Positions 1 through 64,000 of a stretch of DNA of 64,000 nt are shown one piece after another (the first letter of the stretch is position 1; each line of letters begins with the position of its first letter). The position numbers and the translations under genes were made by a program. Under the pieces are notes generated by a model that saw only the letters and a program-made list of their open reading frames with translations, was not told the DNA's origin and did not search any database. The stretch is from positions 248,001 to 312,000 of the forward strand of contig CALYLX010000036.1 in the NCBI GenBank assembly GCA_944990035.1, written 5' to 3'. This DNA is from Clitopilus passeckerianus (Eukaryota > Basidiomycota > Agaricomycetes > Agaricales > Entolomataceae).

Positions 1-1399
1 TGATCTTATTCGCCCGAGGAACTTGGGCTCCGCGACCTTCGAATCTGGTGTCGGAGGAGTCAAAGGCGAAGTCCCGGATTTTGATTAGGGCTCGGGGGGT
101 GGGTGTGGGGAGGGGTGCGGGTGCTGGTGTGGGTGCAGATGTTGCTTCCGACGCTGGCACAACTGCAGGTGCCGATGCAGGTGAGGATACCAAACCAGAT
201 CCCCGTCCAGACGTCCCAGACGCCGCCCCCTCAGCTATCGTCTCTACCACAACCGGGCTTTCAGCAATACTCGGCGCCGTCTCATTCGGGAAAAACGCAG
301 CCCGACTCGGCGAAGCGAGGGGGGATCCACCAATCCTAGATGACATCTGTAGTTGGCTGGAGAATCTGTTGGATTTCCTTGACCGGCGGGAGCTTGAGTT
401 CGCGCGGGAGAGGGATGTGGTTAGGTCTGCACCTCCAGCTCCTGCTCCCGGTCCGGGAGTACCAGTTTTGGAAGAGGTCGAGCGGGTGGACATCGTTGAT
501 GGGGCTTGGGAGACGCGACGGGAGAGCGCGGGGGAGGGAGGTGCGGGACGGTTAGGTGTGAGTTCGGGTGTGGAGGGGAGGTTGGATGCGGTTGAGACGC
601 GTTTGGGGTTTGGGTTTGGAGTGGGGGTGTCGAAGTAGGAATAGGATGAAGGTGGTTGGGACATGGAGGTGGGCCGGGAATTGGAGGGAGCCTGGACCTG
701 GGGTGGTGGTGGGGATTGGGGTTGCGCTTGTGCTGGCGCTTGTGGTTGCGTTGGCTGAGCGGAAAGAGGAGACGACTCGAACTCTGAGGGTGATGGGAGA
801 GTGATAGGTGTAGGTGTAGGCGATGATGGATCTTGCACATCTCCTGCTGTGGGCTCTTGGTCCGCGGATGTCCGACCTTTGATGTTCATAGTGGATGGAG
901 TCGGTGTGATCTCGTTCGCCTCATCCACATCAGATGAGAGGTGTGTCAAAGTAGCATTGGCAGCAGGGAGACTTGCACTCGACCTGGGGCTTTTAGCCGT
1001 ATGGCCATTCGTGGTGACTGGAGACGCAGATGCAGGCTCCATAAGTAGTGCAGAAGCCTCTGCAGTAGGTGATTTGGCAGCAGATCCAATCTGCGCAGGT
1101 AAAGCGCTATTTCTGGGCGATGACGAAGCAGATGTCGTCTGCGGCACCAGACTCGACTTACGGCTGTCCCGGCGAGCGCTGTGGGGAGGAGGCTTCACAG
1201 CGAACTCGTGAGCCCCAGGAGTAGGCGGTGGTAAGAACGAAGATCCTGGAGAGGGAAAGGGGGACGAAGAGGGCAAGGATTCGAGACGGATTGAGAGTGG
1301 GCGAGCTATATTTATGGAGTCAGTCCATTTTGGTCACGATGTCATAATAGATGAGGAAGTTCACGTACGTTGAGCCTCAGGATATACAGCAGATGCCAT
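1..1399 (-). CDS. Ser/Pro/Ala-rich protein of unknown function, N-terminal part (3' end outside window)
   Basis: I do not recognise the family. A short first exon (1399-1369) starts with ATG and encodes MASAVYPEAQ. A 63-nt intron (1368-1306; donor GTACGT, branch ACTGACT, acceptor ATATAG) joins it in frame to a second exon that stays open to the window edge, giving about 445 residues. The visible protein is low in complexity and rich in Ser, Pro and Ala. It looks disordered, with Ser/Arg-rich stretches. Close to the edge the composition changes to a more ordered segment (IKIRDFAFDSSDTRF). The opposite strand also carries open frames here, but they have no splice logic and arise from GC-rich, stop-poor sequence. 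The splice model and codon texture favour the minus strand. Function cannot be assigned because the conserved part is probably beyond the edge. Confidence 0.6.
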
Positions 1400-2609
1400 T
1401 TCAGAAGTTTGACCTTGGTTTTGGTGTAAGAAATTGTAACGTTCAACGTTCAAAAGGCTGCGGAATGCCGTAGAGAGTTAGATGACGAAGTCAAGCAGTC
1501 GATTGAGGGTTTCCGAGCAAAGGTTCGGGCCACAGCGTAGGTATACCGGGGTTAACGCTCGACAGCAGGTCTTTGAAGATGATCTTGGGTTTCTGCAAGG
1601 CCTGCTTGTTATTAACAGCAGTTCCTTTGTGTTGTTGATGTTGAAAGGACCAGAGGATCGTTGTTGGAAAGATTGAGCTGGGCCACTGCAGTCCCAGTCG
1701 CCGCCTTCCCACAGACCGTCAGATCCTTGTCGTCAAGGGAACTGGCCTATCAACTGTGTTTGCTCGTGTTGATATCATGTGGCCACCAGTCGGCAATCAG
1801 CTAACTCCGTTTTCATTTTGCTAAATTGCTTTCATTTCTTATGCTAAATAGTTCAGCGCTCAGCCATTCAAAAATAAAGCGCCGTATACAAAGATTCCTT
1901 GGGTAACAGCTAACTGAGAGACGATGAACCTGCACGCCTTCGCTTGGCTATACGGAATATTCTTCGGACCATATTACTGTCATATGGTCGTACTCCAAAT
2001 TCTCACCACGTTGGGGAGGAGGCTAACTCAGAACGGGAATGTCTAGAGGTAGAAGTTCACCGTATATGCAGTCGTTTGCGCCCTTTTATTACTCTTGCAA
2101 TCGGTGTATACGACTTGTGTCGCAAGTATCTATAGGTCTGCACCTCGATCAGAGGAGGTCAACGATGCGCGAAACTCTCGCAACGTCTTTGGGACCAAGT
2201 CGCCTTGGTACCGATCAGAAAGGCATCCATGCTCCAGAGTCCAGCAGCTTTCTCAGGATTGATATATTAACCAGCGTCTTCCTTCGAGTAGCGGAAGAAA
2301 GCGGTTGTTCATGACCACTTCGAGTCTACAATTATCCTAATCTAAATGGTGCATGCACCCCATTGATTCTCACTCTCTAACGAACAACGTGATGTGTCAG
2401 TGGCCTTTAAGAGCAGTGGCAGGAGTGGTCCGCACAAATCGTGGTCGGCAACAATTTCTTGGGTTACCGTCGATCCCTGGCGGGGCTTTAGTAGGACACA
2501 CCTGGTTCTCTGGTTCTGCTCTAAACCACTCTCCGAGTTACTAATTCGTTGAGCGGGGTGGGTTCCCAAAGAATACGTACCGTTGGAATATCTAGTACGA
2601 CAAGATCTA
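1400..2609. other. intergenic, no supported gene
   Basis: Only short open frames of under 100 codons are present on both strands, with no family similarity, no paired splice signals and no RNA-gene signature. The region presumably holds the promoter of the minus-strand gene ending the window and the 3' flank of the NLR gene. Confidence 0.5.
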
Positions 2610-5600
2610 CTACAAGTTACAGTCCCATGGCATCTGCGGCCCTATGTACTCTTCCAGAACTTCGGCAACCACTATATAACCCGCCTTCATTGCATATGCC
2701 CAAGGATCCATCCCATTATCATCCCGCATAAATGGATCTGCGCCTCGATCCAGAAGCAACCGAATAGTTGGTAGCTGAGACCCTTTGTCCGGATCCCTGA
2801 ACATCGTAGCTGCGTTGGCCGCATACGAAAGTGGGGTACGTCCCAATTTATCTTTGACATTCACCCCCGCGCCCGCGTCAAGGAGTGATTTTATGATTGT
2901 TAGGTCTTGAATTAACGCTCCAGCTGCGTATGATAACGGTGTTCGACCATCGTTATCTGCCAGGCTTGCGTTCGCTCCGGAATCCAGGAGTAGTAGTGCA
3001 CCATCGTTTTTGCCTTGGGCCGAGTAAGAGAGAGGAGTTCGACCAGCACCATCGGCAGCATTAACGTTGGCGCCATGCTTGACTAAGCACTTGATTGTGG
3101 TCAAGCTATCACCAAATAACCACGGGACTCCCGCCGCGTAAGAAATAGGTGTTCGGCCTATGTCATCCACGGCGTTCACGTCAACATCGCCGTGTTCAAA
3201 CATACGCTCGATGATTGTTGGGCGACAAGCTTCAGCAGCATGGCTTAGCTCTGTTCTTCCGGACCCGTCCTTGAACTCACGGTAGACACCAGCGTTCTCG
3301 ACGAGTAGGAGATCGAAAATTGTTTCTATGAATTCCAGATAGTCTCCGCGGAGTGCATAGGAGAGTAGGGAGCGACCTAGGTGACCTTTGGAAGTCACGG
3401 AACATAGTCCATGTTCGATTAAGAACAGGACAGTGATTTGATCCTGAAAGAACGCAGCATGGAACAGGAGCGTTGTGCCGTGCTTCTCACAGTTGGCAAC
3501 ATCTGGGAAAGCTTTACACACCAATTTCAAGGCGGAAAGGGAGTGGACGCGCATAAACCAATGCTCGGCTTGAAGGGGATTTGCCCCGGCTTTCAGTAGA
3601 GCGTTCACAGTGGAAACGTGGCCATATTCCGTCGCAGCCATTATCGAGCTATGTATCGTCTTGAGCTCAGTCCTTCCGGAGTCTAGAAGGCTTTCCACAA
3701 CTGTAGTGTGACCTTTAGCCGATGCCCAGGAAAGCGGTGTCCTCCCCCGTTCATCCACGGCATTGACCTCGATGTCTTCGTGGCATAGAAGGATATCGAC
3801 GATTTTGGTGTTTCCTTCAATGGCGGCCAGGCAGAGAGGGGTTCGGCCCTGTATATTCCTAGAGTTTACGTCGATACCGTCTGTTGTTAACAGCATCGAA
3901 ACTACCAAATCTTGATTGAGGATGGCGGCAAATGCCAAAGGTGTCATCTGGATACCGCCTGCGGCCCTGTTCACAGATTCTCCTGTATTAAAGGCATGGG
4001 ATAGCGTTTGAGAGAGGGAAAAACCGGAAGCAACATGAACAATGCCGCCGCTATCGGGAGCACAAGAAGGGTCGAGTATAGGATAAGGGAAAAGGGCGTG
4101 GGTGATGGTCGCAATCACTTCCTTGTCGGATAGAAATTCAAGAATCTCATGGACCATAGATTCTTCTTCTTCCACGCAATGGAAGCCCCAATTTCGAAGA
4201 GCGTAGTCCCGCAGGTTGCCAGATAGCTTTTCGGGGTTGGATTTCCCCGAGAATGTGGTAACCTTTGCACGGATGTAATCCATGCAAGTCCGTCCAAGAA
4301 AGCTATGGCGATGGCGAAGATACTCAGACTCTCGAAAGTATTCGTAGGCGGTCATATCTGATTATTCAAAGGATAAGTGAGATTCAAATGCGAGACAATG
4401 CAAATAGACTCACGAACGAAGCGAACAATCTGGGTTTCTTCGTCTATGATAACAAGGCCGGCACACACTCCAGTTATGGAGTCTCCAGGCGTGATGTAGT
4501 CGTCGAAGTCCAACCTTCCTGGTGCAACGGCAAGAGCCACTTGTAACTCCACTAGAGTTAAAGGCCGTAGTGATCTAGCAACCCATGCGAGTACCCTCTG
4601 AGCGAGTTCCCTCCTATGGCTGTCCTGGCCCTCGACACGCTCGAGGATATAGTGATAAGCCTCTGCGAGGTTTGTGGACAGTTTCTTGAGGGTATCACGT
4701 ATCTCTCCGAGGTTTAGCAGGGCAGATAATCGATCCACATGGAGTTTAGCGGGTAGAAAGCTGTATGTAGTCAGTCCGCCTATACATCGCCTAAATTCAT
4801 TGTGTCCAGCGTACCGCATGTCTGAGGCTTTCAGCACCGATTTCACGATATCCAGGCGGATCTTTCGTGCAAACGACATTTCGCTGATGATACGGCCATT
4901 CACATATCGTTCTATATCCACCTCCTGCCCAGTGATTTCAAGGCGGTGCGATCCTCGCGCTTTGAATATGCCTTCCATGCCCCCAAGAACACGAGATGTA
5001 ATCATCAACCTGACCACCGTGCTGAGCCCAGTTATGGTGTCAAGCAGAGACAAAATTGTGGCATCATTGAAAGACTCCACGAATTCATCCAGTGCATCCA
5101 ATACGACATAGAATGCCATATCTCCTAGCATTTGAAGGACATCGGAGACGATTCCTGCGAGTAAGCTCTGAGTGGGATGTTCGTTCTTATGCTTCTCGTA
5201 GGCTTCCTTGAAAGTGGACCTTCCCTGGGGCTTATGCTGGTAGATTTGTCGAGCAATGGCGCCTAGTACGGTGGCAATCGTTTGGTCCCTTTGTCGCTTG
5301 TAATCGAAGTAGACGAACAGGGTTAACCTATGTCCATTCCTTTGGAGGTCGTTGATGGCGGTCGACCTACAAGTCAGATTAGCAGTTAAACAGAGTTCGG
5401 TGGTAGCGGGCGCACGCAATGATTGTCTTTCCCGAGCCGGCTGAAAGAGGAATGAGTGAACTCGTCCAGTCCAGGAACAGACTTCAGGGGATACTCACGC
5501 ATTCCAGGGCACCAGAGGATCGCATGGCCATCCCCAGACCTCCAACTATGGTATTCTTGGCTATTGAGAAACCAGTCTCCAGTACCTTCGGCTTTCCTTC

Positions 5601-6203
5601 GATAATTATCCCTCTGAATGGAGGTGTAGTCGACTTGCCCCAGCCAGTTCATAATGGGCTGATCATCCTCGCCTAATTCGTACTTGAGTTTTCCAATGAA
5701 GTATGTTTTGTTGGATAGGCGCTTACCGATAGTAATGTCGTCTGCGAATGACAGACATTAGGTATAGGTCGCCGCATCAATCAAAAATGACACGTACAAT
5801 GGTCGCCGTGAACTTCGATGAACCTGCTACCAGTTATCACAACGTTTGTCACCCCAGAGAGCCGTTCGCCACCCAGGGCTCTGAAGCTCTCTATTGTGTC
5901 CAAGAAGCATGCAAAATCGGCCAGGATACAGCTCGACCACGTACCATCAGTTCGAATGGATTCAAACCTGCCAGTTTTCCAGGATTCCAGGAACCGCCGC
6001 CTAAATTGCCCCTGCTGTTCCAAGTAATCTTCCAGAAAGTCGGTTCCCGGAGTATCTGCACCCTCGAACGAAGACCTGAGAAGGGTGTGAAGCACTTTAG
6101 CTTCCGAGGATCCTCTGAAGGATTTCGGAGTGGCGAGGTAATCCGAGTAGGGATATTTTTCAAGGATAGCGTGATCACTAGCTTCGTTTGTAGGTATTGA
6201 CAT
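2610..6203 (-). CDS. NACHT-ankyrin NLR-like (STAND) protein, NLR 1
   Basis: Seven exons: 6203-5798, 5741-5727, 5672-5499, 5440-5416, 5366-4815, 4760-4414, 4357-2610. All junctions have GT/AG introns of 49-58 nt and the joined frame gives 1088 residues. An N-terminal domain (about 1-115) resembles that of the NLR at 39098 and is otherwise unrecognised. It is followed by a GSRFIEVHGDH motif ending at residue 135 and a 5-residue mini-exon. The NACHT ATPase follows: Walker A GMPGSGKT at 197-204, split by an intron, and Walker B VVLDALDEF near 294-302. An FVHMTAYEYF element sits near 504, then about ten ankyrin repeats with GRTPLSYAA-type turns fill about 630-1070. Fungal NACHT proteins are cytosolic nucleotide-driven receptors in non-self recognition and programmed cell death. 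The ligand cannot be read from sequence. The first in-frame ATG after an upstream region without one was chosen as start. Confidence 0.9.
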
Positions 6204-6561
6204 TGTATGCCTAGAGGCCTGGCCTGAGGTCCTGGTCAGTGGTGATGGTATAGGTTGAAGATTATCGTCGCAGGGCAAAGGGTGGCGAGCTGGTACAAGC
6301 GCTCAGCACAGCAATATTGGGGGAACGGCGCTTATAGCTGTTTTCATAATTACTCGAGTATATGGAATCGCGTTTTAAATGGCCCCTCTGTTTATTTATA
6401 ACGGTGTTTTAGCCAAATAGAATCCATATGGGCCGATCTGTTGTCCAACTGCGAGTGTCGTGAAGTCTCGAGTCTGAGTACTACAGCGAATAGTGACGAA
6501 TTTTATGGTTAATTTTAAATAGAAACCTCTACGAACAACTCTGACAATAATACTTATAAGT
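6204..6561. other. intergenic between NLR 1 and MTAP gene
   Basis: AT-rich spacer of about 360 bases holding the upstream region of the minus-strand NLR gene and the 3' flank of the phosphorylase gene. No gene or clear regulatory motif is visible. Confidence 0.4.
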
Positions 6562-7716
6562 CTACTCCTCATCTCCACCGAAATACTCGGGAAGAATATA
6601 CGCCAACCTCTCTCTATCTTCCGGCTTCTGCTTCTCCGACTTCGGCATGATGCTGAACTTCATCGAACCCTTCTCCTCGAGCAACAAGCCAGCTCCTTCA
6701 GCATCGACGTTGTTAATAGCTTGATGAAGTTCCTCCAGAATTGAAGCAGCGACGAGACGAGAGATGTCGGCGTTAGTCTTGAGGGTCTTGAATACTTCTG
6801 CTGCGGTGACGGACTCTGAGTTCTCCCTCCAAGAATCATAGTCGGTAGCCGTAGCAATGAGGGCGTAACTATATATGCATTCAACTTCGTAGAACGCCAA
6901 GATGCTAACGCGAGACTTACCTGATTTCAGCTTCTCTAGCAAGCTTAGCCTCCGGAAGAACGCTCATGTTAATCAAGTCGCCTCCCCACAACCTGTACAT
7001 CCGGCTCTCCGCACGCGTCGAGAACTGAGGACCCTCCATGCATACAATAGTCTTATCCGTGAACAACTTCACGCCTCTTCCCTCTTCCTCCAGGACCGTC
7101 TTCACCTTTCCTTCCAACCAGCGAACCAGCCCATTCGAGAATGGATCACCGAACGCAGCATGAGCAACGATGCTTGTGCCCTCAAAGAAACTTGCGGGTC
7201 TTACTCCCTTGGTGCGGTCGATGATTTGGCTGGGAAGGGCGAAGGATCCTGGGGAGATCTCTTCGCGCAGGGAGCCGACGGCGGAGAAGGCGACGATGAC
7301 GGAGACGCCAAGGGATTTGAGGGCAGCGATGTTGGCCCTTGCGGGTACGGCTGAGGGGTTAATGGTGTGGCCTTTTCCGTGGCGAGTCAAGAAGGCGACT
7401 TGGGTTCCGGATGGAAGAGAGCAGATGGTAATTGGCGCGGAAGGGAATCCCCAAGGCTATGTCATTCGGTTATGGTCGCCCGATGTCGAGAAGGCCGAAA
7501 TGGCTTACGGTTTTTGGGTTAGCTTCTTTTCTGAAGGAATGGTCGGATAATGTAGCGTGTTATCTGAGGGGAACGTACACAAAGGTGAGGTTGTCGAGGT
7601 GGTATAGCCCGCTACCACCGATGACCCCAATCAGAACTATACAAGTTTGAGATTTGGAACCTTAAAAATATGGAAGGACTGTAGTCTTGCTACTACTCAC
7701 CCTTATCTTGAGTCAT
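6562..7716 (-). CDS. MEU1: S-methyl-5'-thioadenosine phosphorylase
   Basis: This enzyme cleaves methylthioadenosine with phosphate to adenine and methylthioribose-1-phosphate in the methionine salvage pathway. Five exons (7716-7701, 7636-7579, 7530-7509, 7456-6921, 6868-6562) give 312 residues, normal for the family. They include a 22-nt exon encoding only KEANPKT plus part of a Val. Recognisable blocks in order are GVIGGSGLY, the phosphate-binding [66 protein letters not shown] and ATDYDSW (purine-binding Asp region). Every intron is 48-64 nt with consensus ends and the frame closes exactly. This is the clearest housekeeping gene in the window and appears intact. Confidence 0.95.
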
Positions 7717-8219
7717 GGTACGAGGGTATGTTCAAAGGAAAGTCCTGTTTCCCAGCAACGGCAGAAAAGCTCGCAGCACGATGGCGGAAGAATCAAAGAA
7801 AATTGCATGGCGGTGTTGACAAACCGAGATCAGAGATAAGATCGGTTCCCGGCCCGGTCTCCATCTACACCTCAATTCGGAACCAGCCACCTAATTTCTA
7901 CCTCTACAGGAGCAAACGCGGTCGTGTAGCAGCCAAAGCCTACAAGTACCGACGAAAAGAGGCAATAACTAGGTTTGTGGAGACAACGGGCCATGTACTG
8001 GATTATTGAACGTAAGGGTGCACCCCCTGACCTGGAAACCAATAAACCGCCATGTTGAACCTCCTCAAGCACATCGAGACTCGGGGTGACCATCCTGAAT
8101 TTCCGACAGCCTGCAATAAAGACGCCAGGATTAGAAGTATACAGGAAAGACGACATACTTACACTATGGACGGTAATCAAACAGGGTTCTTCGCAAAGCT
8201 AGGATTGCCTTAAATTCCA

Positions 8220-9300
8220 TTAATGAGTGTGATCTGCACGACAAAGGTCAGAAGGGGAAAGATTCAAGGGAAGGGAAGGCGTACAATGATGAACGGTGGT
8301 ATAGCTATGGCCAGAGACATGTTGATAGTTGCCGGCTTGCATCGTGTTCAATCCGTCCTGGCTAGGACGATGCCTACTGACGGAAACGCTCTGGTCGCTT
8401 GCCTGTATCTCCGTGACATTGGTTGCAGACGTGACAGTCCCAGAATTCGACTGCGAGCGAGTATGTTGGCGAGAGTGGAGAGGAATGATGGTTTCAGTTT
8501 GTGCCTTCTCTGATTTCGATTAGTCCCCGAATATGCTTGAAGATTGCGATGAGATACTCACTTCGAATTCTACGACGTCTCACCAATAACCAGCCCAGCA
8601 GTCCTAAGAATATTATAACCGCAACCGAAACAGCACAACCTATAATAAGGTTACGCGTATAATCTCCCATATCGAAACCCCCTCCATGCGAAGGGGTTGG
8701 TTCCGGCGTCCCAGTGGACGTCCTTTGAGCGTCTGTCTGGGTTGCCGTATTCGAGGGTCCAGGAATGCTCGTAGCAGTACTAGGACCATCCGATGGCGAA
8801 TCAGGGTTCTTGAAATACCCTGAACACATTTTGTGGTCAACGACCCGCACGCAGTCGGTCGAGATGTCAGTGTTCGTACAGATCCATAGAAGGTGGTTGG
8901 GATCATCGCAACGGACCCATTCGGCTCCTTCTGAGGCGGGTATGCAGGCGCCGGGGGCGCAGCAGACTGCGTGAACGCCCGCACGTTGACTGCTGGCGTA
9001 GTCCATCATGGCGCCTTCGCAGTAGGTCTGGCCTGCCAGCTGCCAGCTTGGTGTAGATGTGTCGTTGTTGGAGCATCCTGCGTCACTTGTACGAGAACCT
9101 AGGAGTGTGGTGTGGATGGATATCTCGTGCTGGGCTTCATGTAGCGTATTTTCGTGAGTACTGTTATGGGAGGCAGGAAAGAGCGAGGAAGGGCCAGAAA
9201 GATCATCCACTTCAGTGTCGTTGGCTGAAGGATACGAATTCCAGGAGAAGACGACAGCTTGAGGTGATGTCGTTCCAGCGACATCGCAGTTATTGCTCAT
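8220..9300 (-). CDS. Cys-rich single-pass membrane protein, family member P1
   Basis: Three exons (9300-8562, 8509-8285, 8233-8220) give 325 residues. The outer part has many Cys (CCAPGAC, CTNTDISTDC, CSGYF), then a Ser/Thr-rich stalk, one transmembrane segment near 217-240 and a stop-transfer RRRR. The cytoplasmic tail ends in the motif GNYQHVSGHSYTTVHH, interrupted by an intron in phase 1, and the last mini-exon encodes YHTH and the stop. Paralogues lie at 10039-11163, 35797-36681 and 37104-38083. I do not recognise a named family. No signal peptide is seen at this ATG, but the frame is open further upstream, so the true start may lie in an unrecognised exon. The architecture suggests a receptor-like protein. 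The tail motif is shared with the NLRs in this window. Confidence 0.7.
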
Positions 9301-10038
9301 CGAGCAGTGGGTGAGAAAGGTGCGTCCAGACCCGTCGAGGGTGACTGTGGTCTGGCCAAGTGAGGAAAGCCATCTTTGGCGGTGAGACTGCTAGATCAAC
9401 CATGGAGGCTGAGCACGGCGTTCGTTGCTAGAGTAAAGGGATCATGTGGCGAAGACGTGTGCTGTGAAAACCCTTAGTAACATAAGAGTGTCAAGGTCCG
9501 GCGTAATAGGACAGGATGGGCGCTAAAGGTCGCCATTGGAAACATCTGTTGGCGAATTCTGAGTCCCTAGAAAGGTAGAATTCATGTTTATCATCAACAT
9601 GTGTCGTTGATGTAAACACCAAAGAGGTTGCTTCGTGGCTGTACCGGGACAAGGAAATTTGCGAGGAATATTTGATCTGTCGCGACACCATCAAGCGCAA
9701 ACTCCCCGTATTCACAAAACTAGGAAACGGACATGAAATCGTTCAGGGTGGAACGCGGTAAGTACTCAGTCCTATTCTCGAAACATAACGTTCCATGTAG
9801 CGCTATGGAGCTGAAAGGCTAAGATAAGATATGATTAATTTAAAGTGTTCGTCGTTCTATCTCAGGTATATCACCATCGACTTTGCTGAACGGGCCCAGT
9901 TTTATCTTCCCCTACTCTCTTGACGCGACGAACGCACTCTCTCGAATACCTCGCTTTGGAATCCCAGCTATGGATAGCAAGAGCCTTTGCTTCCGCCCAG
10001 GAATTAGCCTGCTGTGGCTTAAGCATGAAGGTGATTTA
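9301..10038. other. intergenic between P1 and P2
   Basis: No supported gene. Short frames on both strands lack splice partners and similarity. It contains the upstream region of P1 and the 3' flank of P2. Confidence 0.4.
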
Positions 10039-11163
10039 TCAAGACGATTGCGATGGATGATCTACAGAGGGATAATCGGCCTTATGAATTAAATACGTGG
10101 CTCGGAGCTTACAGTGATTGACCGTTACATTGTTATAGTTGCTCATGTTACCAGCAACGCTGGTCAGATTCGAGTCCATGACCATATTTGATGATTCAGA
10201 GTTAGTGCTCGTGGTGTACCCAGAATTGGCGTAATCGGAAGTCTGGACTGGGTGGTAGCCTTGGTATGTTAATGCGCCGGAGTTCGGAAATGATGAGCCA
10301 GTTGCTGGTGGCGATATTGGAGGTGCTGCGACTAGTGGATGGACTGGAACTAGGAACGATTTAACCGGAAGGTTCGAGAGAGATATCCAAATGGCAAAAC
10401 TCACCTAGTTGATACCGACGTCGCTTCCGAACGAGCACCCACATAAATACGAGGAGAAGAAGTCCACCGACTGATGCAACAACTGCGATGATAATGGTCC
10501 TTGTTTGTGAACTATTTTCGGCAGCGTTCGAATTGGGCGTATTGTTCGATGTTGGGATGCCACTTGGGAAGGTAAAGGATGTCGGAGTCGTAAATTGACT
10601 GGGAATCGAAAATCGGGTTGGATTTGGGGAGGAACCTCCGGTGACGGTTGTAGGAGTAGTGAAATTGCCTGAACATATCGACTGATCGCGGGTGTTAACA
10701 CATTCCACCGATGATCCATCGTTAACGCAGAACCACAGTTGACGACCTGCGTTAGAACATAATAGTTGCGGCCCGGATAGAGGATCGCTTGTTTTCGAAT
10801 CTGCCGCCGAGCAGAATCCGGAGTCACAGCAGAGTGAATTGAGCCCCGGATTTTGCACGCTGGCGAACTGCATGATAGTAGTACTGCAGGAATCTGCGTG
10901 GGGACCGCTCCAATCGACAACATGGCAGCCACTTCCCACTACGCACGCATGCTGTTGGCCGTGGGCTCCAATGCAGAGGGTAGTAAGTAGATGCTGCAAT
11001 CTGGGAAGCTCGAGGGGCCAGTGTATCGTGTTAGCATGCATTCGAAGACGAATGGGTCGGTCCCGGAACCAGCGAACACGTCCTTCGCTAGTTGGATATC
11101 GCTAGATCCAAATCCCTGGCAGTTCGAGTCGGTGAATTGTGAGGCTCCCCCGTTGGAGCTCAT
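10039..11163 (-). pseudogene. Cys-rich single-pass membrane protein P2, one-base frameshift
   Basis: Exons 11163-10405, 10349-10113 and 10061-10039 match the P1/P3 architecture: Cys-rich outer part (HACVVGSGC, CCDSGFC, LWFCVNDGSSVEC, ICSGNF), one membrane segment (IIIAVVASVGGLLLLVFMWV) and a basic RKRRR. The tail has SVAGNMSNYNNVTVNH before a phase-1 intron, then YHPSQSS and the stop. Between the Cys of FPDC and the Cys of LCIG the paralogues have 21 bases and this copy has 20, so the frame shifts near 10985. Exon 1 is 759 nt where phase requires one more base. No intron can explain this. Either the gene is recently broken or one base is missing from the assembly. The rest of the gene shows no other damage. 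Confidence 0.65.
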
Positions 11164-11777
11164 TCAGTGAACCTATGTCAGGCGGGCGCTGAGAATGTAG
11201 TTAATAGGAGGGATATGAGGGAGCTCTGCCATAAACGCCGTTTAATTGCCAATCGTTCCTGGGCCAGAGCTGGGAAGAACAATGTTGAACAGAAGGGGAT
11301 CTCGGTCAAGGCACTATCAGTCAGGACCTTCTGATCATGGTTCGGCAACGAGATCCCGAGATTTGGAAGGCGAGAGTTATGGATCGGCTTCAAGACGGGC
11401 ATCTAGTCATTCAGGTGATGATTCTGGTGAATCATAGTCACGGTCCAGATGCTTTGAGCCGATACGAAAGCTACATCCAGCGTTTAGAAGAAAACCGATG
11501 TGGCAGTGCCATTGAATTAGCAGCACTGATCACAAGAACGAGGAGACACCCTAGGGACTCGCCTGGCCGCGGTCACAGCAGTCTGGTGACCGCGCGCGGC
11601 CGAATGGCAGGCCGTCACAAATTTTGGTGACCGCCATGGAGGCACTGCTGTGAGCAGGGAGACTCGTGTTTGGCTACATAGGGGCATAGTAAACAAAGCC
11701 TGTACTCGTACCGTGTCGACTTGAATCCCACTTCTCTCAGTCTCTCGCCTTGCTCATACTGAGGACTCGCCAGTCCG
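11164..11777. other. intergenic with GC-rich hairpin near 11565
   Basis: No gene is supported. The stretch runs from the start of P2 to the first ATG of the recombinase gene and contains the inverted-repeat structure annotated separately. Confidence 0.4.
11565..11640. repeat. left copy of 15-nt inverted repeat with local hairpin
   Basis: CTGGTGACCGCGCGC at 11583-11597 matches exactly, in inverse orientation, the sequence at 33581-33595. Locally, GGCCGCGGTCAC (11565-11576) pairs with GTGACC-GCG-CGC-GGCC just downstream, and a further GTCAC/GGTGACC pair follows. In both copies a (G)GTCAC element lies 16 bases inside the 15-mer. The two copies bracket the recombinase and nuclease genes. Confidence 0.5.
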
Positions 11778-12335
11778 ATGGCCTCGCCGACCGGACCGCT
11801 TCTCCTGCCTGCAATAGATCCAGCGCTTATCGAGCTGTCAAGGACGAACACTGCCCCCATCACCACGAGTTCATCAACGCCCGCCGTTTCTGGAAGCGAC
11901 GCCGAACCTTCGGTAAACAACGTCTCGCCCTTGGATTTGAACGGCCAGAAGCTTTCAAAAGAAGCCTTCCAAGCCAAACTGTGAGTGTCGGCCTCGATCT
12001 CGGCGTGGGTCAAAAAATAATGAATGAATCCGTCTCAGTGGAAAGCACCGCATCAAGGAGCCACTCAGGACAGCATGTGACGCTCTCCAGATTCGTGTAC
12101 CTCGTAGGGCAACAGTTGCTCGCCTTTGCAACGAGTTATTGAATTATTGGTACGTCGTGCAAGGGAATAACATTGAGCGAGACTCTAATCAGTGTGCGTT
12201 TTGGTTACAGGTATCCCGAGACGGTCGTTCATAGCCCTCCACCCGCCCTCCCTCCAACACTATCTCTCCCAGCGACACCTGCATCCCGACCCAGACCGGC
12301 TACAGCAGATGATTTTACGCTTACGTCCCCATGCT

Positions 12336-12340
12336 CTGAC
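12336..12340. repeat. target-site duplication of outer Gypsy element A, left copy (CTGAC)
   Basis: CTGAC directly precedes the TGTTATG start of the 5' LTR and is repeated at 26806-26810 directly after the final ...TTAACA of the 3' LTR. A five-base duplication is typical of Ty3/Gypsy integration. Confidence 0.9.
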
Positions 12341-12805
12341 TGTTATGATTTTGCTTACATGTTTCTCCTTACATACCCCGGCCCGCTTACCTATGCACGA
12401 TTACTCACATATGCTGCGCATCACTGCGCATTTTTCATCTTTTTCCATGCTTACTCCGCATCTCTCACGATCGTGAGAGACTTATACCTTATCTGACTCT
12501 TTCTGACTCATGTACTTACTCATCATGCTGCGCATGACTCATTACTTACTCAGCATGCTGCGCATGTGCTATATTTAGAACTACTAGATAGGTATATAAA
12601 CCTGTACCATTTGGTCAAGGCTCCTCAGCTTGACCTAGGCAATCTACCTAACTGCTTAGTTCTCTATTTCGCCTTTAAGTCCCTTGCTTCGTCAATCTCA
12701 CCAGGTCGTCAGTACAGCCGCAGCTGCTGACAAATCTCTGTCTTTGTTTATCAAAGACATCGAGCGTAAACAGTATTACCTAAGTTGTTAGGCTCTGCCT
12801 TAACA
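12341..12805 (+). repeat. 5' LTR of element A
   Basis: 465 bp, TGTTATG...TTAACA. It contains a perfect 16-nt palindrome TCTCACGATCGTGAGA, several copies of a GCATGCTGCGCATG-like palindrome, a TATA box at 12593 and the presumed transcript start near 12626. Confidence 0.9.
12593..12636 (+). promoter_or_regulatory. LTR promoter: TATATAAA and presumed transcript start
   Basis: TATATAAA at 12593-12600 lies 33 bases before CAGCTTGACCT (12626-12636). That 11-mer is the exact reverse complement of the 11 bases just inside the 5' LTR. The same pair occurs in element B (13626-13633 and 13659-13669). The spacing fits a TATA-dependent start at the C of the 11-mer. Confidence 0.6.
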
Positions 12806-12807
12806 AA

Positions 12808-12818
12808 AGGTCAAGCTG
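12808..12818 (+). other. primer-binding site of self-priming type (Tf1-like)
   Basis: AGGTCAAGCTG begins two bases after the 5' LTR and is fully complementary to the presumed first 11 bases of the element RNA. In Tf1-type chromoviruses the RNA 5' end folds back on such a site to prime reverse transcription instead of a tRNA. Element B has the same at 13841-13851. Confidence 0.6.
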
Positions 12819-13348
12819 TTCAGAAGGCCCGCTCATTGTTAGCGCAGGCCCACCCCACGACAACACAGCAGAAGCACGCAACAGGCCGATTGCCGTTGCG
12901 GCTACCACTCAGTCACCACGGTCGTACACAGGGCAGACCACCCGCCACGAAATACCACTCTAGTAGAAGGAACCAACAACGTCTACAAGTTCACCAACGG
13001 AAGCTACTGCGGTTTTAATCACAACAATAACCGCTGGTGCTACGCCTCTCTCTCCCTTGGCAAATTCACATTCACCACCGTTGCCGTTGAAAACAGACAC
13101 TTCCACGCTCTAGACTTCCCTACCCCTGAACGACCTCATAAGACCCCTGCTATTGTCCGAGCTCAACGAGAACACGACATTGAAGTAGACGAGGAGGAAC
13201 AGCGACGCTTCGCACCATTACCCACAGCAATATCCAGGAACCCATCACTAGTCCCGTCTACCAGCGCTTCTGTCTTGCCCGAAGAGGAAGAAGAAGAACA
13301 CCAAGTACAACAACAGCTAGAGGAGAGCCCCACAGCTGAGCCAGAGGA

Positions 13349-13353
13349 GCGCC
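13349..13353. repeat. target-site duplication of inner element B, left copy (GCGCC)
   Basis: GCGCC precedes the 5' LTR of element B and recurs at 20602-20606 right after its 3' LTR. The flanking sequence then continues the gag region of element A. Confidence 0.9.
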
Positions 13354-13838
13354 TGTTATGATTTTGCTTACATGTTTCTCCTTACATACCCCGGCCCGCT
13401 TACCTATGCACGATTACTCACATATGCTGCGCATCACTGCGCATTTTTCATCTTTTTCCATGCTTACTCCGCATCTCTCACGATCGTGAGAGACTTATAC
13501 CTTATCTGACTCTTTCTGACTCGCATTGAGTCATACTGACTCATGTACTTACTCATCATGCTGCGCATGACTCATTACTTGCTCAGCATGCTGCGCATGT
13601 GCTATATTTAGAACTACTAGATAGGTATATAAACCTGTACCATTTGGTCAAGGCTCCTCAGCTTGACCTAGGCAATCTACCTAACTGCTTAGTTCTCTAC
13701 TTCGCCTTTAAGTCCCTTGCTTCGTCAATCTCACCAGGTCGTCAGTACAGCCGCAGCTGCTGACAAATCTCTGTCTTTGTTTATCAAAGACATTGAGCGT
13801 AAACAGTATTACCTAAGTTGTTAGGCTCTGCCTTAACA
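13354..13838 (+). repeat. 5' LTR of element B
   Basis: 485 bp, TGTTATG...TTAACA, with the same TATA box (13626) and palindromes as the LTRs of A, plus the 20-bp segment that distinguishes the B pair. Confidence 0.9.
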
Positions 13839-14436
13839 AAAGGTCAAGCTGTTCAGAAGGCCCGCTCATTGTTAGCGCAGGCCCACCCCACGACAACACA
13901 GCAGAAGCACGCAACAGGCCGATTGCCGTTGCGGCTACCACTCAGTCACCACGGTCGTACACAGGGCAGACCACCCGCCACGAAATACCACTCTAGTAGA
14001 AGGAACCAACAACGTCTACAAGTTCACCAACGGAAACTACTGCGGTTTTAATCACAACAATAACCGCTGGTGCTACGCCTCTCTCTCCCTTGGCAAATTC
14101 ACATTCACCACCGTTGCCGTTGAAAACAGACACTTCCACGCTCTAGACTTCCCTACCCCTGAACGACCTCATAAGACCCCTGCTATTGTCCGAGCTCAAC
14201 GAGAACACGACATTGAAGTAGACGAGGAGGAACAGCGACGCTTCGCACCATTACCCACAGCAATATCCAGGAACCCATCACTAGTCCCATCTACCAGCGC
14301 TTCTGTCTTGCCCGAAGAGGAAGAAGAAGAACACCAAGTACAACAACAGCTAGAGGAGAGCCCCACAGCTGAGCCAGAGGAGCGCCCCAGTGCAGAAACA
14401 ATTGAACCAGAGACCGACTTCGATTTCGACTACGAA

Positions 14437-15363
14437 ATGTCACAAGACAACAACAACAAGAAGGACATTGGAGCCAAACCCCAAACGTTCTCCGGAGACC
14501 GATCCAAGACCAGAAAGTTCATTCAGGAACTTGAAGACTACCTCATCCTAAACAACCTCAACCAACTCGAAGATGACAAGAAGATTCGCATCGCCTTATC
14601 CTTCCTCAAAGAAGGAACTGCAGCAGCATGGGGATTAGAATTTCACGATAAATATTCAGCAGCTGAAAGGAAAGCCACCTACGCTGAATTTATCAGCCAA
14701 TTCAAAGAAGCCTTTTCCCTACCGACGACAAAGCTGCCGCACTTCTCCAACTCAAAGCCTTACGACAGGATGGGACAGCTGACGAATTTGTCACCGTCTT
14801 CAAGAATATTCTTGCACGAACTGATCTCAGCGGTGACACTGCAAAGATCGAGATCTTCATGGAAGGACTTACCCCCAAACTCCGAGAGAAAATTCTCTTT
14901 TCCGATTCCTCCTACCACATTCGACGATTGGGTCAAGAAAGCCGTCCAGTTTGACAACAACTGGCGACGTGCCAAGACAATCATGGGACATACCCGTATC
15001 ATCAAGACATCTGATATGGTCAAAGGTGCTTACAAAACACCTACTGGAGCCCGAGACCCAATGGCTATGGATGTTGATCGTTTCACCACTGATCCACCCA
15101 AACGCCGCCTCACCCAGGAGGAAAGAGAACATCACAAGAAGAACAACTTGTGCTACTATTGCTCCAAGAAAGGTCACACGATCCAACAATGTCTTCAAAG
15201 GAAGAATTTTGGAAGAACCTACCCCAGCAACAACGACAGCCGTTTCCACAAGAAACCTGAGAAGGGAGCCGAGTTGATCAAATATGTCAGAACAGTCCTA
15301 GCTGACATGCCCCAAGAAGAAGCCGCTGAATTCTACACCGAAGCAGAGGCTGAGGGTTTTTAA
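14437..15363 (+). pseudogene. gag of element B (frame-disturbed)
   Basis: The first ATG of the long open frame (MSQDNNN) is used. The frame is open further upstream but has no earlier Met. The capsid-like region (TRKFIQELEDYLILNN, ALSFLKEGTAAAW) is followed by a CCHC knuckle CYYCSKKGHTIQQC near the C-terminus. Two nearby base losses relative to copy A put about 55 codons out of frame and then restore it, so the ORF reads through but part of the capsid is scrambled. It ends at TAA 15361-15363, directly after a slippery heptamer. Confidence 0.75.
15354..15360 (+). promoter_or_regulatory. presumed -1 frameshift site GGGTTTT at gag/pol junction
   Basis: In the gag frame the bases read G GGT TTT followed at once by the stop TAA. 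This is the X XXY YYZ pattern. The -1 frame runs on without a stop through LKRKTAKPTSVLP into the protease. Copy A has the same heptamer at 21576-21582. Confidence 0.55.
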
Positions 15364-18300
15364 AGAGGAAGACTGCAAAGCCGACGTCAGTACTTCCTCG
15401 CCCGATTGATATTTCCAGTGTACTTGTAGCTACTGATTTTTATGCTGAATCTATGCGTATCCCAATCTCTCTACAAGACCCCCTAGATGGAAATACAACA
15501 ATCGCCGGCACAAAAGCTCTCATTGACTCTGGAGCGCAAGGGTCATTTATCGACTCCGTCTTTGCCAAGACACATCACCTCCCGCTACTCCCACTCCGAC
15601 AACCGATTACAGCACGAAACGTTGATGGCACCCTGAACAAACAAGGAACTATTACCCACTTTACCTGGGTTATTGCCAAGATAGGGACAGCCATCATCAA
15701 GGAAAGATGTTTTATCACTGGACTCGGGAAAGACCACCTGATTTTTGGATTACCCTGGCTAAAACGGGTAGATCCAATCATATCGTGGAGCGACGGCACA
15801 CTCGAAATCGACGAATCACGCATTACCCAACGACTGTCGCAAACATTGATGCGAGCAGTAGACATCAAGCGGATGAGAGCCATCCGAGAACAACTACTAG
15901 AGGAAAACACGCCACCTACCCCAGCACCTGATTGTTCCGAAGAGAATCCCGGAAAATCAGAAGGACTTAGCGACTATTTCCGAATAGTCGAAGACGGAGA
16001 AGAGATCAATGAAGATTTTCATCGCATACTGCCAGAACGAACCGGCAGTCGGAATATTCACCAAGGAGGAACCCCCACTTACGCAGGAACACACAAAGGA
16101 TTACCTTGTGTACGGGCCAATCAGGCCAACTACCACAATACGACAGACGGTGGTAACACACCATCCAGCAACCAGACACCACACACAGCAGGTGTGGATA
16201 CGTGCGAAAACATCAATTTCGCAAGCTCTGGAACATAAACGAGAAGATAAGGAACCAAAGAAATCCCTTGACGAAATCATCCCCGACTATCTTCAAGACT
16301 ACAGAAAAGTCTTTGAGAAAGCAGCATCCGAACGATTCCCACCAAGCCGACCCTGGGATCACGCCATAGATCTGAAGACAGATTTCGTGCCAAAAGACTG
16401 CAAGGTCTATCCGCTCAGCCCCTTAGAGCAAGAAAAACTCGACGAGTTTCTCAAGGAAAATCTAGCCAAAGGATACATCCGAGAATCCAACTCCCCACAA
16501 GCATCTCCGTTCTTCTTTGTTGCAAAGAAAGACTCGGAAGCCCTAAGACCATGTCAGGATTACCGACGACTCAACGAAGGAACAATACCTAACGCTTACC
16601 CCTTACCGCTGGCTAGCGAACTCATCGATAAACTCAAAGGAGCAACTGTCTTCACCAAACTCGACATTCGATGGGGATATCACAACATCCGCATCAAAGA
16701 TGGTGACCAATGGAAAGCAGCGTTCAAGACCAACCGAGGGTTATTTGAACCAATGGTGATGTTCTTTGGACTAATGAACTCACCCGGTACCTTCCAAGCA
16801 ATGATGAACCACCTTTTCCGAGACATGATAGACGAAGGATGGGTCATCATCTACATGGACGACATCCTCATCTTCTCCAACGATCCAGAAAAACACCGAG
16901 AACGCACACGCAGAGTCTTACAAAGACTACAAGACAACGATCTCTACCTCAAAGCAGAGAAATGCCAATTTGACACCACAAGAGTGGAATACCTCGGGTT
17001 CATCATTGAACCAAACAAGATCTCCATGGACCCTGTCAAACTTGCAGGGATGCGCGACTGGCCTACGCCAACTACAGTAAAGGAAGTCCGATCATTCCTA
17101 GGATTCGGAAACTTTTACCGCAGGTTCATCGGACAATATGCGGAAATTGCCAAACCGCTGAACGAACTCACCAAGAAAGACAAGAAGTGGGAATGGACCA
17201 ATGAATGTCACAAAGCTTTCACTACCCTGAAAGACAAATTCCTGGAAGCGCCTGTGTTGCTGATGCCTGACCCCACGAAGCCATTTGTGGTGGAAAGCGA
17301 CGCCTCAAAACATGCAACAGGAGCAGTCCTACAACAACGTGACGCCAACGGATCATGGCACCCATGTGGTTTCATATCTAAATCGTTCTCGGAAACAGAA
17401 CGGAACTATGAAATCTACGACCGAGAACTTCTAGGCATTATCCGCGCATTAGAAACCTGGCGACACTACTTCCATGGATCCCAACATTCAGTTGTGATTC
17501 TATCCGATCACAAAACCTCACATACTTCCGAGAAGCCCGGAAGTTGAACCGACGACAAGCAAGATGGAATTTGATGCTATCCCAGTTTAACATCAAACTT
17601 GTACACACCCCTGGTGCAAAGATGATACAATCTGACGCACTATCTCGACGACCAGACCACATCCCAGGTGAAGACACCGACAACGAAGACATCATTCTCC
17701 TCCCCGACAAGCTCTTCCTTCGCTCAATCGACATTGAACTAAAGGACGAAATTGTACACAAGATGGTCAATGACAAACTGATTGTTGACGCCATTCGCAC
17801 CGCCAAAGAAGACGGACCCCCACCAATCCGATCAAACCTGGAAGACTGGAAATTTGACGATGGCATCTTGTACTACAAGGACAAGTGCGTGGTACCAGAT
17901 GACGAAGACCTCCGAAGGAAGATAGTCCAACGTTATCACGATCTACCCAGCGCAGGACACCCTGGACAATTTGGGACACTGGAGAAAGTCCGGAAGGACT
18001 ACTGGTGGCCAGGGATGTCAGTGTTCATCAAGAACTTTGTGCAGGGCTGTGCAATGTGCCAGCAAATGAAAATCAATCGCCACCCCACCGCTCCACCATT
18101 AATGCCCATCAAATCCGAAACCACTAGGCCATTTTCGCTAGTGACGTACGATTTTCACACGGATCTCCCAGAGAGTGATGGTTTCGATAGCATTATGGCC
18201 GTGGTCGACCATGGAGCTACGAAGGGGCAATTTTCATCCCTTGCACAAAGAAAATCGACGCCACAGGAACTGCAAACGCCTACATTGACAACGTTTACCG

Positions 18301-19182
18301 TCGCTTTGGACTCCCCGACAAAGGAATTTCTGACAGAGGACCTCAATTCGCCTCTAAAGTTTTCCAAGAAATGGGACGACTTCTTGGAATCAAGCTCAAC
18401 ATGAGCACCGCCTACCACCCACAAACCGATGGTGCGACAGAAAGGATCAATCAGGAGATTGATGCCTATCTCCGCATCTTCTGTGCACAGAACCCCGAAT
18501 CCTGGTCCAAATGGATTACCACTCTAGAATTCTCCTACAACAGCCGAACACACTCTGTCACCAAACGAACCCCATTCTACCTAATGATGGGATACGAACC
18601 ACCTGCACTCCCATCAATTGCTCCCACTAGCAAAATTCCCGCAGTTGACAAACGGATCAAGGAACTTCTGCTAGCACGCGATGAAGCAAATGCTGCACAT
18701 GCACTTGCTGCGCAACGCATGGCAGAGAAGATCACACGACAGTTCACCCCATTCAAAGTCGGAGAAAAGGTGTGGTTAGAAGCCACAAATCTCAATCAAG
18801 GAAACATCTCCAAGAAACTAGCACCCAAACGAGAAGGACCCTTCAAGATACTCGAGGTAAAGGACACCTGACCTATAAACTCGACCTGCCAAGACGATGG
18901 AAGATCCACCCGGTGATTCACGCATCACTTCTCACCCGTTACATCTCCACCAAAGCGCATGGACCCAGCTTCTCTAAACCGCCACCTGACGAAATCGACG
19001 GAATAGAAGAATACGAAATAGAAGCAATTGTGGCCCATCAGAAACAAGGCAAAGGGCGACACAGATACCTCGTAAAATGGAAGGGATGGCCATCAGCGGA
19101 CAACGAATGGATGCCCGAGTCGGAACTGCGGAACGCCAAGGAAATACTCACCGAGTATAAAAAGAGGAAGAAACTCACCTGA
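15361..19182 (+). pseudogene. pol of element B: protease, RT, RNase H, integrase, chromodomain (multiple frameshifts)
   Basis: Protease LIDSGAQGSFI lies near 15515, RT with YMDD (16854-16865) and RNase H VESDASKHATGAVL near 17295. The integrase HHCC region (GHPGQFG..CAMCQQM) is near 17955-18065, and the catalytic core is interrupted by a frameshift near 18225. The C-terminus is a chromodomain (EYEIEAIVAHQ, YLVKWKGWPSADNEWMPESEL) ending at 19182. Compared with copy A this copy lacks two bases near 16020 and one base in each of three homopolymer runs (near 17513, 18225 and 18857), so the frame is broken four times. The chromodomain marks it as a chromovirus integrase that would target chromatin. 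Confidence 0.85.
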
Positions 19183-19220
19183 CACCACATAGCAAACCCA
19201 CTCACATCCACTATATAACA

Positions 19221-20087
19221 ATGTCTCAAAATGCCTCTTCCTACGACCGCACCATCATCCGCAACACCTTCAAATCCGATACCGCTATTACGGCGCTCCG
19301 TACGCATACTGCCTGGAGCAGCGACGACAACCCTCTCACCGCTGTGGGAGAACAAGGAACCCTTTACCAAAACCGACGAACCGAAACTCGCAACGAAGTG
19401 GCTCGTCTGCGCCACCAATTTGCGAAAACCACTGACGATCTTGATCAACTTTTGGACAAAGTTGATCGAGAAACGGAGGAGACCCTCACAGACCTCTTCT
19501 TTGCTATTGGAGGAACAGCTTTCCTCGACGAATTCTTCCCCGAACGACAAAACTGGTTCAACAACCCAGAGGAGACAGACTTCGAAACCCTTGCCTCCAA
19601 TCCCTGGGGGCCTGAGGAAAGTCAAGAAGAGGAAGTCACGATCCTCACTGCACGTCAAGTTTGCGGAACCCTACGAGCATTTCCTCCCGTCACCAATTTA
19701 CACACCACCGCAAAAATAAAACATAACCCCTTCGTCAAAGAAGAACAGAACGACAACAAGGAAAACATCAACCCCAATGGCAAACCCTCCAACGCCATAC
19801 CTCTCCGCATTCGAAAGCCCACCAGAGTCCGACTCACCAACGCTGGTGAACCTTCCCCCTCGACAATATCGTCCCAGAAGGCGCCGCGCACTGGATACCT
19901 TGCCAACAGACCACCACCACCCAGATGGTTCAGATGCTACATTTGTGGAGGCAGACACCGACAGTGTCATTGCTTTTTTGTGTGTCGTCTGTGCCATCGT
20001 CGTGGCCCAGGCCATTACCCGGTTAGCTGCCCACAACGCTACCACAAGGGCATAGACCGTCACTTCTGGGGTAAAGGAAGGAATTGA
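19221..20087 (+). CDS. additional ORF of element B downstream of pol, zinc-knuckle-like C-terminus
   Basis: A 288-residue intact ORF starts ATG (MSQNASSYDRTIIRNTF) 38 bases after the pol stop and ends shortly before the 3' LTR. The N-terminal half is charged with coiled-coil potential (VARLRHQFAKTTDDLDQLLDKV). The middle is basic and probably disordered. The end has a dense Cys/His cluster (CYICGGRHRQCHC, CRLCHRRGPGHYPVSC). Its position is that of env in retroviruses, but it has no signal peptide or membrane segment and is not an envelope protein. I know no named family. It could be a nucleic-acid-binding accessory protein. It is the only undisrupted ORF in element B. Copy A has a broken version at 25447. 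Confidence 0.7.
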   Translation: MSQNASSYDRTIIRNTFKSDTAITALRTHTAWSSDDNPLTAVGEQGTLYQNRRTETRNEVARLRHQFAKTTDDLDQLLDKVDRETEETLTDLFFAIGGTAFLDEFFPERQNWFNNPEETDFETLASNPWGPEESQEEEVTILTARQVCGTLRAFPPVTNLHTTAKIKHNPFVKEEQNDNKENINPNGKPSNAIPLRIRKPTRVRLTNAGEPSPSTISSQKAPRTGYLANRPPPPRWFRCYICGGRHRQCHCFFVCRLCHRRGPGHYPVSCPQRYHKGIDRHFWGKGRN

Positions 20088-20117
20088 AGTCAGACTTCAA
20101 CGATAGCGAGAGGGTAA

Positions 20118-20601
20118 TGTTATGATTTTGCTTACATGTTTCTCCTTACATACCCCGGCCCGCTTACCTATGCACGATTACTCACATATGCTGCGCATCA
20201 CTGCGCATTTTTCATCTTTTCCATGCTTACTCCGCATCTCTCACGATCGTGAGAGACTTATACCTTATCTGACTCTTTCTGACTCGCATTGAGTCATACT
20301 GACTCATGTACTTACTCATCATGCTGCGCATGACTCATTACTTGCTCAGCATGCTGCGCATGTGCTATATTTAGAACTACTAGATAGGTATATAAACCTG
20401 TACCATTTGGTCAAGGCTCCTCAGCTTGACCTAGGCAATCTACCTAACTGCTTAGTTCTCTACTTCGCCTTTAAGTCCCTTGCTTCGTCAATCTCACCAG
20501 GTCGTCAGTACAGCCGCAGCTGCTGACAAATCTCTGTCTTTGTTTATCAAAGACATTGAGCGTAAACAGTATTACCTAAGTTGTTAGGCTCTGCCTTAAC
20601 A
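20118..20601 (+). repeat. 3' LTR of element B
   Basis: 484 bp, matching the 5' LTR of B including the 20-bp segment. It differs by one T in a homopolymer (four instead of five). It is followed by the GCGCC duplication at 20602-20606. Confidence 0.9.
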
Positions 20602-20656
20602 GCGCCCCAGTGCAGAAACAATTGAACCAGAGACCGACTTCGATTTCGACTACGAA

Positions 20657-21585
20657 ATGTCACAAGACAACAACAACAAGAAGGACATTGGAGCCAAACC
20701 CCAAACGTTCTCCGGAGACCGATCCAAGACCAGAAAGTTCATTCAGGAACTTGAAGACTACCTCATCCTAAACAACCTCAACCAACTCGAAGATGACAAG
20801 AAGATTCGCATCGCCCTATCCTTCCTCAAAGAAGGAACTGCAGCAGCATGGGGATTAGAATTTCACGATAAATATTCAGCAGCTGAAAGGAAAGCCACCT
20901 ACGCTGAATTTATCAACCAATTCAAAGAAGCCTTTTCCCCTACCGACGACAAAGCTGCCGCACTCCTCCAACTCAAAGCCTTACGACAGGATGGGACAGC
21001 TGACGAATTTGTCACCGTCTTCAAGAATATTCTTGCACGAACTGATCTCAGCGGTGACACTGCAAAGATTGAGATCTTCATGGAAGGACTTACCCCCAAA
21101 CTCCGAGAGAAAATTCTCTTTTCCGATTCCCTCCTACCACATTCGACGATTGGGTCAAGAAAGCCGTCCAGTTTGACAACAACTGGCGACGTGCCAAGAC
21201 AATCATGGGACATACCCGTATCATCAAGACATCTGATATGGTCAAAGGTGCTTACAAAACACCTACTGGAGCCCGAGACCCAATGGCTATGGATGTTGAT
21301 CGTTTCACCACTGATCCACCCAAACGCCGCCTCACCCAGGAGGAAAGAGAACATCACAAGAAGAACAACTTGTGCTACTATTGCTCCAAGAAAGGTCACA
21401 CGATCCAACAATGTCTTCAAAGGAAGAATTTTGGAAGAACCTACCCTAGCAACAACGACAGCCGATTCCACAAGAAACCTGAGAAGTGAGCCGAGTTGAT
21501 CAAATATGTCAGAGCAGTCCTAGCTGACATGCCCCAAGAAGAAGCCGCTGAATTCTACACTGAAGCAGAGGCTGAGGGTTTTTAA
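20657..21585 (+). pseudogene. gag of element A, 3' part (frameshift and premature stop)
   Basis: This continues the gag region separated from its LTR by element B. The capsid region (KAAALLQLKALRQDGTADEF, NILARTDLSGDTAK) is in frame here, unlike in B. A base missing near 21131 shifts the frame before the FDDWVKKAVQFDNNW region, and a TGA occurs at 21487-21489 after the CCHC knuckle where B has GGA. The slippery heptamer and TAA at the end are conserved. Confidence 0.75.
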
Positions 21586-24500
21586 AGAGGAAGACTGCAA
21601 AGCCGACGTCAGTACTTCCTCGCCCGATTGATATTTCCAGTGTACTTGTAGCTACTGATTTTTATGCTGAATCTATGCGTATCCCAATCTCTCTACAAGA
21701 CCCCCTAGATGGAAATACAACAATCGCCGGCACAAAAGCTCTCATTGACTCTGGAGCGCAAGGGTCATTTATCGACTCCGTCTTCGCCAAGACACATCAC
21801 CTCCCACTACTCCCACTCCGACAACCGATTACAGCACGAAACGTTGATGGCACCCTGAACAAACAAGGAACTATTACCCACTTTACCTGGGTTATTGCCA
21901 AGATAGGGACAGCCATCATCAAGGAAAGATGTTTTGTCACTGGACTCGGGAAAGACCACCTGATTTTTGGATTACCCTGGCTAAAACGGGTAGATCCAAT
22001 CATATCGTGGAGCGACGGCACACTCGAAATCGACGAATCACGCATTACCCAACGACTGTCGCAAACATTGATGCGAGCAGTAGACATCAAGCGGATGAGA
22101 GCCATCCGAGAACAACTACTAGAGGAAAACACGCCACCTACCCCAGCACCTGATTGTTCCGAAGAGAATCCCGGAAAATCAGAAGGACTTAGCGACTATT
22201 TCCGAATAGTCGAAGACGGAGAAGAGATCAATGAAGATTTTCTCATCGCATACTGCCAGAACGAACCGGCAGTCGGAATATTCACCAAGGAGGAACCCCC
22301 ACTTACGCAGGAACACACAAAGGATTACCTTGTGTACGGGCCAATCAGGCCAACTACCACAATACGACAGACGGTGGTAACACACCATCCAGCAACCAGA
22401 CACCACACACAGCAGGTGTGGATACGTGCGAAAACATCAATTTCGCAAGCTCTGGAACATAAACGAGAAGATAAGGAACCAAAGAAATCCCTTGACGAAA
22501 TCATCCCCGACTATCTTCAAGACTACAGAAAAGTCTTTGAGAAAGCAGCATCTGAACGATTCCCACCAAGCCGACCCTGGGATCACGCCATAGATCTGAA
22601 GACAGATTTCGTGCCAAAAGACTGCAAGGTCTATCCGCTCAGCCCCTTAGAGCAAGAAAAACTCGACGAGTTTCTCAAGGAAAATCTAGCCAAAGGATAC
22701 ATCCGAGAATCCAACTCCCCACAAGCATCTCCGTTCTTCTTTGTTGCAAAGAAAGACTCGGAAGCCCTGAGACCATGTCAGGATTACCGACGACTCAACG
22801 AAGGAACAATACCTAACGCTTACCCCTTACCGCTGGCTAGCGAACTCATCGATAAACTCAAAGGAGCAACTGTCTTCACCAAACTCGACATTCGATGGGG
22901 ATATCACAACATCCGCATCAAAGATGGTGACCAATGGAAAGCAGCGTTCAAGACCAACCGAGGGTTATTTGAACCAATGGTGATGTTCTTTGGACTAATG
23001 AACTCACCCGGTACCTTCCAAGCAATGATGAACCACCTTTTCCGAGACATGATAGACGAAGGATGGGTCATCATCTACATGGACGACATCCTCATCTTCT
23101 CCAACGATCCAGAAAAACACCGAGAACGCACACGCAGAGTCTTACAAAGACTACAAAACAACGATCTCTACCTCAAAGCAGAGAAATGCCAATTTGACAC
23201 CACAAGAGTGGAATACCTTGGGTTCATCATTGAACCAAACAAGATCTCCATGGACCCTGTCAAACTTGCAGGGATGCGCGACTGGCCTACGCCAACTACA
23301 GTAAAGGAAGTCCGATCATTCCTAGGATTCGGAAACTTTTACCGCAGGTTCATCGGAAAATATGCGGAAATTGCCAAACCGCTGAACGAACTCACCAAGA
23401 AAGACAAGAAATGGGAATGGACCAATGAATGTCACGAAGCTTTCACTACCCTGAAAGACAAATTCCTGGAAGCGCCTGTGTTGCTGATGCCTGATCCCAC
23501 GAAGCCATTTGTGGTGGAAAGCGACGCCTCAAAACATGCAACAGGAGCAGTCCTACAACAACGTGACGCCAACGGATCATGGCACCCATGTGGTTTCATA
23601 TCTAAATCGTTCTCGGAAACAGAACGGAACTATGAAATCTACGACCGAGAACTTCTAGGCATTATCCGCGCATTAGAAACCTGGCGACACTACTTCCATG
23701 GATCCCAACATTCAGTTGTGATTCTATCCGATCACAAAAACCTCACATACTTCCGAGAAGCCCGGAAGTTGAACCGACGACAAGCAAGATGGAATTTGAT
23801 GCTATCCCAGTTTAACATCAAACTTGTACACACCCCTGGTGCAAAGATGATACAATCTGACGCACTATCTCGACGACCAGACCACATCCCAGGTGAAGAC
23901 ACCGACAACGAAGACATCATTCTCCTCCCCGACAAGCTCTTCCTTCGCTCAATTGACATTGAACTAAAGGACGAAATTGTACACAAGATGGTCAATGACA
24001 AACTGATTGTTGACGCCATTCGCACCGCCAAAGAAGACGGACCCCACCAATCCGATCAAACCTGGAAGACTGGAAATTTGACGATGGCATCTTGTACTAC
24101 AAGGACAAGTGTGTGGTACCAGATGACGAAGACCTCCGAAGGAAGATAGTCCAACGTTATCACGATCTACCCAGCGCAGGACACCCTGGACAATTTGGGA
24201 CACTGGAAAAAGTCCGGAAGGACTACTGGTGGCCAGGGATGTCAGTGTTCATCAAGAACTTTGTGCAGGGCTGTGCAATGTGCCAGCAAATGAAAATCAA
24301 TCGCCACCCCACCGCTCCACCATTAATGCCCATCAAATCCGAAACCACTAGGCCATTTTCGCTAGTGACGTACGATTTTCACACGGATCTCCCAGAGAGT
24401 GATGGTTTCGATAGCATTATGGCCGTGGTCGACCATGGAGCTACGAAGGGGGCAATTTTCATCCCTTGCACAAAGAAAATCGACGCCACAGGAACTGCAA

Positions 24501-25408
24501 ACGCCTACATTGACAACGTTTACCGTCGCTTTGGACTTCCCGACAAAGGAATTTCAGACAGAGGACCTCAATTCGCCTCTAAAGTTTTCCAAGAAATGGG
24601 ACGACTCCTTGGAATCAAGCTCAACATGAGCACCGCCTACCACCCACAAACCGATGGTGCGACAGAAAGGATCAATCAGGAGATTGATGCCTATCTCCGC
24701 ATCTTCTGTGCACAGAACCCCGAATCCTGGTCCAAATGGATTACCACTCTAGAATTCTCCTACAACAGCCGAACACACTCTGTCACCAAACGAACCCCAT
24801 TCTACCTAATGATGGGATACGAACCACCTGCACTCCCATCAGTTGCTCCCACTAGCAAAATTCCCGCAGTTGACAAACGGATCAAGGAACTTCTGCTAGC
24901 ACGCGATGAAGCAAATGCTGCACATGCACTTGCTGCGCAACGCATGGCAGAGAAGATCACACGACAGTTCACCCCATTCAAAGTCGGAGAAAAGGTGTGG
25001 TTAGAAGCCACAAATCTCAATCAAGGAAACATCTCCAAGAAACTAGCACCCAAACGAGAAGGACCCTTCAAGATACTTGAGGTAAAAGGACACCTGACCT
25101 ATAAACTCGACCTGCCAAGACGATGGAAGATCCACCCGGTGATTCACGCGTCACTTCTCACCCGTTACATCTCCACCAAAGCGCATGGACCCAGCTTCTC
25201 TAAACCGCCACCTGACGAAATCGACGGAATAGAAGAATACGAAATAGAAGCAATTGTGGCCCATCAGAAACAAGGCAAAGGGCGACACAGATACCTCGTA
25301 AAATGGAAGGGATGGCCATCAGCGGACAACGAATGGATGCCCGAGTCGGAACTGCGGAACGCCAAGAAAATACTCACCGAGTATAAAAAGAGGAAGAAAC
25401 TCACCTGA
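21586..25408 (+). pseudogene. pol of element A: protease to chromodomain, one frameshift
   Basis: Open from the slippery site through protease, RT (YMDD), RNase H and the start of integrase (21675-24149 when counted from the first Met). One C is missing from a run near 24046 relative to copy B. The frame resumes at 24092-25408 with the zinc-binding region, the catalytic core (VTYDFHTDLPESDGF, DRGPQFASKVF, ATERINQEID) and the chromodomain. This single break is the only damage seen in pol of A, so it is far better preserved than B. Confidence 0.85.
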
Positions 25409-25446
25409 CACCACATAGCAAACCCACTCACATCCACTATATAACA

Positions 25447-26336
25447 ATGTCTCAAAATGCCTCTTCCTACGACCGCACCATCATCCGCAACACCTTCAAA
25501 TCCGATACCGCTATTACGGCGCTCCGTACGCATACTGCCTGGAGCAGCAACGACAACCCTCTCACCGCTGTGGGAGAACAAGGAACCCTCTACCAAAACC
25601 GACGAACCGAAACTCGCAACGAAGTGGCTCGCCTGCGCCACCAATTTGCGAAAACCACTGACGATCTTGATCAACTTTTGGACAAAGTTGATCGAGAAAC
25701 GGAGGAGACCCTCACAGACCTCTTCTTTGCTATTGGAGGAACAGCTTTCCTCGACGAATTCTTCCCGAACGACAAAACTGGTTCAACAACCCAGAGGAGA
25801 CAGACTTGAAACCCTTGCCTCCAATCCCTGGGGGCCTGAGGAAAGTCAAGAAGAGGAAGTCACAATCCTCACTGCACGTCAAGTTTGCGGAACCCTACGA
25901 GCATTTCCTCCCGTCACCAATTTACACACCGCCGCAAAATAAAACATAACCCTTCGTCAAAAAGAACAGAACGACAACAAGGAAAACATCAATCCCAATG
26001 GCAAACCCTCCAACGCCATACCTCTCCGCATTCGAAAGCCCACCAGAGTCCGACTCACCAACGCTGGTGAACCTTCCCTCGACAGTATCGTCCCAGAAGG
26101 CGCCGCGCACCGATACCTTGCCAACAGACCACCACCACCCAGATGGTTCAGATGCTACATTTGTGGAGGCAGACACCGACAGTGTCATTGCTTTCGTTTT
26201 GTGTGTCGTCTGTGCCATCATCGTGGCCCAGGCCATTACCCGGTTAGCTGCCCACAACGCTACCACAAGGGCATAGACCGTCACTTCTGGGGTAAAGGAA
26301 GGAATTGAAGTCAGGAGACTTCAACGATAGCGAGAG
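25447..26336 (+). pseudogene. broken copy of the downstream ORF in element A
   Basis: Same start as the intact ORF in B (MSQNASSYDRTI) but with single-base losses near 25765 and 25807 and further small indels downstream. The zinc-knuckle-like end is still recognisable in the DNA. Confidence 0.75.
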
Positions 26337-26341
26337 GGTAA

Positions 26342-26805
26342 TGTTATGATTTTGCTTACATGTTTCTCCTTACATACCCCGGCCCGCTTACCTATGCACG
26401 ATTACTCACATATGCTGCGCATCACTGCGCATTTTTCATCTTTTCCATGCTTACTCCGCATCTCTCACGATCGTGAGAGACTTATACCTTATCTGACTCT
26501 TTCTGACTCATGTACTTACTCATCATGCTGCGCATGACTCATTACTTACTCAGCATGCTGCGCATGTGCTATATTTAGAACTACTAGATAGGTATATAAA
26601 CCTGTACCATTTGGTCAAGGCTCCTCAGCTTGACCTAGGCAATCTACCTAACTGCTTAGTTCTCTATTTCGCCTTTAAGTCCCTTGCTTCGTCAATCTCA
26701 CCAGGTCGTCAGTACAGCCGCAGCTGCTGACAAATCTCTGTCTTTGTTTATCAAAGACATCGAGCGTAAACAGTATTACCTAAGTTGTTAGGCTCTGCCT
26801 TAACA
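26342..26805 (+). repeat. 3' LTR of element A
   Basis: 464 bp, matching the 5' LTR of A apart from one T in a homopolymer. It ends TTAACA, followed by the CTGAC duplication at 26806-26810 and the rest of the interrupted recombinase exon. Confidence 0.9.
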
Positions 26806-29800
26806 CTGACAACCGAGCGGAACTGTCACTACGCGAAAGCCAACATCTCGCCCTGCATCCTGTCCTGTTATCGGAGGACCATAATCTCTCGGAAGAGGAA
26901 AGCCTGCTTCGTGTTTATGGAACTAAAGGGGCTGAGGAAATATTAGGGTATGCAGGTGATGGACTGAATGAAGATGAGGAAGATGAGGATGAAGAAGAGG
27001 GATTTGAACAGGGTGAACAAGGTATGCCTTCTTGCATCGTGATATGTCAGGTCTGACCGTTCTTCTAGCCTCGCCTTTCTCCAAATTCAAGAAGGGAATT
27101 AGAATGGAGGCAGCAACTAGAGCTGAGAAGAATCGCAGACCGGGTGGGAGAAAGGCTCAGCAGTCTGTCGTGAAGTCTTGGGAGGTTCGGGTTCTATTTT
27201 GTTGCAAATTTTCTTTGACTCGGACTGACTTCAGTGCCAGCGGTTTCTCCAGCAAGCGCTAGCAAAAGGTGAACTTCGAGATGAAGTAGTCGACGTCGAC
27301 TCGCTTCTCTTGTTCATCAAATGGTCGGCAGAACGACCTAAGCTCAATAGGCAAGGCATCGAGTTACCAGGCACTCGTATTGGCGCCGTAAGTCCCATGA
27401 TTCTTCTTCTTAGCATCATTCTGACGTCCTATCCAGTCTCAGATCAAGAAGCTTTTCTTTGGAGCTCTGCGAATCAGGAAGCTCCAGGACGCAGAGGATG
27501 CAACATTAGCGCTGCGACGGCCAGCAACCTCAGTCCTCGTTTACGATGCAGTCAAGGAGCGGATGGACCAGGCCCTTGATTGTGATCGAAAGTAAGCATC
27601 TCATTCCAAGCCTTTCATGTTGCTTGTTTCTAATATATTTTTTTCGTTCACTTCCAGTGGGTTGCTCCCCAACGAAGACGCTCAAGACATCATCGCCAAT
27701 ACCTTCCTTGCAGAAGTGACCGAGGAGCAGCTTGACCAAATTGGGGCGAGCTTCCTGGAACACCGAGAACGTAAGGGCCGTTTGCTGGCGCTTTCACGAT
27801 ATGAGCTAACCAATGACATCTAGTCCGCATGGCAGTGAATGGTCATCTCGCATGGACCTGCCAGAACGCAAGCGGAAACCGTGGTGATGACTTCCGAGCC
27901 CTCAAGCTATGTGAACTTCAACCCTATGCGTGGACCCATCCCAACAACGAGACAGCCATCTACTCCGTCTTGGGACTTCAAGGAGAGGAGAAAGCTGGCA
28001 AGCGAGGGATGAAAACGGTGAGTATCGTATTCTGGGGCCGTGACTATGCTAACACTATTCCTCAGAAAGTAAATCCCGTTTATTCAGTCTTCATCAGCCA
28101 TCGCCAACCAGAGCTTTGTCCTCTTGGCGCCATCGCAATCTACATGCACTTTTTACACGACCACTACCGGATCGGCGAGAAAATGGGCATTGATTGGACC
28201 ATGAACAAGTCTTGGCGCCAGGTACGTTCCTTGAATTTGCTGAGGCCGTAAACTAACTTGGTGATCAGGTTCGTGTCCTCTTTGGGACATCGCCGACAGT
28301 GCCGTACAACGAGTCGAACCTATACAACCTATATGTTCAAGCATATAAGAAAGCCGGTTTCACCTCGAAGATCAAAGTTCACATGCCTCGACGTCTACTA
28401 GGATACAAGCAAGAGCAGATGGGGTAAGTGACTTCATGACTTGCCCAGTGCCGCAACAACTAACGTGACTGGCGCGGCAAGGGTTGATAAAGACGAGACC
28501 AGCAAGTTAGGCTGGTCTCGACGAACATTCATCGATACATATGCCCCAGCACTGCCGAAAACGGTAGGTGGGATTTCGGTCAATGCACAACAGAGCAACG
28601 TTGACGCTGACTAGGCAATACTCGGTACCCATGGGTTCAAGGCCCATGAGAATTATAGCCCGTCAGTAAGGCACGTTCACGTACCTGAGAAGTTTCTGTC
28701 CCTTATCTGCCCAATGGCCAAGGACATCTGTGACAGCGTGGCTGGTAAGTCAGTAATCACGTTATGGTGTCTCTTACTTAGATGTTGCAGGGCAAGAAGG
28801 CCTTGTCGGAGCCATGAATCATTGGACAATGATTATAGAACTTCGGAAGTATGTTTTCTGGGTAAGTAAGCATTGACCATAGTAGGTAACGTAACTTGAC
28901 TGTTCTTCAGTGTGGGGCCGCCATCTTTCAGAAATGCCCGAACTCACCAATATTCAAGCTGCCTGCCTTTCAGCACCCTGACGTGAGAAACTGGATGACA
29001 GCCACGTTTCCGTCTGAGTTGGCAGCTGTAAGGGCCTTGGAGAGAAGTCCAGTCGACTTGCAGCGTCTCCAGAATGCTGTACTTCAACAGGCACTTGAAG
29101 AGACGCGTGCCCTCTTGAGTGAGCAAAAACAAATGTTAGCTAAGATAGCAAAGATGCTCGAGAGGCGTACTGCCGTCCTGTTGCCTACGCAGGGTTTTTC
29201 GAATGAGCACTATCACTCAACAGGTACGAATTCTTGCCTAACGTCATCAACTCCAGGGCTGAGAGATATACTTTCAGCCACGGGGACATTGATACTCGAC
29301 GTTGAAGAGGACGTACCCGCCTCTGCAGTGATTCAACCGGGTATATACACGACCAATTCAGGTGACTTGAGGGCCTGTGTTAACCCTCCTTCCCCAGTGC
29401 TCTCCACTGGGGAAACGAGGCAATTAACACAGGTCGACCTCGTGTTACCTCCTGCATGTGCGTTTTCTACCAAAGGTGCAAAATTTTACGACCGTAAATT
29501 TAGGACTAAGCCTGACGACTTTTACGAAGGCGGTCCAATCCTCTCGTGGCCACCCTGTCTGGGAAAGAAGGGTGCTAGCTGGAAAGATGTGTTTGAATGT
29601 GTTAAGCAGCACGATGACCTCTGGAAGGTTTGGGGTCCGTCGAAGACTCTGAACAATTACGATATAGACAGCATTTGGGAGTGCTACGTGGAGGAAGAAG
29701 CAGTGTACGATCAAGATGGGCGGCAGACGGGTAAGAAGCCACCACTGCGCCTGGTCGAGGAACACTTTCATAGTAAGTGGCGACAATGGTCCAACGTAGG

Positions 29801-30394
29801 TCATCTTAAACTTTGCATCGATTATTTCAAACCCTTGTGTAGGAACGCAAGGCTTGGGGCCGCCTTAAGAAAATCCCTCTTTATATTGAGGAGCAGTCGC
29901 AAAAGGATGGGGTCTCGCCGTCGAAGGTCATCAAGAAGCTCAAGGACCTTTCCACAGCCCAGGGCATCCAGGGTCTTTCAGCCTTGTCGAGACAACTCAA
30001 AATCCTCCAAAGCTCTCAACCAAATCCTTCGCCATCGCCGCCCTTGCCATTAACCTCGTCACCCTCTTTGGGCTCACCATTTAACGCAACCCCGTCCTCT
30101 CGTTTGTCGTCACTGCCACCGTCATCTCCCTCTCTTTATCCACATCAAACTAAACGATGTGCCCCGTCTCCCTTGCAGCCAGCTCATGCTAAACATCCAA
30201 GATGGTAATTTCATTCCGTATTTCATGTAATATTTAGTAAATACTCGATGTAGCAAGTAATATCTGTATTTTAGCTTTTTTTTGTATAATTCCGAATCTC
30301 ATTAATAATTATTTGTAATGGGTTGAACAAGCATGGATAGGGGATATGGTGTTTAAGACTTTATTTATCTCGCTACCCAGAACCTTGCAACGCG

Positions 30395-32584
30395 ATGGGA
30401 ACAAAGAAACTGTGGGAGGTGAGCTCATGCATTTGTATCAGTGGCAAGGAATTGTAACTCTCCTTAATGTAGACTGCCAAAAAGGCTCGTCAAGAAGCAT
30501 CCTTCCGAGAGCTTCTTGTCGAGGTTCGACAGAGCAAACCAGAAGCAGAACGTCGGCGGCCTGTGCCTATCGGGGTTGATGTGAGGTACGTCGAGTATGG
30601 GGCAATCGTTACCGTTCGTTTGGTGATCAGGGTCAGCATTTGGATGAATGCCTGTCAAGCCATTGCCATTTCAAATGAATTATATGTACACAAGCCAACG
30701 CCAGTGCTTGAGACTCTATTCTGCAAACTGGCATTTCTTCTTCAGTACCCTATACAGCCTCTTCTCGTCTTCGATGGGCCAGACCGGCCACTCGTCAAGC
30801 GTGGAAAGGAGGTAGTAATTACTGCGCCAACTTGGGTGGAGAAGGAGTTGAAGGAACTTCTGCCGATGTTTGGGTTTTCTTGGCATAAGGTCCGCTTTCT
30901 CAGTTGCGCCACATCTGTTTATGATTCCCTTACAAGACTTACAACCATGACAGGCCCCTGGAGAGGCTGAGGCTGAACTGGCGCAGATGAACCGGGTTGG
31001 ACACATAGACAGTGTCATCACTACCGATAGCGATACATTGGTCTTTCAAGCTCTTCGTGTAATTCGAACGTATGAACATTACATGTTAATTGAGTGTTCG
31101 CTGACCCACCGCTGAACAGAGATCTGGATTCATCGCATGATGGAGACCGGATCAGCCTTTACAAGCTCAATGATCTCGAAACACACAACGAAATTGGCTT
31201 AACCAAAGGAGGCCTCCTCCTATTTGCGCTCTTACTCGGAGGCGACTACCATAAAGGAGTAGATCATTGCGGAAAGGAGACTGCATTAGGCTTAGTTCGT
31301 GCAGGATTTGGTGACTCTCTGCTGAAATCTGTTCAAGAGTTGACACCCGAGCAGCTTCAGGACTTCCTGATTGGATGGAGAAATGACATTCAACGGGAAA
31401 TGCTATCAAATTCGCACAGGTACCTGCCTCAGCGGAATATTCAAGCAGCCGCGGAGATTGATGCGTCCTTCCCTAATCTCGAAGTTCTTCACCTCTACTT
31501 GTACCCAAATGTAACAACCCTCCCGTACCAGCCATTGCCCCTCCATCGTGAACCTTCCATTCCACAACTAGCGCAATTCTGCTATCATAAACTTGGATGG
31601 ACTGCAGATAAGATTGTCAGCTGGTCGCGTAACCATCTATGGAGTGGCATATTCTCGCAGATGTTATACTCGGTACGCATCTTAATACATCTTTGTTTTA
31701 TACATCAGCTAAATGAGTATGGCTTGAAGGCACTCCTACTCTGCGATGGGAATCCACTCCCACTTTTACGTACACCCTTCCAAGGCATCCAGCTTATCTC
31801 TCTTTCTTGGGGTCGTAAACGGAAGAACACTGATCTTGAATTCGTTCACTTCGAGTTCTCGAGTACCACCCTTGATGAACAGACAGGTGCACCAATGGAG
31901 GGAAGAAACCCAGAGGAAGTGGCGCTGTCGGTAGCGAAAGATTTCGTGCCGGTTTTACTACACCCAAAAGGAAAAGGGAAGGGTGGAAAGAAGCAGTCGG
32001 GTGGGAAGAAGCAGCCGGAAAAGCAAAGTGGAAAGGGGAAAGGCCGGTGTGCCAGTGACGCGATGGAAGCGGAAGCCTCTGAGTTTGTTTACCAGGAAGA
32101 ATATGGAGCTTCGAGCAGCCGTGGACTCACCCATGCTAGGCCGGTACCGTCCCTTCAAGTTCGAGACCTCAGTCAGTCTCCATTCCTTCCCCCACCAATC
32201 TCGCTTGCACGTTCGGCATCTTCATCGATCGAAAAGAAGCGAAGTCCTGTCAAAGAAAAGCCAGAAGAGGTGAGCCCAGGCACACGACGATGTGAATTGG
32301 CACTGACTTCTGCTGCTCAGAATGATGCTATCGTCATCTCCGGCCCATTTCTTGTGACATCCCCTGAAGCAAGTTCACAAGCTATTGATCTTACAGCAGC
32401 CTCGGATGACGACAGAAGTGATGGGGAAGTAGAGAAGGCGGAGGAGACGGAGGTTGAGAGGTTGCTGGTAATTCCCAAGGGCAAAGGTACTACCACTAGC
32501 GAGGATAAAGGTGAGGTTGAGTTCGTAGAATTTGTGGACATCAGAATGGACGGACAGGAAGTCATTTCCTTACTCGACGAGTAG
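30395..32584 (+). CDS. XPG/GEN1-like structure-specific nuclease
   Basis: Exons 30395-30418, 30473-30585, 30637-30889, 30954-31069, 31120-32269, 32321-32584 give 639 residues. A further intron at about 31672 is possible because it would keep the frame. The N-terminal start MGTKKLWE fits the family. XPG-N features are IGVDVSIWMN (40-49) and FDGPDRP (91-97). The XPG-I core is APGEAEAELAQMN (131-143) with VITTDSDTLVF (151-161), and a helix-hairpin-helix region follows FALLLGGDYHKGVDHCG. These acidic residues bind the two metal ions in FEN/XPG/GEN nucleases that cut flaps or Holliday junctions. The C-terminus is Lys/Gly-rich and then acidic, probably disordered. It lies just downstream of the recombinase gene, inside the inverted-repeat-bounded interval. 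Host gene or element cargo cannot be decided from one window. Confidence 0.8.
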
Positions 32585-32802
32585 ACCAAGGTAGCTTACA
32601 TTTTCGAGCAAAGGACTCATTTTATGCATATATTCAACCCAAAGTCGTGACGTCTCGTGGTTCTTGCCTCGAGAATCTTACTTTACAAAGTTCACAAATA
32701 TAAAATGATATTGGCTGTGCTACAACATTGTGGACTTGGAGGATATGGGAGGATAGGGAGGATATGGTATGAAGCATGATGTATGCATACAAAATGAGGT
32801 AA

Positions 32803-33315
32803 TTAATGTATATGGCGATTATGGCGAGGCGAAGAGTTGATCGGTATATGTGTCCCAGGAAACCCGCCAAGAGAGCTTTGATCCCCAAACGCAAGCTCGT
32901 AATCGATGTAGGGGACTGGAACGTTGATGCGCTGCTTAAGGAAGCGGCGAGTCCAATACTGGAGCACGTTGGCGGTGCCACGGCCCTTTTGGTGGTGAGC
33001 GGCAACGTGCTGTGCCTGAGAGATCCAGAAGCGCCGGCTAGGGTTTTTGGCGCAACAGAGGCGACGAAGGAGGTGTTTGATCATTTGGAGACGCTTGAAA
33101 TATCGTCGGCGGTAGGGAGCAAGCCCAGGGGTTGCATAATTAACCTTGCGAATGACATAGTCGATGTCGATGTGGGCTTGCCGAAGATTCCCCCAGCTAT
33201 TTAGGCGGTCGTGAATGATGACGGACGCCTTTATGTGGTCACAGGTAGTCCGTGCGCGGTTTTGAGCGGCGAGCTGTTTTTCTCGTTGGTGTTGAAGAGC
33301 TCGAGTTCTGCGCAT
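32803..33315 (-). CDS. hypothetical basic protein, strand uncertain
   Basis: A 170-codon frame from the first ATG (MRRTRALQHQREKQLAAQN) to a stop at 32803. The protein is Arg/His-rich, unlike any family I recognise. The opposite strand holds a 132-codon frame over the same bases, so only one, or neither, is real. No splice signals or context decide. It lies inside the interval bounded by the 15-nt inverted repeats. Confidence 0.22.
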   Translation of the reverse strand: MRRTRALQHQREKQLAAQNRARTTCDHIKASVIIHDRLNSWGNLRQAHIDIDYVIRKVNYATPGLAPYRRRYFKRLQMIKHLLRRLCCAKNPSRRFWISQAQHVAAHHQKGRGTANVLQYWTRRFLKQRINVPVPYIDYELAFGDQSSLGGFPGTHIPINSSPRHNRHIH

Positions 33316-33545
33316 TGTTGCTATACCAAAAGAACGAATTTTGGTCGAGCAGGCCCCTTCGAGGATCGATGTCGTGCCGAGTTCAATCTCCGACAGAGTC
33401 CGACCCGAGATCCGACGGGGAGCCGAGGGAAGGAGGGGAAGGAGGCCTGTGACCTGGCCAGCCAAAGGAGCGGTGACGCGAGCGGAATCTGAACGGGGAA
33501 GGAAACTCCGAAGGGAGGGATCAGAGGGAGGAAGGGGCGGTGCCG

Positions 33546-33595
33546 CTTACATCATCAGGTGACCGAGGGGTGGGACGCGGGCGCGCGGTCACCAG
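33546..33595. repeat. right copy of 15-nt inverted repeat
   Basis: GCGCGCGGTCACCAG at 33581-33595 is the exact reverse complement of 11583-11597. A GGTGACC element lies 16 bases inside it (33558-33564), mirroring the left side. Confidence 0.5.
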
Positions 33596-33780
33596 GAATC
33601 CGCGAGAGAACCTGTGCTATCAACACAGCCAAAGACGCATCTGACCAGAGCTCTGAGCCCACTATCATGTCAGTCGACCGTCCCGGATACCGGTTGGCCT
33701 CCAAGAACCGCTATGGACCTCAGGACCGCTTCCCACCGCAAACGGAATTCCACAGCCTTTCCTGACAGAACGCTCGAAAG

Positions 33781-35360
33781 ATGCTCTTGCCTCGCTGTTG
33801 TTCACCTACCCAATCCTTGCACGGGCGTTGGACGGGCTCTTACTCTCCTAAGAGCCAGTTCACCATACGTGAGTGTCCGACTTCGATGTCCAGCCACAGA
33901 CTGATTCTAATTTCTAGCAGGCCCTGGGCCCATGGGCCGATGGAGCGCAGCGTTGGTTCAGGATCAATCGAAATTGGCTGAACTATGTGCTAGCTTCGTG
34001 AAGAACCTTTTCCTTTGCCCCGACTCACCGCCAACGTCAGCCCCCAACAAACCTGTACCCTCTCTTTGCTCCTTCATCTCATATGCTCTATGGAGAACCA
34101 GGTTGCACTCCCGAGTGTGCATCACCGCGCTTATGCTACTACAGAGACTCAAGGCTCGCTTTCCAAGTGCACGAGGCTCCAGCGGTTATCGTCTATTCTT
34201 CAGCGCTTTTATGATAGCTTCTAAGGTAGTATGCGATGACACCTATTCCAACAAGTCATGGGCTATTGTCGGCCAAGGCCTGTTTTCCCTGCGAGAAGTC
34301 AATCAAATGGAGAGGGAAATGTGCAGTTATCTTGATTGGGAGCTCAGTTTTGACCCCGAAGTTCTCGAATCGTTTGAGGAAAAAGTCTGTCAAGAGTTCC
34401 TAAATTCCGGTAACATAGGTATGATATTTTCTCTTCTCGTCAGAGCTACTACCAAACTGACGATCACAGGCGATACATCCAAAATTACAGTGATCCCTAA
34501 ACCCTCCGCCCCCGCAAATCCTACGTCCTCCACCACGAACGGCTCGGAGCAAAATAGCCGGAGCGGTAGCTCTATCAGCCGATGTGTTGGTACGAAGAGC
34601 TTCCATCCCCTGCTTCGTTAGTCTAATCGTCCCACAGATACTGCATTGCGATGTATCGGCTTTCGGCCAAGAGGAGCCTTGTCGAACTCTACGAGAAACC
34701 AGCCGCATGGGCCCACCAGTCGATCCTCATGGGCTAGCTGGAAGCGACCAAAGCGTCGTCGGCCAGACCCAGAGAGACCTCGTTCCGACGCAAATATCTA
34801 TGGTGGTAGTTTCACCAATGTTGAAGGTGATGTCAATCCTGTGACAAATATCTGTAAGTCTCGATGTCCTGTCTGTTCTCCTTCAGCAGGTTGACGTGAA
34901 TTCCCCAACTCGCAGATGTTAACGTCCATAGTACGGCTTCTTCCCGGCAATCCCTCTCGCTGCTTACTGAAACCATTTTGCAGACAATAACGAACCTGGT
35001 CCGCCTCCCCTTGCTCGGACCCAATCTCTGGAGTCCGACTCTAGGCCCAACTATACACCACCAAGAACACGTACGACGAGCCAGACCTCGTATATTCCTA
35101 AAGTTTCGCCAACCCCTATACCAGTTCCACCTCCTACCTTCAATTCACCTCCGCCGCAAGTCGGCTATTCTCCACCATTTATGACTCCTTATCCTTTCGC
35201 GCCAGTCGCATTTCCTCTTCTTTATCCAGTTTATCTGTTACCTTCACGTTTCTATATGACGGGCACAGCTTTCATGAATTACGCTCCTTCCTTTTTGTTC
35301 GTCCTTGCAGGCTGGCTCTGTTTTCCTTCACACTGGCCACCTGGAGTTCATTGGGGTTAA
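33781..35360 (+). CDS. Pcl/Pho80-like cyclin with NLR-type GGSFTNVEGD motif and hydrophobic tail
   Basis: Exons 33781-33868, 33918-34409, 34470-34589, 34638-34853, 34916-34930, 34984-35360 give 435 residues with all phases matching. The cyclin box (about 60-190) shows SFISYALWRTRLHSRVCITA, GYRLFFSAFMIASKVVCDD, WAIVGQGLFSLREVNQMERE and YLDWELSF, typical of cyclins that partner Pho85-type kinases. A basic segment (WKRPKRRRPDPERP) precedes the motif NIYGGSFTNVEGDVN, which ends at a phase-1 intron and is followed by a 15-nt exon (YVNVH). The C-terminus is Pro-rich and then hydrophobic. The motif is shared with both NLRs and with the Cys-rich membrane proteins next door. The ATG is the first one in phase with exon 2. 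An upstream exon is possible. Confidence 0.75.
34916..34930 (+). other. 15-nt mini-exon after the shared motif
   Basis: ATGTTAACGTCCATA lies between CGCAG and GTACGG and keeps the frame. Exons of exactly this length follow the same motif in NLR 1 (5741-5727) and NLR 2 (39610-39624). Confidence 0.7.
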
Positions 35361-35796
35361 ACCCCCAAATTTCTTGCTAAATTCGGATTGATACCCACTA
35401 CGTTATCCTCGGAAATCATTCTCTGGCAACGCACTGTTATCATGTTCATACCATTGCTCCCCCGTTAGCCCATTCATTCGTCTCTAGCTTTCCTGCCTCA
35501 CATATACCTGCACCTGACGCATCCCGCAATGCCTCTTCGCCTCCTACCTGGCTATGGGCTCATCTATCTCGACGTCGATTTTATGGTTATCCACACTATC
35601 TTCGGAGACAGTACACAATATTTTCGACCCCTCCTTGCACGCCAACCGCGAAACGTATTTTGCCTTTACATGGAATACGGCCTGCCATACTCGTTATTAT
35701 CTTGCGCTTCCTATTTACGTCAAGAGATTGTTATATACTGTAGATTACATGCGCCTGTTACATATAGACCACACCACCTTGTATTAGTATCATTCG
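35361..35796. other. intergenic between convergent cyclin and P4
   Basis: Short frames only. A stretch of T/C-rich sequence holds the 3' flanks of the two convergent genes. Confidence 0.35.
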
Positions 35797-36681
35797 TTAC
35801 TTCACACCTGCCGATACCGTAAAGTTCCCGTGAACCCAGATGTCTGAATCATGAATCGCGACCACATTTGCTGCAGTTCCATGAGTTTGGTTCTCCCCGT
35901 GGTTTTCGTGGACAGTTTTTCCTGCTATTAGTATTAGGTGATATAAACTTAGAGTGGAATAACTTCACGCACTCTTCTTGCTTCGCCTCCGTTGCCATAA
36001 AAACCAGGAAAACCCACCAAAGAGAAGTACGACTCCGGAAATGACGCATCCGAGGATGATATCTCTTGTTTGCGTACTAACGCCTGATGGAGAGGGCCCT
36101 GATGAGTTCGTCGCTATTGGTGTCGAGGAGCTAGGTGATATCGATCCCGTTGCGGTTTGGAGGAGGTTGGTAAAGTTTCCCGAACAAATCTGGGCATCCA
36201 CCGAGTTAGCACACTCGACAGAATGTCCATCATTCACGCAGAGCCAGAGCTGCTGGCTCGACCTCTGACAAGTTAATGCTCTTCCCGTCGTTACGTTGTG
36301 ACTGACTGATGACTGTGCTGTTGTGCATCCTCCGGAGTCACAACATGGGGCATTGAAGCCGGCGGATTGGCTACTGGAATGTGATAGAAGAGAGTCGTTG
36401 CATGGAGGCGCATGCGATTTGGTCCAGTCTATGGCGTAGCACTTTTCTCCTACGAGGCACGCGTGTTGGTGACCGGTAGAGCCAATACAGAAGGCGAACT
36501 GTTCGGGGTTGCAGTCTGGGATTGTCGACTCGCCCTGGTATGTTTGGGCGGTGCAGAAGTAGTAAAATGGGTCAAGGAGGCGGTCATTGACGACGGAGTC
36601 GACGAGCTGAAGCTCATCCTCTGTTAGGCCTTGCTCTTTCGTGCAGTTCTGACTGAAATTACTCGTAGGGCTCGTGGCCAT
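35797..36681 (-). CDS. Cys-rich single-pass membrane protein P4
   Basis: Exons 36681-35973 and 35924-35797 give 278 residues. The Cys-rich outer part (FCIGSTGHQHACLVGEKC, CCDSGGC, LWLCVNDGHSVEC, QICSGNF) matches P2 and P3 closely. One membrane segment (IILGCVISGVVLLFGGFSWFL) and QRRRSKK follow. The second exon is placed by the conserved phase-1 donor (GTGCGT) and a CTAATAG acceptor. Its tail carries HDSDIWVHGNFT, a weak version of the shared motif. If that intron is not used, the protein stops six residues after the membrane anchor. In-frame codons before the ATG (SFIFTL) look like the end of a signal peptide after an acceptor, so the annotated start may be internal. Confidence 0.7.
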
Positions 36682-37103
36682 GAGGGTGAAGATGAAGGAT
36701 CCTTAGCTGCCTAGGGAAATTAGGCCGAAGAACAATCGGTAACATGCCAACGTTTGTCATTGTTCTCAGTATGCTGACCGTGATCACGGGCCGTCAGATC
36801 TCCGAAGTGACAGCAGTGAAGATGCCAATAAGAAAGGGAAGGACTGTTGTTGTTCTTTTCTTGTCATCAACAGTTATCACCGACACGCAATACACCTATA
36901 TATCGCGATTGACGCTCAAGCAACGCTGACATGTGGCACATTGGACTAAATTTCAAGTTATCCCACTGAAGGAGTGTTATCTCGAGAGGTTCCGGCAAAT
37001 ATTCGACAGATACATGAAGGAAAGGCTGATAAGAGAGGAAGATGGGTCCCAGGCGTCCCTAAGCAACTGAAAGTAGCTGGTGTGTGGGTCCTCGCCGGTT
37101 TCC

Positions 37104-38083
37104 TCAGGGAGAAGTGTGATCTAGCTGAGGGCGTTAATACTGATCGGAGGGCAAAGAGAGAAGCCGCACAATGATTGACTGTGGTGATATGATGTCCCGC
37201 AACGTTCGTAAAACTACCTCCGTAGATCTCACTTGAGTTTGCAGGCTGGCTCCCGCTGGTGTTAGAAGCGAGATAGTCCGTCGAGGGCGCATACGCAGGA
37301 GGGTCAGCCAAATCTTTTCCATTGAGTGAGTACTCCATTGGGGTAGCTAGATAGTCGCGTCAATAGGGAGTTGAAGGGGAATTCAGAGGGTCTACCTTGA
37401 TTACGATTACGCCGAACAATCCATCGGGCGAAACCAACCAGCAAGGATACTCCAACGACGACAGAGACAGAGATGATAGCGTTTCTAGTAGTGTCGCTTA
37501 ATCCCGTGCCGTTATTGTCGGTAGTTGAGGTCTTTCCGGATGGTGATAGTGTAGAAGTCGAGGACGTAGGAGTCGTAAGGTTCCCCGAGCAGATCGTCTT
37601 GTTCAAGGGATTCACGCATTCCGCAGATACGCCATCGTTTATGCAAAGCCACAATTGCCGGCTAGGGTCACTGCATTGCAGAATCGAGCTCGAGGCAAAT
37701 TGAGACCCCTTATCAGCCTGAGTACAGAAGTCGGAATTGCAGCATGGGGTGTTGAGTCCGGGCTGCTGGACGTTGGCGTACTGAATGATGGCTTTGGAGC
37801 AGGAGGAAGCGCGACTGCTACTCCAGTCGATAGCGTAGCATTTGTTTGCGATAAGACATGCGTGTTGCTGGTTATGGCCACCGATGCAGAAGGTAAGATA
37901 TGAGGGATAGCAATCAGGGATCTTTGTCGCGTCTGGGTAGGTGGTCGACAAGCACTTATAGACAAATGGGCTGTTCGCGAGGTTGGAGAAAGTGTTCTTC
38001 GTCAGCTGGAGGTCATTGTACGTGGACTGGACGCAGCTCGCTTGAAAGAAAGGTGCTCCACTACTACTTGAGTTGGAGGTCAT
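37104..38083 (-). CDS. Cys-rich single-pass membrane protein P3
   Basis: Exons 38083-37396, 37346-37170 and 37120-37104 give 293 residues. The outer Cys pattern (FCIGGHNQQHACLIANKCYAIDW, CCNSDFC, LWLCINDGVSAEC, TICSGNL) is followed by a Ser/Thr stalk, one membrane segment (AIISVSVVVGVSLLVGFARWIV) and RRNRN. The tail has PPAYAP and then EIYGGSFTNVAGHHITTVNH, ending at a phase-1 intron. The last exon encodes YHTSP and the stop, almost identical to the last exons of P1 (YHTH) and P2 (YHPSQSS). The upstream in-frame codons (FPIPLFALDA) again suggest a signal peptide whose first part may be in an earlier exon. Tandem with P4 and adjacent to NLR 2. Confidence 0.75.
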
Positions 38084-39097
38084 GGCATCGAGGGCGAAGA
38101 GAGGTATGGGAAAGGTTAGCCTGCCAGCCCGCCTCTGCCCGTATTTCTCATCGTCGTCGAGTCATAGGATGGTGGTACGGTTCTGTGATGAGCTGCCAAA
38201 TACCTGGCAGACAGGCCACAATACAAATGTTTCTACAGTATTTTTGACTGGCGTCAGGGCGGTGAGGGTGACGTTGATCGACAGGCGAACATTCATGAAG
38301 GTTGCCAAGCAACTCAACCGGCCCGGTCCTTCTTTTATTTGGATCGAAGCTGCCAACAACATAAGCACAATCACGTACATACAAATTGGCTCACCATCCA
38401 ACATGAGCTCGCTGCTGTCACTGCCACCCATGGGACAACCACACCTGAAATCCCAAAGTTCTCGACCGTGGTTGCCCTCCAAGTCCTAATAGGGGTCCAG
38501 CAAATATACGGCATTTGCGTAACACCAACTATTGCCTCAGCCAAATGGCCTCACCGTCTCCGACTCGCGACGAAACCTAGCCGAAATCAGATATCAGGCC
38601 TTCATCTTGACAAGCCCCTAGGCCTGCGAGTTTGACGATGTGGAGGAGGGAGAAGAGGACAAATAGATATCTCCTTGGTATGTGGTTGCTGACGAGGGTG
38701 AGATATCTCCGAACTCCAACACCCACCACAATTTGACCCACCACCACCACTGGTCATCTACGAACTCGCCCTAGGACAAGGCCTGAACGTCTGGGGGCGG
38801 AGGTGCTCATACAGGTGCCACACCTGCTAAGAATCAGGCCAGTTGCGAAGATGGTATGGTGGGAGATATTTTGGGTACCTACCGCACCGTACTGTTCGTA
38901 GAGACCCGTAAATGAGATCTCGTTTCCTGGACCTGGTTCTATTCAATTCTCTGCCGTTTGAAGCCGCTTAACCAGGTGACTTGCAGATTTGATACCTCCA
39001 TCTGCGCTAAAATAGGTTGCTGTTTGCGCGCCTATTGGTAGGCTGTGTACCGGGTTATCGTCAACCATCAGTCTCTCACTAACAACCACCCTGGCTC
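38084..39097. other. intergenic between divergent P3 and NLR 2
   Basis: No supported gene. It separates the divergent starts of P3 and NLR 2 and so holds both promoters. Confidence 0.45.
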
Positions 39098-42000
39098 ATG
39101 GCAGAAATCGACAAGAGCATTCTTCAAGAATATACGTGGGATGCATATAGCTTTACCCCTGCGCTATTCAAACCGCAAGTCGAAGGATGTCTACTGACGC
39201 AGGTCATCATTCGGTCTAACAACACGGGTATCGACAAAGCTTATTCTCAGTGGGACAAATGCACCCAGCTCCTGGCAACCGACGATAAATTCCGAAAAAT
39301 TCTCTTAGATTGCTGGAAATTGGGGTCATTTGATCGCGTTCGGGATCATAGTGAGTTCTCCATCTTCGCGTTCAGAAAGACGCTGATCCAGGACCCACAA
39401 TCCACAGAAGCAATACAGGCCCCGCAGGGTTAGCCGATCCCGCAGATGAAGCGCCACAATGACTGACTCCATTCTAGACGACTCTGATACTAAGCAAAGT
39501 ACCACAGTCATCCATAATGGATCCACTTTCACCGAAGTTCATGGCGATTCCTATACAAGTAAGACCTGTATTTTATCTGTATAGTTCCCCTGTAACTCAA
39601 TATTTTCAGTCAATTATGAAACCAGTGAGTCGAATTCACTGCAGATATTCGGATTGACTAATAACTCTCAAAGATTGGAAAAGCGATTGGATCATGAAAT
39701 GGCTCTGCGAAGTCGATTACGGAGCCATGCAGAGAGTCACCTACTCGAAACGATCCGAGGGTACAGGCGACTGGTTTCTCCAATCATTAGCTCTGGAAAC
39801 TTGGATCACGAGTACGGAGAAACGAATTTTATGGTGTACTGGCATGCGTGAGTCTCCTTCGATCATACATCCAATTCGTTGACTCACCCAATGTCTTAAA
39901 GCTGGAGTAGGCAAGACGGTTCTCGCGTAAGCCAACAACGACGCCCAAACTTTTCGCGAGGCTCACCTTAAGCTTAAATGCAGGTCACTGACTGTCCAAT
40001 ATCTTGAGCACCTACGTCATGGCCCAGTATGTTTCGTGTACCTCAACTACAAACGACGGGCGACACAATCTCTGTCTCATATATTCGCTGCTATCTTGAG
40101 ACAGCTTTACGAACGTTATGACCCCGCTTATGGGCGTATTAAAGCTTTCTGGAAGGCGCATGCTGTGCATATCGAACCCAGCCTCTCGGACATGAAAAAG
40201 GAGGTTCACTCTATCGCCGAAACTGCCAAATCTATCTATCTGGTTCTTGACGGGCTGGATGAATACCTCGAACACTATTCCGATGAGTCAATCGTGCATC
40301 TCCGAGATGCTCTCATGTCTATCCCTAACCTCAAGGTTATGGTCACGTCGAGGATTATTGGTGGTATGAAGAAGATATTCAGCGTGAACCATGTCGTCCA
40401 TCAGGAGATTTATACTTCGGATAACGACATGAGGACGTACTTAAAAGGGCGCATCTCGACCGAAGTGTCGGGGAGATTTCGTGAAGAATTTCGAGACCAG
40501 GTTCTTGAAAACATCACGAAGGTGGCTAAACAGAGGTATGTCGATAATTTCGTCATCACTTGAAGCTTTCACCTAACAAGCACATCTCAGATTCCTGCTC
40601 GCTAAACTCTACATGGACCTTATTACAACTCGCCTCACGGCTGGTGAACTTCGCGACACACTGGCATCCCTATCCGAAGAAGTCGATCATGTCTATCGGC
40701 AGGCTGTGGATAGAATAAACGAGCAAGCCGAACGTCAAAGAGAGCTCGCTTTCAAGATTCTCCTGTGGGTTACCTGCACCCACCGTGCTCTGAAGATCAA
40801 AGAACTGCAGCATGCCCTTGCCGCCGCACCAAACCGCAATGACGTTCTTAACTACATATACCCTGAAGAACTATTGACCTCGGTTTGCGCTGGATTGATC
40901 ATAGTGAATGAGACCGAGGGCGTAGTTCAGTTCGTGCGTGAGTTGTGACCCTTGAGCCCGAGATCCTGCCTACACTCAATCTTTTTACAGACCACACCGC
41001 GCAGGAGTTCTTCGAATCCGCTCGCGACGAGTATTTCCGCGACGCCGACCTGACGATTTCGACTACTTGTGCCCACTATCTCACCATTGAGCCGTATATG
41101 TACGATGGCGAAGTGTCTCGGGTGTTCACTCTACTCGATAACCTCCCCCTTTTCCGTTATATATCGGAGCACCTCGGAAAGCACCTAAAGAGCTGTAGTG
41201 CAAACCCGATTGCTCTGCTAGGTGGGAGCATGACCCCAAGAGCGAGGGTACTCCTCGCAATCTGTTGTGCCGAGGGTCATTTCCCCTTGTATGATTGGAG
41301 ACGTTTACGGTGGCAGGACGTTCACTTGGCGGCAGCAATGGACCTTGTTCCAATCCTCAAAAATATCATCACAGAGCGGCTGGATTGGAACGCAAGAGAG
41401 CGTCAAACTGGGTTTACACCTCTGGCATGCGCATTACGAACCGGCGCGATGAACGTGATACGCTACCTCCTTGATCATCACGGTATCGATGCGAACGAAT
41501 GCGACAGCCACGGCGACACTCTGCTTGCTTTTGCTATCCGTTATGGGCGTACAAGCGTCGCTGACATCCTGCTGGAGAGTAAAGGGATCAATATTAACTC
41601 GAAGAGTAATATTGGACGAACTCCTCTACACTTCGCAGTCATCTACGACCGGATGGATATGTTTATGAAACTCATTTCAAGCCCTTTAGTCGACGTCAAT
41701 CCAGAGGATAAGAAAGGCGAAACTCCCCTATTCCACGCCGTTCGGTATAGGCAAGAAGAGATGGCCAAAATCCTTCTCCAAGATCCAAGGGTTATCTATA
41801 ACTCCGTGAACTCTGACGGGCGTACCCCTCTGGCAATTGCCATTGCAGAGGACGTACTTCCAATGGTGAAGATTCTATTGCAACGAGACTCTTTCACGGC
41901 GGAGTTTAGGGACAACCGAGGCCGGACGTATCTTTCCTGGGGATCGGAGCAAGGAATGTTGGAAATTGTTCTCGCTATCCTTGCCATACCAGACTATCCC

Positions 42001-43056
42001 GTCGACTCTCCCGACAAATACGGTCGTACTCCTCTATCCTACGCGGCGTCTGATGGTCATACTGAGGTCGTCAATGTTCTGTTGAGGACATCAGTAGTCA
42101 ATCCGAACACGAAGGACTGGGAGGGCTGTACACCGCTCTACAACGCCTGTAACCGACAGTGTAGAAAGGTTGTTGAAGTCCTGGTAGAAGCGGGTAGCAT
42201 CGATGTAGACTTGGCAAACGACAAAGGTCGTACCCCACTCTCGATCGCCGCGGAGCATGGAAATACCCCCATAGTAGAACACCTTCTACGAGCTGGAGCA
42301 AATCCAAACACCCAGGACGTCGACGGCCGAACCCCGTTGGCACATGCAGCCCACTCGTATCACACCTCCGTAGTCAAGCTTCTCCTGAGCCGAGGAGCCT
42401 CAGTCGATACCAGGGATAACCAGGGTTGTACGCCGCTCGGTTATGCCACCTTTCTCCTTAGTCAGGACAACAACAACGTGGAAACGATGAAAGCCCTACT
42501 TCTCGCAGGAGCCGATATCAACGCGCAAGACAACGATGGAAGAACAGCACTCATACGAGCCGTATGTTATCACAGCGATGAGGCAGTCAAGTTTCTGATA
42601 CATCAAGGAGCAAATGTTGATATAGGAGACAATTACGGGAGGCCAGCAATATCGCACGCCGCTGCATGGTACCACTCTGACAGAATGTTGAAGGTACTTC
42701 TGAGGCATACGCAGGAGGTTAACCCTCTTGACCAAGGAGGTCAAACACCTCTTATGATTGCTTCCAGCTCCGGCAGCAAAGATTCTGTCAGAACTCTGAT
42801 CGCTGCCGGAGCGAACGTAGATGCCAGAGATTCTTGCGGTCGAACGGCTCTTTCCTACGCAGTTGCGCACACCGAGGACTCTGAATCAGAGTATTATGGC
42901 CCTCGTGGAGTCGCCAAGATATTGCTGGAGGCGAACGCTTCTGTGAATCTGGCTGACAACGAGGGAAGAACTCCCCTGGACTACGCCAGTATAGCACCAA
43001 CAATCGAGCTACTCAGGAAGTTCGGAGCTGCTCATGGCGATGGTTATAGTGACTAA
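39098..43056 (+). CDS. NACHT-ankyrin NLR-like (STAND) protein, NLR 2
   Basis: Eight exons: 39098-39428, 39478-39558, 39610-39624, 39674-39847, 39902-39926, 39984-40535, 40591-40937, 40991-43056, giving 1196 residues. Exons 3 to 7 have the same lengths (15, 174, 25, 552, 347) as exons 2 to 6 of NLR 1, so the two are paralogues. An N-terminal domain (FRKILLDCWKLGSFDRVR) is shared with NLR 1. The motif NGSTFTEVHGDSYT is followed by the mini-exon INYET, then EGTGDWFL, Walker A GMPGVGKT (199-206), Walker B LVLDGLDEY near 296-304 and FVHHTAQEFFE. About sixteen ankyrin repeats fill 640-1180. The repeat number exceeds that of NLR 1, as expected for fast-evolving recognition domains. The gene appears intact and lies head-to-head with P3. 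Confidence 0.92.
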
Positions 43057-45301
43057 GGCCTAGCCGAAGCCAGTGGTTGAATGTTCGGGAGCGGGGTCAC
43101 GAAGGCGAGCTGCGATTGTCCAAGCCTCATAACAAGAAGCAGAATTCGATGTATTATTCGTAGAGTTATAGTGTATTTCCGGATCCGTGACCGTTCAGAA
43201 GGTTGCTAAACATGTCACTCCGACTCAGAGCAGTCTGAAGGGCGCCTTGATATTATCACTTCATAAGAAACTCTACATGATAGAGAGTAAAGAAATAGAT
43301 TGGCAATACGATATTCTAGAGACTCCATGAGGGAAAAGGTGAATACGGGGGCAAAGATCAATCGAGAAATCGCACTCACCCAACCTTGCTGACCCTTCCA
43401 GCACAACACCGAGTTCATCGTTCGCCCTTCTCGCCACCCGGCATCCCCCCAAATTTCTCGCTTCGCATCCTCCAGCCAACACCCTCCGAATTAGCTTCAC
43501 TTTCACCCCAAATCTCCTCGTGGTACTTCTAATTCCTATCCCAGTTCCGCCCCATGAAACCTCGATGGCGGATTGGTTCGGAATTATACAAGTAGTCTTC
43601 ATTCTTCTCCAGCTCGGTAGACCTGCCTAAACGTCTGCGTCAGCGTCAAAAGAGTACGTCAAGACCCGAAAACGAGGGTTGATGAAGCAAGACAGAGAGG
43701 CAGATGCAGGGACGCGAGAGGAGCGGGAACGAGACATGAACGGGGAGAAGGGAAGAGCAAAACGGCGAGATGAACAACGGAGGGAGGGGAAGGTTGATAG
43801 ACTGGGGGAGTAACGCACTGTTTCATTATCCTGCTCGATCGCCGGTATCTTGAATCGTCTAGAGAACCGTCCATCCGTCCATCCGTCCATCCTACTCCTC
43901 CCTTTCGCCATCTTATTCACACGGCTGGATCTCCCAAGCCTCAGGCCTCAAGTCCCATTTATCACCGCCATACCCTTCATCCCTCCATGCCGACTCGTCT
44001 CTACCGTGCCCCGATCTGGCGTTGGCCAGACGAACTTCATCTCAATTCTTTTCTCATACTTCCAGGGGGCAGAGGTTGACGTTGAACGCAGTAGAGATGA
44101 ATCTGGGAAGGTGTTAATACTGTGCTATACGAGGGAGAGAAGGAAGGACAATATTAACCGATACATATCCGAGAGTCCTACACCCGTAGTTGTACGCCAG
44201 GCCTTCCCGACCCCATGGTATAGTAGGCAATCCTTCACTATAGCCTCGCCTCGTGGTGACAGAGCCCAGGATTTGGCTGGACTTGCTTCGGGGTCACTAG
44301 AGCATTCGCGACGTATGATGGAGTTGGATTTTGGATGTTGGTAAGCCGAGTCTTCAAAGGAGTCAGTAGACAGATGAGTGAGAAACGGAAACGACAAGCA
44401 GGTTGGATAGAGTGTGGATACAGAGAGGGCGTGGGTGGAAAGGGAGCATGGAGCAGGGATCGTGGTTCAAACGTTCATAGTTAATAATCGGCCATAGGCG
44501 AGAGGGGGCAGGAGCAGAAGCGCTGGTAAACGCGTTGATGCATAATTTTGAGGATGGAACAAAATAACTTGGGCAGAAAGAGGAGCGAGACGGTGGTAGT
44601 TGCCCGCGATAGATATCGATAGATGGGCACACGAGGTCAGAGAGAGAACTCGAATGACGCGTCACGCCAATCAGGCACAGGTCCACTCGCGATTAGATCC
44701 TCGCTCGCTACTCAATCTTATCTATGGATCGACTTACTCAGCAGGACTCGAGTTCTCTAACAGCCAGCGTTGCCTTGGCGTTCCACAACGACGAACAGAA
44801 TTCATTTTCCAAAACGAAGACCCGAGAAACGGTCATACTCACCCATTCTCAACAGATCTTCCTAGTAAAGGGAAATTTGGCAGAGTAACTGATAAGGACT
44901 CTGATTGCAGCGCAATTTTTTTTATTGGACGAGCTTGGATATGCCCTACTATTGGCAGACGCAAACGACTGCTTTGGTGCTTCACCTGGTGACTCGAGTT
45001 GCCCCTCCATCTAAACCACGCACAACATTCAAATTGGACGCGAGGCTGTGCTTATTTGACTATCCATAACTCTACGCGTTTGAACTGGCTGCCGCTAGCC
45101 ACCCCGACTGGTGACTGCCAATCGAAGTCAATTTCCGCTGCTGGAATGTGGTGCAAGAGCGATCGGCTATAAAGACCACAAAACACCGCATGTTGCAGAT
45201 CGGTTGGACTATCTCGTTCTTTCCCCGTTCTTTTATTTCCACTATCCGGTTCTACGGTATAAGCTCGCGTAGTCCAGGTGAACGAAGAGGCTAGTCGTTC
45301 A
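43057..45301. other. intergenic, no supported gene
   Basis: Several short frames on both strands but none with splice partners or similarity. A small CCATCCGT tandem repeat occurs near 43867-43892. The region separates NLR 2 from the DUF6533-type gene. Confidence 0.45.
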
Positions 45302-46950
45302 ATGGAGAGGCTGGTTAGCTCCGCACATAGGATTCAACTGAATAAAGTATGCAATTTGCCTACGTTCGAGATTTATTCACTGACCAACGGGCTCAGTACC
45401 TTGCCGGTGATTATTTCTTCGGTATTCAAGGTCCCCAGTGTTAATTCATTCCTCAGCCTCGGGGCTCGCCCTCTTGGCAAGTAACCTAGTCAAATACCTT
45501 CTGTTATCCATTTAACAACACACCAGATCTACGACTACTTCCAAACTATAGAGCTCGAGGTACTACTACCATTTCTTCCTTCTCGTTCGGACTTTTGACG
45601 ATTTCCAGGTCACTTTCATCTGGAAAGCCAAATGGGACGTCGGGAAGGTCGTATATCTCATCGGCAGATATACGGCATTCGCAGTCATCTCTGCTTTCAT
45701 TTACTGTAAGTAATTGACTCTCCTCTCGTTGCAATTGCGTATAAATGTGATTTCAGATCTCGCAGCTCCCAACATTCCACCCGATGTGAGTGCCCAACCA
45801 TCATGTTTACCCGCTGGAGTGAACATTTCAATTTCGTAGACCTGCCACCAGATTTTCTCCTTCGTACACTGTATGTATTCGTGCCATCGCTTGCATGCTT
45901 TTCTCGACTGACTTTTGGATATGCCATCAGTCGCTGGCGCTATTGTTATCGCAGCAGCAGAGGGTTTGTTGCACACTTACCGCCATATCTCACCCACTGA
46001 CACCGTCCCCGTCCCGGCAGCTATCCTCATCCTACGAACATTCGCGCTCTCCGGTAACAATCGATGGCTCATAGCATTTCTTCTCGTACTTTACGCGGTA
46101 CGTGTTTCGTCATACTTTGCTCACTTGGCATCCAACTAATTCAATCTTAGGGTGTAACGGGCTCAGCCATTTTCGTTATCTCAAGGATCTTAGACTCACT
46201 AACATGCAAGTCAATTCTCCTTCTACCCTCGGAAAAACAGGCCATTGATATACGCGGCCCAACCAACAGATATCCATTCACCGATACCTTTCCTACGGAC
46301 ATGCTTCCCTCTCGTCGACGCCAACTTGAAATCCGTTGGATATATAGGCTTCGCTCTGATTCTCGGACTCGAGACCCGTTCGTTCTCCTACGAGTTCATC
46401 TCCATTACCGTCATCACTGACACAGGCGGTCGTAGTGATCATGACAATTACCCTCCTCATTGGAATCCACAGGTTCAGGCATTCTCCTAGTCGGCTTGTG
46501 GTGTCACTTTACTCAGATGGAATTCTCTTCTTCATTTACATCGTTCGTGAGTTTGTGTTCTACTTAGGTATACATGTGAGCATATCGTGTTGATCCCTTC
46601 CTTCAGTCGTTTCCCTGACAAACATAGTCATACAACTCGCTGGACCAGTACGCTATATTTCCTCCCCACTTCGAGTTATATCCAGCCTTACTATGTATCA
46701 TAGGTAGAAGTGTTCGAATCCCTCGCCGTGTAAGCCCCTCTCCTCCCGCTCGCACTAGTCAAACTCAGGACTACCCAGACTTCAAATCACGCTGCACTCC
46801 CTCCTATCCTGCCGAATCCTTCTACACGTCCGAAGAGACGCTTCCCCAGGCTATCCCGAGCGGGAATATGAGGTTGACAACGTCTCCCTCTTACAGTTCA
46901 GGAAATCTACACCAAGGATGCCGGTGGTACCTATACCCCTTCCTACCTAA
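45302..46950 (+). CDS. DUF6533-type multi-pass membrane protein
   Basis: Many short exons. The recognisable DUF6533 signature is spread over two of them: IYDYFQTIELE at 45524-45557 and VTFIWKAKWDVGKVVYLIGRY from 45610. Later exons carry AGAIVIAAAE, ILILRTFALSGNNRWLIAFLLVLYA (46022-46100) and GVTGSAIFVISRI, all membrane segments. The last exon has LQITLHSLLSCRILLHVR, the usual C-terminal helix of this basidiomycete family, and ends at TAA 46948-46950. The ATG at 45302 followed by GTATGC at 45348 is the likely first exon. The second exon could not be placed without ambiguity. The family is expanded in Agaricomycetes, has a seven-helix-like layout and has no established function. Confidence 0.65.
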
Positions 46951-47084
46951 TTAACCTATTTAACGTATCTCTCTGCGCATGGGAACCTAGGTTTTCTTTC
47001 CGTATGAGAACGGACGAAATCATCTCTATGTATTAGGGACTAGTAGTTGGTACTAGACATAGACTACGAAATACGAATGTAAAT

Positions 47085-47570
47085 GGTACATGATGGACTC
47101 GATGTCTCCCCTGAATCTTCGTACTTCCTTTCCACCAGGCAACCAGTTTCTCTCGGCTGATCCTGATGCCCCCCCCCGTGGACGACCTGGGAGCTCCTCT
47201 TGCCAGACCAGTCCACCGTCACCTAAGGGCTTTTCGAGTGGTGCACGACTAGGGAATCGTCCCGATTCGAAACTGGTCATTGTGGCCATATTAGCGCGTC
47301 TGCCAGCTACATGTGATGAAACCCACCCCTTTCCTCAGTTGCAGAGTCGACCCCCACAGTCGCTGTCGCAGACCTCTGTGAGGGTTACCTTGAAAACGTT
47401 TCCGTAACGTCTTTCCTCTGGTCGAGATCAGATCTGGATATTATCACGTTAGAATGAATCCGGCCAATCAACAAAACGGATATGTACCTTCATCCTTCCG
47501 CAAGACGACGACGACGACGGTGAATGTTCTTGCGAGGAGTACTAGGCCTGCCTTGTGAAAAGATGACACT
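47085..47570. repeat. diverged duplicate, copy 1 (partner at 62634-63100)
   Basis: Blocks such as GGTACATGATG, CGATGTCTCC, GCGTCTGCC and ATGTGATGA occur in the same order and spacing in the partner region about 15.5 kb downstream. Open frames do not correspond well between the two, so the nature of the duplicated unit is unclear. Confidence 0.4.
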
Positions 47571-47868
47571 ACACGGTAAAGCGATGAAACGGGAGCGTTT
47601 TGCTTGCATCTTTCTAACCGGTTGTTTCCTTTTCACTGGCTATTTCTTAATTTACATAAATACACTAGTAAGTACAAACTAACGGGTATGACACCAGAAT
47701 TGATAAATACCGTACTTCCTTTTATACATCTATATACAACTAAGATCGGGGGACCCGAAATCACGAACTAGGGTTTCAGAAGGAACGCGAGGACTCTAAC
47801 CATTGATACGAGAATAGCCAATACCGAGAGATCGACCGGACATACTAGATTCAGGGGCCATTAAGCCA

Positions 47869-48132
47869 CCTTGGCATGGTATAGCACACTAAGGCCAAAC
47901 CCAGGACCAGCTCGCAGGCCCCACCCATGAAGATGGCACCAGCAACACCCATCCTGTGATAATGAAAGACCAAGACACCGGAGGTGAGTATAACAGTTGG
48001 TAACCATAGGAGGCGAGGGAGTAGAGGCCGTTTGTTCATGCTAAATGTTTGTATGGCGTTGTGTAGGAGGAGGAATACGAGAATGGGCTGGAGTAGGAAG
48101 CATATGGTTGGCAGGTACAGGGGTGAGACACT
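47869..48132 (-). CDS. possible membrane-spanning C-terminal exon of the Zn2Cys6 gene
   Basis: Open frame with three hydrophobic segments and stop TGA at 47869. It lies directly downstream of the motif exon on the same strand. Its phase needs a donor that I could not place with confidence. It could be an independent small membrane protein. Confidence 0.35.
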
Positions 48133-48264
48133 TCACGGGATTGGTCGTAGGGAAAATCTTGAGGTTTGCTGGAGTCCCCGCTATCCGATGTAACGTCTAT
48201 TGCGATACGTGAAGCACCTCGATAATCAGATTTCAGTGAAACGAACTGGGAAGTGAAAGCGCAC

Positions 48265-48960
48265 AGATATTCACATCTCCACCCACACTCATGAACTCTC
48301 CTCCATATACTGCCGTTGTGCCTGAACCTGCAGATCCGTCGCTCATCGGCTTATCTTCCAAACCCAAACCTTGACAGAAACTGTTTCGGGAGGGAATATC
48401 AGGGTGCTTCAAGGCTCGTTGGAACTCGGGGACCCCTGGGCGCAGATCTGACGGTTTATTGGGTAAACCAAATGTGTCTACATCAACTCGAGGATGCAAA
48501 GGGGCCGCATCCTCCGGCGAGTGCAAAGACTCAGTAGTAACCAGGGGGTGGTCCGCCTCAATCGCTTCTAAAGCAGATTCAAGCTCCCTAATCCTCTCAT
48601 AGAGCGACTTGTTCCGGTCTATCTCCTTGACAGAGAACCACGTGTATCAGATTGACCACTCGTCTCGCATTCCGGATAGCACTAACCTCCAGCTGACTCG
48701 GTCTCAAACAGGGCCATTTCCGCCCACCATTGATGCATTCGACCTTGGACCTACCACAGCCCTGGCAGGTGCAGCAGCATCTCTAACGAGGATTTTCGCA
48801 TCATATCAATTAGGTATTCCTGAAGCGAAGGCAGACAACGCACTATTTTCTGACGCCTGCACGTATAACATCCCGTTCTGACGATTCTAAATGTCTTGGG
48901 TCTTGGCGAGGCTTGATTTAGTGGAGAAGCTTCTAGAGACGTAGTCATCCCTAACCCCAT
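48265..48960 (-). CDS. Zn2Cys6 DNA-binding protein with coiled coil and NLR-type motif (3' end unresolved)
   Basis: Exons 48960-48844, 48782-48687 and 48625-48265. Joining the first two gives CYTCRRQKIRC and CQGCGRSKVEC, that is CX2CX6C twice, the Zn2Cys6 pattern of fungal transcription factors, with an unusually short linker. A coiled coil follows (EIDRNKSLYERIRELESALEA). The third exon ends with VYGGEFMSVGGDVNI at a phase-1 donor GTGCGC, exactly like the cyclin and NLR genes. Downstream on the same strand, an open frame ending at 47869 holds three hydrophobic segments (PTICFLLQPILVFLLL, VILTSGVLVF, AIFMGGACELVLGLAL) and may be the C-terminus, but the linking exons are ambiguous. A membrane-anchored transcription factor would be one reading. 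Confidence 0.65.
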
Positions 48961-50733
48961 GGCTTGTCAGTTTGCGAAGCAAAGAATGAGCGCTAAGTGG
49001 ATGAAACGAGATGACGGTCAGAACAGGAAGACGTTCTTCGGCGTTCTCCACGGCTTATATCGATCATCAAGGAGGTGTTGATGCTTGATATAGGTATGAT
49101 AGGAATCCTTGACGAACATTATCATCTGTGGATAATGTTCAGCGACAACGTCAGGGGAAACGACCCCATCCATGCTGTGCAGGGCTGGGCAACCACCTAA
49201 GCTAACGCGCCGCAACGACGTTCAACACGATAAGAGTGATTTAAGCGCTCGCAGGCGTAGATAAATCAGACGGCGCTAAGGATTAAGAGGAGTGTCAAAT
49301 TAACTGAGACTTGAAAACACCATTCTGTATAAGTTCCTGGATCGCCAACGTCACGCTAGCCGACACAAGGGAAGCCGACTACGATATGTAAACTTGATCT
49401 TCATATCAACAGACATAGAAATTGAGTAAGTGAGCACCACGACAGTCGACGATGATCTTGCTCGTGAGGCAGAACGGTGTCCGAAGCTATCGGAAATGAG
49501 AAACGCAAAACACACAGTGCAGAACCAAGAAATAGAACGTACCACACCTCAATTGAGGTGTTCCGTTTTTCCCATCCCATCTCTCCTCATATCAGCTCGC
49601 AATCCTAGACGATTGGGGCGGCAGACCGGACGGAAAACAAGCATTCGACAGGGAGAGCAAGTAGGCATGAATCCGACGATGTTTGGGATTCCATGATGTT
49701 ACAGGAATCTGTATGCCTCGAACGAAGGCAAAGACGACTCCCTGCGAGTTGCGACTCAAAGCCCGTGGCTGCAAGACTCGAAAGGTTGACATTTAGCGCC
49801 AGGTTTTCAATGCACACCCCAGACTGCAAGCTATTGACACGAGATCAGCGAATTCCTTAGCTACGCATGACGACCGAGATACGTACTTGGTAGCTCACCA
49901 ACAAACTTAAGGAACATATCCACACTCTTCCAGATGAAGCCGTGAGAGGGATGGCGCATTCGTCTTCGAAGACAATGTAAATTTGGTGGGGAGCGACTTG
50001 CATTCAGTCGTATAGGTCCGAGAACGTCGGCTGCGTCCAAGTAATAGTAGTTTCCGGACGAGACTGCGAGTTCTCAGGTATGGACGGGAGCTCAAGACCA
50101 TGTATTTGACGTACGCATTCACCGCAATACAGTCGCCTTCCGAGCCAACGAGCCCAGTTGGAGGAAGAGCCGGAGAGGGAGAGAGGGAGAGAGAGACGCG
50201 TTGTTGGTTCTTGGTTCGTTTGCTCTCGTTCTTGTCTTCTCTGGGGTTGCTACAGGTGAGATATCGCGTTTTCCCAGAGGGGAGTTTGTCTCGAGAAGGG
50301 GAGAGATACCGTATAGCCTAGTCTTCGGTGAGGAATAAGAAAGAGGATACGTGATGGAGAATATCTCGACGCTGAAAGCGATATGAAGCGAAATGAAGGC
50401 AAGCTAGGTAGGAGGATAGCTTGACGGGGGTGTTACGCAGTAGAAAACATGCGAGCTGGAGAGGAGATAGAAGTCGAGACTGCGGCACGGATGAACCCAT
50501 GTTTTCGTTCCCTGTTACGACGATTAGCTGCGTTTCTTGAATGAATGAAAATGAGTGAACGAAGAAACGAAGGACCGAGAGAGATTGTTCGTGTGCTCGA
50601 AACCGAGGGTAAAGGGGTAATCCGCAACACGACGCGAACGGGGTCATCCAAGGAAGAGAATACGGGAAAGGCTGACGGTGAGATAGGGATGGAGAAGAAG
50701 AGAGAAGGCGAGGTCGATAATTTGAAGGTGTAC
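48961..50733. other. intergenic, no supported gene
   Basis: Short frames on both strands without similarity. It includes a GA-rich stretch near 50165-50195. Confidence 0.4.
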
Positions 50734-50973
50734 TCAATCGTCACCCGTTCTTCGATGTCCTGACCGGCCCGGATCCACAGCCAAATCATACCAAACGTCC
50801 TCGAGGCTCTCCAAAGGAGGCAGCCAACCAACCAACTCCCGCGCATCCTTTTCTTTTCATCTCGCGGCTTCCTCATTCTGGACCCAAGCCCAACTCTCTT
50901 CAGCCCAATCTTCACCCAGGAGCGCCTTCTCCCACCTCGCCTTGCGTGGAAATTCCCGGGTGCCTTCTAGATC
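50734..50973 (-). pseudogene. possible gene remnant with in-frame TGA
   Basis: After an acceptor-like CAGTCAG the minus strand reads a protein-like frame (FPRKARWEKALLGEDWAEES, AWVQNEEAAR), then TGA at 50859-50857, then continues in the same frame (KEKDARELVGWLPPLESLED, VWYDLAVDPG) to a stop at 50734. The composition on both sides of the stop is protein-like. The family was not recognised. A single base change or error could explain the stop. Confidence 0.3.
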
Positions 50974-53365
50974 CTGACTGTAGGTGCTCCTGCTTCAAGA
51001 CTAGGCTTCGTTCTCTCCAAGGTACATCCTCCTGAAAGGGAATTGTGTTAAGTTTTCTGGCGGGTATCTTGGAGCATACTGCGAACTTACCCGTTCGTTG
51101 GGCATGGAATTTTCGACTTGTTGGCTGATTGGGGGTTAGCTGACATACAGGCGGGAAGGAAGCTAGAGATGAGTGTAGCGTAAACCCATGTCGGCGAGCG
51201 AACCAGAGTCGTGGCTATCAAGACAGTAAGGATGCCACAATAACACCTCTTGGTCCGACTTGCATTCCCGGAGGTTCTGAAAAGGTTGAGTTCTGAGACC
51301 TGGTGGTTCTGGATCTGTAGCGGTACCAGATACATCAGCTAAAGATTAGAGAGAGGTTGTTGGTGAGAGTAACCTGTCAATAACGAGGCGTGCTCCTTCC
51401 CGGTCAACAGTCTCCGACGGGATCCCAAAATCGCCTAAACATGGGGCTGGTCGCAGGTACAGGCCGCGGATAAGTCGTCTTTAGCTGATCTGGCGTGTTT
51501 GAGGGATGTCGTTCAGTGAGTTTTGCTAGGTGGGAAGGCGAAGTGTGAGTCGATGGGATATGTGACGGGAAAGGAACAAACGCACCATATCGCGGAGTAT
51601 GGCTTTTTCATCCGACAATCAGAAGTCATCATAGATTCGTGGCCCATGTATAGGAAGCGTATTGACGCGCCCGGGAAGAAGTTTGGAGGGACCAGTCGAA
51701 GCGAGGTGGAGGTGAACCTCGAAGGATTCAGGCCTCACGTGTTTGTTCGTGTTGAGTCCCAAAGCTCTATAGATGCACGCCGTGACCGCGGTCGGCTCGT
51801 TGTTCACCATGTCGTGGTTCCCCTCTTTCCGACCTTCCACTTGGATCACACCATGGCGGCTCATACCAGCCACTGTCTGCCCTGCCTGCACCCACATCAA
51901 CAGAGGGAACTAATGGAATCCTGGGATCTACCCGACTGCCCTACTCGCTGCGTCGCTACAGTGTAACCCACACCAGCATGTCCTCGTCGTTGTAGCCCAG
52001 TACGCTGATGCTTGATACTGGGTCAAGGTCCTAGAGGAGGGAGCTGTACGACATGATGCACTTGCCTGGCCTGGGGAAAACGGATTTGAGAGGGTTTCTG
52101 TTGTATTTTTGATTTTTGAACCTTGTTGGTCAAGGTACGTTATGTCGCATTGCTCGTATCCGGGCTCTAGCACTGAAGCTTGACTTGCCGGTACCAGAAC
52201 ACGAGGTCTGTCGAGAGGGAAGCTGTTTGTGGTTACATGATCGATTCTACATGGTGACACGGCAGCGCCGAATATAGCTATAATTTTGCGATTTTAACAC
52301 AATTTCGTACAATTATACTGTCGTCTCTACTAATGTAACTGCCTATGATAATACCTACTTTATTAACCTTGAAACGACGGCCAATATACCCAAAGAAACA
52401 GGCCTTTGAAGTCGTCAAAAGGCCTTGAAGTTGTATTCAAAGTCAGCTGATGACATCGCCGCGCGTCGGCTATGTCCTGACCGAGCTCTGTAGACTTCGA
52501 ACCTCACGACTTCGAAAACCGGCTATGCCAAAAAGTAATAACCGGAAGTTTTGAAGTAGAATTTTCATTGAAGCGACTCACTCGGAAGCCAAGAAAACAC
52601 GGCAGAGATATATTTAGAATACTAAAGATATCTTTGGACCGCTAACCGAGTACCCGCGCATCAATCCGTCGGCTGATTGCCATATTTGGTAATGCTACGC
52701 CTGGAATTCGTCAAAGTCGATTACTTTCGACGGATGTCCACCATATGCTCGTTTCTTGGCATTAAAACTTATATTCCTATTCCTTTAACCTTTACCATAG
52801 ATAGAAAGAGTTCCTTATATGTACCATGGTCTGTGCACGATTTCTGTAGCTATAAAAGCCTGTATATTTGGTAGAAGAAATGCAAGTACTCTATAGACGA
52901 GATTCAGCTATCCCAGGGTGTGATAAGCCTAGATTTCGTTGCGAGCGAACTTCTTAGAGTCAGACGACGCAATCCCAAGTGGTTTCGAAGTCTTTCTATT
53001 GATTACCGAGGGTTTTGATCTTACCGCCGCGTGAGATCGCATTTGTGTTCATTATAACGCAATATATTCATTTGAAACGCTACTTTACATTACGAAGGCT
53101 ATCTAATAGTCTACGTACTTGTGTGAAGTGTGATATTAGTTGTACTAAGCCCCACGTACTCGTTGAGGGTTTTGGGATTTGATTTGATTGGTGTTCGCAC
53201 TTACCTTTCATTTCCCGACGCGCTCATCAATGGGGGATTGCATACGAACATCTCGTTGGCCTTCTGGCTCTTTCTAACCAAAGTATGTTTTATTGAATGC
53301 TGTGTGGAGATTCGAGTACTGACGCCCCGGCAGCCTCAGGATTGCGTCGCATTAAATTTAAGGAA
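50974..53365. other. gene-poor, AT-rich towards 52.3-53.3 kb
   Basis: No frame with similarity or splice logic was found. The frame at 51523-51966 has no ATG start and no partner exon. Confidence 0.4.
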
Positions 53366-53707
53366 CTAGCCGTCAGGAAGACCTAGCGAATTCATCCAGG
53401 CCGAGTTGCCCTTTGGGGTACGTGCTACTACTTTCCTGAGGTTTTCCTGGAGCTCATATTCCTCGTCGTAGACCTCGCCGCTCTCACTTCCGGGATCTCC
53501 GTCTGGACTTTCCTTTGGTTGACGAGCAGCAGGAAATGTAGGGACGGAGAGTCCTGTCCGAGATGGGATGTCGCTTCGTGCAATAGGATACGAGAGGTTC
53601 GTTATAAGCTGTTCTCCATTTCCTTCTTTGCTAACTTGTGCCGAATCAAGACTTTCGACACTCGTTCTCGCTACGACGTGGCCCAGTTCACACCGACCCT
53701 CCCTCAC
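53366..53707 (-). CDS. possible orphan C-terminal exon, unknown
   Basis: A 113-codon open frame without a clear ATG. It has plausible protein composition (acidic SGEVYDEEYELQENLRKVV) and a clean stop. No upstream exon was found. It may be the end of a gene whose 5' part I could not recognise, or chance. Confidence 0.22.
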   Translation of the reverse strand: MREGRCELGHVVARTSVESLDSAQVSKEGNGEQLITNLSYPIARSDIPSRTGLSVPTFPAARQPKESPDGDPGSESGEVYDEEYELQENLRKVVARTPKGNSAWMNSLGLPDG

Positions 53708-54840
53708 TCTTCAGCGACAGCGTAAGCTTGTGTCAACCAAAAGAACTCAGGAATACTGAATATGGTGCATATATGATTCAGCTCGACCTTCTTCCGCTCC
53801 TATAGTTGGCATATCTCCACCCCTCCTGAACCACGGCGACCTATTATTGTGCACCCTTCTTTGTACCGTATCCTGCTTGGCGGATATCACCTATGGTCTC
53901 CTTTTTCGTTCTCATTTATTTCCTTCCTCCTTACGTATATCTTTGGGCTTTCTATTTCCATAGCATCTCGTTGGTCACCCTTTCTGACGTCCCTCTTTCA
54001 GGTTCGCAGGTATCTTGTTGAATTCCGACTCTATACCGTGCGGTTGGCTGGAGAGAGCAATATGTTTGTCTCATTCAACCTGTGATGGAAGGAAGCTTGA
54101 GGCGTCTAGAGCGGAAGTTGTCGTTAGGATTGGGCCGAGAACGTTTGGCAGAAGAGGCGAGAGAAGCGGTGGAAAGGTACTTGATATCGATCTACCGTAT
54201 CATGCACGAGTCTAATCGAATACAGGTCTCTTTTCACAACCGATCCAGTCTATTCGTCTCCTTTTCTACTTCCGTAAAGGATTTGAGGTTGAGAATGCAA
54301 TAGTCGGCTCACTAGCTTGTACTCCGTTGATCGCACGAAGCGAAATTATCACTGCTCCCCATCGTTATCTCGTGCACACAGTGCGATGGAGGCAAATGGG
54401 TCAACTTTGTTACGGGGGGGCAGTTTTCGGGAGAGGCATATCGTACAAGAAGAACAGGCCAGCCTCGTAACTATAACGGATGGAAGGCGTTTGGAACACC
54501 GCGAAAATCACCAACAGAGTATCGTACAAGTAAAGAAGGAACACAACATACGAAAGGAAGCAGGTTGAAAAGTAAGTACCACAGACGAGTGGGATATACC
54601 GAACATGTAGCAAAAAACAACAGCATGATATCGTACAGAGAAACACGTTCTGGGAGGAAATTGGCCGAAATGGATACGTAGTAAGCAAGCGAAGTATGAA
54701 CAGGGGAAAGCATCAGGCAAATGGGGACGTCCTAATGGGTTCGACAGGGCGCTGTGTGGCGTTTGAACGAACGGTGATCTGAATAGACATGGACGACTTA
54801 CAATGAATTTGAAACCAGTAACCGCAGGTTGCTGCCATCG
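53708..54840. other. intergenic, no supported gene
   Basis: Only short frames. It contains the 3' flank of the HET gene. Confidence 0.4.
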
Positions 54841-56435
54841 CTACTTGATATATAGAGTCGTCGGTTCTTTGAGTTTGTCGGGAAGGACTAGTTTGATATG
54901 CTCTTTGGTTGGAATCCTCGTCCAGCGACCGTCCTTGTAACACAGCATAATAGCTAGGGTATTTGGCCTAGCGCTTACACCGTTCAAAATGGCAAGGCCA
55001 AGAAAATCGTACCGGCCCAGATCCGACGATTCCACATCAACAATAATCTGTCCCAGCTCCTGAACCTCCAGATCCAACCGACCTGCTTCCTGCGTAGAGT
55101 AAACATACTCAACAGCGTAAATCGGAAGCTGGATACGGAGTCCACGATTGGTGAGCATGTGAGGTTCATCGAGAAAACCTTCTCGAGACTCATCGATACC
55201 CTCAAAGGGGCGAGCAGAGAAGCAACGTAAACTCGCTGCGAGCATGCTGTTGTGAGATGACGGCTGGCCCAGCCAGGCGAATAACGATGCGTCGGGGCTA
55301 CGTTGGAGAATCTCGACTTGCAATCGATAGAATGCCATGGCACCCTCTCCGTAGGCGATGGAAAGCGGGATGTCGAGTAGTCCAATGAGACAGTAGGCGA
55401 TGTCTTCAGTCCGAGTCGTTCTCCGCTTCGATGCCCATACGAGGGCCTCTCTGGCATGAGTGATGCCAGGAGAAAAGTCGAGGAGATGGTTGGCAGAGAT
55501 CCCTGTGATTTCTGAGATAGTTTTCCAGAGTGGAACGTCGAGAATGTTGTCGCCAACTTTGTCGTTATCAGCGGACTCTGATCGCTGGGGCGTTATGCGA
55601 AGCCACGATGCTCCAAAGAATACGAGTTTTTTGGGCGCCAGGAGTTCCTGGAGCGTCCAGCCCCTGGTAAACCATGGGTCCTCTTTCAGGGATGACAGCC
55701 CCATGGTGTCGGCGAGGTGTACGATGCAAACCTTGGACCGGCGATACCAGTTAAACATCGATCGGATCGACTCCTCTAGCTCCGCGCTCCTGCTCTTGTC
55801 GATGCAGCCAGTGTCAAACCAGACGAAATTGCAGCCTTGCTGTCGTGCAGCACTGCAAAATTCAACGAGTTTAACAAGGTCCGGGCAACCGTCACGTTGT
55901 TTGTTTGAGATCCTGCCGCAGAACCCCTTCATTGCTTCGAGCAATCCGAAGTCCTTCACCTTGTGCTCGGGCCGCCTCGTAGCACAGCTCCCCCACACTT
56001 GAAGGATTTCTCTGCTGTTCCGCACCGTGTCTCTTTCTCCAGTGCTTCCCGGTTGCTGAATATTTTCGGCACCAAGCTGCTCAAACTTCTGCACGTCGTC
56101 GAAAGTCAGTTCGCCAGTTGAGAGCCATCGATGAGAGAATATTGCGTAAGCGGTCTGTTTAATGATCCAAACCTTGGTACGATTGGAAATGACCTCGAAC
56201 GACGGCAGGACATTCATGGAGACCTGTGTTTCGATAAATTTGTCGATGTCAGGCTGCAAGATTTCCTTGAGGGCGTTCCTGCGCAATAGTTTCATATCTC
56301 TAAGGTGCAGAAGATAGATTGGGACTTCGTTGAAGATATACTCGTCGATGATGTTGTTCATATCTTGAGTGCCAAAATATCATCGACCAGGGCCAGACAC
56401 CGGAGAGCGGTGATAGACTTGCCTCGGGAGCTCAT
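54841..56435 (-). CDS. HET-domain (heterokaryon incompatibility) protein
   Basis: A long exon (from 56361) of 506 codons carries the HET domain: AYAIFSHRW, WFDTGCIDKSRSAELEESIR, SMFNWYRRSKVCIVHLAD, WFTRGWTLQELLAPKKLVFF and TEDIAYCLIGLLDIPLSIAY. HET proteins trigger cell death when incompatible strains fuse and are often paired with NLRs. Upstream, from ATG 56435, an in-family N-terminus (MSSRGKSITALRCLALVDD) is in a frame one base off that of the main ORF. The shift falls near CTCAAGATATG (about 56362-56372), and one extra base there would join them. Either a base is missing in the assembly or translation starts at the Met at 56361. An acceptor-like CTAAG at 56439 connects this exon to the micro-exon chain upstream. 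Lowest-risk start: 56361. Confidence 0.85.
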
Positions 56436-56493
56436 GGTCTTAGATATGCAAACTTAGCAGAAGCGTTTCGCCAGAGCTAAAGGTAGGACCTAC

Positions 56494-59400
56494 TTCCTGG
56501 AGAGGACGGGGTGCATACACGGTCAGGAATCTACTGGATACTTTCGACAGATTCACTTACGGACTGAAGGCGCGAGAATGGGAGGATGTGGTGAGCAATC
56601 TTGTGCATATGTTCAACGGATTACCTTACTCTCTGAAGACACGAGAGCAGGCAGACGTGGTCAGTATTCCTGTGCATCCTATCAACAGATTCACTCACAA
56701 TCTGAAGACGCGAGAACGGGCAGACATCGTCAGCATTTCAGGGTATAGGTTTGGCAGATTGGCTTACACGCTGAAGACACGAGAGAGGGCAGACATGGTC
56801 AGCAATCGCAAATGCCGTGCATTCTTTCGACAGGTTCACTTACTTCCTTGAGACGCACAAGCGGGCAGACGTCGTCAGCGATCCTGTGGATACTTTCAAC
56901 AATTCACGTACTGGCTGAAGATGCGAGAGCAAGCAGACGTGGTCAGCAATCGTCCGCATAATTTTGACAGATTCGCTTACACACTGAAGCCGCGAGAGCG
57001 TTCAGACGTGGTCAGCATTCCTCTATATTCCTTCGATAGATTCACTTACTGGCTGAGGGCACGAGGGCGGGCAGAGATGGTCAGCAATCCTGCGCATGCT
57101 TTCAACAGATTCACTTACGCACTGAAGATGCGAGAGCGGGCAGAAATGGTCAGCATTCCTGTGGATACGTTCGAGAGATTCACTTACACGCTGAAGACAC
57201 GAGATCAGGCAAACGTAGTCAGCATTGCTGTGCATACTATCACCAGATTCACTCACGATCTGAAGCCGCGAGAGCGGGCAGACGTGGTCATCAATCCAGT
57301 GCATACTGGCAACAAATTCACTTACTCCCTGAAGCCGCGAGAGCGAACAGACGTGGTTGGCATTCGTGCGCGTACTTTCAATAGATACACTTACTGGCTG
57401 AAGACGCGGAAGCGGTGACCCGTGGTCAGCAATCCTCTGCATACCTTCGACAGATTGACTTACGAGCTAAAGACGCGAGAGCGGGTAGACATGGTCAGAA
57501 ATGATCCGCATACCTTCGCCAGATTCGCTTACACACTGAACAGGCAGGAGCAGGCAGATGTTGTCAGCAATCCTGTCCATATTTTTAACAGATTCACTTA
57601 CAAGCTGGAGACACAAGGGCAGTTATAGTCAGCATTCCTGTGCATACTGCTGATATATTGACTTACATGCTGAAGACGCAAGAAAGGGCACACCTGGTCA
57701 GCAATACTGCGCATGCTTTCAATAGATTCACTTACTCCCTAAAGATGCCAGAGTGGGCAGAGGTGGTCAGCAACCCTGTGCATACCTTCAACAAATTTAC
57801 TGACAATCTGATGACGCAAGAGTGGGCAGACATGGTCAACATTCTTATGCATAGTTTCAACGGATTCACTTACTGGCTAAAGGCGCGAGAGCGGGCAGAA
57901 GTGGTCGGCATTCTTGTGCGTACATTCAACGGATTCACTCACGGACTGGGGACGCGAGACCGGGTGGACATGGTCAGCAAGCCTCTACATACCTTCGGGA
58001 GAATCACTTACTGGCTGAGAGAGCAAGAGCGGGCAGATGTGGTCAACAGTGCTGTGTAAAGTGTTAATCAATTTACTTACTGGCTGGAGACGCGAGAGCA
58101 GGCAGACATAGTCAGCAATCGTGCCCATACTGTTGACAGATTCACTTACTCGCTGAAGGGCGGAGAGGAGGTAGACGTGGTCAACAATCCTGTGCATACT
58201 TGCAAGGGATTCACTTACTCCCTGAAGATGTGAGAACGAGGAGAGGTGTTCAGCAATCCAGTTCAAACTTTTGACTGATTCACCTACTCCCTAAAAGCAC
58301 GAGAGCAGGCAGACATGGTCAGCAAATGTCTACATACTTTCGACAGATTCACTTACTGGCTGAAAACACAATAGCAAGACGAGATGGTCAGCAATCCTAT
58401 GCATACAGTGAACGGATTCACTTACTCCCTGAAGACGACAGAGTGGGCAGACATGGTCAAGAATCATGTGCATAGTTTTGACAGAATCACGTACTGGCTG
58501 AAGACTTGGTCAGCATTCATCCGCAAACTTTCAACAGATTGACGTACTGGCTGAAGACGCGAGAGCAGGCACACATGCTCAGCAAGCATGTGCATAATTA
58601 AAACAGAGTCACTTACTGGCTGAAGATGCGAGAGCGGGCAAGCATGGTGATGAATCCTGTATATATTTTTTGACGGAATCACTTACTCGCTAATGATGCG
58701 AGAGCAGGCAGATGTGTTCAGCATTCCTGTTCATACTATGAACAGATCGACCTACGATCTGAAGACAAGTAAGCGGGTAGACTTGGTCAGCAAGCAGGTA
58801 CGTAATCAAAACAGATTCACTTACTCCCTGAAGACACGAGGGCGGGTAGACGTGGTCAGCATTTCTGTGCATACCTTCGCCAGATTCACTTACGATCTGA
58901 AGTTAGGAGAGCGGGCACATGTGGTCAGCATTCCTGTGCATATTTCTATAGATTCACTTACTCCCTGGAAACACAAGAGCGGGCAAAAGTAGTCAGTATC
59001 CTTATGCACACTTTCGACGCGTTCACGTACTTTCTGAAGACCCAAGAGCCGGGAAGCGTGGTCAGGAATCCTCCACATGCTTTTGACAGATTCACTCACG
59101 GACTGAAGACGAGAGAGCGGGCAGACGAGTCAGGAATCCTCTACATACCCTTGACAGGTTCACTTACGTACTGAAGACACGAGAACAGGAAGGCATGCTC
59201 AGCATTCTTATGCACACTTTTGACGGATTCACTTACTGGCTGAAGACGGACAAGCCGGCAGACATGGTCAGCTTTCCCCTGCATACCTGCAACAGATTCA
59301 CTTACGACCTAAGAACACGAAAGCAGGCAGACATTGTCACTAGTCATCTACACCTTCGACAGACGGACTTACTCCCTGAAATCGCAACGGTGGGAAGACT

Positions 59401-61535
59401 TGGTCAGCAATCCTGTGTAGACTTTTGACAGATTCACTTACTGGCTGTAGACGAAATAAAAGGCAGACATGGTAAGCCTTCCTGTGCATACTTTTGACTG
59501 ATTCACGCACTAGCTGAAGACACGAAAGTGGGCAGACTTGGTCAGCCTTCCTGGCATACTTTCAACAGAATCACTTACTGGCTGAAGGCGCGAGGGCGGT
59601 AGAAGTAGTCAGCAATCCTCTACATTCCTTTGACAGATTCACTTACATACTGAAGCCGCGAAAACGGGGGCACATGGTCAGCAATCAAGTGCATACATTC
59701 AACAGATTCACTTACTTCCTAAAATTAAACGGCCCGGCAGACGTGGTCAGAATTCAAGTGCATGCCTTCTATAGATTCACTTACAGACTGAAGATGTAGG
59801 AGCGGGCAAATGTGGTCAGCGATCCTGTGCATACTTTCTACAGATTTACTTACGGACTGAAGATGTCAGCGCAGCCAGATGTGGTCAGCAATCCTGTGCA
59901 TACTTTTGACATATTTACTCACAAACTGAAGGCAAAAGAGCGGGCGGATATGGTCAGCATTTTTGTGCATACCTTCAACTGATTCACTTACGGTCTGAGG
60001 ACGCAAGAGCAGGCGGCCATGGTCAGCAATCCTCTACATACCTTCGACAGGTTCACTTACTCCCTGAAATCGCAACGGTGGGCAGACGCGGTCAGCAGTC
60101 TTGTGCATACCTTTGACTGATTCACTTACCGGCTACCACAGGAGCAGGCAGACATGGTCAGCATTCCAGTACATATCCTCAACACATTTACTCACGACCT
60201 GAAAATGCAAGAGCAGGATGACCTGGTCAGCATTCCTGTGCTTATATTCGACAGATTCACTTACTTCCTGAAGTCCGAGAGCAGGCAGATGTCGTCAGGA
60301 ATCCTCTACATACTTTTGACGGGCTCACTTACAAGCTGAAGATGCGAGAGGGCAGGTGAGGTCAGCAATCATGTGCATACTTTCAACACATTCACTTACG
60401 ACCTGAAGCCCCGACGGCAGGCAGACATGGTCAGCCTTCCTGTGCATACCCTCAGCTGAGGCACTTACGTACTAAAGACGCGACGGCGATCAGCAATCCT
60501 GTGCATATTTTCGACCCATTAACTCACTTTCTGACGAAGTGAGATTGGCCAGCCGTGATCAGTAACCTCGTGCATACTGTCAACGGATTCACTTACTCCC
60601 TGAAGAGACGAGAGCAGAAAGACGTGGTGAGCAATCATCTGCATACTTTGAACAGATTGACTTACTGGCTGAAGACGCAAGAGTGGGGAGAGATGGTCAG
60701 CAATCTTGTGCGTCCTTTTGACAGATTTACCTACTCCCTGACGCCGCGAGAGCGGGCAGATGTGGTTAGCGTTCCTGTGCATACTTTTGATTGATCCACT
60801 TACGACCTGAAGATGCAAGTGCGGGTAAGCGTGGTCAGTAATCGTGTGCATACTTTCAACACCTTAACTTACTCGCTGAGGGGGCCGGGGAAACGTTGTC
60901 GGCAATTCTGTTCATACTTTTGGTAGAATCACTTACTCGCTAAAGACGCGAAACCGGGCAGACGTGTTCAGGAATCTTCTACATACCTACGACAGATTCA
61001 CTCACATACTGAAAACACAAGGGTGGGCAGACATTGTCAGCAATCAAGTGCATTCCTTTGAGAGATTCACTTACAACCTGAAAACGCGAGGGCGGGCGGA
61101 TGCGGTCAGCGTTCCTGTGCATACCTCCGACGGATTCACCTACTTCCTGAACACGCGGGTGCGGGTACGGGTGGTCAGTAATCCTGTGCATACTCTCGGT
61201 AGATTCACGTACTCGCTGAAGGTGCGAGAATGACCACACGTGGTCAGCAACGTTCTGCATACTTTCGACGGATTCAATTACCCCCTTAAAACGCCAGGCC
61301 CGCATAACCTGTGTTATTCAATGACACTGTAAACAGCCCGTGGCACGTACCAACTGGCACGATTGAGATCATGGGCAACTTAATCTTCATAGACAGCAAG
61401 AAACACACCTCCTAATCGATTTTTCAGAATGTACACGAGTAAAACCCTTCTCAATTGAAATTAGCCCTTACAGACTAATAGATATCCCCCAATCAGTATA
61501 TTTTCCGTATCCATCTATTAAATATGACTCACTTT
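56494..61535 (-). CDS. putative gene of about 75 one-codon micro-exons, leading towards the HET gene
   Basis: If the junctions of the array are spliced, 70 triplets join, preceded by AAA (61535-61533), TCT (61474-61472), GAG (61411-61409) and TTG (61353-61351) and followed by GAA (56496-56494). The upstream introns are 55-66 nt and not obvious copies of the repeat. Of the three reading phases one has a stop after 14 codons; the other two are open throughout. One (triplets as codons) is Gly/Pro/Arg-rich and stays in frame into the ATG exon at 56435 of the HET gene. The other is rich in Asp, Glu, His, Gln and Ser, has about 70 percent G or C at third positions, and would stop at a TGA overlapping that ATG. 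A possible first exon begins at the ATG at 61656 and ends at GTGGGC (61608) or GTATTA (61600). No expression evidence is available. Confidence 0.5.
56541..61284 (-). repeat. 69-bp tandem array, about 70 units, each an intron-like sequence plus a 3-nt exon
   Basis: Unit period 69 bp. On the minus strand each unit starts with a donor (GTAAGT, GTGAGT, GTACGT, GTAGGT, GTAAGC and a few others). It contains a branch-like GCTGACC about 26-28 bases before the acceptor in most units, and ends in CTTCAG, CTTTAG, CTCCAG or similar. Exactly three bases then precede the next donor. I read 70 such triplets between 61284 and 56561. GT and AG are present at every junction read, while most other positions vary. 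Unit length varies (for example introns of about 49 nt at 58498 and 56 nt at 60472), but the triplet is always three bases. Among the triplets CCA, GGA, CGA and GTC are frequent. None is a stop codon. Confidence 0.9.
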
Positions 61536-61600
61536 CTATTGGGGCGTAGGTGACATATAAGCGTCAGACGTTGTTCCTATCGTCCGCAGCGGTATAATAC

Positions 61601-61800
61601 ATGCCCACTTTCAAAATCAACCGCACCAAAGGATGCATATGGTTAGTACCGTTCATCAAGCTAGGGCTTGAATTGGATCCTCACGTTCTGGTATAAACAA
61701 CCGTGTGCTTGTCATAAGAAGGTAGTTGTTGCTGCCGATCAGGATTACATACAAACTGTGAAAGGAGTCATATGGTCCACGGTCCACGGTCCATTGAAAT
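61601..61800 (-). other. further micro-exon-like junctions upstream of the array
   Basis: TTT (61755-61753) lies between CACAG and GTATGT, and AAC (61687-61685) lies between ACCAG and GTGAGG, separated by a 65-nt intron-like stretch. TGGGCAT (61607-61601) lies between GAAAG and GTATTA, with a CTAAC branch-like site before it. These continue the AG-triplet-GT pattern beyond the repeats, but the first exon of the gene is unresolved. Confidence 0.4.
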
Positions 61801-62633
61801 ATGCGATCAGACCACCTACTTGTGTTTTCTTCCAATGGAGCGTCGATGAGACAGTCGCTATGGGTGACAGGTTTGGACGACCTACCCAGGCTGGAGGTTG
61901 TTCGTTTCCAGACTGCACCGATATTTTAGCACAGGATTACTAGAAACGAGTTGAATGTGTGTACCATGGCAGAATGAGCAGAGATATAGGCTTGGCTAGA
62001 GTGAGAGAGGAGAAGGTAGAGTGAAAGGGATAAGAGGGGATCCGAGCAGAATCTCGACGACGTGACGGTCGTATAAGGTCCCCTAGTGTTATCGATGATC
62101 ATGCAAGAGATCTATTAAACATCACGCGCGGAGGATCGACGATCCTCCAGTCGTGTAATCAGGCAGGAGGCAGATGGGCGTCAATCTGTCAAGTCTGTCC
62201 AAAACGTCGTTTGGTAATTGCCTACAGTCATGTTCAAGCCTCAGCCACGAGGTTTGATGATCCTTGCTTTCCTATGGCGTGGCTCACAATGCAGCTCAGG
62301 TCGAGCTCTTACAGGCATTCGGGGGTAAATGTGAGGCACCAATGAGACCAAAAGGTTACTAGCTACGTTCGCAAAGCTCCTGTAGCATTTCAATCAATCG
62401 ATGGTCACAGATGGATAGGATGAATGAACGTTTGGAGCTGGCGAGTCATGTGTCTTGGCATGTGTTGTGGCGTCCGGTCCTCAGAGTTCCCCAGTTGCGC
62501 TTTAATCTTGTGAATCCAACACAGCACCGAGTCCGGTTCTTTACCGAGGTACGTGGTCCATCATCAGGACAAATATCTACATAGGCGGCCGAGCAACATT
62601 GGTGGAGACGCTGGTATACCAAGGTTCAATACA
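61801..62633. other. intergenic, hairpin at 62130-62148
   Basis: No gene supported. GGAGGATCG A CGATCCTCC at 62130-62148 is a perfect inverted repeat of nine-base arms. Confidence 0.45.
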
Positions 62634-63100
62634 AATGGTACATGATGAACCCGATGTCTCCTCCGAATCCTCCCACTTCTTACCACCAACGAACGTCTCC
62701 CATCTTGTTCTGAAGCCCTCGCTTCGCATCATACGTGAATCCTTGGCCAGAGTACTATCACATCTAGGCTTTCCGAGTACACGACCAGGGAATTGTCCTG
62801 ATTTGACGCTGAAACTTGTAATTGAGCCATGTTAGCACGTCTGCCGACCGCATGTGATGAGGCCCACGCACCTTTAGTCGTAGAGTCGTACGACTGACAA
62901 AGTCGTGACTCACCCTCAGTTGCCATCGAAGACCTCTGCGAGTATTCCCTTGGAGATCTTTCCAAAAGGTCCTCCTCCAGTCGAGGCTACACCTGTGTTT
63001 GATCAAGTTAGGATGAATGCGTTGAGTTGATGATATATAGAAACGAATACCTGCCTTTCCGAGGACGATGAGGATGTCGATGAATGTCGAACAACGACCG
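62634..63100. repeat. diverged duplicate, copy 2 (partner at 47085-47570)
   Basis: Ordered sequence blocks are shared with 47085-47570. Minus-strand frames here reach 169 codons, but none matches a known family. Confidence 0.4.
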
Positions 63101-64000
63101 AAGATCTGGTAAGCCCATAACCAATGATCAAGAGTTTGAGGCTTCCAGCCTTCGTCCCGACCTGGATTCTGCCCAGGACTTCTTGTCAACTGACCGTGGT
63201 AGCGGTATCCCAAGGACCATCGGTTGGAGACTCTGCGACCGATGACCAATGGAGTGAGCGAAGGATTATCCAATGGCTGAAGTTACGCGGGAGTTGATGT
63301 TGCGCGCTCGATTCTGGTAGTTCTGTTATCAGGCGAGAGGACGATTGGATGAGGGAGAGGCCCTTACCATGTTGGTTCACTTCTTCTCTCGCTTCGGTCC
63401 CGCCTTTCCTATGGCTCCACGGTCCTCGAGATATTGCGAATTCGTCTGGAATCGAGAAGGCCATGGTGCAAGTGGAGAGAGGGTCGGTAAGAATCCATGT
63501 ATGGTATCGTTCTAGTAGTCATCGTCAGCTTCTCACCGTGTATAGTCAAGACTGCAGCGAACGTAACGTACCATGTTACCATGAAACCACGGTACATTCT
63601 CGCACGCCCCGTTCTGCCCTTCCCAACCTCTGCAGCTCGCGCATGCACTTCGCCCTCTTCCAGCAGCCACTAGGTGGCAGACCCCTTCTGTTCGGTGGAT
63701 GAACATCGTAGTTGTTGAGTGCATGCGTGTTTGCTTCGAGGCCGATCGCGGGGGAGGTCCTCATGGCAGTTGAAGGAAGAGCCGGGGCTACACTGCGTGA
63801 GGTTGCCAGCCTCGGGGTATTCAGGGCCTTAGGGACGTTGCTCAACTGCCACAAGGGGCGGATTCGTTCCACGCCGTTCGAGCCTCCTTTCGCTCCTGGT
63901 TTCTTTGGTCATCCAGCAGTGTTGTGTGGGATTTCAAGACCGGAGAGCTCCTCGTGAGATGGAATGGAGAGTTCCGAGAAGTGATAGAGGGATTGGGTTG
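63101..64000. other. window end, no supported gene
   Basis: Overlapping short frames on both strands, no recognised family. A gene may begin beyond the edge. Confidence 0.35.

Follow-up and report, generated by a model that had tools for sequence, protein, structure and literature searches.

Structure and predicted splicing of the array

On the minus strand of the window, the stretch of 64,000 nucleotides of Clitopilus passeckerianus DNA analysed here, a long tandem array of intron-like units separated by single codons is a coding-like part of a gene family, with predicted splicing. The best reading, which we infer from the sequence, is of a HET protein whose N-terminal segment would be spliced codon by codon and would evolve through duplication of a unit consisting of one intron plus one codon. 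We are largely confident that the array, which lies upstream of the HET exon, would enter one message as 78 one-codon exons and that the N-terminal segment probably varies residue by residue between alleles.

Tandem Repeats Finder covers positions 56513–61286 with rows of a 69 bp repeat on the minus strand. Circular reasoning was avoided by aligning the array to the Tandem Repeats Finder consensus with a wraparound method that applies no splice rule. This gave 71 units, in agreement with the first-pass annotation, which had described about 70 intron-like units split by three bases; that count is right for the periodic part and too low for the one-codon exons, which start at 61755 and number 78. 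GT and AG had been reported as kept in every unit, and the alignment, although blind to splicing, bears this out (71/71 for each, with a pi of 0 at both). The triplet that separates acceptor from donor had been named as the most variable part, and its columns do occupy the first three ranks in the window array (pi 0.74, 0.72 and 0.62), the mean over the other 66 columns being 0.281. The annotation had asked whether the GT/AG columns vary as much as their neighbours; the per-column count places them at 0 against this mean of 0.281 elsewhere, so they do not.

The array carries 78 indel bases (60 deleted and 18 inserted), none of which falls in the triplet. Two of its units are short, at 53 and 59 bp, and several more are off by 1–7 bases. 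Of the deletions of 17 and 10 bases reported earlier, the second is correct and the first measures 16; they are confined to the intron part, as had been stated. At the CTGAC branch-like site the A in unit column 38 is found in 69/69 aligned bases, with one deletion. The donors vary in form as previously listed, but the list was incomplete, and GTAATT, GTAAGG, GTCAGT, GTATGT, GTGAGG and one GC donor have to be added to it.

The longest chain of acceptor-NNN-donor steps under strict rules has 64 links in the array, compared with one per strand in positions 1–56400 of the window. Simulated chains reached at most two links in 100 Markov windows and at most three in 500 sequences of the array's own composition. 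The window also holds two NACHT-like ankyrin genes, which are sited where the longest such chain is 1.

Gene model in the window

The window locus (W) was aligned with three other loci of the same genome (X, Y and Z), and in this alignment conserved short exons flank the array on both sides. The predicted gene runs from 61.97 to 54.84 kb on the minus strand and comprises the following features.

61965–61967, minus strand: last codon of exon 1, ATG, followed by donor GTACAC (ATG before GT also in Y, C97a and C157b; ACG in X)
61886–61912, minus strand: exon 2, 27 nt (SGNEQPPAW), from the locus alignment
61820–61828, minus strand: 9 nt exon (KTQ); K/E-T-Q is common to W, X, Y and Z
61753–61755, minus strand: one-codon exon TTT (F), opening the series of 78; all four loci share TTT
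61685–61687, minus strand: one-codon exon AAC (N); the four loci carry AAT or AAC here
61605–61607, minus strand: one-codon exon TGG (W), the same codon at all four loci; its donor is GC
61351–61535, minus strand: four one-codon exons, AAA, TCT, GAG and TTG, with introns, from the gene model
56494–61284, minus strand: periodic part, 71 one-codon exons, introns mostly 66 nt, from repeats, alignment and exon search
61282–61284 and 56494–56496, minus strand: ends of the periodic part, GGG and GAA respectively, from the gene model
56423–56438, minus strand: penultimate exon, 16 nt, GC donor GCAAGT; an in-frame 16 nt exon is present in 16/17 genes
54841–56363, minus strand: terminal exon with the HET domain; the joined frame stops at 54841
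55705–55863, minus strand: Pfam HET (PF06985) match, ORF residues 167–219, coordinates computed from the residue numbers

Seven further 3 nt exons upstream of the 71-unit array bring the predicted total to 78. Introns within the chain are 50–77 nt long, with a median of 66. The predicted exons, when joined, give 603 open codons, running from the ATG across the array and on into the HET exon, and the predicted tryptic peptide YVLEVPGTFSSEYPLPGVPYSK would span 22 exons of the window gene.

The large exon belongs to the HET family by its match to PF06985, which scores 39.9 bits against a curated cut-off of 22.5 (E 6.6e-10). HET was the only domain detected in a Pfam scan of this exon, with no match to NACHT or ankyrin, and an NCBIfam search returned no match. 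Against solved structures, a profile search gave no match and a fold comparison no convincing one. The HET fold is related to that of TIR according to a passage of PMC10197012.

The peptide encoded by the window array is a compositional outlier, with 35% proline plus glycine and 22% charged residues, against at most 12% and 36–78%, respectively, in the other 11 peptides compared. This might indicate that the family is coding but the window array a copy in decay or under relaxed constraint, its proline- and glycine-rich peptide free of selection. The divergence of its introns (pi 0.281) would fit, as would its syntenic partner Z, in which the array is irregular and the HET match falls in two separate pieces. 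Decay is nevertheless unlikely in our judgement given that GT and AG are intact in 71/71 units, that the triplets carry no indel, that the joined frame of 603 codons is open and that the 78 triplets of the window array contain 0 stops where 4.6 are expected (P of zero stops 0.001).

Predicted one-codon exons at related HET loci

A series of predicted one-codon exons occurs upstream of 21/24 related HET loci of this genome, including arrays in which the introns are not repeats of one another. When the exon search was left free to pick lengths of 1–18 nt, it chose 3 nt for 78/80 exons in W, 44/45 in X, 54/55 in Y, 65/67 in C157b, 34/34 in C97a, 23/23 in L034 and 11/14 in L031; two C155 genes have 81/84 and 71/72 exons of 3 nt. 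In W the free-length search also gave a 5 nt piece, namely the last bases of exon 2. C101/C98 required exons of 6, 9 and 15 nt, and in that context looser settings gave 8/75 and 6/64 exon lengths that are not multiples of three. A 1 nt exon returned in C101 was judged by eye to be spurious, and a few exon boundaries of C101 were re-chosen by eye.

A 16 nt exon links the array to the HET exon in phase in 16/17 genes, a count for which the length of 16 and the frame were preset as search conditions and other lengths served as the control; lengths of 8–15 and 17–25 gave an in-frame solution in 0/17 genes. L030 has no 16 nt linking exon under the rules used. Seven of the HET open frames have no Met ahead of the conserved start of the exon, and translation should therefore enter from upstream.

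For variability, the columns of the triplet take ranks 1, 2 and 4 in X and 1, 2 and 7 in Y. The rule is looser in X than in W, the X alignment having four deleted bases in the first triplet column and four inserted after the triplet. Introns are near-identical in X and Y (identity 0.88 within X). Those of C101 are unrelated to one another (identity 0.54, against 0.53 when shuffled), yet the pattern is kept, as it also is in L034 and C97a, which like C101 lack clear sequence repetition. Donors are strong across the family, with GTAAGT in 266/554 triplet units.

The near-identical introns of X and Y could bring to mind introner-like mobile introns that were inserted repeatedly. Introners are dispersed in many unrelated genes, whereas all 55 matches to a 301 bp array piece fall within four arrays on C36 and C34, in a search that skips very common words and scores the best candidates only. 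A single-unit pattern gave 162 matches; among the approximately 100 listed, two lie outside the C36/C34 arrays, on C97 and C157, and both are at HET genes. Duplication also accounts better than insertion for units that stand head to tail at fixed spacing. Mobile introners were rejected on the distribution of matches and the head-to-tail order, and we hold them to be extremely improbable.

The nearest named relatives of the HET genes are, among the matches listed, from mushroom-forming fungi, the closest for the HET exon being from Flammula alnicola (55%). Array-bearing HET genes escape ordinary annotation: no array-like N-terminal segment was recognised by eye in the best 120 of 4418 HET relatives, and the joined N-terminus of C101 had no match in a protein database. 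A six-frame search of the genome itself for the array-coded N-terminus returned the HET-exon part only, and searches of other genome collections and of viral contig collections confirmed no DNA of relatives.

Reading frame and allele comparison

The 554 triplets of 17 genes or alleles contain 0 stop codons in phase 0, whereas within-column base shuffles gave a mean of 34.2 and a minimum of 19 in 2000 shuffles. For this count L025, L045, L042, L035 and C98 were set aside in advance, being second alleles or loci that overlap others, and X and Y were both kept. The other reading phases, with 17 and 28 stops in 537 triplets, were rejected.

Partner contigs, with HET exon identities of 93–97%, behave as two haplotypes, and this makes an allele comparison possible. 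In the pairs L025/C97a, L026/L045, L034/L035 and C101/C98, a total of 102 codons show four synonymous and no replacement changes. The intron bodies of these pairs differ by 5.9–9.3%; by simple arithmetic, change at the intron rate would give about 23 exon changes over the four pairs, compared with the four seen. In a fifth pair, L032/L036, 12/36 exon bases differ; its 12 codons carry two synonymous changes and four replacements, the latter fitting diversification rather than purifying selection. X and Y are 95.2% identical in the HET exon, yet their periodic units number 40 and 50, respectively, and their codons differ. Pairs of X units with at most two differences in 66 intron bases (99 pairs) differ on average in 1.99 of the three triplet bases, and the triplets are identical in 15 of these pairs. 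The four conserved pairs, L032/L036 and the X data together indicate that some arrays are constant codon by codon and that in others the codons outpace the introns.

The window array has no close allele, and its codons were tested by splice signals, frame and stops only. Joint inheritance of triplet and neighbouring intron is weak at most (permutation P of 0.005–0.35 over eight tests), being clearest in C157b (P 0.005 and 0.024) and on one side of Y (P 0.008).

The first-pass annotation had proposed that selection on splicing maintains the one-codon exons. At the sequence level this idea gains support from the invariance of the splice sites and the absence of stops, and also from the open frame into the HET exon and the synonymous-only change in four of the five allele pairs. 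The arrays of W, X and Y are tandem repeats, and one might suppose instead that they are a non-coding minisatellite inside one large intron or leader, which is removed whole and owes its splice-like look to copying of an ancestral unit. However, the columns of an unconstrained minisatellite would drift alike, and those of the window array range from a pi of 0 at GT/AG to 0.62–0.74 in the triplet. Codon change that is synonymous only in four allele pairs, 0/554 stops and seven HET frames that lack an initiating Met ahead of the conserved block also speak against it. Since arrays that are not repetitive (C101, L034 and C97a) keep the pattern and codons are conserved between alleles, we reject the non-coding minisatellite as highly improbable.

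Proposed mechanism and implications

In the mechanism that we propose, introns of about 50–66 nt would be recognised and removed successively, each 3 nt exon becoming the new end of the growing exon. Splicing would be intron-defined and sequential, as a 3 nt exon hardly allows both flanking introns to be handled at once, an argument also made for the 1 nt exon of Arabidopsis (PMC4674806). Unequal exchange or slippage of an intron-plus-codon unit would add or remove exactly one codon and leave the frame intact. A one-unit duplication would add one intron and one codon and could not shift the frame; precedent for intron gain by repeat expansion is provided by Cryptococcus CNN00420.

The frame would likewise survive the skipping of any one-codon exon, and variation between isoforms may result. 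Each transcript might even take only some of the one-codon exons, producing many in-frame isoforms, a reading that is compatible with codon-by-codon splicing of the whole array. With 0 stops in phase 0 any skip leaves the frame open, and alternative splicing of 3 bp exons is cited for Tuber melanosporum in passages of PMC4986451, PMC9815663, PMC3689799 and PMC10197012. The conservation of codons in four allele pairs suggests, however, that most are used, and such selective use is an idea to which we give tentative credence.

Returning to the HET protein with a segment spliced codon by codon, the HET domain, and this feature alone, suggests a role in recognition for the window gene. In self/non-self recognition, a HET cell-death module may take its specificity or its threshold from the N-terminal segment. 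It is conceivable, if somewhat doubtful, that the products form a receptor family edited residue by residue, arrived at separately from the NLRs of truffles. Every residue ahead of the HET death domain would have an exon to itself, and gain, loss or swap of a unit or the skipping of an exon would alter one amino acid and leave the frame unbroken, with introns homogenised and codons kept diverse. If true, mushroom-type fungi would have here a genomic device that generates recognition specificities.

The arrays offer a route for coding DNA to diversify codon by codon, free of frameshifts. The loci are concrete candidates for basidiomycete somatic incompatibility, the mechanisms of which are called completely unknown in a passage of PMC8229728. 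If transcripts confirm the prediction, dozens of consecutive single-codon exons (81/84 in one chain) would present a hard test for models of tiny-exon recognition.

Comparison with known systems

Among the listed results of searches of a mostly open-access literature, arrays of one-codon exons in HET-only or basidiomycete genes were not found, and functional microexons are said in a 2024 paper to be undescribed so far in filamentous fungi (PMC11121469). Several systems, here compared on the passages cited, share parts of the pattern. Cryptococcus CNN00420, also from a basidiomycete, gained two introns by expansion of an intron-containing repeat (PMC2395259); the route of intron gain through repeat duplication is alike, but the number is two, against up to 81 one-codon units per chain here. 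At the ratchet points of recursive splicing, acceptor and donor are adjacent inside long introns (PMC8605326). These resemble the window array in that an acceptor is followed by a near donor and in the stepwise removal predicted for the array, and differ in that the window array would leave a codon at each step; the exon is not of zero length, as three bases separate AG and GT in 71/71 units. Arabidopsis APC11 demonstrates that a 1 nt exon can be spliced, for which sequential removal was proposed (PMC4674806), although this is a single ultra-short exon rather than a long unbroken series. The repeats of hypervariable fungal NLRs are near-identical, with a few highly variable positions, and are reshuffled by unequal crossing over (PMC9815663). 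There the unit is protein, whereas in the window array the intron takes up 66/69 bases and variability centres on a single codon.

The closest parallel lies in the NACHT-ankyrin (nank) genes of Tuber melanosporum, for which codon-sized microexons are already cited (Iotti et al., 2012, cited in PMC4986451, PMC9815663, PMC3689799 and PMC10197012); the remark in the first-pass annotation that no comparable fungal gene was known to it therefore does not hold for fungi as a whole. As far as those passages go, both families have tens or dozens of 3 bp exons, belong to expanded fungal families linked, for the window family putatively, to non-self recognition and vary in a modular, in-frame manner, and the window gene has 78 such exons predicted at the sequence level. 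The Tuber genes differ in being ascomycete NLR genes with the exons in the C-terminal recognition domain and with alternative splicing reported. The window family is HET-only, its arrays stand ahead of the HET domain and its splicing is predicted; the window gene has no NACHT or ankyrin match in its large exon and no C-terminal position of the one-codon exons. As far as we found, what is new here is a family with HET alone, arrays placed before that domain, and evidence at the level of alleles. The case suggests more than one origin for codon-sized exons among the recognition genes of fungi.

Related arrays and HET loci

Four HET-family relatives in the same genome (L029, L038, C155_269 and C155_282) use a 53-bp unit with 50-nt introns, the intron consensus of which differs from that of the 69-bp unit. 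This suggests that the arrays have been homogenised separately.

The region syntenic to the window locus W (G000:C34:94.5–108.8 kb) is unusually divergent from it, with matching pieces at 65–87% identity and the HET exon at 80% over 675 nt; in the comparison pair, the array-bearing loci X and Y, the HET exon is 95.2% identical. At Z, the syntenic locus, the array is irregular and the HET match is split into two pieces. W and the C34 region may represent old alleles.

Two further HET relatives, L043 (contig C113) and L044 (C13), show 38% identity and carry no array within 1.5 kb upstream. They are possibly an array-less sister lineage that could be used to date the origin of the arrays.

Other features of the window

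2610–5419 (−): gene, NPHP3_N (NACHT-like) with many ankyrin repeats
8494–11041 and 35965–38083 (−): four similar predicted proteins
12504, 13537, 20300 and 26504: 30-bp tandem repeats
14308–25942: retrotransposon, two copies
40036–43056 (+): gene, NPHP3_N (NACHT-like) with many ankyrin repeats

The retrotransposon copies were recognized by eye from the ORF list, the first being broken into more frames; the frame at 21675–24149 has matches to protease, reverse transcriptase and RNase H. Inspection by eye also indicates that the four similar proteins have their cysteines in a common pattern, together with a probable membrane segment; the two searched gave no Pfam match.

Both NPHP3_N–ankyrin genes come near the domain pair of the Tuber melanosporum NACHT–ankyrin genes with 3-bp exons but lie in a stretch where the longest chain of acceptor–NNN–donor units is 1.
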